In this document: in pieces, positions 1 through 64,000 of the stretch
Layout: each line of letters begins with the position of its first letter
Numbering within the stretch: position 1 is the stretch's first letter
Source of the DNA: Kitasatospora xanthocidica
GTDB lineage: Bacteria > Actinomycetota > Actinomycetes > Streptomycetales > Streptomycetaceae
Direction of reading: 5' to 3'
Assembly: GCF_014656195.1 (NCBI RefSeq)
Contig: NZ_BNBY01000003.1
Coordinates: forward strand, 124,001 to 188,000
Length of the DNA: 64,000 bases
Notes under the pieces: model-generated
What the model was told of the DNA's origin: nothing
Database searches by the model: none
The model's input: the letters and a program-made list of their open reading frames with translations, nothing else
Position numbers and translations under genes: made by a program

Positions 1-2
1 GA

Positions 3-416
3 CTCGGGATCGGCGCGTTCACGGCGGCGGCGCTCGCCTACTGCGTGCCGAACCTGGCCTTCGTGGTCGCGGGCGAGGTCGCGGACGGGATCGCCATCAC
101 CTGGATCATGGTGGTGCTGTCGTCCGCGGCGCAGCTGCACACCCCGTCCCGGCTCCAGGGCCGCGTCAACGCCATCTGCACGATGCTGGTGCTGGTCCCG
201 CAGTCGCTGTCGCTCGCCGCCGGCACGGTCCTGATCGACCGCTTCGACTACCGGACGCTGCTGGTCGTGATGGCGGCGGTCACCGCGGTCTGCGCCGCGG
301 TGCTGGTGCTGAGGCCGCGCGTCGCGCTCACCGAGCGGACCTTCGTGACCTCGGGGAGCGCCGCCGGGGAGACCGATGCGGAAGCCGCCAACTCCGGCCC
401 GGTGTCCAAGCGTTGA
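3..416 (+). CDS. MFS transporter, C-terminal part (5' end outside window)
   Basis: The reading frame is open from the first bases of the window, so only the C-terminal part of about 137 residues is visible. It holds about four hydrophobic helices. A cytoplasmic-loop signature of the type R-x-Q-G-R-V (residues RLQGRV) sits between two of them, as in major facilitator drug and macrolide exporters, where this loop is conserved. The last 30 residues are a hydrophilic tail rich in A, G, E and S. Substrate cannot be deduced from this fragment. No transcription partner is visible: the next gene lies 470 bases downstream. Confidence 0.75.
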   Translation, partial: LGIGAFTAAALAYCVPNLAFVVAGEVADGIAITWIMVVLSSAAQLHTPSRLQGRVNAICTMLVLVPQSLSLAAGTVLIDRFDYRTLLVVMAAVTAVCAAVLVLRPRVALTERTFVTSGSAAGETDAEAANSGPVSKR

Positions 417-886
417 GTCCGGGCGACCGGCCCTGGAGCCCGCTGGGGCGCGGGCGGGACCGGACGCTCCGCTCAGGCCGCCAAAATTCTGACGGCTTGT
501 CATGACTGAAACACCGTTCGACCGGGCATAACGCAATCAGTCCGCCGAGGGTCCCGGCTGAAGCTCCCCCACGAGCCCAACCGGGACCACGGCCGGCGAC
601 CGGGCCTGGACGTGACTCCCCCCACGGAGTGGCGACCAGGCCCGCTTGGTGTCCAACCAACGACACGCAGCGTACTTGTCATATCGACGTAACGCTACTG
701 TGTCGTCCCGGACACTCGATCCACCCGTGCGAACCGGCCGTTCCGCTCAGGCCCGTTCCGGCGGCACCACCCCCGCACCGCCGGACGCCGGTATCATCGG
801 TCCGGCTTCAGCGGCGCCGCGAATCACGGTGCGGTGCACACTCTTTGACGGTCCGTCGGACGTCGGACCGCGATGGGGGGCTCGCG
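417..886. other. Intergenic region with two inverted repeats
   Basis: No convincing gene is present in these 470 bases. Two stem-loops stand out. At 550-588, 8-base arms GGTCCCGG and CCGGGACC flank a 23-base loop. At 601-644, 9-base arms CGGGCCTGG and CCAGGCCCG enclose a nested 5-base stem (ACTCC at 615-619, GGAGT at 626-630). Either could end transcription of the upstream transporter gene or belong to the leader of the downstream PAP2 gene. TTGTCA occurs at 499-504 and 677-682, but no well-spaced -10 box follows either copy, so no promoter is called. Confidence 0.4.
601..644. other. Nested stem-loop, 44 bases
   Basis: The outer arms CGGGCCTGG (601-609) and CCAGGCCCG (636-644) are perfect 9-base complements. 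The inner arms ACTCC (615-619) and GGAGT (626-630) close a 6-base loop. There is no U-run, but actinomycete terminators often lack one. It could be a terminator, an mRNA leader structure or a small structured RNA; the sequence does not decide between these. Confidence 0.35.
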
Positions 887-1738
887 TTGGAAGAACGCCC
901 GGCCGGAACGGACCCGGACGCCGGGGTGCGGACGGACCACCCCGACCGGGGCCTGCCCGACCACCCGGCCGCCGAAGTCGTCCGGAAACCGCACCCCGCC
1001 GTCGCGTCCGCGGTGCTGCCGCCGTCGCTCCGCGGGTGGCTCGGGCCGGTCGCGGCCTTCGCCGCGCTGGTGGTCACCGTGCTCGGGATCCGGTACGCCG
1101 GTGCGGGCGGGCCCGGACCGGTGGACGCCCGGATCGGGGCGGCGCTGGACGGTGCGGGGCCGCCGTGGCGGCAACTCGCCCTGGCCCTGGACGCCCTGGG
1201 CGAACCGCCGGGGGCCGCGACGCTGGTGTTCTCCGCCGTGACGAGCTGTCTGCTGCTGCGGCGTCCGCGCGCGGCGGTGTTCCTGGTGGCCGCCGTCGCC
1301 GCGGCGGTGGGGGCGGCGACGCTGCTCAAGCACCTCGCCGGACGCACCATCCACGGCGACAACCTGTCCTACCCGAGCGGGCACACCGCCTTCGCGACCG
1401 CGGTCGCCCTGGTGGCGGCCCTGCTCGCGACGGGGCGCCGGGGCCGGAGCAGAGGCCGGGACGGGGGCCGGGACGGGAACGAGCCCGGCCCCGGCCCCGG
1501 CAGGGCGGCCGCCCTCCTGCTGCTGCTCGCCCCGGCGCTGGCCGCCGGGGCCGCGATGGGCTGGGCGGAGGTCGCCCTGGGCGCGCACTACCCGACCGAC
1601 GCCCTCGGCGGCGGGTGCACCGCGCTTGCGGTGGTCCCGGCCGCCGGGTGGCTGGTCGACCGGGCGGCCGACCGGGCGGCCGCCCGAGCGGCTCGCAAGC
1701 CGGCCACCGCCGGTCGGCCCGGACGGGGGCCGCACTGA
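887..1738 (+). CDS. PAP2-superfamily membrane phosphatase, variant motifs
   Basis: This is a 283-residue protein from a TTG start preceded by GGGGGG; the frame is open upstream but loses coding character. Hydrophobic helices at about 52-70, 112-125, 129-147, 168-182, 207-222 and 243-256 fit a PAP2 phosphatase, which hydrolyses lipid phosphates or pyrophosphates at the membrane. The core motif YPSGHT is at 162-167, and H234/D238 of motif 3 are present in GAHYPTD. The motif 3 position usually held by S-R reads A-E, and motif 1 is K-H-L-A-G-R-T rather than K-x6-R-P. A Gly/Arg-rich hydrophilic loop occupies about 183-206. It converges on the polysaccharide operon with only 7 bases between the stop codons. 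Recycling of undecaprenyl pyrophosphate is possible but inferred only from position. Confidence 0.75.
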   Translation: MEERPAGTDPDAGVRTDHPDRGLPDHPAAEVVRKPHPAVASAVLPPSLRGWLGPVAAFAALVVTVLGIRYAGAGGPGPVDARIGAALDGAGPPWRQLALALDALGEPPGAATLVFSAVTSCLLLRRPRAAVFLVAAVAAAVGAATLLKHLAGRTIHGDNLSYPSGHTAFATAVALVAALLATGRRGRSRGRDGGRDGNEPGPGPGRAAALLLLLAPALAAGAAMGWAEVALGAHYPTDALGGGCTALAVVPAAGWLVDRAADRAAARAARKPATAGRPGRGPH

Positions 1739-1745
1739 CCTCGCG

Positions 1746-3080
1746 TCAGGCCAGTCGGCGGAACACCGGCTTCACCGGCCGCCCGCCCACCCAGGGGGTC
1801 GGGTCGCCGGCCTCCAGCGCCTTCCGGTAGACGGCGCAGGCCCCGGCCACCACCTCGACGGTGTGCTCGATGTCGGCGTCGTCGAGCGCGCTGCTCACCA
1901 CGAACGACGGGGCCAGCACCCCGCCCAGGAGGAGTTGGCGCAGGAACAGGGTGCGGTACGGCTGCGACGGCTGCCCCTGCTCGTCGAGGGTGGCGAAGAC
2001 CAGGTTGCTGGCCCGGCCCCGGACGAGGACGTGGTCGCCGACGCCGGCGGCCGCGGCGGCCTCGCGGACACCCGCGGCCAGCCGCTCGCCGAGGGCGTGC
2101 AGCCGGGCGGTGACGCCCTCCTCGGCGTAGGTGTCCTGCACGGCCATCGCGGCGGCCAGCGCGTGGGTCTCCGCGCCGTGCGTGGTGGACAGCAGGAACA
2201 CCCGGTCCCCGGAGTGGCGCAGCCCGCCCCGCTCCATCAGCTCCCGGCGCCCGGCCAGCGCGGCCACGGCGAAGCCGTTGCCCAGCGCCTTGCCGAAGGT
2301 GGACAGGTCGGGGGTGACGCCGTACAGGCCCTGGGCGCCCGCCTCGGACCAGCGGAAGCCGGTGATCATCTCGTCGAAGACCAGCACGCAGCCGTGCCGG
2401 TGGGCCAGTTCGCGCAGGCCGGCGAGGTATCCGGGCGGCGGCTCGGCGTGTCCGGCGGGTTCGAGGATCAGGCAGGCGACCTCGTCCCGGTACCGGGTGA
2501 GCAGTTCCTCGGTGGCGGCCAGGTCCCCGTACGGGAACGCCACGGTGAGCTCGGTGGTCGCGGCCGGGATCCCGGCGGACATCGGCGTGGTGCCGATGAA
2601 CCAGTCGTCGACGGAGAAGAACGGGTGGTCGGCGCAGACGGCCACCCGGGAGCGCCCGGTGACGGCGCGGGCGAGCCGCACCGCGGCGGTGGTGGCGTCG
2701 GAGCCGTTCTTGGCGAACTTCACCATCTCGGCGGTCGGCACGGTGGCCAGGAAGCGTTCCGCGGCCTCGACCTCCACGACGGACGGCCGGACGAAGTTGC
2801 CGCCCCGGTCCAGCTCGCGCCGCACCGCCTCGACCACCCGCGGGTGGGCGTGGCCGAGGCTGACCGACCGCAGGCCGGAGCCGTACTCGACGTAGCGGTT
2901 GCCGTCGAGGTCCCACACGTGGGCGCCCCGGCCGTGGCTGATGACCGGGGCCAGGTCCTCGGGGTACTGGTCGTCACCCTTGGCGTAGGTGTGGGCGCCC
3001 CCGGGGATCAGGGCGTGCAGCCGCTCGTTCGTCGCCCGCGACCGGGGCAGGCCGAACCCCTCGGTGTGTCCGGTGTCCAC
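1746..3080 (-). CDS. Class III PLP aminotransferase, glutamate-1-semialdehyde aminomutase type
   Basis: A 444-residue protein with GTG start, the last gene of the polysaccharide operon. It has the class III aminotransferase layout: cofactor Asp in FDEMITGFR (D236) and the Schiff-base lysine in FGKALGNGF (K264). It most resembles glutamate-1-semialdehyde 2,1-aminomutase relatives. Such paralogues in O-antigen and capsule clusters aminate nucleotide-sugar or small-molecule precursors rather than make heme. Its location 7 bases after the RmlC-type epimerase gene supports a role in building an amino-substituted sugar or side group of the polymer. A housekeeping heme role is the alternative but is unlikely in this setting. 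Confidence 0.85.
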   Translation of the reverse strand: MDTGHTEGFGLPRSRATNERLHALIPGGAHTYAKGDDQYPEDLAPVISHGRGAHVWDLDGNRYVEYGSGLRSVSLGHAHPRVVEAVRRELDRGGNFVRPSVVEVEAAERFLATVPTAEMVKFAKNGSDATTAAVRLARAVTGRSRVAVCADHPFFSVDDWFIGTTPMSAGIPAATTELTVAFPYGDLAATEELLTRYRDEVACLILEPAGHAEPPPGYLAGLRELAHRHGCVLVFDEMITGFRWSEAGAQGLYGVTPDLSTFGKALGNGFAVAALAGRRELMERGGLRHSGDRVFLLSTTHGAETHALAAAMAVQDTYAEEGVTARLHALGERLAAGVREAAAAAGVGDHVLVRGRASNLVFATLDEQGQPSQPYRTLFLRQLLLGGVLAPSFVVSSALDDADIEHTVEVVAGACAVYRKALEAGDPTPWVGGRPVKPVFRRLA

Positions 3081-3087
3081 GCCGGCC

Positions 3088-3639
3088 TCACCCCTTCCTG
3101 TGCCGCAGGACCTCGGCGAGGCTCGGTGCCTCGCTGTCCCGCTTGGACACCGACACGGCCGGCAGCGGCCAGGGGACGGCGAGTTCCGGGTCGTCGAAGG
3201 CGATCGTCACGTCCTCGGCCGGATCGTGCGGCCGGTCGATCCGGTACGAGACGTCGGCGGTGTCGGTCAGCGCCTGGAAGCCGTGCGCGCACCCCGCCGG
3301 GATGTACACGCTCACCTGCGTCTCGCCGGACAGTTCGAAGTGGGCCTGGTTGCGGTAGGTCGGCGAGTCCGGCCGCAGGTCCACGACGACGTCGAAGACC
3401 TTCCCGGACGAGCACCGCACCAGCTTGGCCTCGCCGGCGCCGGAGCGCAGGTGCAGGCCGCGCAGCACGCCCAGGACGGAGCGGGACAGGCTGTGCTGGA
3501 CGAAGGCGTCCGGGTCGAGCCCCACCGAGCGGATCACCTCGGCGTCGAAGGTGCGGCAGAAGAAGCCGCGTTCGTCCGCGTACGGTGTGGGTTCGAACAG
3601 GTACGCACCGGCGATCGCCGGGACTTCGGTCACCTTCAT
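3088..3639 (-). CDS. RmlC-family sugar epimerase (dTDP-4-dehydrorhamnose 3,5-epimerase-like)
   Basis: A 183-residue cupin matching RmlC length. The conserved LRGLH (H63 as the expected catalytic base), KLVRC, PAGCAHGF and the Tyr of SYRIDRP (Y132) are all present. The family epimerises C3 and/or C5 of 4-keto nucleotide sugars. Start: ATG overlapping the stop of the upstream pyruvyl-transferase gene by ATGA; the open frame continues upstream but only antisense-like sequence precedes this ATG. No RmlA, RmlB or RmlD genes lie in the operon. The substrate may therefore be the CDP-linked sugar made by the neighbours, or dTDP-sugar made elsewhere. Confidence 0.85.
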   Translation of the reverse strand: MKVTEVPAIAGAYLFEPTPYADERGFFCRTFDAEVIRSVGLDPDAFVQHSLSRSVLGVLRGLHLRSGAGEAKLVRCSSGKVFDVVVDLRPDSPTYRNQAHFELSGETQVSVYIPAGCAHGFQALTDTADVSYRIDRPHDPAEDVTIAFDDPELAVPWPLPAVSVSKRDSEAPSLAEVLRHRKG

Positions 3640-4892
3640 GGGGCCTCCCGCTGGGCTTGGCTGTGGGCATCGGATCGGGTCCGGGCGTGGTCGGCGCTCG
3701 GGAAGAGGGCCGCGGTCAGGGCGGTGAACTGGTGCTCCAGGCGCCGGGCGGCGGTCAGGTTCCGCTCGGTGAGGGTCCGTCTCAGCTCCATCGATCTCTT
3801 CTCCAGGTCCCGGAACTGTTCGAGCAGGCGGTCGGCGTCGACCTCGCGCGCCGGGTGGCAGTACACGCCGAGGCCCATGTCCGCCATGAGCGCCTCGCTC
3901 TTGGTCGCGTAGCAGAGCGCGAGCACCGGCGTACCGGTCTTCAGCGCGCAGATCAGGTTGTGGTAGCGGACGGCCACCACGGTGTCGGCGGCCGTCATCT
4001 CCGTCATCAGGTCGGCCAGTGAGGCCGGTTCGGCGGCGGTGACCAGCGGGGAGTCCACCGCGTCGAGGATCGCGTCGACCACCGAGGTGTCGCACGCGTC
4101 GCCGGTGAGCAGCCGGACCTGCCTGCCCTCCTCGACCAGCACCCGGACGAACCGGATCGTCCCGTCGAGGTAGCGCCGGTGGATCTCCCCGGCGCGGGCG
4201 CGGTCGTCGTTGCCGCCGTGGAAGTCCATGACGCCGAGGCAGACCGGGCCCGGCGTACCGGACGGCGTGCTCTTCGGCGGCGTCGGCAGGGAGAACGCGA
4301 GGTCCGGGTAGACCTCGTCGCGCGCGGTGTCCACGCCCATCGCCCGCATCGCGTCGCGGGAGGGGACGTCCCGGTACGACCGGTACGCGGCCAGCCGCGC
4401 CGACCAGCGCACCAGGGCCCGGGTCGGCCGGTTCCGGATCCCGGCGGCGCCGACGCTGACCAGCGCGACCCGGGTGCCCAGCAGCCGGCCGCTCGCGCAG
4501 AGCAGGAACAGCGCGTACGGGAAGCCCCACGGCCGCAGCGGCAGGGTGGCCTCCAGGACGCCCATGCCCGGCACGATCACCACGTCGTGCCGGCGCACCC
4601 AGGCGGCGGTGCGCACGGCGTCGACGAGTTTGCCCACGCCCTTCGCCGCGACGGCGCCCGCCCGCGAGGCGGTCCGGTACTCGGCGCGGTTCCAGTGCAG
4701 CCGGGTGGCGGGGATCCGGAACCGGGCCGTCACGGCCTCGGGCCCGCCGCAGAACGCGTCCACGACCGCCTCCGGGTGGTCGGCGCGCAGGTACCCGAGC
4801 ACCGCCTCCAGCGACCCGTCGTTGCCGAGGTTGCCGGAGCCGAGCAGCCCGAACACCCCGACCCGCACCGGCTTCCGAGGGGCGGCGGTCAT
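3636..4892 (-). CDS. Polysaccharide pyruvyl transferase family protein
   Basis: A 418-residue protein starting at the ATG that overlaps the upstream glycosyltransferase stop (ATGA). The N-terminus VGVFGLLGSGNLGNDG is the typical opening of the polysaccharide pyruvyl transferase fold (CsaB/WcaK class). A His-containing active region, VAVRYHNLICALKTGTPVL, occurs near residue 310. Family members ketalise sugar residues with pyruvate from phosphoenolpyruvate, giving the polymer negative charge. The last 40 residues look like a helical, charged tail (LEKRSMELRRTL). Within this operon it predicts a pyruvylated sugar in the repeat unit. Confidence 0.85.
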   Translation of the reverse strand: MTAAPRKPVRVGVFGLLGSGNLGNDGSLEAVLGYLRADHPEAVVDAFCGGPEAVTARFRIPATRLHWNRAEYRTASRAGAVAAKGVGKLVDAVRTAAWVRRHDVVIVPGMGVLEATLPLRPWGFPYALFLLCASGRLLGTRVALVSVGAAGIRNRPTRALVRWSARLAAYRSYRDVPSRDAMRAMGVDTARDEVYPDLAFSLPTPPKSTPSGTPGPVCLGVMDFHGGNDDRARAGEIHRRYLDGTIRFVRVLVEEGRQVRLLTGDACDTSVVDAILDAVDSPLVTAAEPASLADLMTEMTAADTVVAVRYHNLICALKTGTPVLALCYATKSEALMADMGLGVYCHPAREVDADRLLEQFRDLEKRSMELRRTLTERNLTAARRLEHQFTALTAALFPSADHARTRSDAHSQAQREAP

Positions 4893-5836
4893 GACCGCCG
4901 CCCCTCGCGGCCGGCCACCAGGGCGTCGACGGAGACGGTGAGCAGGGCCGGGTCGACCGGGGCGCGGTCCTCGACCCGCTCGCCGGCGCCCGGCCGGGCC
5001 CGGCTGCCCATCCAAGCCGCCAGGTGGCGGTAGCACTCCCGCCGGTCGGCCGAGGAGAGCGGCGCCCGCCGGACCGCCGAGACGAAGCCCCAGACGTACT
5101 CGGCGAGCAGCCGGGCCGTCGGGTGCAGCGGGCCCGCCCGGCGCGGGTCCAGGTTGACGCACCGGGAGCGCTTGGAGGGGTTCGCCCGCTCGGCCCGGGT
5201 GGGGTGGTCGCGGCGGAAGTACAGCAGCTCGGGCACCTGGTGGAAGGGCCCGTACAGGCCGAGCTCGGTGACGAAGGTGCGGTCGGCGTGGTGGTAGCTG
5301 TCCATCGGCTTCACCCGGCGCAGCACGTCGGCCCGGATCACCCCGTAGAAGTCGTCGCCGCCGGGCTCGAACAGCATGCTGCGGAAGCGCTCCGGCGCGT
5401 GCGGCGAGGCGGTGGCGAGCGTGTACTCGTAGGGGACCTTCACCTGGCCGTCGCCGTCGATGACCGCCTGGTCGGCGTGCGCGAGGATCACGTCCGGCCG
5501 CTCGTCCAGCGCCTCCACACAGCGCAGCAGCAGGTCCCGGCCGTACAGGTCGTCGTGCGAGGCCCACTTGAACAGCTCGCCGCGGGACTCGGCGAACACC
5601 AGGTTGTGGTTCGGGGTGGCGCCGATGTTGCGGGGCAGCCGGAGCAGGCGGATCCGCGAGTCCTTCTCGGCGTAGCGCCGGCAGATGTCCGGCGTCCCGT
5701 CGGTGGAGGCGTTGTCGGAGACGATCAGCTCGAAGTCCTCGTAGGTCTGGCCGAGCAGGGCGTCGAACGACTCGGCGAGGTACTCCTCGCCGTTGTAGAC
5801 GGGCAGGCCGATGCTCAGTCTGGGTCGGGCGGTCAT
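4889..5836 (-). CDS. Glycosyltransferase family 2
   Basis: A 315-residue GT-A fold enzyme. The N-terminus LSIGLPVYNGEEYLAESFDAL and the nucleotide-binding segment VSDNASTDGTPDICRRY are canonical GT2 features. KWASHDDLYG, about 95 residues in, carries the DxD-like metal-binding acidic pair. No membrane helix is evident, so it likely adds one sugar to the lipid-linked repeat unit on the cytoplasmic face. ATGA overlaps join it to the flippase gene upstream and the pyruvyl-transferase gene downstream. Donor and acceptor cannot be read from sequence. Confidence 0.88.
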   Translation of the reverse strand: MTARPRLSIGLPVYNGEEYLAESFDALLGQTYEDFELIVSDNASTDGTPDICRRYAEKDSRIRLLRLPRNIGATPNHNLVFAESRGELFKWASHDDLYGRDLLLRCVEALDERPDVILAHADQAVIDGDGQVKVPYEYTLATASPHAPERFRSMLFEPGGDDFYGVIRADVLRRVKPMDSYHHADRTFVTELGLYGPFHQVPELLYFRRDHPTRAERANPSKRSRCVNLDPRRAGPLHPTARLLAEYVWGFVSAVRRAPLSSADRRECYRHLAAWMGSRARPGAGERVEDRAPVDPALLTVSVDALVAGREGRRS

Positions 5837-7170
5837 GCGGTCCTCACTTCGGGGATGTCGTCCTCTGGCGCGGGGGTGGGTCCGGGGGTGGGGGCGCGGT
5901 GGTGCTCGCGCAGGGCGGCCCTCAGCTGGAGCCACCAGACGGCCGAGCCGCAGGCCGTCGCGGCGGCGACGCCCCAGGCGGAGCCGGCCGTGCCGGCCAC
6001 GGCCGCGCCGCCGAGGCCGAGGCCGGCGTAGCAGGCGGAGGCGAACAGCTGGCAGCGCAGGCTGCGCCGGGCCGCGGCGAGCGCCCGCAGCCCGGCCGCC
6101 GCGCCGCTGCCGAGGCCGGCGCCCGCGACGCCGAGCGTGGCGGGCAGGATGAGCCGGGAGGCGTCGTGCCAGACGCCGCCGAGGACGAGTTCGCCGAGCC
6201 GGTCCGGCATCAGCAGCAGCGCCGCGCCCCAGAGCAGCGCGGCGGCGGCCTGCCCGCCGCCCAGCAGGAGGCAGAACCGGCCGAGCGCGTGCGGTGCCCG
6301 CCGCAGCACCCGGGCCGCCTCCGCGACGGTGACCAGCGACAGCCCCATCAGCAGGGCGAGGAACGGGCCGAGCAGGAGTTCGGCGCCGCGGACCGCTCCC
6401 ACCGCCCCGACCCCGACGATCGCGCCGAGCCCGTACGCCCGCAGCTGGCCCGCGCCGCTGAGGCTGACGTTCTCGACCAGGTAGCGGCTGCCGAGGTCGC
6501 GCTGCTCGCGCAGCCAGCCGCGGGCCTGCCCCACCCGGGGCCGCAGGCCCGACTGGACGCAGCCGTAGCCCGCGGCCACCGCGGCGGCGGCTCCCCAGGC
6601 CAGCAGGAAGGCGGCCACGGTGCCCACCCGGGCGGCCACGACCATGGCAGGGACGAGCGCGAGGCCGCAGACCAGGTCGTTGGTGAAGGCCTTCCGCCCG
6701 GCCCCGGCGGCGAAGAAGGCGAACCGCCAGGCGTCCTGGAGCAGCAGCGCCGGCAGGGCGACGCCGAGGCAGGCGAAGGCGGCCCCGACCCGGCCGCCGA
6801 GGCCGAGCCCGACCAGCAGGCAGACCGCGCCGAGGACGGTCCCGACGCCGAGCGCGGCCCCCGCCGACCGGGCCGCCGCCGAGCGCCAGGACGCCTCCGG
6901 CGCGCCGCTGAAGCGCACCACGAGCGGGTCGGTGGCCAGCCCGCGGGCGACGTTGAGCACCACGCCGTAGGTCAGCCAGGCCAGGCTGAACACGCCGAAC
7001 GCGGTGACCCCCAGCGAGCGGGCCACGTAGATGCCCACCGCGAAGTTGGTCATGCTGGACGCCGCCTGGTCGGCCAGTCCCCAGGACAGCCGGCCGAGGA
7101 GTCCCCGTCCGGCGCTCGGGCCCGTCTCCGGGGCCGTCGTCCCCGCCTCCTCGGTGGTCATCGGCGTCAT
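5833..7170 (-). CDS. Wzx-like polysaccharide flippase (MOP superfamily)
   Basis: A 445-residue, strongly hydrophobic protein with about 12 predicted helices after an N-terminal soluble stretch of about 35 residues. The opening GLADQAASSMTNFAVGIYVARSLGVTAFGVFSLAW is characteristic of O-antigen/teichoic-acid flippases of the MOP exporter superfamily. It should move undecaprenyl-linked repeat units across the membrane and pairs with the Wzy-like protein further upstream in the operon. The chosen ATG overlaps the upstream stop (ATGA); an in-frame ATG three codons later is the alternative start. Confidence 0.82.
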   Translation of the reverse strand: MTPMTTEEAGTTAPETGPSAGRGLLGRLSWGLADQAASSMTNFAVGIYVARSLGVTAFGVFSLAWLTYGVVLNVARGLATDPLVVRFSGAPEASWRSAAARSAGAALGVGTVLGAVCLLVGLGLGGRVGAAFACLGVALPALLLQDAWRFAFFAAGAGRKAFTNDLVCGLALVPAMVVAARVGTVAAFLLAWGAAAAVAAGYGCVQSGLRPRVGQARGWLREQRDLGSRYLVENVSLSGAGQLRAYGLGAIVGVGAVGAVRGAELLLGPFLALLMGLSLVTVAEAARVLRRAPHALGRFCLLLGGGQAAAALLWGAALLLMPDRLGELVLGGVWHDASRLILPATLGVAGAGLGSGAAAGLRALAAARRSLRCQLFASACYAGLGLGGAAVAGTAGSAWGVAAATACGSAVWWLQLRAALREHHRAPTPGPTPAPEDDIPEVRTA

Positions 7171-8441
7171 GCCTTGATCAGCCCGGCGCCGTGCAGGGCG
7201 TCGGCCGCGGCGGCGACGGCGTCGAAGGGCAGCCCGGACCGCTCGGCGACGTCCAGCAGGCCGTGCTCGCCGTCGGAGAGGCTGAGCACCCAGAGCATGG
7301 CCAGCTGGGCCTCCTTGGCGTCGCTGCGGCCGCCGAGCGAGTCGTACAGCCCGCGCCGGCCCAGCTGCGGCTCGCCGTACGGGCTGAGGTTGACGTAGCG
7401 CCGGTCGCGGTCGAGGACGGCGAACGCCTCGCGGCAGACGGCGAGGGTGTCCGCCAGCGCCTCCGGGGAGACGAAGTCCGGGTCGTCGGCCGAGGTGTGG
7501 TACTCGGGGTACCCGGCGTACGGGGTCCGGGTGAGCGAGCCGACGCCGAGGTCGAACCCGGGCGAGCAGTACTGCCGCTCGTCGTAGCCGTACGGCGTGA
7601 ACTCCCTGACCTCGTGCGGGCGTCCGGAGGCGCGCAGGACGTGCCGCAGCACCCGGTCGATCTCCGCGTCGCCGCGCCGGCTCTGCTTGTACGTCAGCTG
7701 CCCCCGGTCGCCGGCGCAGGCCAGCACCAGGCCGTGCTTGACCCTTTCCACCCGCTCCGCGTTGCGGGCCAGCCAGGTGATCGCCCCGATGGTGCCGGGC
7801 GCGAAGACGAACCGGTAGGTGTAGTGGGGCGAGCGCCGCGCCAGCTCCCGGGCCAGGAAGACCGCCACCGCGACGCCGGCCATGTTGTCGTTGGCCAGCG
7901 ACGGGTGGCAGACGTGGCAGGAGACGATCACCTCGTCGGTGACCTGCCCGGGGACGACGTGCTCGGCGTAGGTGAGGTGGCCGTCCGCGAGCGTGGAGTC
8001 GATCCGCACCTCGTAGTCGCCGTCCGGCATGGCGTCCAGGGTCTCCTGGGCCAGGCAGAACCCCCATTGCGGCGTGTAGTAGCTGGTGCGGTACGGCACC
8101 CAGGTCGGCTGGTCGGGCAGGGTGTGCAGGTGGGCGCGCAGCTCGGCCAGCGGCATGGTCGCCGCCACCGGCACGCTGTAGCCGAGCACGTGCAGGCTGG
8201 AGGCGGCGAAGTCGACGACCCGGCGGCCGGCGCCGTCGGCGATGTAGGCGTCCCGGATGTTCCACTCCTGCGGCACCGTCCAGTCGAGCACCTTGGTGCC
8301 GGTCGGCACCTCGTGCACCCGCAGCGGGAGGTACTCGCCGACGATGTCCAGGGTGGCGCGCACACCGTCGCCGGTGATGCTGCGGCAGATCGGGTACAGC
8401 CGCGTGACCAGCGCGTGCATCTCCTCGCCGGGCGTGGTCAT
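7167..8441 (-). CDS. DUF4910 hydrolase, M28-aminopeptidase-like with winged-helix tail
   Basis: A 424-residue protein of the DUF4910 type seen in O-antigen and capsule clusters. Metal-site residues typical of an M28-like zinc hydrolase are visible: SCHVCHPSLANDNMAG (His and Asp) and EYHTSADDPDFV (His-Asp). The C-terminal 80 residues (from about RRGLYDSLGG) look like a winged-helix module. The reaction is not established for this family; it co-occurs with cytidylyltransferase, C-methyltransferase and PIG-L genes, as here. It may hydrolyse an amide or ester formed during synthesis of a modified sugar. ATGA overlaps couple it on both sides. Confidence 0.75.
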   Translation of the reverse strand: MTTPGEEMHALVTRLYPICRSITGDGVRATLDIVGEYLPLRVHEVPTGTKVLDWTVPQEWNIRDAYIADGAGRRVVDFAASSLHVLGYSVPVAATMPLAELRAHLHTLPDQPTWVPYRTSYYTPQWGFCLAQETLDAMPDGDYEVRIDSTLADGHLTYAEHVVPGQVTDEVIVSCHVCHPSLANDNMAGVAVAVFLARELARRSPHYTYRFVFAPGTIGAITWLARNAERVERVKHGLVLACAGDRGQLTYKQSRRGDAEIDRVLRHVLRASGRPHEVREFTPYGYDERQYCSPGFDLGVGSLTRTPYAGYPEYHTSADDPDFVSPEALADTLAVCREAFAVLDRDRRYVNLSPYGEPQLGRRGLYDSLGGRSDAKEAQLAMLWVLSLSDGEHGLLDVAERSGLPFDAVAAAADALHGAGLIKA

Positions 8442-9463
8442 CGGCGCCACCGCAGGGTGTCGTCGACGGTGCCGGCCCCGGACGCCGCGCGGAGCACCGC
8501 GAGCCGGGTGAAGCGCTGCTCGAAGCCCTCCCGGGTGAGCCCGAACTCGCGGTAGGCCTCGGCGAGTTCGAGCGCGCCCCGCTTGACCGTCCACTCGCAG
8601 TCGAAGCCGGGGACGGCGGCCCGGAAGCGGGCGAAGTCCACCCGGTAGGAGCGGGGGTCGGCTCCGTTCTCCCCGGTGATCCGCACCTTCGCGCCCTCCA
8701 CCGCCTCGGCGACCTGCCCGGCGATCTCGGCGACGGTGACGTTGTTGGTCTCGCTGCCGATGTTGAACGCCTCGTCGTGCACCGCCTCGCGCGGCGCGGC
8801 CAGCGCGGCGGTGAAGGCCCGGGCGATGTCGGCGGCGTGCACCAGCGGGCGCCAGGGGGTGCCGTCGGAGAGCACCAGCACCTCGCCGGACAGCAGCGCG
8901 TGGCCCACCAGGTTGTTCAGCACGATGTCGGCGCGCAGCCGGGGCGAGTAGCCGAAGGCGGTGGCGTTGCGCATGAACACCGGGCTGAAGTCGCCGTCGG
9001 CCAGGTCGTGCAGGTCGTCCTCCACCCGCACCTTGGACTCCGCGTACGGCGTCACCGGGCGCAGCGGGGCGTCCTCGGCCACCAGCTCGTCGCCGCCGGC
9101 GGCGCCGTAGACCGAGCAGGTGGACGCGTACAGGAAGCGCCGTACGCCGGCGTCCCGGGCGAGCCGGGCCAGCCGTACCGAGGCGTGGTGGTTGATGTCG
9201 TAGGTGAGGTCCGGTGCCAGCGAGCCCAGCGGGTCGTTGGAGAGCGCGGCCAGGTGGATCACGGCGTCCACCCCGGCCACCTGCTCGGCGGTGACGTCGC
9301 GCAGGTCCACCCGGTGCCCGGGCGGGTCGGCGGGCGCCGGGCCGAGGACGCAGTCCGCGAACAGGCCGGAGTCCAGCCCGACGACCTCGTGCCCGGCGGC
9401 CGCGAGGACCGGGGCCATCACGGTGCCCAGGTAGCCCTGGTGTCCGGTCAGCAGTACGCGCAT
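8438..9463 (-). CDS. NAD-dependent nucleotide-sugar epimerase/dehydratase (extended SDR)
   Basis: A 341-residue extended SDR. The Rossmann motif is GHQGYLG at residues 7-13. The catalytic triad is in YASTCSVYG (Ser) and PYAESK (Tyr, Lys), with HLAALSNDP as the NAD-binding loop. Length and motifs suit a 4-epimerase, 4-reductase or dehydratase of nucleotide sugars. It lacks the wording expected of classical CDP-glucose 4,6-dehydratase (GHTGFKGSW). With the cytidylyltransferase and C-methyltransferase genes upstream it probably acts on the CDP-sugar, but which carbon it changes is open. Confidence 0.8.
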   Translation of the reverse strand: MRVLLTGHQGYLGTVMAPVLAAAGHEVVGLDSGLFADCVLGPAPADPPGHRVDLRDVTAEQVAGVDAVIHLAALSNDPLGSLAPDLTYDINHHASVRLARLARDAGVRRFLYASTCSVYGAAGGDELVAEDAPLRPVTPYAESKVRVEDDLHDLADGDFSPVFMRNATAFGYSPRLRADIVLNNLVGHALLSGEVLVLSDGTPWRPLVHAADIARAFTAALAAPREAVHDEAFNIGSETNNVTVAEIAGQVAEAVEGAKVRITGENGADPRSYRVDFARFRAAVPGFDCEWTVKRGALELAEAYREFGLTREGFEQRFTRLAVLRAASGAGTVDDTLRWRR

Positions 9464-9466
9464 GGG

Positions 9467-10114
9467 TCAGCCCTCCAGGTCGAGCGTCAGTTTGGTGGCG
9501 GCGAACGCCTCGGCGTAGCGCGCGTGGCATTCGATGCCGCGGATCCGGGCCAGCCCGAGGAAGGCCTCCCGGTCGTACCAGGGGCGGTGGCGCTGCGAGG
9601 GGTAGTGCTCCTGCAGCAGCCGGACCTTCCGTTCGGCGATCTCCGGGGTGAGCGGCTGGTAGGCCGTCGGGCGGCCGAGGTCGGCGTCCCATTTGACGAT
9701 CTCGTAGCCGAGCACCAGGTGGTCGCGGAAGGCGGTGGTCATCAGCTTCGCCAGGCCGCGGTGGTCCTGGTGGGCGTCCTCGGTGCGCGGGGCGAGGACG
9801 AGGCCGGGCTCGCCGCGTCCGCGCAGTTCCTCGACGGCGGCCTTGGCCTCGTCCCAGTGCGCGGGCAGCCGGCCGTCCGGCAGTTTGAGGACGGTCAGCC
9901 GCAGGTCGGCGCCGGGGCAGAAGGCGGCGAGCGCGGCCCGCTCCTCCTGCTCCCGCTCGCCGCCACCGCCGGAGAGCACCAGCGCGTCGACCCGCAGGCC
10001 CGGCCGCGCCAGGCACATCGTCAGCAGGGTGCCGCCGGCGCCGATGGCGATGTCGTCGCAGTGCGCGCCGACCGCGACGACGCCGGTCAGGGCGCCGGCC
10101 CGGAGGCGGATCAC
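9467..10114 (-). CDS. PIG-L family deacetylase
   Basis: A 215-residue PIG-L/LmbE-fold zinc hydrolase. The metal motif AHCDD (family consensus AHPDD) sits at about 17-21 from a GTG start, with a distal H-Q-D-H motif (EDAHQDHRGL) supplying the other zinc ligand. Family members deacetylate N-acetyl sugars. The start is the GTG overlapping the upstream cytidylyltransferase stop (GTGA). In the operon it would expose an amine on a sugar, which could then be re-acylated or recognised by the DUF4910 enzyme; this order of events is inference. Confidence 0.85.
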   Translation of the reverse strand: MIRLRAGALTGVVAVGAHCDDIAIGAGGTLLTMCLARPGLRVDALVLSGGGGEREQEERAALAAFCPGADLRLTVLKLPDGRLPAHWDEAKAAVEELRGRGEPGLVLAPRTEDAHQDHRGLAKLMTTAFRDHLVLGYEIVKWDADLGRPTAYQPLTPEIAERKVRLLQEHYPSQRHRPWYDREAFLGLARIRGIECHARYAEAFAATKLTLDLEG

Positions 10115-10908
10115 GCGGTCCTCACGCCGGAGCCGTCCTTCTCCCAGACGGCCCACGGGCGCTCGCCCCGGGCGTAGGCCTCGTCGAGCGCCGCGCGTTC
10201 CTTCACGGTGTCGGTCGGCTTCCAGAAGCCGCGGTGCTGGTGCGCCACCAGCCGTCCCTGCTTGGCCAGTCCGGCGCAGCCGTCGGCGACCAGGTCCCCG
10301 TTCTCCGGGATGTGGTCGAAGACCTCCTGGCGGAGCACGAAGTAGCCGCCGTTCTCCCACAGCGGCAGTTCGCTCACCGCGGTGATGCCCCCGACCAGGT
10401 TGTCCTCGCCGAGCTCCACGCAGTGGAACGAGGACTGCGGCGGCACCACCATCATCGACGCGCCGGCGTCCCGCCGGGAGAACCGGTCGATCATCTCCGG
10501 CAGCGGGGCGTCGGTGAGCACGTCGGCGTAGTTGGCGAGGAACATCTCGTCGCCGTCCAGGTGGTGGCGCACCCGGCGCAGCCGCTCGCCGATCGGCGAC
10601 TCGATGCCGGTCTGCGCGAAGGTGATCGTCCAGGAGGAGATGTCGGTGGACAGCAGCTCGGTCTTGCCGCCCCGCAGCACGAAGTCGTTGGACGTCGTCT
10701 CCTCGTAGTTGAGGAAGAAGTTCTTGATGTGGTGGGCCCCGTAGCCGAGGCAGAGGATGAACTCGGTGTGCCCGTGGTAGGCGTAGTAGCGCATCACGTG
10801 CCAGATCAGCGGCCGCGGCCCGACCATCGCCATCGGCTTGGGCACGTCGTCGTTGGCCCCGCTGCGCATCCGCAGCCCGTAACCGCCGCAGAACAGGACG
10901 ACCTTCAC
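10111..10908 (-). CDS. rfbF: Glucose-1-phosphate cytidylyltransferase
   Basis: A 265-residue nucleotidyltransferase matching RfbF length. It begins VVLFCGGYGLRMR followed by PKPMAMVGPRPLIWHVM, the activator and substrate-binding segments of the family. Downstream family blocks FILCLGYGAHHIKNFF and GIESPIGERL are present. It makes CDP-glucose from CTP and glucose-1-phosphate. The GTG start overlaps the upstream methyltransferase stop by GTGA; the much longer open frame upstream is out of register with any recognisable protein. No typical CDP-glucose 4,6-dehydratase gene accompanies it, which is unusual for an rfbF locus. Confidence 0.9.
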   Translation of the reverse strand: MKVVLFCGGYGLRMRSGANDDVPKPMAMVGPRPLIWHVMRYYAYHGHTEFILCLGYGAHHIKNFFLNYEETTSNDFVLRGGKTELLSTDISSWTITFAQTGIESPIGERLRRVRHHLDGDEMFLANYADVLTDAPLPEMIDRFSRRDAGASMMVVPPQSSFHCVELGEDNLVGGITAVSELPLWENGGYFVLRQEVFDHIPENGDLVADGCAGLAKQGRLVAHQHRGFWKPTDTVKERAALDEAYARGERPWAVWEKDGSGVRTA

Positions 10909-12140
10909 GGCTTCACCTCCACGATGCTCAGTTCCGGGATGGGGAAGACCAGCCGGCCGCCCCACTCGTGCACGAAGGAGAGCTGCTCGACCAGTTCGGC
11001 CCGCAGGTTCCACGGCAGGACGAGGACGTAGTCCGGCCGGTCGGTGGCGATCTGCTCGGGCGGCAGGATCGGGATCCGGGTGCCCGGGGTGAACCGGCCG
11101 TGCTTGTAGGGGTTGCGGTCGACCGTGTACGGGAGCAGGTCGGGCCGGATGCCGCAGTGGTTGAGCAGGGTGTTGCCCTTGCCCGGGGCGCCGTAGCCGA
11201 CGACCGTCTCGCCGCGCTCGGCCGCGTCGATGAGGAAGCGCAGCAGGTCCCGGCGCACCTTGGCCACCCGGGCGGAGAACTCGGTGTACCCGGAGAGCTC
11301 CCGCAACCCGGCCGCCTTCTCCCGGTCCAGCACCTCGGCCACCCGCCGGCTCGGCTCGCCGGCCGCCTCGGCCGGCCGGGCCCACAGCCGGATGGAGCCG
11401 CCGTGCGTGGGCAGCAGCTCGACGTCCACGAGCGTGAGCCCGCCGCTCTCCAGCGCCCGGGCCGCGGAGGCGACCGTGTAGTACTGGAAGTGCTCGTGGT
11501 AGATCGTGTCGTACTGGTTCTCCTCGATGAGGGTCAGCAGGTGCTGCACCTCGATGGAGACCCAGCCGTCGTCGGCCACCAGGGCGCGCAGCCCCCGGGT
11601 GAACCCGACCACGTCGGGGATGTGCGCGTACACGTTGTTGGCGACGACCAGGTCCGCCGGGCCGTGCTTGACGCGGACGTCCGCGCCGGTGACCGGGTCC
11701 AGGAAGGCCGTGAGCGTCGGCACGCCCTTCTCCCTGGCCGCGGCGCCGACGTTGACCGACGGTTCGATGCCGAGGCAGCGGATCCCCCGCTCCACGACGT
11801 GCCCGAGCAGGTACCCGTCGTTGCTGGCGACCTCGACCACGAAGGCCTCGGGGCCGAGGTCCAGCCGCTGGACGGCACCGTCGACGAAGGTCCGCGCGTG
11901 GTCCACCCAGGAGGTCGAGTAGGAGGAGAAGTAGGCGTACTGGGTGAAGGTCTCCTCCGGCGTGATCAGCGGGGGGATCTGCGCGAGCCAGCAGTCCGTG
12001 CAGACCCGCAGGTGCAGCGGGTACGCCGGCTCCGGCCGGTCCAGTTGGTCCGCGGCGAGGAAGCTCTCGCACGGCGGCGTCGCCCCCAGGTCGACGACGC
12101 TCCCCAGCGCCGTCGAACCGCAGAGTCGGCATCGTGTCAT
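10905..12140 (-). CDS. Sugar C-methyltransferase, SAM-dependent, zinc-binding N-terminus
   Basis: A 411-residue protein, the typical size of NDP-hexose C-methyltransferases (TylC3 type). There are three regions. An N-terminal zinc-binding domain carries C4-x2-C7 and C47-x2-C50. A SAM-binding fold has motif EVASNDGYLL at about 106-115. A C-terminal domain contains VGYGAPGKGNTLLNHC. The family adds a methyl branch to a 4-keto nucleotide sugar, usually at C3. Its position directly before the cytidylyltransferase gene suggests a branched CDP-linked sugar. It abuts the GT4 gene upstream with no spacer. Confidence 0.88.
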   Translation of the reverse strand: MTRCRLCGSTALGSVVDLGATPPCESFLAADQLDRPEPAYPLHLRVCTDCWLAQIPPLITPEETFTQYAYFSSYSTSWVDHARTFVDGAVQRLDLGPEAFVVEVASNDGYLLGHVVERGIRCLGIEPSVNVGAAAREKGVPTLTAFLDPVTGADVRVKHGPADLVVANNVYAHIPDVVGFTRGLRALVADDGWVSIEVQHLLTLIEENQYDTIYHEHFQYYTVASAARALESGGLTLVDVELLPTHGGSIRLWARPAEAAGEPSRRVAEVLDREKAAGLRELSGYTEFSARVAKVRRDLLRFLIDAAERGETVVGYGAPGKGNTLLNHCGIRPDLLPYTVDRNPYKHGRFTPGTRIPILPPEQIATDRPDYVLVLPWNLRAELVEQLSFVHEWGGRLVFPIPELSIVEVKP

Positions 12141-13415
12141 CTACTGCCCCCATTCCCGCCCGCGCGGGGTTCCCCGGCGCGGGCCAGCGTTTCCGTTCCC
12201 TGTCGGCGGCGCGCCGTCGGCGCCGCCGGACCGCCCCGCGATCACGGTGCGGTACTCCTCCACCAGGCGCTCCAGGCCGACGGCCGGGCTGAAGGCCCGT
12301 TCGTAGCGGCGCCGGGCGGTCCGGCCCATCTCCCGGTTGGCGGCCGGATCGGCCGTGATCCGGCGCAGGCTCTCCGCGAGCGAGGCCTCCTCGCCCGGCC
12401 GGTGCAGCAGCCCCGTCACCCCGTCCTCGACGAGCTCGACGAAGGCGCCGTGCCCGGCGGCGACGGCCGGGACCCCGGCCGCCATCGCCTCCGCGACCAC
12501 CAGGCCGAAGGTCTCCGGGGAGACCGAGGGGGCCACCACGGCGACCGCTCGCGCGACGGCCTCCCGGCACTGGGCCGGGTCGTACAGGCCGACGTAGCGC
12601 ACGTCGTCCCGGCCCGCCGCCCAGGCGGTCACCTCGGCCTCCAGCGGCCCCCCGCCGGCCAGCAGGAGCGGTACGCCCACACCGCCGGCCGCGGCGAGCC
12701 GGTCCCAGGCGGCCATCAGCAGCCGTACGCCCTTGGGCTCGGCGAGCCGGCCGAGGAAGAGCAGGTGCTCGCCGTCGCCGGTACGGCGGCTGTCCGGCTC
12801 GGGCACGAAGTTGTGCTTCACCACCAGCCGTTCGGCCGGCATGCCGGAGCGGACCAGGACGTCGCGCTGCGCCGCGGAGATGCAGAAGAACCGGTCCACG
12901 CCGGTCCACCACCGCCGCCGGTTGACCGACATGCTGACCGCGAGCGGCACCGTCGCCAGCCGGGAGTTGCGGTAGCAGCCGTGCCGGACGGCGGGCAGCC
13001 CGGTCGCCGACCCGACGCACTCGGTGCACGCCCGGCCGTCCCGGTGCAGGGTGCCGGGCGGGCAGACCTGGGTGAAGTTGTGCAGCGTGGCGACGACGGG
13101 CACACCGGCGTCGGCGCAGGCGGCGAGCACCGCCGGGGACAGCAGCGGGAAGACGTTGTGGACGTGCACCACGTCCGGCCGCTCGCCGCGGAGCCGGGCG
13201 GTGAGCTCCGCGCGGACCGGCGGGTTCCACGGCACCAGGAGCGGCACCGCGACCTTGCCGAGCAGGGAGCGGGCGGCGATGTCGTCGCTGCGCCGCTCGA
13301 ACAGGTCGACCCGGTGGCCGGCCGCGCGCAGCAGCCCCACCTCCTCGTCGACGACCCTGTTCTCCCCGCTCGGCTGCGCCGAGGAGTAGCGGTTGTGCAC
13401 CACCAGGACGTGCAC
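12141..13415 (-). CDS. Glycosyltransferase family 4
   Basis: A 424-residue GT-B enzyme. The N-terminal domain opens VLVVHNRYSSAQPSGENRVV, with a second glycine-rich acceptor region. The C-terminal donor domain has LLFLGRLAEPKG and the EX7E region SPETFGLVVAEAMAAGVP. An unusual cysteine-rich insert (TQVCPPGTLHRDGRACTEC) lies at about 115-133. Such Cys motifs occur in a subset of actinobacterial GT4 enzymes and may bind a metal. Retaining sugar transfer to the lipid-linked intermediate is the expected role. It starts two bases after the polymerase gene ends. Confidence 0.87.
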   Translation of the reverse strand: MHVLVVHNRYSSAQPSGENRVVDEEVGLLRAAGHRVDLFERRSDDIAARSLLGKVAVPLLVPWNPPVRAELTARLRGERPDVVHVHNVFPLLSPAVLAACADAGVPVVATLHNFTQVCPPGTLHRDGRACTECVGSATGLPAVRHGCYRNSRLATVPLAVSMSVNRRRWWTGVDRFFCISAAQRDVLVRSGMPAERLVVKHNFVPEPDSRRTGDGEHLLFLGRLAEPKGVRLLMAAWDRLAAAGGVGVPLLLAGGGPLEAEVTAWAAGRDDVRYVGLYDPAQCREAVARAVAVVAPSVSPETFGLVVAEAMAAGVPAVAAGHGAFVELVEDGVTGLLHRPGEEASLAESLRRITADPAANREMGRTARRRYERAFSPAVGLERLVEEYRTVIAGRSGGADGAPPTGNGNAGPRRGTPRGREWGQ

Positions 13416-13417
13416 GG

Positions 13418-14731
13418 TCAGGTCACCTCCTGTGTGCGGTCCCGACGCGGGTTACGTCGGCGCGGGACCGCGAGTGTGGTCGGCGGCGTGGCCGCGGCGG
13501 GTGTGGCGAGCAGCGAGGCGGCCAGGGCCAGGTGCAGCAGGTAGGGCGAGGCGTCGCCGAGCCCGGCCTCGGTGTACGAGGAGATCGCGACGTAGCTGAT
13601 CAGGAAGATCGCGCAGGCCCGCTCCAGCGAGGGCGGGCGCAGCAGGGCGACGCCGCCCAGCGCCAGGAGGATCGCGGCCACCAGGCCGATGCCGACCAGG
13701 CCCTGCTCGTTGTAGACGGCCAGCCAGCTGTTGTCGATCGGCAGTCCGCCGAAGGACTTGTCGCCCAGGCCGATGCCGAAGGCCTCTTCGGGGATGGTCC
13801 GGGGCTGGGTCAGCAGGGCGTCCCAGACCTTGGCCCGGCCGGTGAGGTTGGAGAAGTTCTCCTTGCTCTGGCCGCGCATGAACCAGGTCTGCAGCGCGCC
13901 GGCGAACGCCACCGCGGCGACCGTGGCCGTCACCAGCGCCCAGGTGAAGAAGCGGCGGGCGGCGGTGCTGGTCAGCAGGAGCGAGCCGATCGCCAGCGCC
14001 AGGCCGGCGAGCAGGCCGATCGTGGCCGTCCGGGTGTGGGTCATCGCGAGCAGCACGAAGGTCGGCACGATGACCATGGCCGCGCTCTTCCCGGTGGTCC
14101 GGCGGCCCAGCAGGAGCAGCACGGTGAGCCCGATGATCACCGCCGAGTACTGGCCGATCTGCGGCGGGGTGAGCGGCCACAGCGCGCCGACCAGCCGCCC
14201 GCCGTAGTACTCGGGCATGGCCGTGCCCGGGGAGATGACCAGGCCGGCGGCCACCGACCAGAGCACCGCGTAGTACATCCGGATGTGGGTGCGGACGAGC
14301 CGGAAGCTTCCGTCCCACCAGCGGCTGATCAGCCACAGGGTGGTGATGAAGATGGCCAGCCGGGTGCAGCGGAACAGCGCGCCGAGGCCGACCTCCAGCT
14401 TCAGGCTGGAGATCAGGCTGGGCACCAGCAGCAGGGTGAGCAGGGTGAGGAAGGCGCCGGGCCGGACGCGCAGCCGGGGGTTGAGCAGGAGGGCCAGCGC
14501 GAACGCGGAGACCAGCGCGCCCATGGTGGCCATCTGGATGAGCGAGCGGGGCAGCCGGACGACGGTCTTCGCCCCGGCGGAGCCGAGCGTGTTGAGGCCC
14601 AGCAGCGCCCAGACTATCCAGACGGCCTTCGGCGTGGCGTCGGGGCGTCCTTCGGCTCCGGCCGGCGTGACCGCCGTGCCCGTTCCGTCCGCCGGCGCGC
14701 CGCGAAGCGGGGCCCCGCCCATCTCAACCAC
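13418..14731 (-). CDS. Wzy-like O-antigen polymerase/ligase family membrane protein
   Basis: A 437-residue polytopic protein with about ten hydrophobic helices and a periplasm-side loop at about 260-310 (QTWFMRGQSKENFSN followed by GRAKVWDAL). That loop resembles the Wzy_C segment containing a conserved R-x-x-x-W signature. The low similarity typical of polymerases makes this a topology-and-context call. Together with the flippase and two Wzz-like proteins it completes a Wzx/Wzy-dependent assembly set. The start overlaps the upstream beta-helix gene by 8 bases. An O-antigen ligase function is the alternative. Confidence 0.75.
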   Translation of the reverse strand: MVEMGGAPLRGAPADGTGTAVTPAGAEGRPDATPKAVWIVWALLGLNTLGSAGAKTVVRLPRSLIQMATMGALVSAFALALLLNPRLRVRPGAFLTLLTLLLVPSLISSLKLEVGLGALFRCTRLAIFITTLWLISRWWDGSFRLVRTHIRMYYAVLWSVAAGLVISPGTAMPEYYGGRLVGALWPLTPPQIGQYSAVIIGLTVLLLLGRRTTGKSAAMVIVPTFVLLAMTHTRTATIGLLAGLALAIGSLLLTSTAARRFFTWALVTATVAAVAFAGALQTWFMRGQSKENFSNLTGRAKVWDALLTQPRTIPEEAFGIGLGDKSFGGLPIDNSWLAVYNEQGLVGIGLVAAILLALGGVALLRPPSLERACAIFLISYVAISSYTEAGLGDASPYLLHLALAASLLATPAAATPPTTLAVPRRRNPRRDRTQEVT

Positions 14732-16253
14732 CGGCCTTGGTGGTGGCGAAGGTGCTGCCGGTGTCCTGCCGGTACGGCGTGCCCTGCCACTGCCCGGAGT
14801 CGAGCGGGCGGCCCGGGTCGTCGGCGACGAAGGTCCACGGGCCGCGGTAGACGTTGTCGTGCCAGCGGTTGTCCTGCTTGAGGGTGATCGCCTCGGCGAC
14901 CCGCTTGCCCATGTACGGCGACCAGTCCGGGTAGGTGCCGTAGTTGGAGAGCACCGCCATCCGGCCGCAGTCCACGGTGCACTTGACGACGGAGGTGTCG
15001 AGGGCGAAGCGGTTGTCGTGGATGTCGACCCGCTGGGTCTTCCACCGGCAGTCGGAGTAGAGCGGCGGGGTGTCGATCGCCGGTTTCACGCAGCGGCCGG
15101 GGTCCTTCACCAGCAGGGTGCAGTAGCCGGTCGAGGTGTTGGCCGGGCTGTTGCAGAACCGGTCGGCGTTCTCCCAGAGGGTGATCCCGGACCAGTTGTC
15201 CTCCAGCGTGTTCCGGTAGATCTCGATCCGGTCCGTGCGGGCGGGGACCCGGGGTTCGCCGCCGGCCTCCGACAGGTAGACGGCCGCGTGCGGGAAGTCG
15301 TCGCCGTCGGCGGCGTGCCGGCGGCCCTCGACCCAGTTGTTCCGCCGGACCGTGTTGTTCCGGATGACGGCGTTGTAGCTGGTCTCGTAGATCAGCGCGG
15401 CACCGTCGTTGGCCTCCAGCACGTTGTTCTCGATCAGGAAGTCGTTGTTGTCGTTGTCCGCCCACAGCCCGGTGCCGCGGTTGTCGTGCACCCAGTTGCC
15501 GCGGATGTCGGCGCCGTCGACGGCCCAGAACTTGACGCCGCCGGTGCAGCCGCAGCCGGGCTGGCGCCGCTCCCAGTCGTCGGTGTTGTTGCCCGTGATC
15601 TCGTTGCCCTCGACCAGCAGGCCCTTGATGGAGTCGCCGGTCTTGTACGCGTTCATGCCGTACTGGCCGTTGTCGCGCAGGCAGCTGGCGCGGACCTGCT
15701 GGCGGGCGCCGGCCATCAGCCCGGCGCCGGAGTTGCCCTGGATCGTCGCGTGCTCGATCACCCACCCGTCGGCCATGTCGTGGTTGACCACGCCCTCGTC
15801 GTGCGGCGCGACGAAGCCCTGCACGGTCAGGTAGCGGATGGTGACGTCCGGGGCGGTGCCGCTGAACGCGTAGTTGTTGGTCTTCCGGCCGTCGAGCACC
15901 GCGCCCGGCGCGCCGAGGTAGGTGTCCCCCTCCTTGGTCATGACCTGGGCGTAGCGGTCCGGTTCGAGGGTGTGGGTGCCCGGGGCCAGCCAGAACGTGG
16001 TGTGCGGAGGGCTGTTCCTGGTCTTCGCGGCCAGGTCGTTGACGACCGCCGGGTCGACCGTCACGGCGCCGGGCGGCGCGGCGGCCGGCCCGGCCGGGGG
16101 CTCGGCGCACACCCGGGCCGCGGCCACCGGTGCGGTGGGCGGGGCGGTCGGCTCCGCCGGGGAGTCCGACCCGCTCGTACAGCCGGTCGTCACCAGCAGG
16201 GCGAGCGTCAGCACCGCCGCCGACGCCCACCGGTAGCTCCCGGTGATCCCCAT
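14724..16253 (-). CDS. Right-handed beta-helix lipoprotein
   Basis: A 509-residue protein with a lipoprotein signal peptide (LALLVTTGC, Cys25) followed by an A/P-rich linker. A long run of parallel beta-helix repeats then shows the ladder N-N-x-x-x-N and G-x-G-L (IEGNEITGNNTDDW, GNWVHDNRGTGLWADNDNN). The start is the ATG after AGGTGG; a second in-frame ATG 18 bases upstream is the alternative. Secreted beta-helix proteins in polysaccharide operons act as lyases, C5-epimerases or hydrolases. The AlgD-like gene in the same operon makes a mannuronan-type substrate possible. The catalytic residues could not be assigned. Confidence 0.75.
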   Translation of the reverse strand: MGITGSYRWASAAVLTLALLVTTGCTSGSDSPAEPTAPPTAPVAAARVCAEPPAGPAAAPPGAVTVDPAVVNDLAAKTRNSPPHTTFWLAPGTHTLEPDRYAQVMTKEGDTYLGAPGAVLDGRKTNNYAFSGTAPDVTIRYLTVQGFVAPHDEGVVNHDMADGWVIEHATIQGNSGAGLMAGARQQVRASCLRDNGQYGMNAYKTGDSIKGLLVEGNEITGNNTDDWERRQPGCGCTGGVKFWAVDGADIRGNWVHDNRGTGLWADNDNNDFLIENNVLEANDGAALIYETSYNAVIRNNTVRRNNWVEGRRHAADGDDFPHAAVYLSEAGGEPRVPARTDRIEIYRNTLEDNWSGITLWENADRFCNSPANTSTGYCTLLVKDPGRCVKPAIDTPPLYSDCRWKTQRVDIHDNRFALDTSVVKCTVDCGRMAVLSNYGTYPDWSPYMGKRVAEAITLKQDNRWHDNVYRGPWTFVADDPGRPLDSGQWQGTPYRQDTGSTFATTKAGG

Positions 16254-16285
16254 CCGCCCCACCTGCCTCATCCCTACCCGTCGCA

Positions 16286-18244
16286 CTAGCCGCGGAACCC
16301 GAGCACGGTGGTGAACCCCTGCCCGCCGTCGGTGAAGCCGGTGCCGACCAGCGTGGTGGCCGGCTCCTTGCGTCCGAAGCCGGCCGAGTACCAGCCCAGC
16401 GGCGGTCCGGTCTCGCCGCGGTGCGCCCGCCAGGTCAGCTGCCCGGGCAGGTCGAGCACCGCCGAGCGGTCCCGGCCGTCCCCGGTCCAGGTGAGCACGG
16501 CCCGGTTCCCCGTCAGGTCCGCGGTGACCGCCGGGCCGAGGTGGAACGCCAGGCGTACCGCCCGGCGCGGGCCGCTCACCTCGTCGAGCACCCGCAGCTC
16601 CCGGCTCGCGGCGACCAGTTCCACCCGGCGGCGGTGCACCGACGGCCGGTAGCCGTCGTGCTCGGCGCACCAGCGGGACACCGCCTCGCCGGAGGTGTCG
16701 GCGACCAGGACGCGGCTGCGGGCGTGCCGGGTCCACAGGAACGGCCCGCCGGAGACGGACTGGTCCTCGCCGTCCAGCTCCAGGGTGTTGTGGCCCGGCG
16801 TCGACCGGAAGTAGCGCCGCCACTCGGGCTGCCCGTGGTAGCAGTACGTCCCCGGGTCCGCGAGCACGTCGACGCCGTCCTGCCGCACCTCCAGGGAGAG
16901 CGCGTCCGCGTGGCCGTGCGCGGCGATGGACAGGAACCCGTGCGGACCGCCGTCGCAGCGGCACCAGATCCCGTCCGGGCCGCGCAGCACCGTCAGCCCC
17001 GCGTCGGCGAAGTGGGCCCGCCGGCGCGCCGGGCGGGTCACCGCCGGTGTGCTGCCCGGCTTCCCGTACGGCTTCAGGAGCGCGGCCAGCAGCGGGGTGC
17101 GGACGTCGGTGCCGGTCACCTCCGGCCACCAGGCGAGCCGGCCGAACACCGCCTCCCCGGTGGCCAGCAGCGAGGCCCAGCGGTCGGTGCCCGCGCCGTC
17201 CACGACCAGACCGTGCCCGTCGTCCGCGTCGCCCTGGCGCGGCGGCCGCAGCCGGTCGTCCACGACGGCGGCGAGCGCGTCGGTCATCCGCAGCAGGACC
17301 AGCCGGACCGTCCTGGGGACGGGGACGGCGGCGGCGTCCGCCTCGGCCACCGCGGCCAGGCCGAGTTCCAGGACCAGTCCGTGGTACTCGGTGGCCAGTT
17401 CGCGGTTGAGGCCGGAGGGGAAGGTGTTGCCGCGCAGGTGCCGCTCCAGCGACCGCAGGGCGCCCGCCCGCCAGCGCGCCGAGGAGGGGAACCAGTCGAA
17501 CGCGCAGGCCGCGGCGAGCTGTCCGGCAGCCTCGGCGATGACGTGGTTGTTCGCCGAGGACCCCCGGCTGGGGAAGGCGGCCAGCCAGCGCTGGTGGTGC
17601 CAGATCTGGTCCAGCGCCTCCGGGTTCTCCTCGAACAGTCCGGCGGCGCCCGGCCAGCCGTCGAGCAGCCGGCGGATCCACACCCAGGACAGCAGCCGGA
17701 TGCCCAGCTCGATGCCGCTGATCCAGTGCACGCCGCGCAGCGGCGGGTTGGCCGTCCACCAGGACCGCAGGTGCGCGGCGACGCGCTCGGCGTACCGCTC
17801 GTTCCCGGTGACGGCGTAGGCGGCGGCGAGCACGGTCAGGTACTGGTGCCGGGACGGCTCCCAGATCTGCTTGATGTCGCCGACCGCGTCCTCGTCCCGG
17901 TACGGCACGTCGAAGGCGTAGCCGGCCGGGGCCCGGCGCCCGGTCTTCGGGTCGCGCCACCAGTCCGGGGCGGCCAGGTCCGCGCGCTCCACCCCGAAGA
18001 ACTCGGCGTGCCCGTCCATCAGCCGGTCCGCCGCGGCGACGAGCCGTTTCGCGGCGTCCGGCGGCACCGCGGCGATCGTCCCGGCGGGCAGCACGGCGGT
18101 GAACCGGGCGCCGGTCACGACCGGGCGCTCCGGCGGCGCCGACCGCCACCGCCGCCTGCGCAGCGTGTCGCCCACCCGGCCGCCGACCTCCCGCGGTCCC
18201 ATCCGGGACAGCCGCCGCAGGTACCAGCCCGCGCTCATGGTCAT
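16286..18244 (-). CDS. Heparinase II/III-fold polysaccharide lyase-like protein
   Basis: A 652-residue protein. An N-terminal toroid domain contains SSANNHVIAEAAG and ATEYHGLVLEL, and a beta-sandwich domain follows starting near AAHGHADALSLEV. The Asn-His, Tyr and His residues in these segments match the catalytic set of heparinase II/III and related alginate lyases, which cleave uronic-acid polymers by beta-elimination. No clear signal peptide is seen at the N-terminus (WYLRRLSRMGPREVGGRV), so location is uncertain. The first of two nearby ATGs is used because it overlaps the upstream stop (ATGA). A role in trimming or turnover of the polymer is inferred. Confidence 0.82.
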   Translation of the reverse strand: MTMSAGWYLRRLSRMGPREVGGRVGDTLRRRRWRSAPPERPVVTGARFTAVLPAGTIAAVPPDAAKRLVAAADRLMDGHAEFFGVERADLAAPDWWRDPKTGRRAPAGYAFDVPYRDEDAVGDIKQIWEPSRHQYLTVLAAAYAVTGNERYAERVAAHLRSWWTANPPLRGVHWISGIELGIRLLSWVWIRRLLDGWPGAAGLFEENPEALDQIWHHQRWLAAFPSRGSSANNHVIAEAAGQLAAACAFDWFPSSARWRAGALRSLERHLRGNTFPSGLNRELATEYHGLVLELGLAAVAEADAAAVPVPRTVRLVLLRMTDALAAVVDDRLRPPRQGDADDGHGLVVDGAGTDRWASLLATGEAVFGRLAWWPEVTGTDVRTPLLAALLKPYGKPGSTPAVTRPARRRAHFADAGLTVLRGPDGIWCRCDGGPHGFLSIAAHGHADALSLEVRQDGVDVLADPGTYCYHGQPEWRRYFRSTPGHNTLELDGEDQSVSGGPFLWTRHARSRVLVADTSGEAVSRWCAEHDGYRPSVHRRRVELVAASRELRVLDEVSGPRRAVRLAFHLGPAVTADLTGNRAVLTWTGDGRDRSAVLDLPGQLTWRAHRGETGPPLGWYSAGFGRKEPATTLVGTGFTDGGQGFTTVLGFRG

Positions 18245-20439
18245 CGCGTCCTCGCCAGGGTCACCGGCGCGCCGCCGGCCAGGGCGGTCGGCACGGCGAG
18301 GGTGGCCGCCGTGGTGGCGACCAGCGACTCCAGCGGCACCGGCATCGGGCCGCCGGTCCGTACGGCCTTGACGAACGCGGCCAGTTCGGCGGACTGGCCC
18401 TTGTCCCGGGCCTTGGGCAGCCGCGAACTGACCCACCGCTCGGGGCCGTGCACCGAGGCGCGGACGAAGTCGTCGAGCTTCAGCACCTTCCCGTCCGCGA
18501 CCAGGTCCAGCGTCTCCTTGGGGAAGCCGGGGGCGCCGGTGGTGACGTAGCTGATGGTGGCGGTGGAGCCGTCCGGGTAGCGCAGCACCACCTGGAGGTC
18601 CTCGTTGCCCGCCGTGGCGACCGCGTACACCGAGACCGGGTCGGCCTCCAGCAGCCAGCTCGCGGTGTCGATGAAGTGCCCGCCCTCGCCGGCGAACCGG
18701 GAGCCCTCCGTACCCTGCCGGAGGTACCAGCTGCCGTGCTGCAGCCGGCCCGCGTTGACCAGGTAGCGCAGGCTCGCCGGGCCGGTCCGGACGCCGAGCC
18801 GGCTCTTCGCCTGCCGCAGCAGCGGCGCGAACCGGCGGTTGAAGCCCACCTGCAGGCGGTCGTTGCCGGACTCCTCCACCGCCGCGAGCACGCTCGCCAG
18901 TTCGTCCTCGGTGAGGGCCAGGGGCTTCTCCACGAACACCGTCTTGCCGGCGAGCAGCGCCTGCCGGGTCAGTTCGGCGTGCGAGCTGTGCCGGGTGACC
19001 ACGAACACCGCGTCCACGGACGGGTCCCCGAGCACCGCGTCGAGGTCGGTGGTCGCCCGGGCGAAGCCGAACTTCCGCTGGGCGTTGGCGGCGGACAGCG
19101 CGGTCGTGGTGACGACGGTGGACAGCGTGACGCCGGCGCGCTGCGCCAGGTGCGGCAGCAGCATCGAGCCCGCGTAGTTCCCGGCGCCGATGAACGCCAG
19201 CCGCACCGGCGCGTTCACGGGCCGGGCCGGGGTGGCCGCGGTGCCGGTGCGGCGCACCGCGGGCACCGCCACCTCCGGGGCCTGCGCGGCCCGTTCCGGC
19301 TCCCCCTCCCCGGCCGGCCCGGGGTAGCGGAACAGCACGGCGACGGCCTTGAGTTCGCCGTCCTCGAGCCGCCGGTACGTCTCGACGGCGTCCTCGAACT
19401 CGGCCACGTGGGAGACCAGCGGGTCCACGTCGACGCGGCCGCGGGCCAGCAGGTCGAGGAAGCACGCCAGGTTGCGGCGCTCGGTCCAGCGCACGTAGCC
19501 GATCGGGTAGTCCCGCCCGTCCAGCTCGTACTCGGGGTCGTAGCGCCCGGGGCCGTACGAGCGGGAGAACCGGACGTCCAGCTCCTTCTCGTAGTACGCG
19601 TTCCACGGCAGGTCCAGGCGGCACTTGCCGATGTCGACGACCCGGCCCCGGTCCCGGGCCAGGTGGGCGGCCAGCTCGACCGGCTGGTTGCTGCCGCCGC
19701 CGGCCGCCAGGTACACCTGGTCCACGCCGTGGCCGCCGGTCAGCTCGGCGACGGCGGCCTCCACGGCCGCGGCCCCGGGGTCACCGCAGGCCACCGCGCC
19801 CAGGCGCTGGGCGAGTTCGCAGCGCGCCGGGTCCGGGTCGGCCCCGACCACCCGCACCCCGGAGGCGGTGAGGAGCTGCGCCACCAGCTGCCCGATCAGC
19901 CCGAGGCCGATGACCAGCGCCACCTCGCCGAGCTGCGGCTCGCCCTGGCGCAAGCCCTGCAGCGCGATGGACCCGACGGTGCCGAAGGCCGCGTGCCGAG
20001 GCGCGAGGCCGTCCGGCACCGGGGTGTAGAGGTTCTTCGGCACCCAGTTCAGCTCGGCGTGCAGCGCGTGCTCGTTGCCGGCGCAGGCCACCAGGTCGCC
20101 GACCTTCACGTCGTCGATCCCGGCACCGACCTGCTCGACCACGCCGCACAGCGAGTAGCCCAGCGGCGTGTAGGAGTCCAGCTTGCCCATCACCTTGCGG
20201 TAGGTGGCGGGCAGCCCGTTGGTGGCCACGCTCTGCATGACCTTGGCCACCTGGTCCGGACGGGAGCGGGCCTTGCCCAGCATCGACATGCCGGCCTCGG
20301 ACACCTTCATGAGCTCGGTCCCGGTGGATATCAGCGAGAAGGCGGTGCGGACCAGCACACCGCCCGGCTTGCACCCCGGTACCGGCACGTCGAGCACCGC
20401 CAGCTCGCCGCTCTTGTAGTTCTGCACAACCTGCTTCAC
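18241..20439 (-). CDS. Bi-domain oxidoreductase (medium-chain dehydrogenase plus Gfo/Idh/MocA)
   Basis: A 732-residue fusion. Residues 1-370 form a medium-chain alcohol dehydrogenase with NAD(P) motif VIGLGLIGQLVAQLL. Residues 400-732 form a Gfo/Idh/MocA dehydrogenase starting AFIGAGNYAGSML, with the signature EKPLALTEDEL. The same fusion is common in capsule and exopolysaccharide clusters next to heparinase II/III genes, exactly as here. Its reaction is unproven; oxidation or reduction of a nucleotide sugar is likely. ATGA overlap couples it to the lyase gene, and a 61-base gap separates it from asnB. Confidence 0.88.
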   Translation of the reverse strand: MKQVVQNYKSGELAVLDVPVPGCKPGGVLVRTAFSLISTGTELMKVSEAGMSMLGKARSRPDQVAKVMQSVATNGLPATYRKVMGKLDSYTPLGYSLCGVVEQVGAGIDDVKVGDLVACAGNEHALHAELNWVPKNLYTPVPDGLAPRHAAFGTVGSIALQGLRQGEPQLGEVALVIGLGLIGQLVAQLLTASGVRVVGADPDPARCELAQRLGAVACGDPGAAAVEAAVAELTGGHGVDQVYLAAGGGSNQPVELAAHLARDRGRVVDIGKCRLDLPWNAYYEKELDVRFSRSYGPGRYDPEYELDGRDYPIGYVRWTERRNLACFLDLLARGRVDVDPLVSHVAEFEDAVETYRRLEDGELKAVAVLFRYPGPAGEGEPERAAQAPEVAVPAVRRTGTAATPARPVNAPVRLAFIGAGNYAGSMLLPHLAQRAGVTLSTVVTTTALSAANAQRKFGFARATTDLDAVLGDPSVDAVFVVTRHSSHAELTRQALLAGKTVFVEKPLALTEDELASVLAAVEESGNDRLQVGFNRRFAPLLRQAKSRLGVRTGPASLRYLVNAGRLQHGSWYLRQGTEGSRFAGEGGHFIDTASWLLEADPVSVYAVATAGNEDLQVVLRYPDGSTATISYVTTGAPGFPKETLDLVADGKVLKLDDFVRASVHGPERWVSSRLPKARDKGQSAELAAFVKAVRTGGPMPVPLESLVATTAATLAVPTALAGGAPVTLARTR

Positions 20440-20500
20440 CGAAGTCCCCTTGTTCTCTCCGCCGTCTTGCTCTCTACGCCGTCGCCCGGGCCCCGCGCCG

Positions 20501-22450
20501 TCAGGAAGGTGCCGCGGCCCCGCCGGAAGTCACGCCGGAGGCCCCGCCGGAGGTCACTCCGCGGTACCAGTACTCCAGCGTCAGCACGTGCCACAGGTGC
20601 TTGGAGAAGTCCTGCTGCCCGGCGGCGTCCTCGGCGGCCAGCCGCGCCAGCGCGTCCCGGCGCAGGAACCCGGAGCGGACCAGCTCGCCGTCGTTGATCA
20701 CCTCGCGCACCAGGGGTGCCAGGTCCCGGCTCATCCAGGCCCGCAGCGGGGCGCTGAACAGGCCCTTGGGCCGGTAGACGATCTGCCGGGGCAGGACCGA
20801 GGTGGCCGCCTCCTTGAGGACGGCCTTGCCCTGCCGTCCGACGATCTTGCGGTCGCCGGGCACCGCGAACGCCGCCCTGACCACCTCGACGTCCACGTAC
20901 GGCACCCGCACCTCGGTCGACGCCGCCATGCTCGACCGGTCGGTGTACGCGAGGTTCAGGCCCGGCAGGAACATCCGGGCGTCGCCCAGGCACATCCGGT
21001 TGACGAAGTCGTCGAGGTCGTTGTCCCGGTACACGTCCGCGTGCTCGGTCAGCACGTCCTGGACCGTCCCGGCCAGGTCCGGATCGACCAGGGCGAGCAG
21101 GTCCTCCCGGTCGTACATGGTGTAGCTGCGCCGGAACGCGGTCTCCTCCGGCAGGTCGGCGAAGGAGAGGAACCGCTTCGCGAACCGCACCGACCGGAAC
21201 CCCCGGCTGGCCGTGGCGACCGGCAGCCGGTCGACGGCCGCGGACAGGCCGCGCCGCAGCGGCCGCGGGACCCGCTGGTAGCGCAGCGCCAGCTGATTGG
21301 CCAGGTGCTTGCGGTAGCCGGCGAACAGCTCGTCGGCGCCCATGCCCGAGAGCATCACCTTGACCCCGGCCTCCCGGGCGGCCGAGCAGATCAGGAAGGT
21401 GTTGATCGCGGCCGGGTCGCCGATCGGCTCGTCCAGGTGGTACGTCATCCGCGGCAGCAGGTCGAGCACGTCCGGGGCGATCTCGATCTCGTGCAGGTCG
21501 ACGCCGAACCGCTCGGCCACCTGCCGGGCGTAGCGCAGGTCGTCCGGCATCGCCTCGAACCTGGCGTCCTCGGCCCGGAACCCGATCGTGTAGGCGGAGA
21601 TCCCGGGGTGGTCACGGGCCGCCAGCGCGGTCAGGTAGCTGGAGTCCAGCCCGCCGGAGAGGAAGGTCGCCACGGGGACGTCGGAGAGCAGGTGACGGCG
21701 GGTCGAATCCTCCACGACGGCGGCGATGTCCGGCAGTTCGCCGGCCAGGGCCCGCTCCCGGCCCTCGGCGGCGACCTCCCGCAGGTGCCAGAACCGGCCG
21801 CGCTCCACCCGGCCGTCGGGCCGGCACCGCAGCCAGCTCCCCGGCGGCAGCTTCTCCGCCCCGCGGAGCGCGCACCGCGAGTCCGGCACCCAGTAGTACA
21901 GCAGGGAGGCCACCATCGCGCCGTGGTCCACCTCCAGCGACCCGCCGGTCGCGGCGGCCAGCGCCTTGAGCTCGGAGGCGAACACCAGGCCCTCGCCGCG
22001 CCGGACCAGGAACAGCGGCTTGATGCCGAGCTGGTCGCGGGCGAGCACCAGTTCACCGGTCCGCTCGTCGAAGATCCCGAACGCGAACATCCCGCGCAGC
22101 CGGGGCAGGCAGTCCGTGCCCCAGCGCCGCCAGGCCTCCAGCAGCACCTCGGTGTCGGAGGTGCCGCGGAAGCGCACCCCGGCGGCCGACAGTTCGGCCC
22201 GCAGCTCGGGCGCGTTGTACAGCTCGCCGTTGTACGTCAGGACCAGGCCGTCCGAGACCATCGGCTGGGCGCCGGTCTCGGACAGGTCGACGATGGCCAG
22301 CCGGCGGTGCCCCAGCTGCACCTCGCCGTCGCCGAGGGAGTGGCCGTACCGGCCCGACCCGTCCGGACCGCGGTGGGCGAGGGTGTCGGTGAGCAGGTCG
22401 GTCACGACCTTCCCGTCCGGCCATCGGTACGCGCCTGCGATGCCACACAT
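20501..22450 (-). CDS. asnB: Glutamine-hydrolysing asparagine synthase family amidotransferase
   Basis: A 649-residue AsnB-family protein. The processed N-terminal nucleophile follows the initiator Met (MCGIAGAYRW, Cys2). The glutaminase domain ends near residue 200. The synthetase domain carries the ATP pyrophosphatase P-loop FLSGGLDSSYL at about 260-270. In polysaccharide clusters such proteins amidate uronic-acid carboxyls or other carboxylates, a known role of WbpS in Pseudomonas O-antigen synthesis. The AlgD-like dehydrogenase in the operon would supply a uronic acid. A normal asparagine-making role cannot be excluded. It begins 3 bases after the Wzz-like gene. Confidence 0.88.
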   Translation of the reverse strand: MCGIAGAYRWPDGKVVTDLLTDTLAHRGPDGSGRYGHSLGDGEVQLGHRRLAIVDLSETGAQPMVSDGLVLTYNGELYNAPELRAELSAAGVRFRGTSDTEVLLEAWRRWGTDCLPRLRGMFAFGIFDERTGELVLARDQLGIKPLFLVRRGEGLVFASELKALAAATGGSLEVDHGAMVASLLYYWVPDSRCALRGAEKLPPGSWLRCRPDGRVERGRFWHLREVAAEGRERALAGELPDIAAVVEDSTRRHLLSDVPVATFLSGGLDSSYLTALAARDHPGISAYTIGFRAEDARFEAMPDDLRYARQVAERFGVDLHEIEIAPDVLDLLPRMTYHLDEPIGDPAAINTFLICSAAREAGVKVMLSGMGADELFAGYRKHLANQLALRYQRVPRPLRRGLSAAVDRLPVATASRGFRSVRFAKRFLSFADLPEETAFRRSYTMYDREDLLALVDPDLAGTVQDVLTEHADVYRDNDLDDFVNRMCLGDARMFLPGLNLAYTDRSSMAASTEVRVPYVDVEVVRAAFAVPGDRKIVGRQGKAVLKEAATSVLPRQIVYRPKGLFSAPLRAWMSRDLAPLVREVINDGELVRSGFLRRDALARLAAEDAAGQQDFSKHLWHVLTLEYWYRGVTSGGASGVTSGGAAAPS

Positions 22451-22453
22451 GTC

Positions 22454-23983
22454 CTACCTCGCCTCCTGGTCGCTGTCCGGGACCCGTGCGGTCCACATCG
22501 GTCGTCGCTCCGTCCGCCGCCGACCCGTCCCGTTCTGCCGGGCCGTCCGCTCGGTGCGGCCGGCCGCGGGGATGCGCGGCCCGTCCCAGAGCGTGCCGTC
22601 GGTCCGGTCCCCCGGATCGGGGTCGATCAGCACCACGCCGATCACCGGAATGTCCTGGTCGGCGAGTTGCCGCGCCACGGTGTGCAGCCATGCGGCGCTG
22701 CCGTGCCCGGCCCGTACCACGAGCACGGTCCGGGTGCCGAGGTGGCGCAGGTCGGTCCAGGCCGTGCCGGGTGCCACCGAGCCGACGCCGAGCCGGAGTT
22801 CCTGACCGGCGGTGGCCGCGGCCGAATCGTCGGCGACCACGGTCGGGTCCCCCGGCTGCGGGCGGCGCTTGGCGAGCTGCGGGCCGGGCAGACCGTCGAC
22901 GACCACCACCGGCCCCTGCTCCCCCAGCTCCCGGCCGAGGTCCAGGGCGATCGCGCCGACGCTTCCCGCGCAGCCCAGTTCGAGCAGCGACACCGGCTCC
23001 GCGGAGCCGCGTACGGTACGGGCCAGGGTCGTGGTGAGCCGCGTCCGGGCCGCTCGGGCCCGCCGGCCCCGCAGCCGGCCGGCCGACCGGCGGGGCAGGC
23101 CGCGCAGCTCCGCGATGACGGAGGCGCCGAGGTTCGCCGCGATGTCCCGGCGCAGCACCGGGCGGTCCGCCACCACCGCGCCGACCGCGGCCCAGGTGAT
23201 CCCGAGGACGAGCCCGAGGACGAGCCCGATCGCGGCGTCGGTGGCGGCGGTCTTCGGCAGCGACTGCCGCACCGCGTGCGGGGCGTCGACGATCTGGGTG
23301 CCGGCGACGAGCCGGGGCGTGCCGACCCGCGCCGCGGCGGCGCGCTGGCCGAACTCGGTGATCCGCGAGGTGAGGTCGGCCCGGCTGGAGTAGAGCGACT
23401 CCAGGTTCGCCGAGCCCTTCGGTCCGCTCTGCTGCGGTGCGTCCCCGATCGCCGCGTTGATCTGGGCGAGCTCCTCCCGCATCCGGTCCCGCTGGTCGAG
23501 CAGCGCCTTGGCCTCGGCGTCCGCGGCTTCCTGGATCCGCCGGACGTGGTCCGCGACGAAGGCGTCGGCCAGCGCCTTGGCGCGGGCCACCGCCTCCGCG
23601 TCGCTGGGGCCCTTCACGTCGATCTCCAGCAGGTTGTTGGTCAGGCCGACGCCCGCGTACTCCGTCATGAAGTCCTCCGGCTTCTCCGAGGAGCCGAGGG
23701 ACTGCAGGGCCTTGGCGGCGATCCCCGTGGTCTGCAGCACGGCGACGTCGGTGCGGATCAGCGTCCCGGAGTCGTTCGGCTGGTCCGCCTCGTGCGCGAC
23801 CAGCAGCTTGACCACCGCGCTCGGCGGCGGCGGCTTCAGCACGGCCACCGCCGCGCCGAGCAGCAGCCCGATCAGCGCCATGGCGCACCACAGCCGGCGG
23901 CGCCTGCGCACCGCGGCCACCAGCGCCTGCAGGTCCAGGAGCGGGGCGGCGGCCGGCGGCTCCGTTGTCGTGGTCGTCGTCAC
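22454..23983 (-). CDS. Wzz-like chain-length protein with degenerate kinase tail (copy 1)
   Basis: A 509-residue protein with GTG start (GTGA overlap) and a run of six Thr at the N-terminus. TM1 is at about 32-50 and TM2 near 270-290 (IGLVLGLVLGITWAAVGAVV). Between them an extracytoplasmic region carries coiled-coil heptads (about 160-230), the Wzz/CapA layout. The cytoplasmic tail resembles a tyrosine autokinase Rossmann fold. The P-loop position reads GCAGSVGAIALDLGREL, lacking the GKS/T lysine, and the following acidic motif is VVVVDGLPG. No C-terminal tyrosine cluster is visible. It is probably a scaffold or regulator rather than an active kinase. Confidence 0.78.
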   Translation of the reverse strand: MTTTTTTEPPAAAPLLDLQALVAAVRRRRRLWCAMALIGLLLGAAVAVLKPPPPSAVVKLLVAHEADQPNDSGTLIRTDVAVLQTTGIAAKALQSLGSSEKPEDFMTEYAGVGLTNNLLEIDVKGPSDAEAVARAKALADAFVADHVRRIQEAADAEAKALLDQRDRMREELAQINAAIGDAPQQSGPKGSANLESLYSSRADLTSRITEFGQRAAAARVGTPRLVAGTQIVDAPHAVRQSLPKTAATDAAIGLVLGLVLGITWAAVGAVVADRPVLRRDIAANLGASVIAELRGLPRRSAGRLRGRRARAARTRLTTTLARTVRGSAEPVSLLELGCAGSVGAIALDLGRELGEQGPVVVVDGLPGPQLAKRRPQPGDPTVVADDSAAATAGQELRLGVGSVAPGTAWTDLRHLGTRTVLVVRAGHGSAAWLHTVARQLADQDIPVIGVVLIDPDPGDRTDGTLWDGPRIPAAGRTERTARQNGTGRRRTERRPMWTARVPDSDQEAR

Positions 23984-25341
23984 CCGGCCGCTCTCCTCGT
24001 GTCGTCGCCGCCCACGAGCACCGGCTCGGGCACGTCCGGACGGGTGTCGGCGGAGCGCGTCGGACGGTCCCGGACCAGGTCGGCGACGACCACGCCGACC
24101 ACCTCCTGCCCGGCCTCCGCACACGCCCCGGCGATGCCGGCGAGCTCGGCCGCGGTCCGGCTGCCCGCGCTGAGCACGACCAGCACGCCGGACTCGTCCT
24201 CGCGGTCGGGCAGCAGCGGCCGGGTCACCGACACCTCCACCACCCGCAGCAGCGGCTCGCCGTCCGCCTCGGCGGCGAGCCGTTCGGCGGCCCGGCGGGC
24301 CGGCCCGTCCCCGTCCGGGACGACGACCAGCAGCCGGCGGGAGGCCGGCAGCCGCTCCCGGAGGCGGGCGCAGACCCGCCGGTAGCGGACGCGCCGGCCG
24401 GCCTCGTCGCCGGAGGCGTGCGGGACCGGCAGGTCCCACCGGGTGTCGAGGCCCAGCAGCCGGCGGACCAGGGCCCGCGGGCCGCGGTCCCGGGCCGCCT
24501 TCGCGGACCGTTCGGCGGTGACGTCGACGGTGCCGAGGAGCACCGAGCCCAGCGCCGCGGCGGTCTCCGGTTCGGTGCGCAGCCGCCGGCTCGTCCGGGC
24601 GGCGGTGAGGTGGCCGATGATCCCGAGCAGGAGGGCCACCAGCGCCCCGCCCGCGACGAGCTGGATCCTGGTCGGCGCCGCCTGGCCGGTCGGCCGGGCC
24701 GCCGACCCCATGACGACCATGGACTTGTTGGCGGACGGGTCGGCCTGGTCCAGCTTCTTGACGGCGTCCTGCAGCGCGGTGCGCAGCTTCTCCAGTTCGG
24801 TACGGGTCTGCACGCTGTCCATGCCCTGTCCCGGGGCGGCCGCGTCGGCCAGCTCGGTGATCCGGCGGCTCGCCTGCGCCACCAGCTGCCGCAGCGCCTC
24901 GGGCTGCGCCGCCTCGGGGTCGGTGCCGTCGCCCGCGATCCGGGCGGCGAAGGTGACGAACTGCCGGGCCACCTGGTCGGAGAGCTGCTGCGCGCGCTCC
25001 GGGGTCTCGGCGGTGCCCGAGATCTTGATGATGTTCCCGTCCGCCGCCGTGGCGGTCACCCGGTCCCGCAGGTCGCTGCCGCTGACCCCGGACCAGCCGA
25101 GCGTGGCGGCCACCCGGTCGATCACCACCGAACTGGACGCGATCTCCGCCTGGGTGAGCAGCTCGCGCTCCTGCCACGCCCCCGGCAGCAGCACCGACGC
25201 CGAGGTCGTGTACTGCGGCGGGAACAGCGCGGAGCCCCCGTAGCCGGCGAGCGCGCCCACCACCGCGAGGACGGTGAGCAGCCGCCAGCGCCGGCGCAGG
25301 ATCCGGCCGATCGTGGCCAGGCGTATCGTGTCGTCGTTCAA
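23980..25341 (-). CDS. Wzz-like chain-length protein with degenerate kinase tail (copy 2)
   Basis: A 453-residue protein from a TTG start that overlaps the upstream GT4 stop (TTGA). TM1 is at about 20-37, followed by a Wzz-type region (QYTTSASVLL), coiled-coil heptads at about 130-190, and TM2 near 223-242 (LVAGGALVALLLGIIGHLT). The tail keeps an autokinase-like lead-in (YRRVCARLRERLPASRRLLVVV), but the P-loop position is PDGDGPARRAAERLA, with no GKS/T. The two adjacent Wzz-like proteins are clearly different sequences, so a recent duplication is unlikely; they may form a hetero-oligomeric co-polymerase. Confidence 0.76.
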   Translation of the reverse strand: MNDDTIRLATIGRILRRRWRLLTVLAVVGALAGYGGSALFPPQYTTSASVLLPGAWQERELLTQAEIASSSVVIDRVAATLGWSGVSGSDLRDRVTATAADGNIIKISGTAETPERAQQLSDQVARQFVTFAARIAGDGTDPEAAQPEALRQLVAQASRRITELADAAAPGQGMDSVQTRTELEKLRTALQDAVKKLDQADPSANKSMVVMGSAARPTGQAAPTRIQLVAGGALVALLLGIIGHLTAARTSRRLRTEPETAAALGSVLLGTVDVTAERSAKAARDRGPRALVRRLLGLDTRWDLPVPHASGDEAGRRVRYRRVCARLRERLPASRRLLVVVPDGDGPARRAAERLAAEADGEPLLRVVEVSVTRPLLPDREDESGVLVVLSAGSRTAAELAGIAGACAEAGQEVVGVVVADLVRDRPTRSADTRPDVPEPVLVGGDDTRRAAG

Positions 25342-26618
25342 CGGAGCGGCCTTCTCCCCGCCCGCTTCCGGCCGCGCGCCGCCACCGGGGCCCGGTCGCC
25401 GCAGGCCGCGGCGTAGGCGGCGAGCAGCGCCCGCTGGGAGTTCCGCCAGGACAGCGGCCCGTTGACCCGCTCCTGGCCGAGCTTGCCCATCCAGGCCCGC
25501 TTGTCCGGGTCGTCCAGCAGCTGCGCGATCAGCCCGGCGAACCCGCTCTCGTCGTTGGCGGGCGCGTAGACGGCGGCGTCCCCGGCGGAGACCCGGGCCT
25601 CGCGGAGGTCGAAGGAGACCATCGGCCGACCCATCACCATGTACTCCAGGACCTTGTTCATGGTCGACACGTCGTTGAGCGGGTTGCGCGGGTCCGGGGA
25701 GAGGCAGACGTCCGCCGTGGACAGGTAGCGCGCCAGGTCGGCGTCCGGGACGCGCCCGGTGAACTGCACCTGCTCCGAGAGCCCGAGCCGCCCCGACAGC
25801 TCCACCATCGCGTCGAAGGTGTCGCCGCCGCCGACGAACACCGCGTGCCAGTCGGTCCGGCCGAACTCGTCGCGCAGCTTCGCGAGCGACCGCAGGGCGT
25901 AGTCGACGCCGTCCTGCGGACCCATGACGCCCAGGTAGCACAGCAGATGGGGCTTGCCGCGCTTGAGCTCCGGCTCGGGCGGCACCGGCTGGAAGCGGTC
26001 GGTGTCGGGCGCGCTGCGCACCACGAAGACGTCCTCCGGCCGCTTGCCGCCGCGGCGCAGCGCGACGTCCCGGTAGCTCTCGTTGGTGGCGAGCACGATG
26101 TCCGCGGCCCGGTAGGTGAGCCGCTCCAGCGCGCACACGGCGCGGTAGAGCAGGTCCTCGCCGCGGTCGAACCGGGAGAGGTACAGCTCGGGGACCAGGT
26201 CGTGCTGGTCGAACACGAACCGGGCACCGCGCCGCTTCAGCCACAGGGCGGGCAGGAACAGCAGGTCGGGCGGGTTGCAGGCGTGGACCACGTCGACCGG
26301 GCCGACCTGGCGGGCCAGCCGGGCCGTGTGCCACAGCGCCGATCCGTACTCCCGCAGGTAGCCGGCCGGTCCGCCGGTGGCCGCGTGCAGGGGGTAGCGG
26401 TGGATCCGCACCCCGTCGATCACCACCTCCCGTTCGGTGTCCCGCTTGCTGCCCAGGGGACAGATGACGTCCACCGTCCAGCCCGCGTCGCGCAGCGTGG
26501 TGCACTCCTGCCACACCCGCCGGTCGAAGGGCACCGACAGGTTCTCCACCAGGATCAGCGCGCGACGGGCCGGCCCGTCGCCGCCGACCGCGGCGCTCGA
26601 CGACGCGTCACCAGGCAA
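25338..26618 (-). CDS. Glycosyltransferase family 4
   Basis: A 426-residue GT-B enzyme. The N-terminal segment LILVENLSVPFDRRVWQECTTL is the usual opening of the WcaI/ExpE-type GT4 group, and the C-terminal donor domain includes LCYLGVMGPQDGVDYALRSL and KVLEYMVMGRPMV. It likely adds the second or third sugar of the repeat unit. It overlaps the upstream dehydrogenase gene by 11 bases. Its N-terminal 15 residues are Ser/Ala/Gly-rich and may not be structured; an internal start was considered but no better ribosome site was seen. Confidence 0.86.
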   Translation of the reverse strand: MPGDASSSAAVGGDGPARRALILVENLSVPFDRRVWQECTTLRDAGWTVDVICPLGSKRDTEREVVIDGVRIHRYPLHAATGGPAGYLREYGSALWHTARLARQVGPVDVVHACNPPDLLFLPALWLKRRGARFVFDQHDLVPELYLSRFDRGEDLLYRAVCALERLTYRAADIVLATNESYRDVALRRGGKRPEDVFVVRSAPDTDRFQPVPPEPELKRGKPHLLCYLGVMGPQDGVDYALRSLAKLRDEFGRTDWHAVFVGGGDTFDAMVELSGRLGLSEQVQFTGRVPDADLARYLSTADVCLSPDPRNPLNDVSTMNKVLEYMVMGRPMVSFDLREARVSAGDAAVYAPANDESGFAGLIAQLLDDPDKRAWMGKLGQERVNGPLSWRNSQRALLAAYAAACGDRAPVAARGRKRAGRRPLR

Positions 26619-27924
26619 GGCCCACGTACCCCGGTTCGGTCCGGCGCGCGTCGGCGTCGGGCAGGTGGACGAGGTCGACGATCACCGTGCCGTCGCCGTG
26701 CGGCAGCGCGGCCAGCACGGCCGGGTCCGCCGTCCCGACCACGCACACCTCGGCGTGGTCGAGCACCTCGTCGACGGAGTCCGTGAGCAGCTGCGCGAGG
26801 TGCGGCAACCGGGTCTCGATGTACTCGCGGTTCGCGCCGAGCAGCCGGGAGAGGTTCACGTTGGGGTCGTGGATCCGCAGGTCGTAGCCCTTGCCGAAGA
26901 GCCGCTCGGCCAGCTCGACGAGCGGGCTCTCGCGGAGGTCGTCGGTGCCGGGTTTGAAGGACAGGCCGAACAGGCCCACCCGCCGCTTCCCGGTACGCTC
27001 GATCAACTCCAGTGCGCGCCCCAGGTGTTCGGCGTTGGAGGGCAGCACGTGGGAGAGGATGGGCACCGCGACGTCGGCCTGCCGGGCCGCGTGGACCAGG
27101 CTGCGCAGGTCCTTGGGCAGGCAGGAGCCGCCGAAGGCGAAGCCGGGCCGCAGGTAGGCGGGGCTGATGTTCAGCTTGCGGTCGGCCAGGAACACGTCGA
27201 TCACCTGGTGCGAGTCCACCCCGAGCGCCCGGCAGACCGCGCCCAGCTCGTTCGCGAAGCCGATCTTGAGACCGTGGAACGCGTTGTCCGCGTACTTGAT
27301 CGCCTCGGCCGTCGGGACCGGCACCCGGAACACCTCGCCGGGCAGGCCGTCGTACAGCGCGGCGACCACGTCCCCGCTCGCGGCGTCGAGCTCGCCGATG
27401 ACGGTCTTGGGCGGGTCGAAGAAGTCCCGCACGCTGGTGCCCTCGCGCAGGAACTCCGGGTTGACCGCGACCCCGAAGTCCACCCCGGCGGTGCCGCCGG
27501 TGTGCTTCTCCAGGATCGGCACCAGCAGGTTCAGGCAGGTGCCCGGGAGCATGGTGCTGCGGAAGACGACGGTGTGCCGCCCGCCCCGCTCGGCCAGCGC
27601 GGCGCCGATCTGCTCGGCCACCCGCTCCAGGTAGGCGGTGCAGAGGCTCCCGTTGGGCTCCGACGGCGTGCCCACGCAGACCAGCGACACGTCGCTGGCC
27701 ATGACCGCCTCGCGGACGTCGGCGGTGGCGCGCAGCGCTCCGGCCGCCACCACCTCGGCGATCAGCTCGCCGATCCGCTCCTCGACCACCGGGGCCTTGC
27801 CGTCGTTGACCAGGTCGACCTTCACCTGGTTCACGTCCACTCCGATGACCTCGTGACCGAGGCCGGCCAGGCACGCGGCCGACACGCAGCCCACGTAGCC
27901 GAGCCCCAGGACGCTGATCCTCAT
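26608..27924 (-). CDS. GDP-mannose 6-dehydrogenase (AlgD-like nucleotide-sugar dehydrogenase)
   Basis: A 438-residue protein beginning MRISVLGLGYVGCVSAACL. The catalytic cysteine is C268 in FGGSCLPKD, the same residue number as in Pseudomonas AlgD. Other AlgD-like blocks are VNPEFLREGTSVRDF, PPKTVIGELD and KLNISPAYLRPGFAF. The enzyme oxidises a nucleotide sugar at C6 to the uronic acid with two NAD; the AlgD resemblance favours GDP-mannuronate, with UDP-glucuronate the alternative. The ATG start has GGGAGG 9 bases upstream; the open frame extends further but lacks coding character. It would feed the uronic acid that the lyase-like and AsnB proteins could modify. Confidence 0.88.
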   Translation of the reverse strand: MRISVLGLGYVGCVSAACLAGLGHEVIGVDVNQVKVDLVNDGKAPVVEERIGELIAEVVAAGALRATADVREAVMASDVSLVCVGTPSEPNGSLCTAYLERVAEQIGAALAERGGRHTVVFRSTMLPGTCLNLLVPILEKHTGGTAGVDFGVAVNPEFLREGTSVRDFFDPPKTVIGELDAASGDVVAALYDGLPGEVFRVPVPTAEAIKYADNAFHGLKIGFANELGAVCRALGVDSHQVIDVFLADRKLNISPAYLRPGFAFGGSCLPKDLRSLVHAARQADVAVPILSHVLPSNAEHLGRALELIERTGKRRVGLFGLSFKPGTDDLRESPLVELAERLFGKGYDLRIHDPNVNLSRLLGANREYIETRLPHLAQLLTDSVDEVLDHAEVCVVGTADPAVLAALPHGDGTVIVDLVHLPDADARRTEPGYVGLAW

Positions 27925-28018
27925 GACTCGTTCCTCCCCTCCGGCAGGCCCTTGTGGCCGGCCCTCCGCGCGCCCATCGGACGACGCCCCCCTCGTCGGT
28001 TCCTTCGCGTCCTTCGCA

Positions 28019-29548
28019 TCAGTACGCCCCCTGGCCCTGGAGCACCGCACGCAGCGTCTTCCAGAGGATCACCGTGTCCAGGGCGAGCGACCAGTCCTCC
28101 ACGTACCGCAGGTCCAGCCGGACCGCCTCCTCCCACGGCAGGTCGCTGCGCCCGCTGATCTGCCACAGGCCGGTGAGCCCGGGCTTGACGAGCAGCCGCC
28201 GCCGGATCTCCGGGCCGTACGCGGCGGACTCCTCCGGCAGCGGCGGCCGCGGGCCGACCAGCGACATCGAGCCGGTGAGCACGTTGACGAGCTGCGGGAG
28301 CTCGTCGAGCGAGTACCGGCGCAGCACCCCGCCCACCCGGGTCACCCGCGGATCCCGGCGGAGCTTGAACAGCAGTCCGGCGCCCTCGTTGCGGTCGGCC
28401 AGTTCGGCCCGGGCCCGGTCCGCCCCGGCGACCATGGTGCGGAACTTGACCAGGGTGAACTCCCGGCCGTCCTTGCCCACCCGGTGCTGCCGGTAGAACG
28501 CCCCGCCCCTGCTGTCCAGCAGCACCAGCAGCCCGACGCCCACCATCAGCGGCGCGAACAGCACCAGCAGGAAGGCGGCGCCCAGCCGGTCGACGACCTC
28601 CTTGACCGCCCGGCGGCCGCCGGTGAAGGCCGGCATGCTGACCCGCAGCATCGGGATCCCGAGCACCGCGTCGACGTGCAGCCGCGGGCCGGCCACCTCC
28701 ATCAGCACGGGCGCGACGACCATCTCGGCGTCGCCGCCTTCGAGGTCCCAGGCCAGCCGCTGCAGCCGGTCCGGCGTCCAGTACGGGTCGGGGGTGATCG
28801 CGAGAACGCGGTAGCCGTCCCGGCGGACGTGGGTGGCGACGTCCGTCAGCCGGCCGACGACCGGCACGCCGTAGAGCCGGTCACCGCCCAGCCCGAGGGC
28901 GTACGGCGTGCAGACCGCCTCCACCCGCCAGCCGAGGTGCGGGAACTTGCGGGTCCGGGTGATCAGGTCGCGCACGGTGGCCGGGCTCCCGGCGGCGAGC
29001 ACCGGGCGCAGGCACCGCCCTTCCTTGCGCTGTTTGTGCAGCCACAGCCGCAGCAGATAGCGCTCGGTCATGGTGACGAGCGTGATCGCCGGAATGGCGA
29101 CGAAGATCCAGAGTTTGATGTTGTGCGAGGTGAGGGCGATTCCGCCGAGTGCGAGGACGACGGCCGCCGTGAACAGCGAGCGGCCGAGCCGCCGGAATTC
29201 CTCGGCACCCTGGCCGAGAACGGCCGGGGCCCACGACCGGGTCATGCCGAGTGCCCCCACCACCAGCAGTTCGGTGCCGAAGGCGAGAATTCCCCATTTC
29301 TCGTGCCAGCTGGCCGCGTCCCGGACCCCGAAGAATCCGCCGATGGCCGCTACCACGAACGCGGTGGCCACGGTGTCACTGATGATCACGGTACGGCGGT
29401 ACTGCTGCTCCCAGTCGCTCTCGGGCCGGCCGAGCGACCCGTTCCCCCGACGCCCCCGCGCCGGTCGAAACGGGACGGCTAACTCTCCTTCCCCCTGCTC
29501 CACGGCCCCCGTCAAGTCACCAGTGGGTTCGACGTGTTCGCTCCACAC
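28019..29548 (-). CDS. Initiating phosphoglycosyltransferase (WcaJ/polyprenyl glycosylphosphotransferase family)
   Basis: A 509-residue protein, first gene of the operon. Four or five membrane helices fall within about residues 45-165, then a CoA-binding-like region, then the C-terminal Bac_transf domain. Domain signatures are HRVGKDGREFTLVKFRTM, RRYSLDELPQLVNVLTGSMS, VGPRPPLPEE and KPGLTGLWQISGRSDL. The family moves a sugar-phosphate from a nucleotide sugar to undecaprenyl phosphate, starting the repeat unit. Start: GTG five bases after GGGGGGAGG. The frame stays open about 107 codons upstream through hairpin repeats and low-complexity sequence that do not look coded. Confidence 0.9.
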   Translation of the reverse strand: MWSEHVEPTGDLTGAVEQGEGELAVPFRPARGRRGNGSLGRPESDWEQQYRRTVIISDTVATAFVVAAIGGFFGVRDAASWHEKWGILAFGTELLVVGALGMTRSWAPAVLGQGAEEFRRLGRSLFTAAVVLALGGIALTSHNIKLWIFVAIPAITLVTMTERYLLRLWLHKQRKEGRCLRPVLAAGSPATVRDLITRTRKFPHLGWRVEAVCTPYALGLGGDRLYGVPVVGRLTDVATHVRRDGYRVLAITPDPYWTPDRLQRLAWDLEGGDAEMVVAPVLMEVAGPRLHVDAVLGIPMLRVSMPAFTGGRRAVKEVVDRLGAAFLLVLFAPLMVGVGLLVLLDSRGGAFYRQHRVGKDGREFTLVKFRTMVAGADRARAELADRNEGAGLLFKLRRDPRVTRVGGVLRRYSLDELPQLVNVLTGSMSLVGPRPPLPEESAAYGPEIRRRLLVKPGLTGLWQISGRSDLPWEEAVRLDLRYVEDWSLALDTVILWKTLRAVLQGQGAY

Positions 29549-29583
29549 GATTCCTCCCCCCGGGAGGCTCGCGCCTCCCGCAC
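29512..29583 (-). CDS. Possible 23-residue leader ORF overlapping the first gene of the operon
   Basis: A GTG at 29581-29583 follows GGGGAGG with a 5-base gap and opens a 23-codon frame (VREARASRGEE...) ending TGA at 29512-29514. It overlaps the start of the phosphoglycosyltransferase gene in another frame. It is created by the middle copy of the leader repeat, in which hairpin, Shine-Dalgarno and GTG recur. Translation could expose or hide the downstream start, but there is no evidence beyond the sequence. It may be no more than a by-product of the repeat. Confidence 0.25.
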   Translation of the reverse strand: MREARASRGEESCGANTSNPLVT

Positions 29584-30192
29584 TGATCCTCCCCTTCGGG
29601 AGGTCCCGCCTCCCCGACCGCGCTGTTCCTACCGCCGGGAGGCCCCCGCCTCCCGCGCATGGCGAACCGGCTCTTGCAGCGCTACGTGAACATCCCGCCC
29701 GGATCCCGGAGGACTCGTCCGTCCCACCGGAATCCCGCGTCACACGGGAAACCGCCGACGGCTGCTCTCCGTCTTCGAATTCCCCGCGCGGGCGCCGGAA
29801 ATCGATCACCCCACGCCTACCGCCGGAGACACGAAAACCACTGCCCGCGGCAATGGACCCGTAGATCATCGATCATCGCCGGCGCCCTGCCGTGCGAAGT
29901 GAAAGTCAATCTAGAGCATCCGGGGCACCGAAAGAGTGGGATGTGTGAAATGCGTGCACGAGATTTGAAAGTGGATCTACGAATGATGATCGTCGATGAA
30001 CACCACGGGAACGGCTGGATGCGCCGTGACCTGTACGGACGGCGCCCTCCGGGCGGAGCGGACCCGGGAAGTCCGCCGGCCGGAGGATCACCTTCGGAGG
30101 GCCGGATCCGGCCATCGGAAGGCTTGTCGTGACCGGTCCAGGACCCCGCGACGACGCGAACCGGATGCCCCGGTTCCGCGACCCCGTGCCGG
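29549..30192. other. Leader and promoter region of the polysaccharide operon
   Basis: No protein gene fits here. The left third (29549-29656) holds the hairpin repeats. The middle (about 29750-30000) has noticeably more A/T than the rest of the window and should contain the leftward promoter. TTGACT occurs on the minus strand near 29910-29915, but no convincingly spaced -10 box follows, so the start site is not called. Two GATC/ATGATC-rich palindromic patches (about 29865-29878 and 29983-29998) could be regulator sites. The region also follows, on the same strand, the end of the sensor phosphatase gene. Confidence 0.45.
29555..29655 (-). repeat. Three tandem hairpin units in the operon leader
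   Basis: Three 20-base inverted repeats lie at 29561-29580, 29597-29616 and 29636-29655. Outer arms in the first and third are CGGGAGGC and GCCTCCCG (perfect 8-base stems, 4-base loops); the middle copy keeps a 6-base stem GGGAGG/CCTCCC. Start-to-start distances are 36 and 39. On the transcribed (minus) strand each is followed by a purine tract: GGTAGGAA, GGGGAGGATCAGTG, and GGGGGGAGGAATCGTG, the last being the real ribosome site. The CCTCCC arm next to the real site can pair with either its own hairpin partner or the Shine-Dalgarno, suggesting a translational switch. Confidence 0.65.
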
Positions 30193-32970
30193 CTACCCCT
30201 CGCCCGGCAGGGCCGGCGCGGCCGCCGGACGCAGGACCTGCTCGGCCCAGATGATCTTGCCGTCCGGGGTGTAGCGGACGCCCCAGCGTTCGGCGAGCCG
30301 GGCGATCAGGAACAGTCCGCGGCCGCCCTCGTCCTCGTCGGCCGCGTAGCGCAGGTGCGGGGCGGTGCTGCCGGCGTCCGAGACCTCGCAGATCAGGGTG
30401 CGGTCGTACAGCAGCCGCACCGTGATCGGTGCGGTCGCGTAGCGGATCGCGTTGGTCACCAGCTCGCTGAGCACCAGTTCGGTGACGAAGGCGGCCTCGT
30501 CCAGGCCCCACACGGTGAGCTGCCGGGCGGCCTCGGCCCGGACCCGGGCCACCTCCGTGGGATCCGCGGCCACCTCCCACTCGGCCCTGCGGTCGGGTGC
30601 CAGCACGCGGGTCCGGGCGACCAGCAGGGCGATGTCGTCGGCCTGGCGGACGGGCGGCAGGGCGCCGAGCACGGCGTCGCAGACCTCCTCGGGCGACCGG
30701 CCCGGGTGGGCCAGGGAGGCCATCAGGAGGTCCAGGCCGACGCCGATGTCACGGGTGCGGTCCTCGACCAGGCCGTCGGTGTAGAGGACCAGGCTGCTCC
30801 CCTCCGGCAGCCGCACCCGCGCGGCTTCGAAGGGCATACCGCCCAGGCCGAGCGGCGGACCGGCGGGCAGGTCCAGCAGCATCGCCGTGCCGTCCGGGAG
30901 CAGGACCGCGGGCGGGGGATGGCCGGCCCGGGCCATGACGCAGGTGGCGGCGGTGGGGTCGTAGATGGCGTAGAGGCAGGTGGCGCCGGTGATCCCGGGC
31001 GCCCCCTCGACCGCGGCCGTCTCCTGGTCGATGTGGGCGACCAGTTCGTCCAGGTGCCCGAGCAGCTCGTCCGGCGGCAGGTCGAGGGTGGAGAAGTTCT
31101 GGACCGCCGTGCGCAGCCGGCCCATGGTCGCGGCCGCGTGCAGGCCGTGGCCGACCACGTCGCCGACGACGAGCGCCACCCGGGTGCCCGACAGCGGGAT
31201 GACGTCGAACCAGTCGCCGCCGACCCCCGCCTGGGCCGGCAGGTAGCGGTAGGCGACGTCCAGGGCGTTCTGCTCGGGCAGGGCCCGCGGCAGGAGGCTG
31301 TGCTGCAGGGTGACGGCCATCGTGTGCTCGCGCGTGAAGCGGCGGGCGTTGTCGACGGACACGGCGGCCCGGGCGGCCAGCTCCTCGGCCAGGGACAGGT
31401 CCTCCTCCTCGAACGGGCCGCTGTCCCGGCCGCGCCAGAAGCAGGCGATCCCCGTCAGCACGCCCCGCGCCGTCAGCGGCACGGCGATCATCGACGCCAG
31501 CCCGAACTCCAGCACCGCCCGGGTGCGCTCGGCGTCCTGCATCCGCCAGCCGACGTCGGTCGCGAGCTCGGGCACCAGCGCGGAGTGCCCGCTGACGAAG
31601 CCCGCCGCCTGCGGGGAGCTCCCGACCCACCGGACCAGTTCCCCCTGGGGGTACAGCGGCGAATCGTCCCGGCTGCCGGTGACCGCCACCCGTCGCAGCT
31701 CCACCGGCGCCCCGGCCGCCGGCGCGGTCGGCTCCTCGCCGCGCAGGACCTCGTCGGCGAGGTCGACGGTGGCGTAGTCGCAGAACTCCCGGGCGGCCAT
31801 CGCGGCGAGCTCCTCGGCGGTGCGCCGCACGTCCAGGGTCGTACCGATGGCGACGCTCGCGTCGTACAGCAGCCGCAGCCGGCCGCGGGCGACCTCGGCC
31901 TTCCCGGAGAGGGCGACCAGCTCGGTGGAGTCGCGCAGGGTGGTGACGCTGCCGGACAGAGCACCCCTGCTGTCGATGGGCCGGTTGTTGACGGCCAGCA
32001 ACCGCTCACCGACCGGGAGCACCTCGTCGGTGACCGCGCGGCCGGAGGTCAGCAGGTCGGTCGTCCGGGAGCCCAGGCCGAGGCCGGTGACGGCGCGCCC
32101 CTCCGCGTCCGGGGGAAGGTCGAGCAGCCGGCGCGCCTCGTCGTTGGCCAGCAGCACCCGGCCGTCGCCGCCGACGATGGCCACGCCCTCGCGCACCGCG
32201 TGCAGCACCGCGTCGTGGTGCTCGTACATCCGGGTCATCTCCTCCGGCCCCAGGCCGTGGGTCTGCCGCAGCAGGCGCCTGCCCACCAGCGCCGTGCCGC
32301 CCGTGGCCAGGCCGAGCGCGACGGCGCCGGCGCCCAGCACGACCGGCAGCTGCCGGTCGACGGCGCTGCTGACGTTGGCGACCTTCATCCCGGACGACAC
32401 GATGCCCACGACCGCGCCGCGGTCGTCCTCCACCGGAACCACGACCTGGTACTCCCGGCCGAGCGGGCCGCGCACCTGCTCGACGGTGACCCGGCCCTCC
32501 AGCGACGGCCCGATGGTGCCGACGAACTTCTTGCCGATCTGCTCGGGCTGGGGGTGGGTGTAGCGGATGCCGTTCCGGTCGGTCACCACGATGAAGTCGA
32601 CCCGGGCGGCCTTGCGGGCCGCCTCGGTCAGCGGCTGGAGCACCGCGCTGGGGTCGGGGCCCCGCATCACGGCCACCAGACCGGGCCCGTGGGCGAACGC
32701 CTCGGCCGCGGCGAGCGAGCGGTCACGCGCCGCGTCGTACCGGTCACTGCGGGACTGGATCAGCAGCGCGACCACGGCCGCCACCACGAGCAACAGCACG
32801 ATCGACACCTGCAGGACGAACATCTGCCCGGCGACGCTGCGGATGCCCGTCACGGACCGCAGGCGCCGCTCCGCCGGCTCCCCCGGGCCCGCGCGCGGCT
32901 CCCGCCGGCCACGACCGCCACCCGCCCGGCGTCGCGGCAGCCCGGGCGAGGAGCGCGTGTCTCTCGCCAT
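30193..32970 (-). CDS. Sensor SpoIIE/PP2C phosphatase with Cache, PAS, GAF and HATPase domains
   Basis: A 925-residue membrane protein. TM1 is at about 50-72 and an extracytoplasmic sensor of the CitA/DcuS Cache type at about 75-205 (IVVTDRNGIRYTHPQPEQIGKKF). TM2 is near 212-232, PAS at about 250-340, and GAF at about 365-540. The PP2C-type SpoIIE domain (about 555-770) contains GGDWFDVIPL and VVGDVVGHG. The C-terminal anti-sigma-like ATPase has ELVLSELVTNAIRYA and DEGGRGLFLIA. Such proteins dephosphorylate anti-anti-sigma factors and often rephosphorylate them. It lies on the same strand, about 650 bases upstream of the polysaccharide operon, so a regulatory link is possible but unproven. 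Confidence 0.88.
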   Translation of the reverse strand: MARDTRSSPGLPRRRAGGGRGRREPRAGPGEPAERRLRSVTGIRSVAGQMFVLQVSIVLLLVVAAVVALLIQSRSDRYDAARDRSLAAAEAFAHGPGLVAVMRGPDPSAVLQPLTEAARKAARVDFIVVTDRNGIRYTHPQPEQIGKKFVGTIGPSLEGRVTVEQVRGPLGREYQVVVPVEDDRGAVVGIVSSGMKVANVSSAVDRQLPVVLGAGAVALGLATGGTALVGRRLLRQTHGLGPEEMTRMYEHHDAVLHAVREGVAIVGGDGRVLLANDEARRLLDLPPDAEGRAVTGLGLGSRTTDLLTSGRAVTDEVLPVGERLLAVNNRPIDSRGALSGSVTTLRDSTELVALSGKAEVARGRLRLLYDASVAIGTTLDVRRTAEELAAMAAREFCDYATVDLADEVLRGEEPTAPAAGAPVELRRVAVTGSRDDSPLYPQGELVRWVGSSPQAAGFVSGHSALVPELATDVGWRMQDAERTRAVLEFGLASMIAVPLTARGVLTGIACFWRGRDSGPFEEEDLSLAEELAARAAVSVDNARRFTREHTMAVTLQHSLLPRALPEQNALDVAYRYLPAQAGVGGDWFDVIPLSGTRVALVVGDVVGHGLHAAATMGRLRTAVQNFSTLDLPPDELLGHLDELVAHIDQETAAVEGAPGITGATCLYAIYDPTAATCVMARAGHPPPAVLLPDGTAMLLDLPAGPPLGLGGMPFEAARVRLPEGSSLVLYTDGLVEDRTRDIGVGLDLLMASLAHPGRSPEEVCDAVLGALPPVRQADDIALLVARTRVLAPDRRAEWEVAADPTEVARVRAEAARQLTVWGLDEAAFVTELVLSELVTNAIRYATAPITVRLLYDRTLICEVSDAGSTAPHLRYAADEDEGGRGLFLIARLAERWGVRYTPDGKIIWAEQVLRPAAAPALPGEG

Positions 32971-33158
32971 ACACCCATGATCCCCCCTGCCGCGACCGGG
33001 ACATCCGCGCCGCCCGCGCGAACCGCGGCGCCCGTGCGCTCCGCGGCGGGCCGGCGCACCGTGGAAACACGACAGCGGATGTCGGGATTTGCGGAGACAG
33101 TGGGAGACGACAGCGGTACCGACGACAGCGGCACGGACAAGAACGGCAAGGACCCCTC

Positions 33159-33692
33159 ATGCGCGAAACACCCGACGAACTCCACCGGCTGCAGGCCCTC
33201 CTCGACGCCTCGCTCGCCGGCTCCACGGCGCACCTGCGGTCGATCATCAGCAGCGAGCGCACGCTCACCGCCGAGCAGCTCACCCGGGTGCTCACCGGCA
33301 TGTGCACGCTCGCGCTGTCCACCGTGACGGCGAAGGGCGAGCCACGGATCAGCGGCGCGGACGGTCACTTCCTGCACGGTGCCTGGCACTTCGGCACCGC
33401 GCGCACCGCCGCCAAGGCCCGGCACCTCGCCGCCCGGCCCGCCGCCAGCGTCGCCCACCTGCGCGGGGAGGACCTGGGTGTGTTCACCCACGGCACCGTG
33501 GAGGTCCTCAACCCCCTCGACGGCGAACCGGCCGCCGACTGGCCCGACCTGCTCGCGTACTTCCGGGACTTCTACGGCGCCGACACCTTCGACTGGGACA
33601 ACGACGTGGTCTACTACCGGCTGCACCCGCACTGGATGGCCGTGTTCGCCCCCGACTTCGCCAAGCTCGTCGGGGAGGCCGACGACAGCTGA
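33159..33692 (+). CDS. Pyridoxamine 5'-phosphate oxidase-family flavin-binding protein
   Basis: A 177-residue protein of split beta-barrel type. LCTLALSTVTAKGEPRISGADGHF and GAWHFGTARTAAKARHLAARPAASVAHLR match the first strands of the PPOX-like FMN/F420-binding fold. These proteins reduce or bind small cofactors or substrates; the substrate here is unknown. The ATG follows AAGGA. A short 15-base tandem repeat (GACGACAGCGG...) lies immediately upstream and overlaps no other gene. It is followed 55 bases later by a WYL regulator gene on the same strand, which may regulate it. Confidence 0.8.
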   Translation: MRETPDELHRLQALLDASLAGSTAHLRSIISSERTLTAEQLTRVLTGMCTLALSTVTAKGEPRISGADGHFLHGAWHFGTARTAAKARHLAARPAASVAHLRGEDLGVFTHGTVEVLNPLDGEPAADWPDLLAYFRDFYGADTFDWDNDVVYYRLHPHWMAVFAPDFAKLVGEADDS

Positions 33693-33747
33693 CCCGGGGC
33701 GGCCGGGGAGAATCACGCCGATACGGCGGGCGGGGGGGAGGAGCGAC

Positions 33748-34761
33748 ATGCGGGCGAGCCGGGCCATCGCGCTGCTGCTGCTCCTCCAGGCCCGGCAGAC
33801 GATGACCGCCCCGGAGCTCGCCGCCGAGCTGGAAGTCTCCGAGCGCACCGTGCAGCGGGACGTCGCCGCACTGGTCGAGGCCGGGGTGCCGGTGTACGCC
33901 GAACGCGGCCGCGGCGGCGGCTACCGGCTCGTCGACGGCTACCGCACCCGCCTCACCGGGCTCGAACGCACCGAGGCCGAGGTCCTGCACCTGGCCGCCC
34001 TCCCGGGCCCGCTGCGCGCCATGGGTCTGGCCGGCCAGGCCCTCGCCGCCCGGCTGAAGGTCGCCGCCGTCCTGGGCGACGCCCCCGCGGCCGCCGCCCA
34101 GCGGTTCCATCTCGACGCACCGGCCTGGTTCCGCGAGGCCGAGACCCCGCCGCTGCTCCCCGAGGTGTCGCGCGCCGTGTGGGAGGACCGCGTGCTCCAG
34201 GCCCGGTATGCCGCGCGCGGCGGCACCCGGGACCGGCGGCTGGAGCCGTACGGCCTGGTCCTGAAGGCCGGGCAGTGGTACGTGGCGGCGCGCGGCCCGT
34301 CCGGCCGGATCGGCTCGTACCGCGTCGACCGCTTCGAGAGCGCCGAGGCCGGCGACGAACGGTTCGAGCGCGACCCGGGGTTCGACCTCGCCGGCCACTG
34401 GGCCGCGGCGGCACGGGAGTTCACCCGCGCGCTGCTGCGCGAGCGGGCCGTGGTGCGGCTGAGCCCGCTCGCCGTGGCGAACCTCGCCGACCTGCTGGAG
34501 CCGACCGCCGCCGCCGACGCCCTCGCCACCGCGGGCCCACCGGACGCCGACGGCTGGGTCACCGTGGCCCTGCCGGTCGAGAACTGGGAGATCGGCTACC
34601 TCGAACTCCTTCGCCTCGGCCCGGAGGCCGAGGTCCTCGACCCGCCCGCGCTCCGGGCCCGCCTGGCCGAGGCGACCCGCCGCGCCGCCGGCCTCTACAC
34701 GGCACCCGGCGACACCCCCCGCGCCGGACACCCCGACCGCGCCCTCACCGCCGACACCTGA
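33748..34761 (+). CDS. WYL-domain helix-turn-helix transcriptional regulator
   Basis: A 337-residue regulator (DeoR-like N-terminus plus WYL). The winged HTH lies at about 1-60 with TMTAPELAAELEVSERTVQRDVAALVEAGVP. The central WYL domain includes RLEPYGLVLKAGQWYVAA and the RIGSYRVDRFESAE strand that marks the ligand-binding end. A C-terminal WCX-like region follows. The ATG has GGGGGGAGGAG eight bases upstream. WYL domains bind small or nucleic-acid ligands and control varied stress and catabolic genes. The neighbouring PPOX gene is the only obvious nearby partner. Confidence 0.88.
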   Translation: MRASRAIALLLLLQARQTMTAPELAAELEVSERTVQRDVAALVEAGVPVYAERGRGGGYRLVDGYRTRLTGLERTEAEVLHLAALPGPLRAMGLAGQALAARLKVAAVLGDAPAAAAQRFHLDAPAWFREAETPPLLPEVSRAVWEDRVLQARYAARGGTRDRRLEPYGLVLKAGQWYVAARGPSGRIGSYRVDRFESAEAGDERFERDPGFDLAGHWAAAAREFTRALLRERAVVRLSPLAVANLADLLEPTAAADALATAGPPDADGWVTVALPVENWEIGYLELLRLGPEAEVLDPPALRARLAEATRRAAGLYTAPGDTPRAGHPDRALTADT

Positions 34762-35015
34762 CCCGCGCACACCGGGGCCGTCGACCCTGGGGAGCCGGAC
34801 GGGTGAATCCTGCCGGGCAAGCAGGTGTCGACCGCGATCACGCGGACGGCCCAACCCCTGCTGTTCGTGGACGACCGGAGCCCTTGCGGCACAAGGCCGA
34901 CCGGCCTCTCCCGGTATCCGGCGCCGGGGCCCCGCGGCCGTCCCGGCCGCCTCACCCGGTGTGATCGACTTCCGCTGGATTCGGGCGACCGGCCCGAAGC
35001 AGCCGAGGAGAACCG

Positions 35016-35528
35016 ATGCTCCCCACCCTTCCCGCCAAGCGCACCCTCGCCCTCGTCCTGGCCGCCACGGCCGTCGGCACGGCCGCCGCGATCAGCGTGC
35101 CCGCCATGGCGAGCGACAGTCCGCAGGAGAGCAAGACCCGCTCCACCCGGGCGGCCCAGGTACCGGACATGACGTTCGACTACACCGGCTCCGACACCCT
35201 GTCCGGGCCTCCGGCGCTCGGCGTCCCCTACGGCAACCGCGCCAAGGCCAACGACGTCGACGGGCACCAGATCGGCACCGCCTACGGCAACTGCGTCAAG
35301 GACGAGATCGGCTCGACCCAGGACCAGGTGCTCTGCAGCACCGTGCTCAAGTTCACCGACGGCGCTCAGATCGCCATCACCAGCGTGCGGCCCACCGCCC
35401 ACCCGGGCGCGGAACTCCGGGACTTCGACGCGATCGTCACCGGCGGCACCCTCAGGTACGAGGGCCTCACCGGGTCAGCGCGCTTCACCCCCCGCAGCGT
35501 CGGCGTCTACGACGTCAGCTTCAGCTGA
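35016..35528 (+). CDS. Secreted dirigent/allene-oxide-cyclase-barrel-like protein
   Basis: A 170-residue protein with a Sec-type signal peptide (about 1-33, cleavage after AMA). The remaining region MTFDYTGSDTLSGP, IGTAYGNCVKDE, CSTVLKFTDGAQIAI and IVTGGTLRYEGLTGSARFTP follows the strand order and GGTG-x-YEGA-like signature of the allene-oxide-cyclase/dirigent barrel. Two cysteines (in GNCV and VLCS) could pair. Function in actinomycetes is unknown; small barrel proteins of this type are exported. The ATG follows GAGGAG. It converges on the tethered XRE gene with a stem-loop between them. Confidence 0.6.
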   Translation: MLPTLPAKRTLALVLAATAVGTAAAISVPAMASDSPQESKTRSTRAAQVPDMTFDYTGSDTLSGPPALGVPYGNRAKANDVDGHQIGTAYGNCVKDEIGSTQDQVLCSTVLKFTDGAQIAITSVRPTAHPGAELRDFDAIVTGGTLRYEGLTGSARFTPRSVGVYDVSFS

Positions 35529-35547
35529 CCCACCCGGCTCCTCCACC

Positions 35548-35595
35548 GGCCCCGGCCACCTGACCCCGGATCACCGGGGCAGGGGCCGGGGCCGC
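35548..35595. terminator. Bidirectional terminator-like double hairpin
   Basis: Outer arms CGGCCCCGGCC (35548-35558) and GGCCGGGGCCG (35585-35595) are perfect 11-base complements. Between them CCCCGG (35565-35570) and CCGGGG (35575-35580) form an inner hairpin with loop ATCA. It sits between the stop codons of two convergent genes (35528 and 35598), where a shared terminator is expected. No T-run is present. Confidence 0.7.
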
Positions 35596-35597
35596 CG

Positions 35598-36803
35598 TCA
35601 CCCCCGGGGAGCTCTCGGCTCCCAGGCCGTCCCGCCGTTCGGGTAGACGTACAGCGGCCGGCCCTTGACCGCGCTGGTGCGGAACGGGGTGCCGTGGCCC
35701 GGGTCGGCGGTGACCGTCCCCTTCCGGGTGCCGGTGGTCCACTCCAGCTCCAGGTACCAGCTGACGTCGTGGGAGGTGGTCTCGGCGTCGACCGCGATGA
35801 CCACCGGGTCGCTCTCGCTCACCCTGAGCGGCAGGCCGGTGCTGCCGTCGGACACGACCGGAACGGGGTGGGCCGCGTCCAGGTCGACGTCGTACGCGTG
35901 GAGGCCGATCCCACCGCCGCAGCCCTCGCCCACGGCGTAGACGTTCCAGGCGAGGGGCGCCGCGACCCGGGTGACCCGGACGTTGATGCCCGTCAGCAGC
36001 ACGGGCTCCCGACCGGTGCCCTGCACGGTGAGCTTGACCGACTGGTAGTGGCCGGGCACCGCGCCGACCTGGGAGACCCAGCCCGCCACGTCCGGTACGG
36101 CGGGCGGCCAGGGGACCTCGGACGGCGGGCGGTCGACCAGGTACTGGTCGCACTGACTGCCCCAGCCGGAGGGGTGGACGGAGACGGTGACCGGGGCGCT
36201 GATGCTCGGGTCCGCCCCGGCGGCCGTCCCGGACGGGCTCGCCCCGGCAGCGGCTGCGGACAGCGACGGGGACGGGGACCGGGATGCGGACAGGGACGGC
36301 GACGGGGCTCCGGCGGACGGCCGGACATCGGCGGCGCGGGCGGAGTCGGCGCCGGCCTGGTCGGTCTTCAGACCGATGACGACGATCCCGACGGCGGCCA
36401 GCACCGCGATGGCCGTCGCCGCGGCGAGGGCGCCCCAACGGCGGGCGCGCCGCCTCGGCGCCACCCCGGGGGCACGGTCCGGTGCGGGCGTCGCCGCCGC
36501 GGGCTCGGGCGTTTCGGGGGCGGCGGCCGGCTTGCTCCCCCGTACCGCGCGGGCGACGACCCACAGCCGGTACAGCTCGACGCGTTCCTCCGGCGTCGCC
36601 TCGCACAGCTGTGAGAGCCGCTCCAGCGGAGCGAACTCCGTCGGCATCACATCGCCGTTGCAGTAGCGGTGCAGGGCCGAGGTGCTCAGGTGCAACCGCT
36701 TCGCCAGCGCACCGTAACTGAGTCCCGACCGGCTCTTCAGCTCCCGCAGCAGCTGCGCGACCTCCTCCGTCTCCCTCAACGTCTCCCCGATTCCCTTCGG
36801 CAC
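35598..36803 (-). CDS. Membrane-tethered XRE-type regulator with extracytoplasmic domain
   Basis: A 401-residue protein. The N-terminal XRE helix-turn-helix spans about 17-70 (LSYGALAKRLHLSTSALHRY). A linker rich in A and P follows, a single transmembrane helix lies at about 124-145, then a Ser/Pro/Ala-rich stalk (about 150-190). The C-terminal half is probably a beta-sandwich outside the membrane, with two cysteines (SQCDQ, GEGCGG). GTG start with GTGGAAG upstream. The layout predicts a one-component sensor that binds DNA at the membrane. It is divergent from an L,D-transpeptidase gene; three CGTCCCAGC copies lie in the shared promoter region. Confidence 0.75.
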   Translation of the reverse strand: MPKGIGETLRETEEVAQLLRELKSRSGLSYGALAKRLHLSTSALHRYCNGDVMPTEFAPLERLSQLCEATPEERVELYRLWVVARAVRGSKPAAAPETPEPAAATPAPDRAPGVAPRRRARRWGALAAATAIAVLAAVGIVVIGLKTDQAGADSARAADVRPSAGAPSPSLSASRSPSPSLSAAAAGASPSGTAAGADPSISAPVTVSVHPSGWGSQCDQYLVDRPPSEVPWPPAVPDVAGWVSQVGAVPGHYQSVKLTVQGTGREPVLLTGINVRVTRVAAPLAWNVYAVGEGCGGGIGLHAYDVDLDAAHPVPVVSDGSTGLPLRVSESDPVVIAVDAETTSHDVSWYLELEWTTGTRKGTVTADPGHGTPFRTSAVKGRPLYVYPNGGTAWEPRAPRG

Positions 36804-36930
36804 TGTTCTTCCACCCGCACGTGGCCCCCGTCGTGACCGCGCCCCGTCCCGTAGCGGCCGGACGACCACGGAACGGCCCCGGCAGACAGCACGCGGGACG
36901 CCGTCCCATGGTTCCCCCGTCCCGCGAAAG

Positions 36931-37019
36931 CGTCCCAGCGATCTTTCGTCTCCGCAGCTCAGCGTAGGTGGGGGCGTCCCAGCATCCCTGATCGGGGGTC
37001 CACCGTTGCGGCTGGGACG
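36931..37019. promoter_or_regulatory. Three copies of CGTCCCAGC between divergent genes
   Basis: CGTCCCAGC occurs at 36931-36939 and 36975-36983, and inverted as GCTGGGACG at 37011-37019. All three fall in the 259-base divergent region between the tethered XRE regulator and the L,D-transpeptidase. The first two share GCGTCCCAGC. Looser matches (CGTCCCATGG near 36902) lie further left. Placement and repetition suggest an operator for the adjacent regulator, but GC-rich sequence raises the chance of coincidence. Confidence 0.45.
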
Positions 37020-37062
37020 AGCCGCCGGAGAACCTGCCGTCGAACACCGAGAAGGAGCAACT

Positions 37063-38337
37063 GTGAGCACTGTTCAGGCGGCCCGCGCCGCGATACGCAC
37101 CGACCGTTTCAACCGTGGCGCGGTGGCCCTGACGATGGGTGGGGTCCTGCTGATGACCGCCGCCTGCGGCGACGGCCAGGACAAGGGCGGCGACGCGGCC
37201 GCGACGGCGGGCGCCACCGCCTCCTCCTCCGCCGCCCCCGGCGGCACCGGCGGGACCGGCGGCACCGAGGCGGCCACGACGCCGAAGACCTCGGTCGCGG
37301 TGCTGAACGTCGAGCCGAAGGACGGGGCGCAGGGCGTCGCGCCGAACGCGCTCCAGGTGTCCGTCACCAAGGGCAAGCTCACCACGGTCGAGGTGACCGA
37401 CAAGAACGGCAAGCCCGTCCAGGGGGCGATCTCCCCGGACGGCTCCGGCTGGAAGCCCGCCGCCGGGCTCGCCCCGGGCACCGCGTACACGGTGAACGCC
37501 CAGGCGACGGACGCCGACGGCCTGGTGGCCGCGGCCACCTCCGCCTTCACCACCGTCGCGTCCGGCAAGCAGGTCTCCACCAACGACAACATCGCCGACG
37601 GCCAGACCTACGGCGTGGGCATGATCGTCAAGGTGGACTTCAGCTCGAAGATCGTGAACAAGGAGGCCGTCGCCAAGGCGATCACCTTCGAGGCGGACAA
37701 CGGCACCGAGGTGAAGGGCCACTGGTTCGGCGACAACCGGCTGGACTTCCGGCCGGCCGAGCCCTGGAAGCCGGGCACCAAGGTGACCATCCACTACCGG
37801 CTGAAGGGCGTCGAGGTCGCCCCGGGCGTCTGGGGCGACGTCGACAAGGACGAGCCGTTCACCATCGGCCGCTCCCAGGTCTCCACCGCGGACGCCGCCA
37901 CGCACCAGCTCACGATCGTGCGCGACGGCAAGTCCACCACCGTGCCCGCCACCCTCGGCGACGCGCAGCACGCCTCGTGGGGCGGCACGATGGTGATCAT
38001 GTCCAAGGAGAAGGTCACCCACATGAACTCCCAGACCGTCGGCATGGGCAGCGAGTACGACATCCCCGCCGCCCCCCACGCGATGCGGCTGACCACGTCC
38101 GGCACCTACCTCCACGGCAACTTCTGGTACAAGGGCGACCCGTTCGGCAAGGAGAACACCAGCCACGGCTGCGTAGCGCTCAAGGACGTGGAGGGCGGCA
38201 GCGACACCTCCGTCGCGGGGTCCTTCTACAACAGCTCGCTGATCGGCGACATCGTCACGATCGTGAACTCGAAGGAGAAGACCGTCGCCCCCGACAACGG
38301 CCTCGGCGGCTGGAACCTCCCCTGGGCGAAGTGGTAG
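37063..38337 (+). CDS. L,D-transpeptidase lipoprotein with Ig-like domains (LdtMt2-like)
   Basis: A 424-residue exported enzyme. The lipoprotein signal ends at LLMTAAC (Cys35). A Gly/Thr/Ala linker and two Ig-like domains span about 80-260, then a YkuD catalytic domain. Active-site residues are H351 in LHGNFWY and SHGC with H368 and C370. The family makes 3-3 cross-links in peptidoglycan, a carbapenem-sensitive and beta-lactam-tolerant reaction common in actinobacteria. GTG start with GAAGGAG five bases before it. It is divergent from a membrane-tethered regulator gene and ends at a strong hairpin. Confidence 0.9.
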   Translation: MSTVQAARAAIRTDRFNRGAVALTMGGVLLMTAACGDGQDKGGDAAATAGATASSSAAPGGTGGTGGTEAATTPKTSVAVLNVEPKDGAQGVAPNALQVSVTKGKLTTVEVTDKNGKPVQGAISPDGSGWKPAAGLAPGTAYTVNAQATDADGLVAAATSAFTTVASGKQVSTNDNIADGQTYGVGMIVKVDFSSKIVNKEAVAKAITFEADNGTEVKGHWFGDNRLDFRPAEPWKPGTKVTIHYRLKGVEVAPGVWGDVDKDEPFTIGRSQVSTADAATHQLTIVRDGKSTTVPATLGDAQHASWGGTMVIMSKEKVTHMNSQTVGMGSEYDIPAAPHAMRLTTSGTYLHGNFWYKGDPFGKENTSHGCVALKDVEGGSDTSVAGSFYNSSLIGDIVTIVNSKEKTVAPDNGLGGWNLPWAKW

Positions 38338-38373
38338 CACCCGCCCCGCAGCCCCTCCGCACCCCACAGCCCA

Positions 38374-38403
38374 CCGGCCGCCCCGATCCCCCGGGGCGGC
38401 CGG
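38374..38403 (+). terminator. Strong stem-loop terminator
   Basis: CCGGCCGCCCCG (38374-38385) and CGGGGCGGCCGG (38392-38403) are perfect 12-base complements around a 6-base loop (ATCCCC), starting 36 bases after the L,D-transpeptidase stop. A T-run is absent, as in many actinomycete terminators. Confidence 0.8.
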
Positions 38404-38407
38404 TCCC

Positions 38408-38539
38408 GTGGCGAGGCGGAGCGGGGAGGCGACCGGCCCCGGCGTGCGCCGGACCGACTGGCGGGACCTCGAACTCGTCGACCACTGGCGCCGCTACCCG
38501 GAACGCCCCGAGGCCTACCTGCGCCACATCGCCGGCTGA
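38408..38539 (+). pseudogene. Short coding-like remnant, 43 codons
   Basis: From a GTG directly after the terminator, 43 codons run to TGA with G or C at nearly every third position. They read TDWRDLELVDHWRRYPERP near the C-terminal part. The strong codon bias and protein-like composition suggest a piece of a former gene, perhaps its C-terminus, or a very small protein. No Shine-Dalgarno precedes the GTG and no family is recognised. It lies between the L,D-transpeptidase gene and the DUF885 gene. Confidence 0.3.
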
Positions 38540-38671
38540 TCCCCGAGTCCCCTGGTGCCCTCCGGCGGAACCGTCCTCCTGCGCGGAAGTCGCCGAACCA
38601 CGCGACGTACCGGGCCGCCCCGGCACAGGATGGGTACCGCCCCGGCCGGGGCCGGAACGGAGAACGACCGA

Positions 38672-40366
38672 ATGGACGACGCCTTGATGACTGCCCGACG
38701 GATCGCCGACGACCACGTGGCCCGGGTCGCCGCCCACGATCCCGTCACCTCCGCGCTCCTGGGCCTGGCCCCGGGCGACGACCGGATGCCCGACCTCTCC
38801 CCCGACGGGATCGAGCAGGAGGCCGGGCTCGCCCGCGAGACGCTGGTGCGGCTCGACGCCCTGCCCGGGGCCGGGCCCGACGCGGATCCTGCGGAGCTCG
38901 CGTGCGCCCGGCTGCTGCGGGAGCGGCTGGCGGCCGAGCTGCGGGTGCACGAGGCCGGTGAGCACTTCCGGGCCGTACGGAACCTGCACGCGCCGGTGCA
39001 CCAGCTCCGGAACCTCTTCACGATGATGCCCACCGGCACCGACGAGGACTGGGCCCCGGTGCTCGTCCGGCTGCGGGACCTGCCCGCCGCGCTGGACGGC
39101 TACCGGGCCACGCTGGCCGCCGGCGTCGGCCGCGGACTGCTCGCCGCGCCCCGGCAGGCCGACGTGCTCGCCGCGCAGCTGACCGCGTGGACCGGGGAGC
39201 CGGCCGGCGGCCCCGGCTGGTTCGCCGAGTTCGTCGCCCCCGCGCCGCAGCGGCTGCGTGCCGAGCTGGACGCGGCCGCCGGCGGGGCGACCGCCGCCGT
39301 GGCCGCGTTCCGGGACTGGCTCCGCGAGGACTACCGCTCCGCCGCGCAGGGCACGCCGGACGCCGTCGGCCGCGAGCGCTACCAGGCCCTGGCCCGGCTG
39401 TACACCGGCGCCGACCTGGACCTCGACCAGACCTCGGACTGGGCCTGGGAGGAGTTCCACCGGGTCTGGGCGCAGCTGCGCGCCGAGGCCGACCGGGTGC
39501 TGCCCGGCGCCACCGTCCAGCAGGCCCGGGCCCACCTGGACCGGCACGGGCACACCGTGCAGGGCGCCGAGCGGATGTGCGCCTGGCTGCAGGAGCTCAC
39601 CGAGGCCGCGATCGACGGCCTCGACGGGCACCACTTCGACATCACCGGACCGCTGCGGCGGGTCGAGACCCGGGTCGCGCCGGCCGGCAGCGCGGCCGCA
39701 CCCCACTACCGCGGCCCGAGCCTCGACTTCAGCCGCCCGGGCTGCACCTACCTGCCCGTGGCCAACGGCGACGCCCAGGAGCGGTTCCGCTCCTGGCGCC
39801 TGGTCAGCACCTGGTACCACGAGGGCGTGCCCGGCCACCACCTGCAGCTCGCCTCCTGGACGGCGGCGGCGGAGGAGCTGTCCCGCTACCAGGTCACCCT
39901 CGGCAAGATCAGCGCCAACGTGGAGGGCTGGGCCCTGTACGCGGAGCGCCTGATGGACGAGCTCGGCTTCCTCTCCGACCCCGGCCGCCGGCTCGGCTAC
40001 CTCGGCAAGCAGATGATGCGCACCGTCCGCGTGATCATCGACATCGGCATGCACCTGGAGAGCGTCATCCCGGCCGGCTCCCCGTTCCACCCGGGCGAGC
40101 GCTGGACCCCTGAGCTGGCCACCGCCTTCATGGCCGAGTACGCGGGGATTCCGCCCGCGCTGCTGGAGAGCGAGATCCTCCGCTACCTCGGCCGCCCCGG
40201 CCAGGCCATCGGCTACAAGCTCGGCGAACGCGCCTGGCTGGCGGGCCGCGAGGCCGCCCGCCGCCGCCAGGGCGCCGACTTCGACCTCAAGCGCTGGCAC
40301 ATGAAGGCCCTGCGGCAGGGCTCCCTGGGCCTGGACGACCTGGAGGCGGCCCTGGCGGTCCTGTGA
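38672..40366 (+). CDS. DUF885 metallopeptidase-like protein
   Basis: A 564-residue, mostly helical protein with WYHEGVPGHHLQLAS at about 381-395. This is an H-E-x-x-x-H type zinc site (H383, E384) with a further His, diagnostic of the DUF885 family distantly related to M32-type carboxypeptidases. The ATG follows GGAACGGAG; a second ATG five codons in is possible. No signal peptide is visible, so it is cytosolic. Substrate unknown. It stands alone, converging on the alpha/beta hydrolase gene. Confidence 0.85.
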   Translation: MDDALMTARRIADDHVARVAAHDPVTSALLGLAPGDDRMPDLSPDGIEQEAGLARETLVRLDALPGAGPDADPAELACARLLRERLAAELRVHEAGEHFRAVRNLHAPVHQLRNLFTMMPTGTDEDWAPVLVRLRDLPAALDGYRATLAAGVGRGLLAAPRQADVLAAQLTAWTGEPAGGPGWFAEFVAPAPQRLRAELDAAAGGATAAVAAFRDWLREDYRSAAQGTPDAVGRERYQALARLYTGADLDLDQTSDWAWEEFHRVWAQLRAEADRVLPGATVQQARAHLDRHGHTVQGAERMCAWLQELTEAAIDGLDGHHFDITGPLRRVETRVAPAGSAAAPHYRGPSLDFSRPGCTYLPVANGDAQERFRSWRLVSTWYHEGVPGHHLQLASWTAAAEELSRYQVTLGKISANVEGWALYAERLMDELGFLSDPGRRLGYLGKQMMRTVRVIIDIGMHLESVIPAGSPFHPGERWTPELATAFMAEYAGIPPALLESEILRYLGRPGQAIGYKLGERAWLAGREAARRRQGADFDLKRWHMKALRQGSLGLDDLEAALAVL

Positions 40367-40445
40367 CGCGGCAGAGTGACCTCGGCAGAGTGACGGGGCA
40401 GAGTGACGCGGCGGGCACCGCACGCGGACGGGCCCCGGCGCCTCC

Positions 40446-41336
40446 TCAGCGGGCCAGCAGGTCCCTGATCGCCGCCACGATCTCCTCCGGCGCCTCCTCC
40501 GCCATGAAGTGCCCCGCCCGGGTCAGCCGGTGGTCGAGGTCCGGTGCCCAGGCCTTCCACAGCCCCACGGCGTCGAAGCCCAGCTGCGCACCCCAGTCCT
40601 GCTGGACGACGGTCACGGGCATGGCCAGCTGCGATCCGGCGTCGAGGTCCGCCTGGTCGTGCCGCACGTCGATGCCCGCCGAGGCCCGGAAGTCCGCGAC
40701 GATCGACGTGACCGCCGCGGCGCTCGCCCGCAGGTACTCGGCGCGCACGTCCCGCGGCAGGGCGGCCGGGTCGCCGGCCCAGGCGTCGAGGAAGGAGCCG
40801 AAGAACGCGTCCGCGCTGTTGGCGATCAGCGTCTCCGGCAGGCCCGGCGGCTGCGCCATCAGGTAGAGGTGGTAGCCGACCGCCGCCGAGGTGCCGTGCA
40901 GGACGTTCCACATGTCGAGCGTCGGCACGATGTCGAGGACGCCCAGGTGCGTGACGGTCTCGGGGTGGTCCAGTCCGGCCCGGAAGGCGACCAGCGCGCC
41001 CCGGTCGTGGCCGACGAGGGCGAAGCGGTCGTGGCCGAGCGCCGCGGCGAGGGCCACCACGTCGGCGGCCATGGTGCGCTTGGCGTACACCTCGGGGCCG
41101 GTGGCGGCCGGTTTGTCGCTGGCACCGTAGCCCCGCAGGTCGGGGCAGATCACCGTGTGCTCGGCGGCGAGCCGCCCGGCCACCTGCCGCCACATCAGGT
41201 GGGTCTGGGGGAAGCCGTGCAGCAGCACGACCGGGCTGCCGCTGCCGCCGACGGCGGCGGTCAGCCGCACACCGTCCGCGCCGGGCAGGCGCAGCAGGTC
41301 GAAGCCGGGAAGGGTGGCGGGCGGGGTGGGCGTCAC
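40446..41336 (-). CDS. Alpha/beta hydrolase (epoxide hydrolase/haloacetate dehalogenase type)
   Basis: A 296-residue alpha/beta hydrolase. The oxyanion-loop motif is LLHGFPQTHLMW, and CPDLRGYGASDKP is typical of epoxide hydrolases and dehalogenases. The nucleophile elbow GHDRGA has Asp, the terminal His lies in RAGHFMAEEAP, and a charged residue follows. An Asp nucleophile favours dehalogenase or epoxide hydrolase chemistry over ester hydrolysis. GTG start chosen downstream of a longer open frame because GAGAGGA precedes it and the earlier residues are not conserved-looking. It is divergent from the SARP regulator gene, with heptamer repeats in between. Confidence 0.85.
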   Translation of the reverse strand: MTPTPPATLPGFDLLRLPGADGVRLTAAVGGSGSPVVLLHGFPQTHLMWRQVAGRLAAEHTVICPDLRGYGASDKPAATGPEVYAKRTMAADVVALAAALGHDRFALVGHDRGALVAFRAGLDHPETVTHLGVLDIVPTLDMWNVLHGTSAAVGYHLYLMAQPPGLPETLIANSADAFFGSFLDAWAGDPAALPRDVRAEYLRASAAAVTSIVADFRASAGIDVRHDQADLDAGSQLAMPVTVVQQDWGAQLGFDAVGLWKAWAPDLDHRLTRAGHFMAEEAPEEIVAAIRDLLAR

Positions 41337-41386
41337 GGGGATCGTCCTCTCGGATCGGGAACGGACGTGACCAGCGTGCGCGACGG

Positions 41387-41404
41387 CGATCAGCAACCGA
41401 TCAG
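41387..41404. promoter_or_regulatory. SARP-type heptamer direct repeat
   Basis: CGATCAG at 41387-41393 is repeated at 41398-41404 after a 4-base spacer, giving the 11-base period (one helical turn) that SARP regulators recognise. It sits in the 110-base region between the divergent hydrolase and SARP genes, 51 bases before the hydrolase start and 43 before the SARP start. TACGGT follows the second copy and could serve as a rightward -10 box, though spacing is short. This supports control of the pair by the adjacent SARP protein. Confidence 0.6.
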
Positions 41405-41446
41405 TACGGTGCGGCCGCGGCCGGCCCGGGCACGGAGGATGGGGGC

Positions 41447-43396
41447 ATGCGAATCGACGTACTCGGTGCCGTACGGGCCCTCCGCGACGACGGCGGCCCG
41501 GTGGACCTGGGCGGCCCCCGCCACCGTGAGGTGCTCGCCCGGCTCGTCGCCGCCGAGGGCCGGATGGTCACCACGGACACCCTGGTCGACGACCTGTGGG
41601 CCGATCCACCGGTCCGCGCGGTGGGCGCGCTGCGCACCTTCGTCGCCGCGCTGCGCCGCGCCCTCGAACCCGACCGGCCGCCGCGCGTCGCGCCGCGCGT
41701 CCTCGTCACCGAGGGGCCCGGGTACGCGCTGCGCCTGCCGCGCGAGGACGTGGACGTCCACCGCTTCCAGGACACTCTGGCCCGGGCCCGGCGCGACCCC
41801 GCCGCGGCGGCCGACCTGGGCGCGGCGCTCGCGGCCTGGCGCGGACCCGCCTACGCCGACGTGCCCGACTCCGACTGGGCCCGGCGGGAGCGGACCAGGC
41901 TGGAGGAGCTGAGGCTGGAGGCCGTGGAGCTGCGCGCCCGCCTCCTCCTCGACTCCGGGGAGGGGGCCGACCTCGTCGCGGAACTGGGCGCCCATGTCGC
42001 CGAACACCCGTGGCGCGAGCCTGCCTGGGGGCTGCTCACCCGGGCGCTGTACCGCGCGGGGCGGCGGGCCGACGCGCTGGCGACCCTCCGCCGCGCCCGC
42101 GCGATGCTCGTCGACCGGCTCGGGCTCGACCCCTCCGCCGAGCTCCGGCGGCTGGAGCGGTCCGTCCTGAGCGGGTCCGACCCGGCCGACGGCGCGGGCA
42201 CTGGCCGGCCCGGCCCGGGTGTGCGGCTCGGCCCGCGCACCACGGTGGAGGTGGCCCGCGTCCTCGCCCTGGCGGGCGGCGACGCCCTCGTCCACTCCCG
42301 GCGCGACCGGCTCGCCGCCGTCCTGGCGGCGGAACGCACGGGGGACCCGGTGCTGACCGCCCGGGTCATCGGCGCCTACGACGTGCCCGCGCTCTGGAGC
42401 CGGGCCGACGACCCCGAGCAGTCCCGGGCCCTCGTCGCGGCCGCCGAACGGACCCTCACCGCCCTCACCGCGCACGCTGTCCACGACGGCCACACCGGGC
42501 TGTCCGCCCGGCTGCTGGCGACGATCGCCGTCGAGAGCCGCAGCGCCGACCTGTCCGGGCCCGAGCCGGGCCGGGCGCGGCGGGCCGCACGGCAGGCCGA
42601 GGCACTGGCCCGGGGTCTGGCCGATCCCGGCCTGCTGGCCTTCGCCCTCAACGGGGTGTTCCTGCAGTCCTTCGACCGCCCCGGCCTCGCCCAGGTCCGG
42701 GACGGGATCGGTGCCGAGATCCTCGACCTGGCCGACCGGCACGACCTTCCCCACTTCGCCGTCCTCGGCCGGCTGGTCCGCCTGCAGTCCGCCTCGGCCT
42801 TCGGCGACCTCGACGCCGCCACCGCGCACGCCGAGGCCGCCGAACGGCTCGCCGTCACCACCGAGGCGCCGCTCGTCCCCGTCCTCACCGGGTGGTTCCG
42901 GGCCCGGGCCACCGCTGCCCGGAGCACCGAACCCGGCGGGCCGACCGCCGCCACCGCCGCGGCGTGCTACCGCACCGCCGAGGAAGCCCTCCGGACCGCC
43001 GGCATGCCGGGGCTGCACCGCGGACTGTTCCCGCTCGCCCTGCTGGGCCTGCGCCTGCTGCACGACCGGCCCGCGCCCACCGACCCGCGGCTCGACTGGG
43101 GCCCGTACCTGCCGTGGGCACGCCCCCTCGTCCTGCTGGCCCAGGACCGGGCCGACGAGGCCCGCACCGCCCTCGCCGCCCTGCCCGAACCGCCCCACGA
43201 CCACCTCCAGGAAGCCCTGTGGTGCCTGACCGCCCGCGCCGCCGTACGCCTCGGCGAGCCCGCCGTCGCGGCCCGTGCCGCGGCCGCCCTGAGCGGGGCA
43301 CGCGCCGAACACGCCGGTGCCGCAAGCGGGATGCTGACCCTCGGCCCGGTGGCGGGCTACCTGACGGAGGCACAGGACTGCGCCGCGACGGGGTGA
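41447..43396 (+). CDS. SARP-family transcriptional regulator with BTAD domain
   Basis: A 649-residue AfsR/SARP-type activator. The N-terminal OmpR-like winged helix is at about 1-95 (MRIDVLGAVRALRDDGGPVDL, then PRHREVLARLVAAEGRMVT and LRTFVAALRRALEP). The bacterial transcriptional activation domain is at about 95-240 (DVHRFQDTLARAR, LLTRALYRAGRRADALATLRRARAMLVD). A long helical, TPR-like C-terminal region follows; no NB-ARC P-loop is present. ATG with GGAGG eight bases upstream. Regulators of this shape often sit divergent from an alpha/beta hydrolase gene and bind heptamer repeats. Confidence 0.88.
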   Translation: MRIDVLGAVRALRDDGGPVDLGGPRHREVLARLVAAEGRMVTTDTLVDDLWADPPVRAVGALRTFVAALRRALEPDRPPRVAPRVLVTEGPGYALRLPREDVDVHRFQDTLARARRDPAAAADLGAALAAWRGPAYADVPDSDWARRERTRLEELRLEAVELRARLLLDSGEGADLVAELGAHVAEHPWREPAWGLLTRALYRAGRRADALATLRRARAMLVDRLGLDPSAELRRLERSVLSGSDPADGAGTGRPGPGVRLGPRTTVEVARVLALAGGDALVHSRRDRLAAVLAAERTGDPVLTARVIGAYDVPALWSRADDPEQSRALVAAAERTLTALTAHAVHDGHTGLSARLLATIAVESRSADLSGPEPGRARRAARQAEALARGLADPGLLAFALNGVFLQSFDRPGLAQVRDGIGAEILDLADRHDLPHFAVLGRLVRLQSASAFGDLDAATAHAEAAERLAVTTEAPLVPVLTGWFRARATAARSTEPGGPTAATAAACYRTAEEALRTAGMPGLHRGLFPLALLGLRLLHDRPAPTDPRLDWGPYLPWARPLVLLAQDRADEARTALAALPEPPHDHLQEALWCLTARAAVRLGEPAVAARAAAALSGARAEHAGAASGMLTLGPVAGYLTEAQDCAATG

Positions 43397-43453
43397 GCAC
43401 CCGTCGGACGAACTGTCGGGCGGTCCCGGATCACGCCGTCCTCGGCGCGCGGG

Positions 43454-44086
43454 TCAGTGGTTCCTCCACTCCTGGGAGGGAATCGGACCCTCCGAGGTGT
43501 CACCGAGGCGCTCGGTCCAGGCCGGGGCGGCGAGGACCGGCCGGGTGAGCAGGACGTCGCCGGCGCGCTGGACGCGCAGCAGCAGGCCGATCTCCCCGTA
43601 GCTGTACGTGGCCTCCTGGGAGACGCGGATCTCCTCGCCCAGGCCGCAGTCTTGGAGCTTGGCGAAGACCGCGTCCTCGGTCGCCGAGGGCACGCGTCCG
43701 GTCAGCGCCAGGCCCTCCCAGCGGACCTGCGGACCGAACCGGGCGTCGACGGCGACCGCGGCGAGCACACCGCCGAACCCGTGCCGGGCGAGGTACTCGT
43801 GGCCGTCGTCGGTCTCCCCCAGGAGGGAGCCCCCCGGCAGGTCCGGCGGTACGTCGTCCGCTCCGGCGGGACGGAAGTAGGCCGTGAGCATGCTCCCCCA
43901 CACCCGTCGGTCCGCAGGTGGGTAGGTCGCGAAGTCGCCGCCGCCGGCCGCGGGTTCGCGCCCCAGGGCGGCGCTGACCTGCCCGCGCGTCATACCGAAC
44001 CGCAGCGGCCCCACCCCGACCAGCGGCGTGGCCTCCCACTGCTCGCGCTCGCCCTCCGCCAGCACCGACCAGATCGCATCCGACAC
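43454..44086 (-). CDS. Protein of unknown function
   Basis: A 210-residue soluble protein without signal peptide or membrane helix. GTG start preceded by GGGAGAAG at five bases; the open frame continues upstream but without coding bias. Recognisable pieces are VGVGPLRFGMTRGQVSAALG near the N-terminus, a turn also seen in bacterial proteins of unknown function, and alternating strand-like segments. No catalytic motif could be found. It converges on the SARP gene and is divergent from the MFS gene. An immunity-type role is conceivable from fold-like resemblance only. Confidence 0.6.
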   Translation of the reverse strand: MSDAIWSVLAEGEREQWEATPLVGVGPLRFGMTRGQVSAALGREPAAGGGDFATYPPADRRVWGSMLTAYFRPAGADDVPPDLPGGSLLGETDDGHEYLARHGFGGVLAAVAVDARFGPQVRWEGLALTGRVPSATEDAVFAKLQDCGLGEEIRVSQEATYSYGEIGLLLRVQRAGDVLLTRPVLAAPAWTERLGDTSEGPIPSQEWRNH

Positions 44087-44370
44087 TCGACTTCTCCCGT
44101 TGTCCGCCGCCGGCGCCGGCCGGGCGGCCGGGCACGGCCGGATGCTACGTGGCGGGTACGACAGCCGGTTACCGGGACGGAACACCGCTCGCCTTGGGCA
44201 CTCCTCCGACCGGGCGCCGCCCGCCGCGCGGCTCCGCCGGAGGATCGGACGATGTCCCGTGCCCGGTGCCCCCACCTAGCGTCAGGGGTTCACCCGCAGG
44301 TCGCTGTCGCCTGGCCGGGTCGGTCACGGGAGGCGGGCGCCCGGGCCGGCTCCGCAGAGAGGCGTGCGCG

Positions 44371-45636
44371 GTGTCCGTGGCGTTGAACTTCCGTACGGCG
44401 AAGCGGTTGGCGGGCCGCCGGGTGCTGCTCTGGTCGCTGCTCGGCCGGTTGCCGAACGCGATGAGCCCGATCGGCACCCTGCTGCTGGTCAGCCGCAACA
44501 CCGGCAGCGTGTGGTCGGGTTCGCTGGTCGCCGGGGCGCTGGCGGTCGGTCAGGCGGTCGGTGGCCCGGTGGTCGGCCGGCTCGCGGACCGGCGCGGGCA
44601 GCGGACGGTGGGGCTGGTCGCCGCGCTGGTCAACGCGGCGGCCCTGGTCGCCCTGGTCGCCGCCTCCGAGCGCGGGCTCGCGCTCGGCTGGCAGATCGCG
44701 CCCGCCGTGCTGACCGGGCTGTCGGTCCCGCTGGTCGGCCCGCTGTCGCGCAGCCGCTGGGTCCGGCTGGCGGCCGGTGAACCGGAGGCGACCTCCGCGA
44801 TGCTGTCCCTGGACGGGATCGTCGACGAGGTCTCCTTCACCGCCGGACCGGCCCTGGTCGGCCTGCTCGCCACCGCCGCCTCCCCCGCCGTCGGCCTGCT
44901 CACCGCGGCCGGGCTCTGCGGCGTCTGCGCCGGTCTGTTCGCGCTGCACCCCACCGCCTCGCCGGGCGTCCCGGCGCCCTCCCACCCCCGGAACCGCTCC
45001 GCCGAGCGGCTGTTGACCACCCCGTACGTCCTCCTGCTGGGCGGGACGGCACTCCTCGGCGCCTGCTTCGGCTCGGTGCAGGTCGGCATCACCGCGACCA
45101 CCGAGGCCCTGGGCCGGCCGGGCACCGCCGGGCTGGTGTACGGCTTCATGGGCTGCACCAGCTCCCTCGCGGGCGTCGCCACCGCCTCGATGCCCGCCCG
45201 CCGCGGCCTGCCGGCCCGTCTGCGGGCGAGCTCGGCGCTGCTCTTCGCCGCCTCCTGCGTCCTGTTCCCCGCCGCCGGCAGCCTCCCGGCGCTCGCCGCG
45301 GCCGTCGGGCTCCTCGGGGTCGCCGTGGCACCGCAGTTCATCACCGTGTTCGGCCTGGTCGAGCGCACGGTGCCAGCCGCCCGGCTCGGCGAGGCGATGG
45401 CCACGCTGGTCAGCGCGCTGATCCTGGCGCAGTCGGCGGGCACCTTCCTCGCCGGGTGGGCCGCCGAACACGTCACCCCGGGCGCCGCCTTCGCCGTCAC
45501 GGCCGCGGCGGCTGCGGCCGCCCTCGTCCTCACCGCCTGCACCGCGACCGACCGCCGCTACCCGCGCCGGTCCGCTCCGCCCGGGACGCCCGCCCCGGGG
45601 AAGGCCGTCCAGCCGACCGGCCCGGCGGGCGGCTGA
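44371..45636 (+). CDS. MFS transporter
   Basis: A 421-residue protein with about 12 hydrophobic helices. The intracellular loop after TM2 reads GGPVVGRLADRRGQRTV, the MFS signature GRLADRxGRR type. The GTG start is in frame with a long upstream opening, chosen because hydrophobic sequence begins 18 residues later and GAGAGG precedes it. The C-terminal 25 residues are Pro/Gly-rich. An exporter of drug-like or small compounds is likely; no substrate-specific feature is visible and no operon partner is apparent. Confidence 0.85.
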   Translation: MSVALNFRTAKRLAGRRVLLWSLLGRLPNAMSPIGTLLLVSRNTGSVWSGSLVAGALAVGQAVGGPVVGRLADRRGQRTVGLVAALVNAAALVALVAASERGLALGWQIAPAVLTGLSVPLVGPLSRSRWVRLAAGEPEATSAMLSLDGIVDEVSFTAGPALVGLLATAASPAVGLLTAAGLCGVCAGLFALHPTASPGVPAPSHPRNRSAERLLTTPYVLLLGGTALLGACFGSVQVGITATTEALGRPGTAGLVYGFMGCTSSLAGVATASMPARRGLPARLRASSALLFAASCVLFPAAGSLPALAAAVGLLGVAVAPQFITVFGLVERTVPAARLGEAMATLVSALILAQSAGTFLAGWAAEHVTPGAAFAVTAAAAAAALVLTACTATDRRYPRRSAPPGTPAPGKAVQPTGPAGG

Positions 45637-45733
45637 GCGGCGCCGTCCAGGGCAGACCCGCCCCGGGCGGTGTCGGTCGCTCCTTGTACTGTCGATCACG
45701 CGCAACAGCACGTTCGACACGGGGGAATGACAC

Positions 45734-46684
45734 ATGTTCAAGACCGATCCGGCCACACCCGACCTCTTCATCACGCCGGTCGCCGAGGTGTTCATCCGCA
45801 ACCACCTCGAGTCGCACCCGCGGCTCGACCGCGCGGCCTGGTCGCTGACCGTCGAGGGCCTGGTGGAGCGGCCCGTCCGGCTGGACTTCCCGGCCGTCCT
45901 GGGCCTGCCGCAGACCCGCTTCACCGCCGTCCACGAGTGCTTCGGCAACCCGCTGCACCCCACCGTGCCGACCCGTGCGGTCACCAACGTGGAGTGGTCC
46001 GGTGTCCCGCTGTCCGCCGTCCTGGAGCTCGCCGGGCCGCTCCCGGAGGCCCGGCACCTCTTGCTGGAGGGCGCCGACACGGGTGACTTCGGGGGCGAGA
46101 GCGGCGTGCGCTACCTCAAGGACCTGCCCCTCGACGAGGCCCGCTCCGGGGTCGTCCTCGCGCACACCATGAACGGCGAGCCGCTGCACCCGGACCACGG
46201 CTACCCGCTGCGGGCGGTCGCGCCCCTGATGTTCGGCACCAACTCGGTCAAGTGGCTGACCCGGATCGTGCTGGCCGCCGACCGCCCCGACCACATCTTC
46301 ACCACCCGCCTCTACACCCGGGTCCTGCCGGGCGAGAGCGAGGCCCGGCCGGTCCGCGAGAAGGACGTCTGCAGCAAGCTGCTCTCCCCGGGCGACGGGA
46401 GCGCCGTCCCGGCCGGCAGCCGTGAACTGGCGGGCTACGCCTGGAGCTCCACCGAGGTGACCTCGGTGGAGGTCGCCGTGGACGACGGGGACTGGCAGCC
46501 CGCCGCTCTCGACCGCCGCGGCCCGGACCCGAGCTGGCAGCGCTTCCGGCTCCGCCACGACCTCGCCCCGGGCCCGCACCGCATCCGCTGCCGCGCCACC
46601 GACTCCGCCGGCCGGGTCCAGCCGCTCACCGGCGACCGCAACGCCGTCCACGAGATCCACGTCGTCGCCGAGCCGGCCGTATGA
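45734..46684 (+). CDS. Sulfite-oxidase-fold molybdopterin enzyme
   Basis: A 316-residue protein with the Oxidored_molyb and Mo-co dimerisation domains in order. The cofactor-binding cysteine is in TRFTAVHECFGNPLHP (C74). Other family blocks are VEWSGVPLSAVLELAG, YPLRAVAPLMFGTNSVKWL and the C-terminal AWSSTEVTSVEVAVDDGDW. There is no heme domain and no Tat signal, so it would act in the cytoplasm, unlike secreted YedY. The usual C-x-G-N-x-R surroundings read CFGNPLHP, a variation near the active site. Possible roles are sulfite or methionine-sulfoxide chemistry. ATG with GGGGGA upstream. Confidence 0.85.
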   Translation: MFKTDPATPDLFITPVAEVFIRNHLESHPRLDRAAWSLTVEGLVERPVRLDFPAVLGLPQTRFTAVHECFGNPLHPTVPTRAVTNVEWSGVPLSAVLELAGPLPEARHLLLEGADTGDFGGESGVRYLKDLPLDEARSGVVLAHTMNGEPLHPDHGYPLRAVAPLMFGTNSVKWLTRIVLAADRPDHIFTTRLYTRVLPGESEARPVREKDVCSKLLSPGDGSAVPAGSRELAGYAWSSTEVTSVEVAVDDGDWQPAALDRRGPDPSWQRFRLRHDLAPGPHRIRCRATDSAGRVQPLTGDRNAVHEIHVVAEPAV

Positions 46685-46775
46685 CCGGCACGAGAACCCG
46701 GGGCCGGGACCGTTGACAGTGCCACGACGGGCTCCTAGCGTGGCGCATTCGATTACCCGCGAGTAGGGACTGTTG

Positions 46776-47990
46776 ATGGCCGAGCCGCGCCCGTACGACC
46801 TCGTCCTGTTCGGTGCCACCGGGTTCACCGGCGGGCTCACCGCCGAGTACCTGGCCCGGACGGCACCCGAGGGCTGCCGCTGGGCGCTCGCCGGGCGGGA
46901 CGAGCGCAGGCTCGCCGCCGTCCGGGCGGGGCTGGCGCGGATCGACCCGCGCTGCGCCGACCTCCCCCTGCTGGTCGCGGACGCCGCGGACCGCGAGGCG
47001 CTGCGCGCCGTGGCCGCCTCGGCCCGGGTGGTGGTGTCCACGGTCGGCCCGTACCTGCGGCACGGCGAACCGCTGGTGGCCGCCTGCGCGGACAGCGGCA
47101 CCGACTACGTCGACCTCACCGGCGAGCCGGAGTTCGTCGACCGGATGTACCTCCGGCACCACGAGCGGGCGGTGGCCACCGGCGCGCGGCTGGTGCACGC
47201 CTGCGGGTTCGACTCGGTGCCGCACGACCTCGGCGTGCTGTTCACCGTCGAGGAACTGCTGCGCCGCGGCGGCCCGGCGGCCCGGGTGTCGGTCGAGGGC
47301 TTCGTCCGCGCCGGCGGCACCGTCTCCGGCGGCACCTTCGCCTCGGCGATGACGGCCTTCTCCCGGCCGCGGGCGATGGCCCGGGCCGCCCGGGAGCGGC
47401 GCGCCGTGGAGCCCCGGCCGAAGGGACGGCTGATCCGCACGCCCGTCGGCCGGCCGCACCGGTCGCAGGCGGCCCGGGCCTGGGCGGTGCCGATGCCCTC
47501 GATCGACCCGCAGGTGGTGTCCCGCTCGGCCGCCGCCCTGGACGAGTACGGCCCGGACTTCGGCTACGCGCACTACGCGGCGGTCCGCCGGCTGCCGATC
47601 GCCCTCGGCGGTGTCGCCGCGGTGGCGGCGCTCGCCGTCGCCGCCCAGCTGCCGCTGCTGCGCCGGGCCCTGGGGCGGCTGCGCAAGCCCGGTGACGGGC
47701 CGAGCGCGGAGCAGCGGGCGCAGTCCTGGTTCGCCGTCCGGTTCGTGGCGCGGGCGCTGGACGGGCGGACGGTCCTCACCGAGGTGTCCGGGGGCGATCC
47801 CGGCTACCAGGAGACCGCGAAGATGCTGGCCGAGGCGGCGCTCTGCCTGGCGTACGACGACCTGCCGCCGGTGGCGGGGCAGTCGACCACGGCGGTGGCG
47901 ATGGGCCGACCGCTGATCGACCGGCTGACCGCGGCGGGCCTCTCCTTCCGGGTGCTGGACACCCCGCCGAGGACCGCCCCGGGCCGGTAG
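46776..47990 (+). CDS. Saccharopine-dehydrogenase-family reductase (trans-acting enoyl-reductase-like)
   Basis: A 404-residue protein with an N-terminal Rossmann motif FGATGFTGGLTAEYL and the segment VVVSTVGPYLRHGEPLVAAC, typical of saccharopine-dehydrogenase-like proteins. YVDLTGEPEFVDRMY and GFDSVPHDLG follow in the expected order. It resembles the mycobacterial trans-acting enoyl reductase group more than true lysine-pathway enzymes. A hydrophobic stretch at about 270-290 (ALGGVAAVAALAVAAQLPLL) may contact membranes. Start at ATG; an adjacent TTG gives one more residue. Ends next to a short duplicated sequence and a terminator. Confidence 0.82.
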   Translation: MAEPRPYDLVLFGATGFTGGLTAEYLARTAPEGCRWALAGRDERRLAAVRAGLARIDPRCADLPLLVADAADREALRAVAASARVVVSTVGPYLRHGEPLVAACADSGTDYVDLTGEPEFVDRMYLRHHERAVATGARLVHACGFDSVPHDLGVLFTVEELLRRGGPAARVSVEGFVRAGGTVSGGTFASAMTAFSRPRAMARAARERRAVEPRPKGRLIRTPVGRPHRSQAARAWAVPMPSIDPQVVSRSAAALDEYGPDFGYAHYAAVRRLPIALGGVAAVAALAVAAQLPLLRRALGRLRKPGDGPSAEQRAQSWFAVRFVARALDGRTVLTEVSGGDPGYQETAKMLAEAALCLAYDDLPPVAGQSTTAVAMGRPLIDRLTAAGLSFRVLDTPPRTAPGR

Positions 47991-48026
47991 CCGGAGCAGA
48001 CCGCCCGCCCCGGGCCGGTAGCCGGA
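47976..48026. repeat. Direct repeat around the reductase stop codon
   Basis: The 20-base sequence GCCCCGGGCCGGTAGCCGGA is present at 47976-47995 (containing the TAG stop) and again at 48007-48026, period 31. It looks like a local tandem duplication of the gene's 3' end. Confidence 0.6.
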
Positions 48027-48028
48027 TC

Positions 48029-48061
48029 GGCCCGCCCGCCCCGTGCAGGGGCGGACGGGCC
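48029..48061. terminator. Bidirectional terminator-like hairpin
   Basis: GGCCCGCCCGCCCC (48029-48042) and GGGGCGGACGGGCC (48048-48061) pair over 14 positions with one mismatch around a 5-base loop. It lies between two convergent genes, the reductase and the SDR of the glutamylation operon. Confidence 0.7.
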
Positions 48062-48085
48062 GTCGGTGCCTGGATGGGGTGTCCG

Positions 48086-48853
48086 CTACTGCGGCGTCAC
48101 GTAGGCGCCGGAGATGCCGCCGTCGACGAGGAAGGTGTTGGCGGTCATGAAGGAGGAGTCGTCGGAGGCGAGGAAGGCCACCGCGGCGGCGATCTCCTCG
48201 GGCTCGGCGAAGCGGCCGAGCGGGATGTGGACCAGCCGGCGGGCGGCCCGCTCCGGGTCCTTGGCGAACAGCTCCTGCAGCAGCGGGGTGTTCACCGGCC
48301 CGGGGCAGAGCGCGTTGACCCGGATGCCCTCGCGGGCGAACTGCACGCCCAGCTCGCGGGACATCGCGAGCACGCCGCCCTTGGAGGCGCTGTAGGAGAT
48401 CTGCGAGGTGGCCGCGCCCATCACGGCGACGAAGGACGCGGTGTTGATGATCGAGCCCTTGCCCTGGCGCTGCATGTGCGGGATCGCGTACTTGCAGCAC
48501 AGGTAGACGCTGGTCAGGTTGACCTCCTGGACCCGCTTCCAGGCGTCCAGGCCGGTGGTGAGGATGGAGTCGTCGTCCGGCGGCGAGATGCCGGCGTTGT
48601 TGAAGGTGATGTCGAGCCGGCCGTACTCGTCGACGGCCCGCTGGAAGAGGTCGCGCACCGCGGCCTCGTCGGTGACGTCGGCCTGGATGAACAGGCCGCC
48701 GACCTCGTTCGCGGCCTTGGCGCCGGTCTCGGGGTCGAGGTCGACGCAGACCACCTTCGCCCCCTCGGCGGCGAAGCGGCGGGCGGTGGCCAGGCCGATG
48801 CCGCTGCCCGCGCCGGTGATGACGGCCACCCGGCCGTCGAGTCGCTGGGTCAT
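48086..48853 (-). CDS. SDR-family dehydrogenase, last gene of the glutamylation operon
   Basis: A 255-residue classical SDR. It has the cofactor motif TGAGSGIGLATAR, the NNAG motif (TFNNAGIS), catalytic YSASKGG and the PGPVNTPLL loop. D36-like acidic ends of beta2 (CVDLDPE) favour NAD. Start is the ATG with GGAGGA nine bases upstream; an earlier in-frame ATG overlapping the aldehyde dehydrogenase stop (ATGA) gives three more residues. In this operon it could oxidise the hydroxyl of a gamma-glutamyl intermediate to an aldehyde for the next enzyme; that step is inferred from context. Confidence 0.85.
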   Translation of the reverse strand: MTQRLDGRVAVITGAGSGIGLATARRFAAEGAKVVCVDLDPETGAKAANEVGGLFIQADVTDEAAVRDLFQRAVDEYGRLDITFNNAGISPPDDDSILTTGLDAWKRVQEVNLTSVYLCCKYAIPHMQRQGKGSIINTASFVAVMGAATSQISYSASKGGVLAMSRELGVQFAREGIRVNALCPGPVNTPLLQELFAKDPERAARRLVHIPLGRFAEPEEIAAAVAFLASDDSSFMTANTFLVDGGISGAYVTPQ

Positions 48854-48858
48854 GCTGA

Positions 48859-50232
48859 TCATTCCTCCGTGGAGATGAAGACGTTCTTGGTCTGGGTGAA
48901 GGCGTCGAGGGCGTCCGGGCCGAGCTCGCGGCCGAGGCCGGACTGCTTGAAGCCGCCGAAGGGCGTGGTGTAGCGCACCGAGGAGTGCGAGTTGACGGAG
49001 AGGTTGCCGGCCTCGACGCCGCGCGAGACGCGCAGCGCGCGCCCGAGGTCCCGGGTCCAGATGGAGCCGGACAGCCCGTACTCGGTGGCGTTGGCGATGC
49101 GCAGGGCGTCCTGTTCGTCGCGGAACGGGACGACCGCGACGACCGGGCCGAAGATCTCCTCGGTGAAGGCGCGGTCCTCCTGTCGCACGGGTGCGAGGAC
49201 GGTCGGCGGGTACCAGAAGCCGGGCCCGTCGGGGGCGCTGCCGCGGAAGGCGACGGCCGACGCGTCCGGCACGTACGAGGAGACCCGCTCCCGGTGGGCG
49301 GCGGAGATCAGCGGGCCCATCTCGGTCTTCTCGTCGCTCGGGTCGCCGACCCGCACGCCGCGGACGGCCGGCTCCAGGAGCGCCAGGAAGTCGTCGAACA
49401 CGGAGGCCTCGACGAGGATCCGGGAGCGGGCGCAGCAGTCCTGGCCGGCGTTGTCGAAGACGGCGTAGGGCGCGGTGGCGGCGGCCTTGGCGAGGTCCGC
49501 GTCGGCGAAGACGATGTTGGCGCTCTTGCCGCCGAGTTCGAGGGTGACGGGCTTCACCTGGGCGGCGCAGCCCGCCATGATCTCCTTGCCGACCCGGGTG
49601 GAGCCGGTGAAGACGACCTTGCGCACGTCGGGGTGGGTGACGAAGCGCTGTCCGACGACCGGGCCGCGCCCGGGCAGGACCTGCAGCACGCCGTCCGGGA
49701 TCCCGGCCTCCAGGGCGAGTTCGGCCAGGCGCAGGGCGGTGAGCGGGGTGAGCTCGGCCGGTTTGACGATGACGGTGTTGCCGGCGGCCAGCGCCGGGGC
49801 GAGGGCCCAGGCGGCGATCGGCATCGGGAAGTTCCAGGGCACGATGACCCCGACCACGCCGATCGGCTCCTGGAAGGTGACGTCGATCCCGCCGGCGACG
49901 GGGATCTGCCGGCCGAACAGCCGCTCGGGCGCGGCGGCGTAGTACTCGATGACGTCCCGCGCGTTGCCCGCCTCCCAGCGGGCGTTGCCGATGGTGTGGC
50001 CGGCGTTGGCGACCTCCAGGGCGGCGAGGTGCTCGCGGTCGGCGTCGACGGCGGCCGCGAAGGCGCGCAGCAGCCGGGCCCGGTCGGCGGGGGCCACCCG
50101 GCGCCAGGTGTCGAAGGCGGCGCGGGCGCGGGCGACGGCGGCGTCGGTCTCGGCGAGGCCGGCCAGTTCGACGGTGGTGATCACCTCCTCGGTGGCGGGG
50201 TTGACGACCTCGAAGAGGTCCGGTTCGGTCAT
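48859..50232 (-). CDS. Aldehyde dehydrogenase (PuuC-like position)
   Basis: A 457-residue aldehyde dehydrogenase. Cofactor region: VVPWNFPMPIAAWALAPALAAGNTV. Other residues are E in ELGGKSANIVF, and the catalytic Cys in AGQDCCARSRI, where two adjacent cysteines occur. The second (homologous to the usual Cys in GQxC) is the likely nucleophile. The ATG overlaps the upstream amidotransferase stop (ATGA); the longer open frame is antisense noise. With GlnA-like and amidotransferase-fold partners it would oxidise a gamma-glutamyl aldehyde to the acid, as PuuC does in the E. coli putrescine route. Confidence 0.88.
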   Translation of the reverse strand: MTEPDLFEVVNPATEEVITTVELAGLAETDAAVARARAAFDTWRRVAPADRARLLRAFAAAVDADREHLAALEVANAGHTIGNARWEAGNARDVIEYYAAAPERLFGRQIPVAGGIDVTFQEPIGVVGVIVPWNFPMPIAAWALAPALAAGNTVIVKPAELTPLTALRLAELALEAGIPDGVLQVLPGRGPVVGQRFVTHPDVRKVVFTGSTRVGKEIMAGCAAQVKPVTLELGGKSANIVFADADLAKAAATAPYAVFDNAGQDCCARSRILVEASVFDDFLALLEPAVRGVRVGDPSDEKTEMGPLISAAHRERVSSYVPDASAVAFRGSAPDGPGFWYPPTVLAPVRQEDRAFTEEIFGPVVAVVPFRDEQDALRIANATEYGLSGSIWTRDLGRALRVSRGVEAGNLSVNSHSSVRYTTPFGGFKQSGLGRELGPDALDAFTQTKNVFISTEE

Positions 50233-50978
50233 CGGGTGGTCTCCCTCTGGCTGGCGGTGATGAACGCGTGGAACAGGCGCGGGTCGTCGGGGTCGGTCTC
50301 GGGGTGCCACTGGACGCCCAGCACGAAGCGGTGGCCGGGCAGTTCGAGCGCCTCGACTGTGCCATCGGCACTGCGCGCGGTGACCTGAAGGCCGGTGCCG
50401 AGCCGGTCGACGGCCTGGTGGTGGTAGCAGGAGACCTCGGCCGCCGGCCCGAGGACGTCGGCGAGCCGGCTGCCGTCCGCCGGCTCGACCCGGTGGCGGA
50501 CGAACCGGGCGGGGACGGTCTGGTGGCTCCCGTCGGGCAGGTGCTGGAGGAGGGTGCCGCCGAGTTCGACGTTGAGCAGCTGCATGCCGCGGCAGACGCC
50601 GAGCACCGGGAGGTCCCGGGCCAGGGCGGCGCCGAGCAGCCGGCTCTCCCAGTCGTCGCGGGCGTGGTGGGACGGGCCGGTGCGGGGGTCGGCGGCGGCC
50701 CCGTACCGGGCCGGGTCGACGTCCGGTCCGCCGGCCAGGACGAGCCCGTCCAGGGCGTCGAGCAGCCGGCCGGCCCCGCCGGGTTGCGGTGGCAGCAGCA
50801 CCGGGGTGCCGCCCGCGCGGACGACGGCGTCCACGTACGTCTGGGGCACGAGGGAGGCGCGCTGGTTCCAGACGGACCAGGCGGCGTCGTCCTGGTAGCT
50901 GCTGATGCCGATCAGCGGCCGGCGGCGATCGTCGCGGCCCGCGGCGTCGGTGCCGGTCACGGCGTCGGTGCCGGTCAA
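50229..50978 (-). CDS. Gamma-glutamyl hydrolase, class I amidotransferase fold (PuuD-like)
   Basis: A 249-residue protein with the nucleophile elbow GVCRGMQLLNV, catalytic His in GVQWHPETDPDD and the following acidic residue. These are features of PuuD and related gamma-glutamyl-GABA hydrolases. It would release glutamate from the final glutamylated acid. The first 14 residues contain a repeated TGTDA unit from an 18-base direct duplication at the gene start; both the TTG overlapping the glutamine-synthetase-like stop and an in-frame GTG 18 bases later are possible starts. Confidence 0.85.
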   Translation of the reverse strand: MTGTDAVTGTDAAGRDDRRRPLIGISSYQDDAAWSVWNQRASLVPQTYVDAVVRAGGTPVLLPPQPGGAGRLLDALDGLVLAGGPDVDPARYGAAADPRTGPSHHARDDWESRLLGAALARDLPVLGVCRGMQLLNVELGGTLLQHLPDGSHQTVPARFVRHRVEPADGSRLADVLGPAAEVSCYHHQAVDRLGTGLQVTARSADGTVEALELPGHRFVLGVQWHPETDPDDPRLFHAFITASQRETTR

Positions 50979-52333
50979 AGCCGCTCGAATCCGCGGCGCC
51001 GCTCCCAGTCGGTCACCGCCCGCTCGTACGCGGCGAGTTCGGTGCGTCCGGCGTGGGTGTAGTGCCGGACGACGTCCTTGCCGAAGGCCTCGGTGGCGAC
51101 GGCGCTGCGTTCGAAGGCGTCGACCGCGTCGCGCAGGGTGGCGGGCACCCGGGGCGCGTCGGAGGCGTACGCGTTGCCGGTGAACTCCGGCTGGAGTTCG
51201 AGCTGCTGCTCGACGCCGTGCAGTCCGGCCGCGATCAGGGCGGCGACCGCGAGGTACGGGTTGACGTCGCCGCCGGGGACGCGGTTCTCGAAGCGCAGCG
51301 ACTGACCGTGGCCGACCACCCGTAGCGCGCAGGTGCGGTTGTCGCGGCCCCAGGCGATGGCGGTGGGCGCGAAGCTGCCGGGCACGTAGCGCTTGTAGGA
51401 GTTGACGGTGGGTGCGAACAGCAGGGCGAAGTCGGCCAGGCAGGCGAGCTGTCCGGCGAGGAAGTGCTCCATGGTGCGGGAGAAGCCGTGCGTGCGGTCA
51501 CCGGCGAACACCGGGGCGCCCTGCTCGTCGCGCAGGCTCAGGTGGATGTGACAGGAGTTGCCCTCGCGTTCGTCGTACTTCGCCATGAACGTGAGGCTGC
51601 AGCCCTCCTGGGCGGCGATCTCCTTGGCGCCGGTCTTGTAGACGGCGTGGTTGTCGCAGGTGGTGAGGGCGTCGGCGTACTTGAAGGCGATCTCGTGCTG
51701 GCCGAGGTTGCACTCGCCCTTGGCGGACTCGACGGTGAGGCCGGCGCCGGCCATGCCGTTGCGCAGCCGGCGCAGCAGGGGCTCGATCCGCCCGGTGCCG
51801 AGGATGGAGTAGTCCACGTTGTACTGGTTGGCCGGGGTGAGCCGGGTGTAGTCCTTGTCCCAGGCCTGCTCGTAGCTGTCCCGGAAGACGATGAACTCCA
51901 GCTCGGTGGCGGCCTGGGCCTGCCAGCCGTACCCGGCCAGCCGGTCCAGCTGCCGTTGCAGGATCTGGCGCGGGGAGACGGCGACCGGGGTGCCGTCGTG
52001 GTGGACGACGTCGCACTGGACCATGACGGTGGCCGGGTGCCAGGGGACGGACCGCAGGGTGGCGAGGTCGGGGCGCAGCGTCAGGTCGCCGTAGCCGTTC
52101 TCCCAGGAGGAGATCTCGTAGCCGTCGACGGTGTTCATGTCGATGTCGACGGCCAGCAGGTAGCCGCAGCCCTCCGCGGCGCCGGGCACCACGTCGTCGA
52201 GGAAGTACTCGGCGGCGACGCGTTTGCCCTGGAGGCGCCCCTGCATGTCGGTCATGGCGAGCACGACGGTGTCGACGGACCCGTCGGCGACGCGGGTGCG
52301 CAGCTCGGCGAGGGTGAGCCGGGGGGTGGTCAT
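50975..52333 (-). CDS. Glutamine synthetase-like gamma-glutamylamine ligase (GlnA3/GlnA4 type)
   Basis: A 452-residue GS-fold enzyme. Metal and ATP residues lie in ATELEFIVF, SAKGECNLGQHEIAF and SCHIHLSL; the Arg/Glu pair of the glutamate site is in FENRVPGGDVNPYLAVAALIAAGL. Family members in Streptomyces glutamylate polyamines or ethanolamine rather than ammonia. The loop KTGAKEIAAQEGCSLTF fits this group. No adenylylation Tyr signature (NLYDLP) is seen. ATGA overlap with the permease gene. Context with an SDR and aldehyde dehydrogenase suggests an alcohol-bearing amine such as ethanolamine; polyamines are the alternative. Confidence 0.87.
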   Translation of the reverse strand: MTTPRLTLAELRTRVADGSVDTVVLAMTDMQGRLQGKRVAAEYFLDDVVPGAAEGCGYLLAVDIDMNTVDGYEISSWENGYGDLTLRPDLATLRSVPWHPATVMVQCDVVHHDGTPVAVSPRQILQRQLDRLAGYGWQAQAATELEFIVFRDSYEQAWDKDYTRLTPANQYNVDYSILGTGRIEPLLRRLRNGMAGAGLTVESAKGECNLGQHEIAFKYADALTTCDNHAVYKTGAKEIAAQEGCSLTFMAKYDEREGNSCHIHLSLRDEQGAPVFAGDRTHGFSRTMEHFLAGQLACLADFALLFAPTVNSYKRYVPGSFAPTAIAWGRDNRTCALRVVGHGQSLRFENRVPGGDVNPYLAVAALIAAGLHGVEQQLELQPEFTGNAYASDAPRVPATLRDAVDAFERSAVATEAFGKDVVRHYTHAGRTELAAYERAVTDWERRRGFERL

Positions 52334-53967
52334 CGGACCTCCAGTTCGGTGTCCAGCGCGTCGGGTTCGGGCGGCGTGCCGTGGACGTGGGGCCCGGTGA
52401 ACCAGTGCCTGGCGGAGACCAGCCACCACAGGCCGGCGAAGCCGACCACGACGGCCACGGCGACCGGGGTGTAGTTGAAGCTCTCGGCGGTGATCGGGCT
52501 CGCGGTGGGGAGCATGAACAGGACGGTGATCACCGCGGTCCAGGCGACCGCCACGACGCCGATCGGCCGGCTCCAGCGTCCCAGGTGCCAGGGGCCGCGC
52601 GGGAAGTCCTCGCCCTGACGCAGCCGCAGGTACACCGGGATGACGTAGGAGATGTAGAGGCCGATGACGGAGATCGAGGTCACGGCGGTGTAGGCGGTGG
52701 TGTTCCAGAGCGCGGGCAGCCCGAGCAGCAGAGCGCCGCCGGTCGCCAGCCAGACCGCGTTGGTCGGGGTCTGGGTGCGCGGGTCGATGCGGTGCCACAG
52801 CCGGGAGCCGGGCAGCGCGCCGTCCCGGGAGAAGGCGTAGATCATCCGGGAGTTGGCGGTGACGGAGGCCATGCCGCAGAAGAACTGGGCGCCGATGACG
52901 ATGAGCAGCAGGAACTGGGCGCCGCCGGAGCCGATCGCGTCGATGAAGATCTGCGCGGGCGGGACCTGGGTGTCGCTGTTGAGCGCGCCGTCGTAGTCGC
53001 GGATCGCGAAGGTGATGCCGAGCAGCAGGATCCAGCCCGCCACCAGGGAGACGGTGATGGCGTTGACGATGCCGCGCGGGCCGGAGCGGGCGGCGTCGCG
53101 GGTCTCCTCGGTCATGTGCGCGGAGGCGTCGTAGCCGGTGAGGGTGTACTGGGCCATCAGCAGGCCGATCAGCGCCACGTAGAACTGGCTGTGGAAGCCG
53201 GTCTGGTTGACGAACTCGGTGAGCGCGAAGGAGACGGAGGCGTGCCGGTCGGGGAGCACGGCGAGCGCGCCGACGATGATCGCGACGCCGGCCAGGTGCC
53301 ACCACACGGACACGCTGTTGAGGACCGCGACCAGCCGCACCCCGAAGGTGTTGAGCAGGCCGTGCGCCAGCAGGATGACGGCGAAGATCTCCATGGTGTG
53401 CGCGGGGCTGGCCTCGACGCCGAAGCGGAGCGTGAGGAAGGCGTTGGTGAAGAAGGCCGCGCCGTAGTCGACGCTGGCGGTCACCGCGACCTGGCCGAGG
53501 AAGTTGAACCAGCCGGTGAACCAGCTCCAGGCCGGGCCGCGACTGCGGGTCAGTTTGGCGGACCAGTAGTAGAGCCCGCCGGCCGTCGGGTAACTGGAAC
53601 AGATCTCGGCCATCGCCAGCCCGACGCAGAGCGTGAGCAGGCCGACCACCGGCCAGCCCCAGATGATCAGGGCCGGGCCCCCGGTCTTCATCCCCGTTCC
53701 GTACAGGGTCAGGCAGCCGGAGAGGATCGAGACGATGGAGAAGGAGACGGCGAAGTTGGAGAAGCCCGACATCGAGCGGGCCAGCTCCTGGGTGTAGCCC
53801 AGCTCGCGGAGCCGTTGCTCGTCCTCGGAGACGGGAGCGGGTTCGGGGGTGGATGCGGGAGCGGAACCCGGATCGGAGACGGGAGCGGAAACGGAGGCGG
53901 AACCTGGCGCGGTGTTCGCCGGAAACGTTTCGGGGGCAGGGTGGTCGGGTGAGCGTGCGTCGGTCAT
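52330..53967 (-). CDS. APC-family amino acid/amine permease
   Basis: A 545-residue transporter with about 12 membrane helices after a 50-residue hydrophilic N-terminus. RLRELGYTQELARSMSGFSNFAVSFSIVSI and AEICSSYPTAGGLYYWSAKL match the GABA/choline-type APC permeases that bacteria share with fungi. The start ATG has AGGGG six bases away; the N-terminal 30 residues contain a Pro/Ser/Ala repeat region. It is the first gene of the glutamylation operon and presumably imports the amine. A divergent GntR-type regulator gene lies 213 bases upstream. Confidence 0.87.
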   Translation of the reverse strand: MTDARSPDHPAPETFPANTAPGSASVSAPVSDPGSAPASTPEPAPVSEDEQRLRELGYTQELARSMSGFSNFAVSFSIVSILSGCLTLYGTGMKTGGPALIIWGWPVVGLLTLCVGLAMAEICSSYPTAGGLYYWSAKLTRSRGPAWSWFTGWFNFLGQVAVTASVDYGAAFFTNAFLTLRFGVEASPAHTMEIFAVILLAHGLLNTFGVRLVAVLNSVSVWWHLAGVAIIVGALAVLPDRHASVSFALTEFVNQTGFHSQFYVALIGLLMAQYTLTGYDASAHMTEETRDAARSGPRGIVNAITVSLVAGWILLLGITFAIRDYDGALNSDTQVPPAQIFIDAIGSGGAQFLLLIVIGAQFFCGMASVTANSRMIYAFSRDGALPGSRLWHRIDPRTQTPTNAVWLATGGALLLGLPALWNTTAYTAVTSISVIGLYISYVIPVYLRLRQGEDFPRGPWHLGRWSRPIGVVAVAWTAVITVLFMLPTASPITAESFNYTPVAVAVVVGFAGLWWLVSARHWFTGPHVHGTPPEPDALDTELEVR

Positions 53968-54062
53968 GGGCACCCCTGGGGGTTGAGGGTGTGCCGGGGA
54001 GTACGCGGCCACGACGGCGTGGCCCGGTCGCCCCGACGGGTTCGACGGTCGGACGGCTCTTC

Positions 54063-54084
54063 AATGGTCTGGAATCAGTCCATT
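54063..54084. promoter_or_regulatory. Inverted repeat, probable operator of the GntR/FadR regulator
   Basis: AATGGTCTG (54063-54071) and CAGTCCATT (54076-54084) are inverted 9-base arms with one mismatch, separated by GAAT. It is centred in the 213-base divergent region between the permease and regulator genes, the expected site for a GntR/FadR-type repressor (their sites commonly contain GGT..ACC-like half-sites). Confidence 0.55.
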
Positions 54085-54180
54085 GGGTGGGTGAGCAGCA
54101 TCGTTCCGGCTGAGCGGGGGCCGCGTCAAGGGCGGGAAGGGAACGAGTCCGGGAATCCCGTTCGTAGGTACGATTCCGGC

Positions 54181-54933
54181 GTGGACGTGGACGAAACACG
54201 GGAGCGAGCACGGCTCGACTGGCAGGCCGACGCGATCTTCCGCCCGGTCCGGACCGGCAACGCCTTCGAGGAGACCGTCGAGCGGCTGCTCCAGGCGATC
54301 AAGCTCGGCGTCTTCGGCCTCGGCGACCGGCTGCCCGCCGAACGGGACCTCGCCACCCGGCTCGGCGTCAGCCGGGAGACCCTGCGCGAGGCGCTCCGCA
54401 CCCTCCAGCAGGCCGACGTCGTCGAACCCCGCCGCGGCCGGTACGGCGGCACCTTCGTCACCTACCGGATGCCCGCGCCGGACGTCGCCGACCTGCGCCG
54501 CGCCGCCCGCGACCTCGGCGGCGCCCTGGAGGACGCGCTGACCTACCGCCAGGTGCTGGAGGTCGGCGCCGCCGAGGCGGCCGCCCGCCACCCCCTCTCC
54601 CCCGACCAGCGGGCCCACCTGGAGAGCCGGCTGACCGACCTCGAGGGAGCCACACCCGAGCAGTACCGCCAGCTGGACTCGCGCTTCCACCTCGCCATCG
54701 GCGAGCTCACCGGCTCCCCCACCCTCGCCGCGGCCATCGCCGAGGCCAGGATGCGCCTCAACGACCTGCTCAACGCCATCCCCATGCTGGACCGGAACAT
54801 CGAGCACGCCGCCGAGCAGCACCGGGCCATGGTCCGGGCGATCCTCGACGGCGACGGCGACGCCGCCCGGCGCGCCACCGAGGAACACCTCGCCGCCACC
54901 GCCGCACTCCTCCGCGGCTTCCTGGCGCCCTGA
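54181..54933 (+). CDS. GntR/FadR-family transcriptional regulator
   Basis: A 250-residue regulator with an N-terminal GntR winged helix at about 30-95 (LGDRLPAERDLATRLGVSRETLREALRTL) and an all-helical FCD ligand domain. The FCD metal-site residues are D/H in LDSRFHLAIGEL and H in AAEQHRAMVRAI. GTG start chosen near the regulator's conserved beginning; no strong Shine-Dalgarno is visible, so a start two codons later is possible. It is divergent from the amine permease operon and likely its repressor. Confidence 0.87.
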   Translation: MDVDETRERARLDWQADAIFRPVRTGNAFEETVERLLQAIKLGVFGLGDRLPAERDLATRLGVSRETLREALRTLQQADVVEPRRGRYGGTFVTYRMPAPDVADLRRAARDLGGALEDALTYRQVLEVGAAEAAARHPLSPDQRAHLESRLTDLEGATPEQYRQLDSRFHLAIGELTGSPTLAAAIAEARMRLNDLLNAIPMLDRNIEHAAEQHRAMVRAILDGDGDAARRATEEHLAATAALLRGFLAP

Positions 54934-55163
54934 CCGCCAGGTGCCGCGGCCGCCGTTCGGCGCGCTGCTGCACCTCGGGGCCGCTCCTCCTCGGGGCCGC
55001 TCCACCCCGACCGGTACTCGCCCGTGTCCGGAAGGAGGCCTGACCCGATCGGGCCCGGCCGATCGCCGACCGAGTCGGCGGCCGTTTCCTTTCACACCGT
55101 TTCCTCGTTGGGCCGGGGAAGCACCCGACCGGGTGCCCGACCCCAGCCTTGAGGGAGCCTCCC

Positions 55164-56594
55164 GTGCGGATTTCCGACATCGAACGCTGCGAGGTCCGGC
55201 CCGGACGGCTCGTCGAGTTCACGCTCAGCCCCGCGACGGTGGCGGCGGCCGCCGAGCTGCCGGAGGACACCCGGCCCCCGGCGTACATCCAGGAGTCCCA
55301 CATCCGCACGGCGAGAACGGTGTCGGACGACGGCCTGACCGTCCCGACCTGGATCGGTGCGGCGTTCGACCTCCCGGGCCGGGTCGACCTCGACGTGCTG
55401 CAGGGGGCGCTGCACGCCTGGACGCTCCGGCACGAGACCCTGCGCAGCGGCTTCCGCTGGACCGGCCCCGGCGGCGACGAGCTGCGCCGGTTCACGCTCG
55501 ACGCCGACGCGGTGGCGCTGCACCGGACGGAACTCGGCGAGTTCGCCGACCCGGCGGCTCTGGTCCGCTGCCTGCGGGAGCGCTTCGACGCGGGCGCCAA
55601 CGCGCTCGGCTGGCCGAACTTCGTCTACGCGGCGGTCGTCCGGCCCGACTCCACCAGCGTCTACACCGCCTTCGACCACAGCAACGTCGACGCCTACTCC
55701 CTCCAGCGCATCCCCGCCGAGCTCAACGAGCTGTACGCGGCGGGTCTGGCGGGCCGCGTCGCGGACTGCGCCCCGCCCGGCAGCTACGTCGACTTCTGCG
55801 AGCTGGAGCGGGCGGACGCGGACCGGGTCGACGGCACCCACCCCATCGTGTCCCGCTGGCGGGAGTTCATCCGCCGCGGCGACGGGAAGCTGCCCGCCTT
55901 CCCCCTCGATCTCGGGCTGGACCCGGACGCCGGGCTGCCCACCCAGCGGCTCGCGCGCGAGATGCTCGTGGACGCGGACACCGCCGCCGCGTTCGAGGCG
56001 TACTGCCGGCCGTACGGAGGCTCCCTGGTCGGCGTGCTGGCGGCCACCAGCCTGATCGTCCAGGAGATCGCCGGCGCGTCCGTCTACCGCACCGTCGTGC
56101 CGTTCCACACCCGGACGAAGTCCCGCTGGTCGGACTCCGTGGGCTGGTACGTCGGCGGAGCCCCGATCGAGGTCCCGCTGACACCCGGGCTGGACTTCCC
56201 CGGCGCCCTGGCGGCCGTACGCAACGAACTGCGCGCCAACCGTCCACTGGCCCGGCTGCCCCTGGCCCGGGTCCTGCGGCTGCTCGGCACGGACTTCCGC
56301 CCCACCTCACCGGACCTGTACTCGATCGTGTCCTTCATCGACACCCGGGACCTGCCCGGCTCCGAACAGTGGACCGACCGGAACGCCTACGCACTGCTCA
56401 GGGTCTCCTACGGCGACCAGGTGTGCGCCTGGGTCAACCGGCTGCACGAGGGCCTCTGGTTCGCGAGCCGCCACCCGGACACCGAGATCGCCGGCAAGAA
56501 CATGCGCCTGTACACCGAGCGGCTCCGCGACATCGTCATCTCGGCGGCACACCAGCCCCAGGGCGGCGTCGTTCAGGAGATCTGCCCGACTTGA
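55164..56594 (+). CDS. Stand-alone condensation-domain/PapA-like acyltransferase
   Basis: A 476-residue protein with the two-lobed condensation-domain layout. The catalytic segment reads FDHSNVDAYS, keeping the H-x-x-x-D of the HHxxxDG motif but lacking the first His and final Gly. LRHETLRSGFRW is the preceding signature, and DFCELERADAD plus TVVPFHTRTKSRWSDSVGWYVG form the second lobe bridge. Enzymes of this class form amide or ester bonds between carrier-bound acyl groups. No NRPS, PKS or carrier gene is nearby. GTG start six bases after GAGGGAG; an in-frame TTG at 55149 is an alternative. Confidence 0.78.
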   Translation: MRISDIERCEVRPGRLVEFTLSPATVAAAAELPEDTRPPAYIQESHIRTARTVSDDGLTVPTWIGAAFDLPGRVDLDVLQGALHAWTLRHETLRSGFRWTGPGGDELRRFTLDADAVALHRTELGEFADPAALVRCLRERFDAGANALGWPNFVYAAVVRPDSTSVYTAFDHSNVDAYSLQRIPAELNELYAAGLAGRVADCAPPGSYVDFCELERADADRVDGTHPIVSRWREFIRRGDGKLPAFPLDLGLDPDAGLPTQRLAREMLVDADTAAAFEAYCRPYGGSLVGVLAATSLIVQEIAGASVYRTVVPFHTRTKSRWSDSVGWYVGGAPIEVPLTPGLDFPGALAAVRNELRANRPLARLPLARVLRLLGTDFRPTSPDLYSIVSFIDTRDLPGSEQWTDRNAYALLRVSYGDQVCAWVNRLHEGLWFASRHPDTEIAGKNMRLYTERLRDIVISAAHQPQGGVVQEICPT

Positions 56595-56711
56595 TTCCGG
56601 TTCAGGTGGCGGACGTGACTGTGGCGTTCGCGGACGAGGCGTGAGCGGAGGCAGGCATGGCCTCCAGGTGATCATGAGGTGTCGAAGCCCTGATCACCAC
56701 GACGGAGGACC

Positions 56712-56985
56712 GTGTCCGCCCGCTCCTCATCGCCCATCCCCGCCGGCCTGGACCAGCTCGCCGCCACCCGGCCTGCCGAGCCCGGGGAACACCCGCAGCT
56801 GCTGGGCCGCCTCGCGGCGGTACCCGATCCGCGCCGGGCCGAGGGCCGCCGCCACCCCCTCGCCTTCGTCCTCGCGCTCGCCGCGTGCGCGGTGCCGGCC
56901 GGCGCGAAGTCCCTGGCCGCGATTGCGGAGTGGGCCGCCGACGCGCCGCCCGCCGTGCTGGTCGCTCCCGGGGCGGTGGAGTCCG
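56712..56985 (+). pseudogene. ISAs1-family transposase remnant (N-terminal domain)
   Basis: From a GTG, about 80 residues match the N-terminal region of ISAs1-family transposases: QLLGRLAAVPDPRRAEGRRH, PLAFVLALAACAVPAGAKS and LAAIAEWAADAPPAVL. Homology stops around 56975 and the frame then runs through the tail of the next gene, so the DDE catalytic part is gone. No terminal inverted repeats could be identified. The scar sits between the orphan condensation-domain gene and the Tet(X)-like gene. Confidence 0.7.
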
Positions 56986-56986
56986 C

Positions 56987-58096
56987 TCAGGAAGTCACCG
57001 CGGGAACGAGGTGGTCGAGTCCCTGCGCACTGCTCGTCGCGGCCTCGATCGAGCGCGGCAGCATGATGCTCTCGTAGGCGCGGACGGCGTCGTCGATGCT
57101 GGGTTCGGTGACGAGGGCGTGGGCGAGGTCGGAGCCGTCGAGCATCGCGAGATTGGCGCCCAGCCCGACCGGGGGCATCAGGTGCGCGGCATCGCCGAGC
57201 AGCGTGACGCCGGCGACGTGCTGCCAGGTGTGCGGGGCGGGCAGGACGAACAGGGGCCGGTTGATGAACCCGCTGTCGCTGTCGCGCAGGATGTAGCGCA
57301 GGCTCTCGTCCCAGTCGTCGAACATCCTCAGCAGGTGCGCGCGTACGGCCCGCTGGTCGCCGAGGTCGATACCGGCGGCCATGTGCCAGTCCTGCGGCGT
57401 GCGGAGCGCGATGTAGGCGCGGATGTGGCCGTTGCTGTTGCGCTGGGCGACCAGGGACCTGCCGGCGCCCTTCGCCAGCATCGATCCGTTGCCGACCAGC
57501 CGCGCGAGGTCGGGATGGCGGGTGTCGCAGTGGTCGAATCCGGTCTCGACGAAGGTGACGCCGGTGTAGCGGGGTGCGGCGTGCGACAGGGCCGGGCGGA
57601 CGCGCGACCAGGCGCCGTCGGCGCCGACCACCAGGTCGAAGTCCTCGGCGGCGCCGTCAGCGAAGAGCAGTCGGCAGGTGCCGTCCGCGAGCGGGGTGAC
57701 CCTGCTGACGGCGCGGTCCCACCGCACCGTGCCCTCGGTGAGTGAGTCCAGGAGCAGTTCGCGCAGTTGGCCACGGTCGATCTCCGGCCGGCCGCCGCCG
57801 GCGGAAGGCCCCTGATGCGCCAGGAGGGCTGCGTCGGTGAAGTCGAGCACGCGCCATTCCTCTCCTTCGGGGCGGGCGAGGGCGTGGAACGGGTCGAGGA
57901 GCCCCGCCGCCCGCAGGGCGGTCTGGCCGGTGTCGGCGTGCAGGTCGAGGGTGCCGCCCTGCGGGCGGGCGTCGGCGGAGGCCTCGCGTTCGAAGACGGT
58001 GGCGGAGCGGCCGTGTCGCTGCAGGACTCGGGCGCAGGCGAGACCGCCCAGGCCGGCGCCGACGATCGCGATGCGGGGATCACGAGCAGAGTTCAT
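56987..58096 (-). CDS. FAD-dependent monooxygenase, Tet(X)/tetracycline-destructase-like
   Basis: A 369-residue group A flavin monooxygenase. The Rossmann motif is VGAGLGGLACARVLQRHG; the second FAD motif is GDAAHLMPPVGLGANLAMLD. Substrate-side segment PQGGTLDLHADTGQTALRAAGL is closely of the Tet(X) type. No extra C-terminal domain. Tet(X)-like enzymes hydroxylate tetracyclines, but relatives act on other aromatic antibiotics, so resistance is not proven. Divergent TetR gene with inverted repeat between. ATG start with GAGGGA upstream. Confidence 0.85.
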   Translation of the reverse strand: MNSARDPRIAIVGAGLGGLACARVLQRHGRSATVFEREASADARPQGGTLDLHADTGQTALRAAGLLDPFHALARPEGEEWRVLDFTDAALLAHQGPSAGGGRPEIDRGQLRELLLDSLTEGTVRWDRAVSRVTPLADGTCRLLFADGAAEDFDLVVGADGAWSRVRPALSHAAPRYTGVTFVETGFDHCDTRHPDLARLVGNGSMLAKGAGRSLVAQRNSNGHIRAYIALRTPQDWHMAAGIDLGDQRAVRAHLLRMFDDWDESLRYILRDSDSGFINRPLFVLPAPHTWQHVAGVTLLGDAAHLMPPVGLGANLAMLDGSDLAHALVTEPSIDDAVRAYESIMLPRSIEAATSSAQGLDHLVPAVTS

Positions 58097-58171
58097 GGGA
58101 GTGTCCCTCGGGAGGTGGGTGAGCCGCCGGGAGGCCCGGCGTCATCAAGAAAGCACACTCACAAAATAAGT

Positions 58172-58201
58172 GCAATGACTCAACTTTCGAAGTCGCTGCA
58201 T
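58172..58201. promoter_or_regulatory. Inverted repeat, probable TetR operator
   Basis: TGCAATGACT (58172-58181) and AGTCGCTGCA (58192-58201) are inverted arms matching at 8 of 10 positions around a 10-base centre that itself holds ACTT-TCG-AAGT. It lies in the 124-base divergent region between the monooxygenase and TetR genes, just before the regulator start. Confidence 0.55.
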
Positions 58202-58220
58202 CTTGGGATATCATGGGCGA

Positions 58221-58814
58221 GTGACCGAACCGACCGGGCGCCGCGAGCGCAAGAAGGCCCAGACACGCCAGTCCCTGGCCGACGCCGCACTCGAACTCTT
58301 CCTCGACCGCGGCTACGACCAGGTCGGCGTCAAGGACGTCGCCGACGCCGCGGACGTCTCGGTAACCACCCTGTTCAAGCACTTCCCCAGCAAGGAAGCC
58401 CTGGTCTTCGACCAGGACGACGACCTTGAAGCAGCGCTCGTCGCCGCCGTGCGCGACCGCACCCCGGGCCAGTCGATCCCCCAGGCGCTGCGCGACCACA
58501 TCCTGCTGAAACAGACCCAGTTCGCCGTCCACACCACGGACCCGCGGTTCGCCGACTTCACGCGCATGGTGCAGGAGACCCCCGCGCTGCGCGACTACGC
58601 CCACCGCATGTGGACGCGCCACGAAGCGGCCCTGGCGCGAGCCATTACCGAGGCTGTCGGTGCCCCCGAGGACGACATCAGCTGCGCCGCACTGGCCCGT
58701 TTCGCCCTTGAGGCCCGCGGCCTCATCCTGCGGCACGCCGAGCCGAACCGCGCCGCCGACGAGGCCTTCGCATTGCTCGAACACGGCTGGGCGGCTTCCC
58801 ACCCGGGCGGCTGA
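58221..58814 (+). CDS. TetR-family transcriptional regulator
   Basis: A 197-residue regulator with an N-terminal HTH at about 10-55 (RQSLADAALELFLDRGYDQV, VADAADVSVTTLFKHFPSKE). The ligand domain is rich in Ala, Leu and charged residues. GTG start used; an in-frame TTG at 58203 would add six residues, and no strong Shine-Dalgarno distinguishes them. Divergent placement implies repression of the monooxygenase gene and itself. Ligand unknown. Confidence 0.86.
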   Translation: MTEPTGRRERKKAQTRQSLADAALELFLDRGYDQVGVKDVADAADVSVTTLFKHFPSKEALVFDQDDDLEAALVAAVRDRTPGQSIPQALRDHILLKQTQFAVHTTDPRFADFTRMVQETPALRDYAHRMWTRHEAALARAITEAVGAPEDDISCAALARFALEARGLILRHAEPNRAADEAFALLEHGWAASHPGG

Positions 58815-58994
58815 CCCGCTCTGCGCGGAGCCCTGGTGTGCGTGGACGCGTTGCGCGCCTCACAGGTTCAACCCGAGTGACCACGCTGCCACGCAAGCCA
58901 CCTGAACCGGCATCCAGCCGGACGAAACCTCTGAACGACACCGCCCTGACACCGGCCCTGACCGGCGCTCAGCGACATCACAGCCCCGATTCCG

Positions 58995-59912
58995 CTATCC
59001 GACCCCACCGCCGGACAGTATTCGATCCGCTATTCTCAGCCTCTCGCCGAGATCGCGCGAGAATTCCGCCAGCTGCGCCGAGTTGGACGTGATGTATTCG
59101 GAGTCGTATGCGGACTGGACCGCGACCGCGACCCCCACGAGATTGGTCGCCTTCTTGCATTCCACATCAGCGGAAGCGGTCTCCTTCTCCTCCTTGCCGT
59201 GTTCGGCGCGTCCTCCCGTCGAGCCCGCCACCCATTTCGGGTCGAGGTAGGCGGCCATCGGGTCGGCATAGGCGAAGCCTTTGTCCCGCATGCATCGAGA
59301 CCACTGCGCATAAGCTGCCACCAGCCGCGGGTCCGTCGTCGGCACCCGAGGGCCGCCCCCGGGAAGGGAGTGCTCGTCGGGACGAGGAAGATCGCCGCCG
59401 ATCGCGGCCGCGCCCGCCTTCGCACAGCCCCCCACGGGCACCGGGTCCCCGGTCGGCGCCGAGGCCTGTTCGCCGTCGCGACCGACTCCGGTGAGAACGC
59501 CGACGTACTCGGAGGACTGCGGCGCGGGCGGGGTCAGCCGAGTGACCCGGTCGTACCCCCTGCTCGCGGGGACATCGGTTCCGAAGAATCCGTAGACCGG
59601 TGTCGCCCGGTGGTATCCGGTGGCGGTCGTGTCCATTCCGTTCAGGTCGCCACCGCTGTATGCGACGCCGTATCTCCGCATGCATTCTCCGATCACCAGA
59701 TCCCGGGCCTGGATGAGCTTCTTCTCGTCGTCCAGCTTCGGTACGTAGGTGTCGATCGGGCGGGCGACCTGATCCAGCGAGGTGACGGACGGAATCCGGC
59801 CCAGCGGTGGCGGCGCGGCCTGCTGTTGAGCCGCGGGTCCGCCGCCGCAGGCGCCGGCGGTGAACGCCAGGGCGGCGGCGGCCAGGTGTCGCAGTCGACG
59901 CGTCGTCGCCAC
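58995..59912 (-). CDS. Lipoprotein of unknown function
   Basis: A 305-residue exported protein. Signal peptide with lipobox FTAGAC (Cys22), then a Gln/Pro linker. Paired Cys-Met-Arg motifs (IGECMRRYGVAY and WSRCMRDKGFAY) match the repeated C-M-x-x-x-G unit found in actinobacterial lipoproteins of unknown role. GTG start with AAAGGAG seven bases upstream. Some patches are less GC-rich than neighbouring housekeeping genes. It lies on the same strand as the small secreted protein just upstream. Confidence 0.7.
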   Translation of the reverse strand: MATTRRLRHLAAAALAFTAGACGGGPAAQQQAAPPPLGRIPSVTSLDQVARPIDTYVPKLDDEKKLIQARDLVIGECMRRYGVAYSGGDLNGMDTTATGYHRATPVYGFFGTDVPASRGYDRVTRLTPPAPQSSEYVGVLTGVGRDGEQASAPTGDPVPVGGCAKAGAAAIGGDLPRPDEHSLPGGGPRVPTTDPRLVAAYAQWSRCMRDKGFAYADPMAAYLDPKWVAGSTGGRAEHGKEEKETASADVECKKATNLVGVAVAVQSAYDSEYITSNSAQLAEFSRDLGERLRIADRILSGGGVG

Positions 59913-59981
59913 GGCGGCACTCCTTTCGAACCGCGGTGACCGTCACGCGGACGTGCCGGTCACCGCGGGCGGGACGGATCG

Positions 59982-60326
59982 TCAGTTCTGGTTCATGCGC
60001 AGGTCGAGGACGGTGAACCACTGGCCGAAGCTGATCTGCTCGCCGTAGCTGAACGGCCGGTTCGCCGCGCCGGAGCCGTACGTCTGGTAGCTGAAGGCAC
60101 CCCAGTTCCCGCCGGTGTCGACGCTGTTCACTCCGGCGATGTTGACGTGGATGCCAGGGCCCTGGCCGTTGAAGCAGTAGCCGACACTGTTCGTGTAGAT
60201 CTTGAAGCTGTTGCCCAGGCAGCCGTTCTGGGAGATGTTGGCGCTGGCCGGTGTCGCGGCGACGACACCGCCGGCCATGACGCCCGCGGCAACGACCCCT
60301 GCGGCAAGCCTTCGACGGATGCTCAT
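59982..60326 (-). CDS. Small secreted protein, possibly beta/gamma-crystallin-like
   Basis: A 114-residue protein with a clear Sec signal peptide (cleavage after ASA, about residue 29). The mature part of about 85 residues, NGCLGNSFKIYTNSVGYCFN and VNSVDTGGNWGAFSYQTY, has two cysteines. Its aromatic/Gly spacing is like single-domain beta/gamma-crystallin proteins secreted by Streptomyces (killer-toxin-like and protease-inhibitor relatives). Family assignment is tentative. ATG with GGAGAGAAGAG upstream. Confidence 0.55.
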   Translation of the reverse strand: MSIRRRLAAGVVAAGVMAGGVVAATPASANISQNGCLGNSFKIYTNSVGYCFNGQGPGIHVNIAGVNSVDTGGNWGAFSYQTYGSGAANRPFSYGEQISFGQWFTVLDLRMNQN

Positions 60327-60609
60327 GTCTCTTCTCTCCGTTCGACGAATCCGGTGTCAGCGGTCCGGGTGTCCGCTGATCACCACGGGGCTGGTCGGTC
60401 GGCCGTCGCATGCGCGAAACAGGGCTTCGGGGGAAGGCCGGCCGAGCCTTCCAGGCGCGGCTCATCCTTCACCGGTCATCATTGTCATGGACAGGCAGAA
60501 TCACCCGGCAATACGACCGGCAGCAGCCCGAGCTCCGCACCCTCCGACGAGCCGACGGGCCGACGGGCCGCGCCGATTCGCACCGATTCGCACCGCTCAG
60601 CGAAGGCCG

Positions 60610-61734
60610 TCAGGCCTCGTCGGCCCAGATCGCCGTGCGGCCGTCGGGCTGGATGTGGACGGTCATCGACATCTCGCGGTAGAGGGAGACCGCGTCCAGC
60701 GTGCCGACCTCGGCGCGGGCCTGGAAGGCGGTGGCGGGGAGCAGGGGCTGGACACAACTCGCCGGCGGGCTCAGCAGTGACTGGCCGGGGGCCACGACGA
60801 TCCGCACGCCGGTGCCCCAGGAGCCGGGACACAGGTGACTGGCGCGGGTGCGGACCCAGCCGACCTTGGCCTGCACCGTCACCGCCTCGGGGCCGGTGTT
60901 GGTCAGGTGGACCGCGAAGCTCAGACCGGACTCGTCCACCCGGGTGCACGCCGTCCAGGCGACACCCTCGACGTAGCGGATCCGTCCGCAGCGGTGATTG
61001 CCGCCGATCTCGGTGCGGTCCCCGGCGGCCGGGGAGAACAACGGCAGGTCCGCACGCTCCGGGGTGGTGGCCGGCGGCTCGCCCGCGACGCTCGCGCCCG
61101 GCGGTGGCGGCGGCGGTACGGGGGCGGCCCGGTCCGTGCCCGCGCCGCTGCGCCCTGCCAGCAGGAGCAGCGGCAGGACGGCGGCCGCGACCATGACGGC
61201 GCCCGCCACGGGCAGCCATCGGCGTACGGCCGTACGGGGGAAGCGCGCGGCCCCGGTGCGCGCCGTGTCCACGTCCTCGAACGCGCCTCTTGTGTGCGCT
61301 TCGTCGCGGAGCCGGCCATCACCGTCCGTCCCGTCGCCGGCGGTGCCGAGGTGGGCGACCACCTTCCGCCGCCACCCGGCGCCGCCGAGCTCCCGCAGCC
61401 GTGACCGGAGCAGGTCCACCGCCTCGCCGTGCCCGATGAGGAGTTCGACCGCCGCGGTGGCGTCCGGGCGAAGCGCCTGGGCGAGTGCGGCGGTGTCCGC
61501 CAGCGAGGGCACCCGGTTGGCCTTTCCGGCGAGGAGCTGCCGGTGTCCCTTCAGCCAGTAGGAGAGCAGCGGTTCGTCGATCCGGTGTCCCGCCAGTCTC
61601 AGCCGCCGGACCAGAACCTTGCGGGAGGGCCGTTGTGCACCGTCGGTGACTTCGGCCAGGCACCGGGCCCAGTCGTCCAGTGCCCGGGCGAACGCGCCCG
61701 CCGTCTCCTCGAATGCCGTCCCGCGCTGTTCCAC
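60610..61734 (-). CDS. Membrane-tethered HTH protein with extracytoplasmic domain
   Basis: A 374-residue protein. The N-terminal helical region contains a helix-turn-helix-like segment at about 36-90 (SRKVLVRRLRLAGHRIDEPL, LSYWLKGHRQ, VPSLADTAALAQAL). A linker follows, a single membrane helix at about 174-193, a Pro-rich stretch, and a C-terminal domain with four cysteines (HRCG, TACT, HLCP, ASCV) outside the membrane. GTG start with GGGAGG six bases upstream. It is divergent from a second L,D-transpeptidase gene, the same arrangement as at 35.6-38.3 kb. The DNA-binding call is less certain than for the first. Confidence 0.65.
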   Translation of the reverse strand: MEQRGTAFEETAGAFARALDDWARCLAEVTDGAQRPSRKVLVRRLRLAGHRIDEPLLSYWLKGHRQLLAGKANRVPSLADTAALAQALRPDATAAVELLIGHGEAVDLLRSRLRELGGAGWRRKVVAHLGTAGDGTDGDGRLRDEAHTRGAFEDVDTARTGAARFPRTAVRRWLPVAGAVMVAAAVLPLLLLAGRSGAGTDRAAPVPPPPPPGASVAGEPPATTPERADLPLFSPAAGDRTEIGGNHRCGRIRYVEGVAWTACTRVDESGLSFAVHLTNTGPEAVTVQAKVGWVRTRASHLCPGSWGTGVRIVVAPGQSLLSPPASCVQPLLPATAFQARAEVGTLDAVSLYREMSMTVHIQPDGRTAIWADEA

Positions 61735-61760
61735 AGGCGTCCTCCCGCGTGGTCGGATCT

Positions 61761-61812
61761 GCACCGCAGGGCGCTCAGGCGCAGGTCAGCGCGGTGCAAG
61801 ACAGAGTGCAAG
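61761..61812. promoter_or_regulatory. Repeats in the divergent region before the second L,D-transpeptidase
   Basis: GTGCAAG occurs at 61794-61800 and 61806-61812 (period 12). Overlapping its left end, GCACCGC (61761-61767) and GCGGTGC (61791-61797) form an inverted repeat. They lie in the 218-base region between the tethered regulator and transpeptidase genes and could be operator sequences. Different from the CGTCCCAGC repeats of the first pair. Confidence 0.35.
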
Positions 61813-61952
61813 TTCCACTGTTCCGCACCTGATGGACGGCCAACCCCGGCGGCCGGGAGGCTCGGTGACGTCGCCGGAACCCGGCCCGAGACTCACGGCC
61901 CACGGCCCACGGCGGCCCTCCACCCCGGAAACAGACAGGACAGGAGCAGGAC

Positions 61953-62555
61953 ATGCGCACGACCCGCTCGCACTCCCCCCGCACCACCCACCGGCGGTCC
62001 CCCCTCACCACGCTGCTGCTCGCCGCCGGCCTGACGGCCGCCCTCACGGCCGGCACCACGTCCACGTCGCACGCGGCGCAGGCGGCGGACGACGGCGTCC
62101 GGCTGACCTTCGTGAAGAACCACGAGCACCCCGACCGCTCCACCCTCTCCCTGCGCGTCGACGGCCGGACCGTCGCCTCCTACCGGGCCGGGTCCGGCCT
62201 GGGCGCGAGCGCCGAGGGCCGGGACAGCTGCCGGACCAACAAGGGCTGGCTGCCTGACGGCACCTACCGGATCGAGGGGCACGAGACCCACCGGGACCGC
62301 GTCATCAAGGGCTTCGCCATCGCCCTCTCCGACAAGAAGTGCTCCGACGGCACCCTGCGGTCCGACCTGTTCATCCACAGCGAGATGAAGGCGGACGGCA
62401 GCCAGGGCACCGCCAAGGAGCCCGAGTCCACCCGCTGGGACGGCGACCAGGACTACCGCTCGTACGGCTGCGTCAAGCTGCACCCCGACCACATCAAGGC
62501 GCTGTTCGCCAAGATCGGCGACCGCTGGCCCACCACCCTGGAGGTCAGCGGCTGA
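61953..62555 (+). CDS. Secreted L,D-transpeptidase (YkuD-type), compact
   Basis: A 200-residue protein with a Sec signal peptide ending near residue 42 and no lipobox. The catalytic fold keeps H142 in FIHSEMK and C173 in SYGCVKLHP, where the usual S-H-G-C reads S-Y-G-C and the following Arg is Lys. Such compact, divergent YkuD proteins may be cross-linkers, hydrolases or inactive binders. ATG with AGGAGCAGGAC upstream. It is divergent from a membrane-tethered HTH gene. Confidence 0.78.
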   Translation: MRTTRSHSPRTTHRRSPLTTLLLAAGLTAALTAGTTSTSHAAQAADDGVRLTFVKNHEHPDRSTLSLRVDGRTVASYRAGSGLGASAEGRDSCRTNKGWLPDGTYRIEGHETHRDRVIKGFAIALSDKKCSDGTLRSDLFIHSEMKADGSQGTAKEPESTRWDGDQDYRSYGCVKLHPDHIKALFAKIGDRWPTTLEVSG

Positions 62556-62708
62556 CCCACCGGATGCCCCCTCGGCAGGCGCGCGGCACACGGCGCGCGC
62601 CTGCCCCGCACGCTCGCAACGGGTGGGCGCGAGGCCCACCGGCACCGGCGCCGCCCGTCCGCCACCCGCTCGGCGCGATTGTCAGAGCGCCTGGTTAGGG
62701 TGCCCGCC

Positions 62709-64000
62709 ATGGACAAGCACCTGCCGGTCGACGAACTCTCCGGTGCCTGGAACGACACCCGGTCGGCCCGCGATGCGCTCGTCGAGCAGGGGAAGGAAAT
62801 CGTCGCGGCGGTGCTGGAGCTGCTCTGCGACGAGCGGTCACCGGTCGACTGGGCCGTCTCGGCGGACGTCCTGTGCCGGATCGGGGAGCCCGCTCTCCTG
62901 CCCTTGGCGCAGGCCTCCGCGGCGGCGGACTCGCCCGAGGTCGCCCGGAGGACCGGGTGGGCGCTGGGGAGATTGGAGGTGGCCGACCACGCGGTCTACG
63001 TACCACTGCTGGACCACCCGCACCCCCGGGTCCGAAGCGACGCGCTCTTCGCCTTCCAGACCCAGGGAAAGGCCGCGGCGAGGTTCGTCGACCGGATCGT
63101 TCCGACGCTGGGAGACCCGGACCACGAGGTCCGGCAGCGAGCCGTCTGGGCCTTCAAAGCGATCGGCCCCGCAGCCGGCCCCAGCCTGCAGCAGGTGCGT
63201 TCCCGTCCCGCCCCGGCGCCCAGGGTGCGGGCCGGCGCGCTGGAGGCCCTCGCCGCCATCGGCGGGCCAGCCTTCCTCGATCACCGGGACCGCGACATCT
63301 GGGACCGGCTGACCAGGATCACGCTGCTGACCGAGGTCCCGCAGGCCATGCACCTGTGCGGAAGCTGGTACGCGGTGCCGACCGCCGACCAAGACGCGGT
63401 CCTCGACGCCTTCGACCTCACCGGAGCCCACCCCGTCACCTTCCGAACCGGCGCGGCGGCCTGGAACCAGGACCGCCACAGCTGGGACCGGAACCAGCCC
63501 CACCGTGCCTGCTCACGCGTCTTCGTCAGCCCCGCCCTGAACGGATGGACCCTGGTCTTCGGCGACACCTCCGAGGACACCCACAGCGTCCGTGACGCGG
63601 ACGGCCACGACCGGGCGCGCGAAGACGTCGTGCGGAAGCGGTGCACAGACCTCAGCCACCGGTTCGGCTCAGCCCAGTGGTACGGGATGAGCTGTGGCGA
63701 CGGGTGGACCGCCTGGTGCATCGCCGAGGAAGGACGAGTGGTGCGCCACTACGACGCCTACACCGCCGAGGAGAACGGGGACGACGGCACCGCCGGACAC
63801 CCGGCCGAGTCCGGCTACCTCCTGCCCCACCAGAACGGATTCCCCGACGACGCCTTCGAAGGCGTGAACGCCTCCGACTCCGAAGCGTTCCACGCCCGGT
63901 ACCTCCAGGTGAAGGAGGAGCTCCGCATTCCCGACACCTGCTACGCCACCGACATCGCCGCCCGGCTCTCCATCGACCCCGCCAACCCGGGGCCGGCACC
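62709..64000 (+). CDS. HEAT-repeat protein with unknown C-terminal domain (runs off window)
   Basis: Open from ATG at 62709 to the window end, 430 full codons, 3' end not seen. Residues about 25-195 are HEAT-like helical repeats (VDWAVSADVLCRIGEPALLP, HPRVRSDALFAF, DHEVRQRAVWAFKAIG, VRAGALEALAAIG). From about 215 follows a domain with many Trp, Cys and His (LCGSWYAVPTADQDAVLDAF, NGWTLVFGDTSED, QWYGMSCGDGWTAWCIAEE), resembling actinobacterial proteins of unknown function. No signal peptide. Role could be protein binding; no enzymatic motif recognised. Confidence 0.75.
   Translation, partial: MDKHLPVDELSGAWNDTRSARDALVEQGKEIVAAVLELLCDERSPVDWAVSADVLCRIGEPALLPLAQASAAADSPEVARRTGWALGRLEVADHAVYVPLLDHPHPRVRSDALFAFQTQGKAAARFVDRIVPTLGDPDHEVRQRAVWAFKAIGPAAGPSLQQVRSRPAPAPRVRAGALEALAAIGGPAFLDHRDRDIWDRLTRITLLTEVPQAMHLCGSWYAVPTADQDAVLDAFDLTGAHPVTFRTGAAAWNQDRHSWDRNQPHRACSRVFVSPALNGWTLVFGDTSEDTHSVRDADGHDRAREDVVRKRCTDLSHRFGSAQWYGMSCGDGWTAWCIAEEGRVVRHYDAYTAEENGDDGTAGHPAESGYLLPHQNGFPDDAFEGVNASDSEAFHARYLQVKEELRIPDTCYATDIAARLSIDPANPGPA

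Follow-up and report, generated by a model that had tools for sequence, protein, structure and literature searches.

A ten-gene block within an exopolysaccharide cluster of Kitasatospora xanthocidica probably makes a C-methylated, branched amino sugar nucleotide for the polymer, with an extended SDR substituting for the missing dehydratase; on sequence evidence, we put the probability of this reading at about 0.7. The predicted product is a 3-C-methyl amino sugar that retains its C6 hydroxyl, apparently an undescribed branched sugar. The block lies at 1746–12140 of the window, by which we mean the whole 64,000-nt stretch of DNA analyzed, and its genes are co-directional on the minus strand, with intergenic gaps of –4 to +7 nt.

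The gene list, order and overlap given in the first-pass annotation for 7167–12140 hold. This minus-strand region encodes a sugar C-methyltransferase (CMT, 10905–12140), a nucleotidyltransferase (NTase, 10111–10908), a PIG-L/LmbE-type N-deacetylase (9467–10114), the SDR (8438–9463) and a DUF4910/DUF2172/HTH_47 protein (7167–8441). Next come a putative flippase-like membrane protein (5833–7161), assigned on position and composition with no Pfam match, a GT2 glycosyltransferase (4889–5836; PF00535) and a polysaccharide pyruvyl transferase (3636–4892; PF04230). Farther along the same operon, as had been noted, are an RmlC-type 3,5-epimerase homologue (3088–3639) and a class III (glutamate-semialdehyde-type) aminotransferase (1746–3080). 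Immediately upstream of the block, on the same strand, lie a GT4 glycosyltransferase (12141–13415), assigned by Pfam and synteny, and a Wzy-like polymerase/ligase (13418–14731) that scores below threshold (PF04932, 20.1 bits versus a cut-off of 31.7). The remainder of the cluster (14724–29869, minus strand) includes a beta-helix protein, a heparinase II/III-like protein, a bidomain oxidoreductase, an AsnB-like amidotransferase, Wzz, a UDP-glucose/GDP-mannose dehydrogenase and a sugar transferase.

The five-gene core (CMT, NTase, PIG-L, SDR and DUF4910) is present in 80/80 Streptomycetaceae loci, the best 80 of at least 577 relatives, and is thus conserved well above chance expectation. One partial second match among 81 rows was left out of this Streptomyces SDR set (n = 80). 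At the same loci, a HepII match was found in 75/80 and an RHB match in 78/80.

The absence of a CDP-glucose 4,6-dehydratase, remarked on earlier for the block, extends to the whole genome, where the highest TIGR02622 score is 84.8 bits (cut-off, 278.45). Of the genome's 14 PF16363 matches, eight relatives lying outside the block classify as RmlB, LegB-like, GalE or unassigned, and none as RfbG. A hidden dehydratase close by was also considered and rejected, with none found within the block. A search for dehydratase-less blocks in other genomes had been suggested as a check; among 200 sampled Streptomycetaceae genomes, 38 (roughly a fifth) carry the SDR, and RfbG was found in none of the 38. 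In four of them RmlB is without a match as well, and the block is complete in all four. These data suggest that the block does not need a classical dehydratase. We do not claim genome-wide mutual exclusion of the SDR and RfbG, as 1 of 23 SDR-bearing Actinomycetota (G116, the genome of locus L188) has RfbG, which is at chance level; its RfbG and a partial RmlB are both on other contigs.

Several comparisons point to the SDR as the likely source of the keto sugar, as a C4-dehydrogenase of the Cj1427 type. Cj1427 oxidizes C4 of GDP-manno-heptose, the NADH being recycled by conversion of alpha-ketoglutarate to L-2-hydroxyglutarate, as set out in the available text of PMC10680097. It is the closest solved relative of the SDR by phmmer (E 1.3e-28, compared to 2.5e-22 for the next), scores highest among family profiles (174.5 bits versus 111 for the runner-up) and fills rows 1–5 of the Foldseek search, at ∼29% identity. 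The structural comparisons used a predicted model with a pLDDT of 94.1, built from an alignment of window, Streptomyces and IMG/VR sequences; an earlier model from a Streptomyces-only alignment (pLDDT 53) was set aside. The SDR has the motif TCSVYG...YAESK and lacks the Asp/Glu/Lys of 4,6-dehydratases, and its TIGR02622 score is 18.5 bits against the cut-off of 278.45. In the alignment, C116 is present in 36/36 rows and S117 in 35/36, and RfbG controls show T-D-K or S-D-K in 3/3.

Gene neighborhoods of SDR relatives are consistent with this assignment. An RfbF-type NTase lies in the fetched stretch at 21 of 25 loci selected by the SDR, and RfbG at 0/41 loci; no NTase was seen beside this genome's other extended SDRs (0/8 loci). 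Deinococcus plasmids carry an rfbF-lhgO-SDR-rfbC operon in 4/4 examined, and in the one plasmid scanned by profile both the rfbF and lhgO families score above cut-off. At L188, on an Actinomycetota contig, the order is rmlA-rmlC-SDR-rmlD-lhgO. Linkage of LhgO to the SDR was seen in these two lineages only; Gemmobacter adds a homologue that scores below threshold (187.7 versus 299 bits). A FAD oxidoreductase in Paroceanicella (L133) was rejected as LhgO, being an amine-oxidase-type protein. In Streptomycetaceae LhgO is not linked to the SDR, and the LhgO of this genome is encoded elsewhere, outside the window. Leisingera has an in-frame SDR-CMT fusion in 8/8 records, preceded by rfbF in the single record inspected for this, and at locus L201 the SDR is fused to a DegT aminotransferase. 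Because both fusion partners consume keto sugars, these arrangements support a ketone-making SDR. The previous suggestion of the SDR as the enzyme that makes the keto sugar is thus well supported by the affinity of the SDR to Cj1427 and by gene context, with C4 oxidation, not concealed dehydration, as the likely chemistry.

The sugar-1-phosphate entering the pathway is less certain. The NTase had been named a glucose-1-phosphate cytidylyltransferase, a name we could not confirm: it belongs to the RfbF superfamily (best structure match 1tzf, E 1.2e-42) and forms a separate, PIG-L-linked clade, with a TIGR02623 score of 184.7 bits against a cut-off of 300.25, compared to 360.4–445.6 for canonical RfbF controls from SDR loci. 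Its N-terminus reads MKVVLFCGG, and the EKP and RFG motifs, which we take to be sugar-site motifs of RfbF, are missing. The EKP lysine is present in 18/18 rows without PIG-L, in 1/18 non-Streptomycetaceae rows with PIG-L and in 0/80 Streptomycetaceae. The PIG-L protein scores 47.4 bits against PF02585 (cut-off, 28.2) and has an intact metal motif (AHCDD...HQDH). As the NTase is no RfbF equivalog, its sugar substrate appears uncertain and the premise of CDP-glucose unproven; the clade's association with PIG-L and its altered sugar pocket make GlcNAc-1-P a possible substrate in place of Glc-1-P.

The CMT contains Methyltransf_13, Methyltransf_23 and Methyltransf_14 and belongs to the TylC3/TcaB9 family, with TylC3 (4rv9, E 4.4e-82) as best PDB match. 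Its Y-H-E-H motif, presumably the functional motif of TylC3/TcaB9 C3-methyltransferases, is found in the Streptomyces consensus and in 27 of the 28 listed non-Streptomycetaceae rows, the exception being an extra copy (L184_1). The expected reaction is C3-methylation of a 4-keto sugar nucleotide. The RmlC-like protein (PF00908, 184.4 bits) falls narrowly under the TIGR01221 cut-off (154.6 versus 155.75); it retains the base His, and the catalytic Tyr, Y134 in DdahB/MlghB, is replaced by His. This position is His in the window, the Streptomyces consensus, L123, L124, L171, L172 and L180, and Tyr in most others. The aminotransferase scores 714.7 bits against NF004856 (cut-off, 486). For the DUF4910 protein, which has a single-Zn, M28-like fold (PF16254, 386.7 bits; 3k9t, E 2.3e-143), the label of hydrolase is not supported, as Ser and Pro replace the catalytic Asp and Glu of M28 peptidases, like in CA_C2195. 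Nor do we find support for the proposed action on an acyl or peptide group, given this replacement and the absence of the gene from 7 of 17 loci holding the NTase, PIG-L and SDR set.

These assignments can be arranged into a pathway. The NTase would activate a sugar-1-phosphate, probably with CTP; if this is GlcNAc-1-P, PIG-L would de-N-acetylate it later. The SDR would oxidize the C4 hydroxyl using tightly bound NAD+, leaving the C6 hydroxyl in place, and its NADH would be re-oxidized by reduction of alpha-ketoglutarate to L-2-hydroxyglutarate, which the genome's LhgO could recycle. The CMT would then add a methyl group to C3, adjacent to the 4-ketone; with C3 already quaternary, the RmlC-like protein would invert C5, and the class III aminotransferase would aminate C4. 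The relative order of the PIG-L, methylation and amination steps is inferred. The DUF4910 protein may act in a late tailoring step omitted by some lineages, and the polymer would be built by the glycosyltransferases, pyruvyltransferase, flippase and polymerase.

The keto sugar might come from RmlB encoded elsewhere, which would supply dTDP-4-keto-6-deoxyglucose to the CMT, RmlC-like protein and aminotransferase, making the SDR a final C4 reductase or an unrelated enzyme. One RmlB encoded in this genome scores above cut-off (C6:248470), RmlB is present in 181/200 Streptomycetaceae at the cut used, and the closest solved relatives of the CMT, such as TylC3, are antibiotic deoxysugar methyltransferases. 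However, the block persists whole in the four SDR-bearing genomes that are RmlB-free at that cut, and because the presence of RmlB shows no difference between genomes with and without the SDR (Fisher P 0.76), these cases are evidence that RmlB is dispensable but not that it has been replaced. Among them, G171 and G182 retain GMD, and G182 additionally a LegB-like dehydratase; G373 and G375 alone are without the RmlB, RfbG, GMD and LegB-like classes. In G375, a single contig, the PF16363 matches to 1e-25 are three GalE equivalogs only. The block also carries its own NTase, and the RfbF- and LhgO-linked relatives of the SDR suggest net oxidation. We consider the RmlB route unlikely. More generally, the earlier option that an enzyme elsewhere makes the keto sugar is weakened by the lack of a CDP-type dehydratase and by complete blocks in genomes without RmlB and RfbG.

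Two other roles for the SDR seem still less probable, and about equally so. It could be a non-canonical dehydratase, either a TunA-like NDP-hexosamine 5,6-dehydratase or one in which Cys116 replaces Asp; TunA (3vps) is among the near structural matches (Foldseek E 4.4e-22), and the invariant Cys116 occupies the dehydratase Asp position. Yet a dehydratase brings about no net redox change and would have no need of a neighboring LhgO gene in its operon, and the profile scores favor Cj1427 over TunA (174.5 versus 83.9 bits). Alternatively, the SDR could be a GalE-type 4-epimerase releasing no free ketone, with the methylated sugar made by another route. Judged from the predicted model, structure alone does not separate it from UDP-glucose 4-epimerases (VIA Z 34.7 for Cj1427 versus 34.9 for Rv3634c), and TIGR01179 (GalE) gives 89.2 bits, below the cut-off of 262.3. 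Against this role stand the higher sequence score for Cj1427, the linkage to RfbF, the fusions to ketone-consuming enzymes and the rml-type operon placing the SDR beside rmlC and rmlD.

With a C4-dehydrogenase as the preferred reading, a broader proposal can be advanced tentatively, at less than even odds: a second, dehydratase-free CDP-sugar branch, in which an N-acetylhexosamine-1-phosphate-specific NTase clade, PIG-L, an alpha-ketoglutarate-driven C4-dehydrogenase and a C3-methyltransferase would yield a 3-C-methyl, 6-hydroxy amino sugar new to polymers, in about one-fifth of sampled Streptomycetaceae (38/200) and in other phyla. A testable rule follows: an RfbF-type NTase with a Cj1427-like SDR would mean a 4-keto sugar keeping its C6 hydroxyl, and RfbF with RfbG a 6-deoxy sugar. 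Many polysaccharide clusters labeled 'glucose-1-phosphate cytidylyltransferase + SDR' would need re-reading, the alpha-ketoglutarate-recycled dehydrogenase, described for a heptose pathway, would be extended to hexoses, and several large families (PIG-L-linked NTases, DUF4910) would be placed in a concrete pathway in a very common genus. Literature searches on virenose, on exopolysaccharide clusters of Streptomyces and on DUF4910 with PIG-L found no description of this pathway among the entries listed; those on CDP-glucose with a C4-dehydrogenase, and on L-2-hydroxyglutarate oxidase with polysaccharide and SDR, found nothing related, and that on CDP-4-keto-glucose found, in the text available, only a 6-deoxy-sugar pathway.

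Parts of the block resemble known systems. DUF4910 has been linked to epimerase/dehydratase, NTase, glycosyltransferase and SAM sugar methylase genes in many phyla (Das et al. 2014, PMC4000134); the available text of that paper is silent on a missing dehydratase, the PIG-L/NTase clade and Cj1427. The RfbF-RfbG branch, exemplified by the CDP-fucofuranose pathway of C. jejuni HS:41 (PMC12369002, available text), shares with the block an NTase, a keto sugar and an RmlC-type epimerase, and in Peteryoungia (L135) it comes with RmlC, a related C-methyltransferase and a DegT aminotransferase; it differs in having a dehydratase, a 6-deoxy product and a canonical RfbF, and no PIG-L. In Campylobacter jejuni, the Cj1427 (MlghA) pathway for 6-hydroxy heptoses uses an SDR of the same subfamily, by profile and Foldseek; it forms a 4-keto sugar while leaving the C6 hydroxyl intact and then employs RmlC-type epimerases, as predicted here from the genes. 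Unlike that GDP-heptose route, the block has an RfbF-superfamily NTase, a C-methyltransferase, PIG-L and a class III aminotransferase. TylC3/TcaB9 C3-methyltransferases, which act on dTDP-4-keto-6-deoxy (2,6-dideoxy) sugars, share three domains, the motif and a full-length alignment with the block's CMT; unlike their pathways, the block is expected to work without a 6-deoxy precursor.

The genes running from 12140 to 1746 on the minus strand form a tight series of open reading frames, with intergenic gaps of −4 to +7 nt. They encode, in order, a sugar C-methyltransferase (CMT, 10905-12140), an RfbF-superfamily nucleotidyltransferase (NTase, 10111-10908), PIG-L (9467-10114), an SDR (8438-9463), DUF4910 (7167-8441), a flippase-like protein, GT2, a pyruvyltransferase, an RmlC-like protein and a class III aminotransferase. 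The region upstream of the CMT gene encodes GT4, a Wzy-like protein scoring below threshold, beta-helix and heparinase-like proteins, a bidomain oxidoreductase, AsnB-like and Wzz proteins, a UDP-glucose/GDP-mannose dehydrogenase and a sugar transferase. This upstream content identifies the whole as an exopolysaccharide cluster. Adjoining it is a SpoIIE phosphatase/GAF/sensor/HATPase protein (30193-32970), a possible regulator.

CMT relatives number at least 577; among the top 80, all from Streptomyces, Kitasatospora or Streptacidiphilus, the CMT-NTase-PIG-L-SDR-DUF4910 set is present in 80/80 loci, and the RmlC-like protein and aminotransferase in 74; gene lists of the other six end at the flippase, and contig ends cut several fetched loci. 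The same seven-gene module (SDR, DUF4910, RmlC, CMT, NTase, PIG-L, aminotransferase) occurs in Shinella, Agrobacterium, Neorhizobium, Ochrobactrum, S. fredii and Qingshengfaniella plasmids.

The first-pass annotation had remarked on a missing classical CDP-glucose 4,6-dehydratase (RfbG), and the genome bears this out: no CDP-type dehydratase was found, the best TIGR02622 score being 84.8 bits versus a cut-off of 278.45. The SDR itself scores 18.5 bits, and its motif reads TCSVYG, in contrast to the TTDK or TSDK of RfbG controls. The Cys of this motif is found in 36/36 SDR rows and the Ser in 35/36 (35 rows from other taxa and that of the window); 80/80 Streptomycetaceae SDRs keep the two residues. 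Across 200 Streptomycetaceae genomes, the SDR was found in 38 and RfbG in one, which lies outside those 38. RmlB is present in 181, and four of the 19 genomes without it (G171, G182, G373, G375) bear the SDR, each with a complete block, Wzy through aminotransferase. GMD occurs in G171 and G182 (slightly below cut-off in the latter, which also has a LegB-like protein). All three matches in G375, a single contig, are GalE equivalogs, as are two of three in G373, the third being an unassigned relative with 157.9 bits versus the RmlB cut-off of 365.1; the dehydratase classes checked in these four genomes were RmlB, RfbG, GMD and LegB-like. Complete blocks in genomes free of RmlB and RfbG show that the block is independent of both.

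The keto sugar is most likely made by the SDR, one of the options suggested at first, a reading favoured by kinship to Cj1427 (the Campylobacter jejuni C4-dehydrogenase), L-2-hydroxyglutarate oxidase (LhgO) context, fusions and NTase linkage. A 35-member SDR profile matched Cj1427 (6vo6/6vo8) at 2.9e-50 and 174.5 bits, with MoeE5 next at 111. Foldseek rows 1-5 for the SDR model (mean pLDDT 94.1) are all Cj1427; by VIA-align, Cj1427 is tied with a UDP-glucose epimerase. As described in PMC10680097, Cj1427 oxidizes C4 of GDP-manno-heptose, its tightly bound NADH being re-oxidized by alpha-ketoglutarate to give L-2-hydroxyglutarate. Such chemistry would need LhgO, and lhgO genes adjoining the SDR fit it. 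The order rfbF-lhgO-SDR-rfbC-oxidoreductase was seen in 4/4 Deinococcus plasmids examined, and in the one scanned, rfbF (445.6 bits) and lhgO (578.3 bits) exceed their cut-offs. In this genome, an LhgO gene is located away from the block. A rhamnose-type operon on an 8-kb contig (C205) of an Actinomycetota genome, G116, reads rmlA-rmlC-SDR-rmlD-lhgO (L188:2281-6954), with all four non-SDR genes above cut-off. Here the SDR and LhgO occupy the place where RmlB is expected, an arrangement that would yield a dTDP-hexose keeping its C6-OH; other contigs of G116 carry RfbG and a partial RmlB.

An in-frame SDR-C-methyltransferase fusion occurs in 8/8 Leisingera plasmid records; the 780-aa example at L190:8001-10343 is followed by two more methyltransferases, and in the one record read the fusion gene sits behind rfbF. 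An IMG/VR contig encodes the SDR fused to a DegT/ArnB-type aminotransferase (L201:5654-7798, 715 aa). RfbF-superfamily NTases are found in 21/25 loci picked by the SDR alone (15/19 Actinomycetota places, 6/6 plasmids), two of the four exceptions being on short stretches, and in 0/8 other extended-SDR loci of this genome. RfbG was found in 0/41 loci; the other 16 of these were picked by NTase or DUF4910 and are biased. On S. meliloti 1021 pSymB, the match of an RfbF-like gene preceding the SDR is split in two (L195:7227-7990), possibly by a small insertion or frameshift.

Identification of the NTase as a glucose-1-phosphate cytidylyltransferase is not proven. In the NTase tree, 23 PIG-L-adjoining rows lie on one side of a 100/100 branch, and 18 PIG-L-free NTases on the other with L110, the single PIG-L-bearing exception. 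The EKP lysine, gone from the window NTase, is present in 18/18 PIG-L-free rows, 1/18 non-Streptomycetaceae PIG-L rows and 0/80 Streptomycetaceae. Four further NTases of the PIG-L clade score 182-224 bits, below the RfbF cut-off of 300.25. Because of the PIG-L link, we infer that the data suggest an N-acetylated sugar as substrate.

CMT retains both the TylC3 domain set and the Y-H-E-H motif. The RmlC-like protein retains the base His, with the catalytic Tyr replaced by His, a change that might fit a substrate already quaternary at C3. DUF4910 keeps the single-Zn residues and has lost the peptidase Asp/Glu. It is present in 10 of the 17 loci holding PIG-L, NTase and SDR (sets A and C of the locus survey); in Gordonia and Tsukamurella a different methyltransferase takes its place. 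More distant DUF4910 genes lie within or adjoining clusters for nonulosonic (pseudaminic/legionaminic-like) acids (L128, L130, L131, L132), and hence DUF4910 is not specific to the branched-sugar pathway.

Related RfbF (or PIG-L-type NTase)-SDR-RmlC operons contain a DRL-domain protein (PF21135; L136:5001-9964, L168, L169, L170, L192, L173, L180, L186), the profile scan covering L136 only. We take this domain to be DXP-reductoisomerase-like; an enzyme of this type, combined with a 4-keto sugar, points to a ring-contracted, hydroxymethyl-branched furanose. No description of the dehydratase-free branch was found in the open-licence literature searched; Das et al. 2014 (PMC4000134) describe DUF4910 neighbourhoods with an NTase, an epimerase/dehydratase and a sugar methylase. 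The missing dehydratase is a real gap, now mostly explained, and the sugar-nucleotide chemistry would be a variation on a known kind. The dehydratase-containing counterpart of the window branch is found in Peteryoungia, where two divergent NTase-RfbG-RmlC-C-methyltransferase sets lie at L135:952-9703.

Follow-up and report, generated by a model that had tools for sequence, protein, structure and literature searches.

The stretch of DNA analysed here, 64 kb in length and referred to as the window, carries on its minus strand at 29549-29655 an array of three hairpins, each with a purine tract on its 3′ side, and downstream of the array lies a gene of the PF02397 (Bac_transf) family. Coordinates are given in Table 1, in which R1 is a covariance model of one ~36-nt unit of the array. 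A sequence-only reading of the window had described three 20-base hairpins, and all three are present, hairpins 1 and 3 with exact arms, but hairpin 2 falls short of that description and is weaker than its counterparts in relatives. The purine tract that was said to follow each hairpin on the transcribed strand was found in all three units. Two sites of the form GGGAGGC-N3-6-GCCTCCC occur in the window, compared to 0 in 100 shuffles, and 3 of the 22 sites of the form GGGAGG-N3-8-CCTCCC in the 9.27-Mb genome fall within the 93 bp of the array, indicating that the array is not due to chance.

Table 1. Features of the leader, the first gene and the operon, in the order of transcription
Feature	Position	Strand	Remarks
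Conserved promoter-like block with TCTAGATTGA (29906-29915; CACACA...TCTAGATTGAC)	29906..29975	-	~370 nt 5′ of start
Conserved block immediately 5′ of array (GGGCGGGATGTTCACGTAGCGCTG...ATGCGC)	29656..29702	-	conserved in relatives
Unit 1 hairpin CGGGAGGC-GGGG-GCCTCCCG	29636..29655	-	8-bp arms; R1 match 52.3 bits
Unit 1 purine tract and junction GCGGTAGGAACAGCGCGG	29618..29635	-	AGGAACAGCGCGG conserved in relatives
Unit 2 hairpin GGGAGG-CGGGA-CCTCCC	29598..29614	-	6 bp, 5-nt loop; R1 match 35.5 bits
Unit 2 purine tract GAAGGGGAGGATCAGTG	29581..29597	-	anti-SD duplex -11.5 kcal/mol
Unit 3 hairpin CGGGAGGC-GCGA-GCCTCCCG	29561..29580	-	8-bp arms; R1 match 47.1 bits
Unit 3 purine tract GGGGGAGGAATC, likely Shine-Dalgarno for GTG at 29548	29549..29560	-	anti-SD duplex -13.9 kcal/mol
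GTG start candidate adjoining unit 3	29546..29548	-	5′ tract of Shine-Dalgarno form and spacing
Second in-frame GTG	29501-29503	-	internal start candidate
First gene, Bac_transf polyprenyl glycosylphosphotransferase	28019..29548	-	PF02397
Rest of polysaccharide operon, tightly packed	10905..28050	-	

The operon, its start codon and the upstream block

The genes that follow the glycosylphosphotransferase encode a UDP-glucose/GDP-mannose dehydrogenase, a GT4 glycosyltransferase, a Wzz-like protein, an asparagine synthase and a heparinase II/III-like protein, and further a beta-helix protein, a Wzy_C-like protein, a GT4 and a methyltransferase. The 28 kb first proposed for this operon is an upper bound, as the genes are tightly packed from 29548 to ~10905 (18.6 kb), but gaps of 544, 172 and 358 bp then follow.

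The sequence-only reading had assigned the last purine tract to the first gene as its actual Shine-Dalgarno. This is likely in the window genome, where GGGGGAGGAATC-GTG has the form and spacing of such a site, and in Kitasatospora and the S. noursei group the GTG next to the last tract keeps the frame of the gene. The assignment is not general, however: of 67 orthologues that could be scored, 29 have this GTG out of frame and 2 more have an in-frame stop behind it (31/67, about 45%). Reading then typically ends after 20 codons or immediately (GTG TGA), and in all these species the gene probably starts at the internal GTG, the counterpart of the second in-frame GTG of the window. In a series of loci (L059-L123), the DNA of the first ~20 codons of the orthologue, AGTGNNNGGCGAACACGTCGAACCACTGGGGACCTGGGGGGTTCTGTG, is highly conserved, while 1-nt changes close to runs of G place it in different frames in different species; this region could be an overlapping short ORF, a site of slippage or a second start. 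A TTA codon is present within the first 40 codons in 48 of 81 orthologues and at any later position in only 15, and the early TTA suggests developmental control by bldA.

Of 73 leaders, 66 carry the promoter-like block; its median distance upstream is ~360 nt, and the window has it at 370 nt. Given this conserved block upstream, transcription likely starts near it and the array is then likely transcribed. A search of the block for the sigma-70 consensus (-35) gave no match, and the block is possibly an activator-dependent promoter. Between the block and the array, at 29838-29856 on the minus strand, there is a terminator-like stem, CCATTGCCGCGGGCAGTGG, followed by TTTT.

Distribution and copy number of the unit among relatives

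Orthologues of the first gene were collected from genome contigs at 80 loci, mostly from Streptomyces plus Kitasatospora. In the 66 loci with full upstream sequence, R1 gave 156 matches, 154 of them no more than ~240 nt 5′ of the orthologue and all of these on the sense strand. Since 63 of the 66 Kitasatospora/Streptomyces loci were positive, the stems are conserved in related leaders; a lack of such conservation is what the sequence-only reading had named as evidence against itself. The number of R1 copies was one in 11 loci, two in 20, three in 27, four in 3 and five in 2, counts of which some may include marginal units. Units are spaced at mixed intervals, most of them 34-36 or 39-41 bp, with no fixed multiple of 3, which rules out a coding repeat, and 15 leaders from the same genus aligned well over the array (alignment A2). 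Two loci carry four- and five-unit arrays (L073, 2825-2981; L075, 2792-2981) in which several units have identical model scores, showing, on those scores, recent unit duplication and homogenisation.

In whole-genome searches with R1, a tandem array was found at the operon locus only, with E-values of 1e-8 to 1e-2 for the array and ~0.09 or weaker for the best match elsewhere. Among 101 genomes of the family, 17 had R1 matches at E <= 0.005, and the orthologue lay directly 3′ of the best match in 17/17. In one of the genomes (G160) a further, weak unit match lies off the operon contig, at 95684-95721 of contig 11 (E = 0.002). The unit being locus-specific in each genome searched, a dispersed or mobile (REP-like) repeat and a multi-operon regulon were ruled out, and by its distribution the array is a single-target cis element and not a dispersed repeat. 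The dehydrogenase and GT4 genes lie 3′ of the orthologue in 80/80 loci, whereas relatives have not retained the SpoIIE-type gene that the window has upstream, indicating that the leader travels with the operon.

Comparison with Rfam, including EAR/epsC, produced zero matches at gathering score and, for the leader, none at E-values up to 5, and the literature searched contained no description of this leader. Streptomyces leaders (e.g. L057 and L058) have another strong hairpin, likewise conserved, GGGGCCTTGGGTGC-gggga-GCACCCGAGGTTTC, ~150-230 nt 5′ of the start; it has paired changes between species and is apparently missing from the window.

Pairing in the conserved stem and the alternative folds

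Pairing was judged on 70 last units taken without selection for hairpins (alignment A4), this being the test relied on, since the units of alignment A3 had been chosen for having hairpins and its statistics are biased as a result. RNAalifold recovered the hairpin from A4 unaided. Against 500 shuffles, the hairpin pairing stood at 4/500 for cells paired and 8/500 for covariation, and it was above all slid controls on both measures. Most changes in the stem are one-sided (G-C/G-U or A-U/G-U) and two-sided compensatory changes are few, so that the covariation support for the hairpin appears real but modest. A fold across units, preferred by RNAalifold on A2, had no compensatory changes, as expected when units share arms, and was not counted as evidence.

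The kind of mismatch that the stem tolerates bears on the molecule involved. At stem position 4 the unselected count was 44 A-U, 52 G.U and 0 A.C, and summed over positions 1-6 there were 69 G.U and 0 A.C. Tolerance of G.U together with exclusion of A.C points to pairs in the sense RNA, such asymmetry being unexpected for an operator in the DNA or for antisense RNA, and on this pattern it is the sense transcript that is conserved. We therefore give very little credence to an array of DNA operators or a functionless minisatellite maintained by slippage, even though the inverted repeats are directly repeated and the near-identical units of the L073 and L075 arrays speak of recent duplication; besides the symmetry being that of RNA, the spacing is mixed and both hairpin and tract are retained from Kitasatospora to Streptomyces.

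The sequence-only reading had further proposed two mutually exclusive folds acting as a translational switch, in which the CCUCCC arm pairs either within its hairpin or with the Shine-Dalgarno. The alternative pairing, CCUCCC-GGG-GGGAGG, is geometrically present, but the switch itself was rejected on covariation and energy. The covariance comparison of related leaders, which that reading had put forward as a check, separated the two folds, as the hairpin covaries beyond shuffles and the arm/Shine-Dalgarno pairing does not (256/500 for cells paired and 334/500 for covariation on A4, with 87.0% paired compared to 86.9% in shuffles). Mean energies over 177 units were -14.6 kcal/mol for the hairpin, -7.9 for the alternative and -7.1 for composition-shuffled tracts, leaving the alternative ~7 kcal/mol weaker than the hairpin. 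In the window, a local energy comparison favours the hairpin in units 1 and 3 and the alternative in unit 2 only, and when the unit-3 fragment was extended, adding pairs from its flanks, both folds had equal energy.

Another form of switch would have the 5′ arm and the GGGG loop (GG-R-GG-C-GG-G-GG) form a two-layer G-quadruplex, with the freed CCUCCC capturing the downstream Shine-Dalgarno-like tract and shutting the unit. The consensus unit refolds exactly in this way when G-quadruplex energies are allowed (-28.9 vs -17.4 kcal/mol), the GGGG loop is present in most Streptomyces units and the quadruplex motif in 86 of 109 of them. The energy that the folding program assigns to a two-layer quadruplex is probably too favourable, however, and the arm/tract pairing that such a switch requires does not covary. 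The motif is also rare in Kitasatospora, occurring in 8 of 35 units there and in 0 of 15 last units, and in the window in unit 1 only, which means that it cannot be a mechanism common to both genera. We consider this switch quite unlikely, and it would be a long shot that the leader is a new modular class of leader RNA built of bistable hairpin/G-quadruplex units with anti-Shine-Dalgarno and Shine-Dalgarno mimics, whose copies (1-5) set the gain and threshold of translation of the exopolysaccharide operon.

A proposed role in ribosome loading and related systems

By its features the leader appears to be a control element not described before, with a probable role in how well the operon is translated. 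As the best explanation, put forward tentatively, we propose a tandem structured 5′ leader RNA of the exopolysaccharide operon made up of ribosome-loading tracts and hairpin insulators, with copy number acting as gain. Each unit is predicted to fold into a stable local hairpin that would bury CCUCCC, a mimic of the 16S anti-Shine-Dalgarno, while its AGGAGGAAC-like purine tract would stay single-stranded. The tracts would most likely serve as ribosome-loading sites from which 30S subunits reach the start codon behind the last unit; the hairpins would be insulators or barriers keeping CCUCCC away from the initiation site. Through a copy number of 1-5, evolution may then adjust the gain at which the pathway's first enzyme is made. 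Conservation, a sense-RNA stem, locus specificity and copy-number variation are observed; transcription of the array and its effect on translation are inferred.

The predicted duplex of tract and anti-Shine-Dalgarno has an energy of ~-9 to -10.5 kcal/mol vs -3.6 for random 13-mers of the window, an affinity that is mostly compositional, coming from the purines (last unit -10.1 vs -9.2 shuffled), and the tracts are predicted to be accessible. Internal tracts are mostly without a start codon. For the 31 orthologues whose GTG behind the last tract is out of frame or runs into a stop, the array would supply ribosomes to a short overlapping ORF or exert its effect from further away. Engineered leaders provide precedents for the parts of such a design, as multiple tandem ribosome-binding sites increase translation, up to six copies (PMC9723656), and so do bulky 5′ UTR structures plus a hairpin (PMC11087576).

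The units may alternatively be bound by an RNA-binding protein acting on this operon alone, at the level of translation or stability, with the logic of CsrA although not CsrA itself. The repeated hairpin with a GGA-containing linker resembles multi-site protein leaders. Tandem copies would provide avidity, and both the unit structure and the linker AGGAAC are conserved. A single unit locus per genome would, however, call for a dedicated single-target protein, making this reading rather unlikely. The sequence-only reading had held that Actinobacteria lack CsrA, and in agreement with this a search for it (PF02599) gave nothing in the window genome and matches in control genomes. CsrA/RsmA multi-GGA leaders are alike in that GGA recurs at several sites, with hairpins close to the Shine-Dalgarno, but in the array GGA is in the linker and not in the loops (GGGG, GGG, GCGA and similar), and there is a single target per genome; with no CsrA encoded and no GGA in the hairpin loops, control of this kind was ruled out.

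We regard as unlikely that the GC-rich hairpin stack is an mRNA-stability element that shields the long operon mRNA against decay in its 5′ region. The local hairpins are very stable by their mean energy and the operon is long and packed, but shielding explains neither the conserved purine tract and AGGAAC nor why the last unit sits right at the GTG.

Control of transcription elongation would be another possible use of a leader in front of a long polysaccharide operon, given that antitermination elements of the RfaH/ops, LoaP and EAR kind are found in or near the leaders of such operons (PMC2864571, PMC7858274). Processive antitermination of this kind is very unlikely here. The window genome has a single NusG-family protein without a specialised paralogue, ruling out the RfaH/LoaP route, and the array has no terminator-like site within it and no EAR/epsC match in Rfam. 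An intrinsic terminator or attenuator was ruled out as well, as purine tracts and not a U run follow the array hairpins. EAR/epsC RNA, JUMPstart/ops and LoaP leaders resemble the array as RNAs of long polysaccharide operons, located in the leader or within the operon, and differ from it in sequence and in partner protein, the array consisting of tandem hairpin/purine units.

The natural variation in unit number between species amounts to a dose series for studying how repeated ribosome-site/hairpin modules affect initiation. The conserved structured leader, absent from Rfam, precedes a widespread and apparently unstudied exopolysaccharide operon of Streptomyces and Kitasatospora, and leader control is poorly charted in the high-GC Gram-positives.

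Two further known systems come close to the proposed leader. Engineered multi-RBS leaders (PMC9723656) likewise place serial Shine-Dalgarno-like tracts before one gene, whereas the array is natural, has conserved hairpins between its tracts and mostly lacks start codons at the internal ones. Ribosome standby leaders such as that of tisB (PMC7708055) have a single-stranded tract beside a structure 5′ of the initiation site, an arrangement that is predicted for the array; the array differs in having 1-5 copies of its unit and a last tract that is itself at the start, with no pseudoknot shown.
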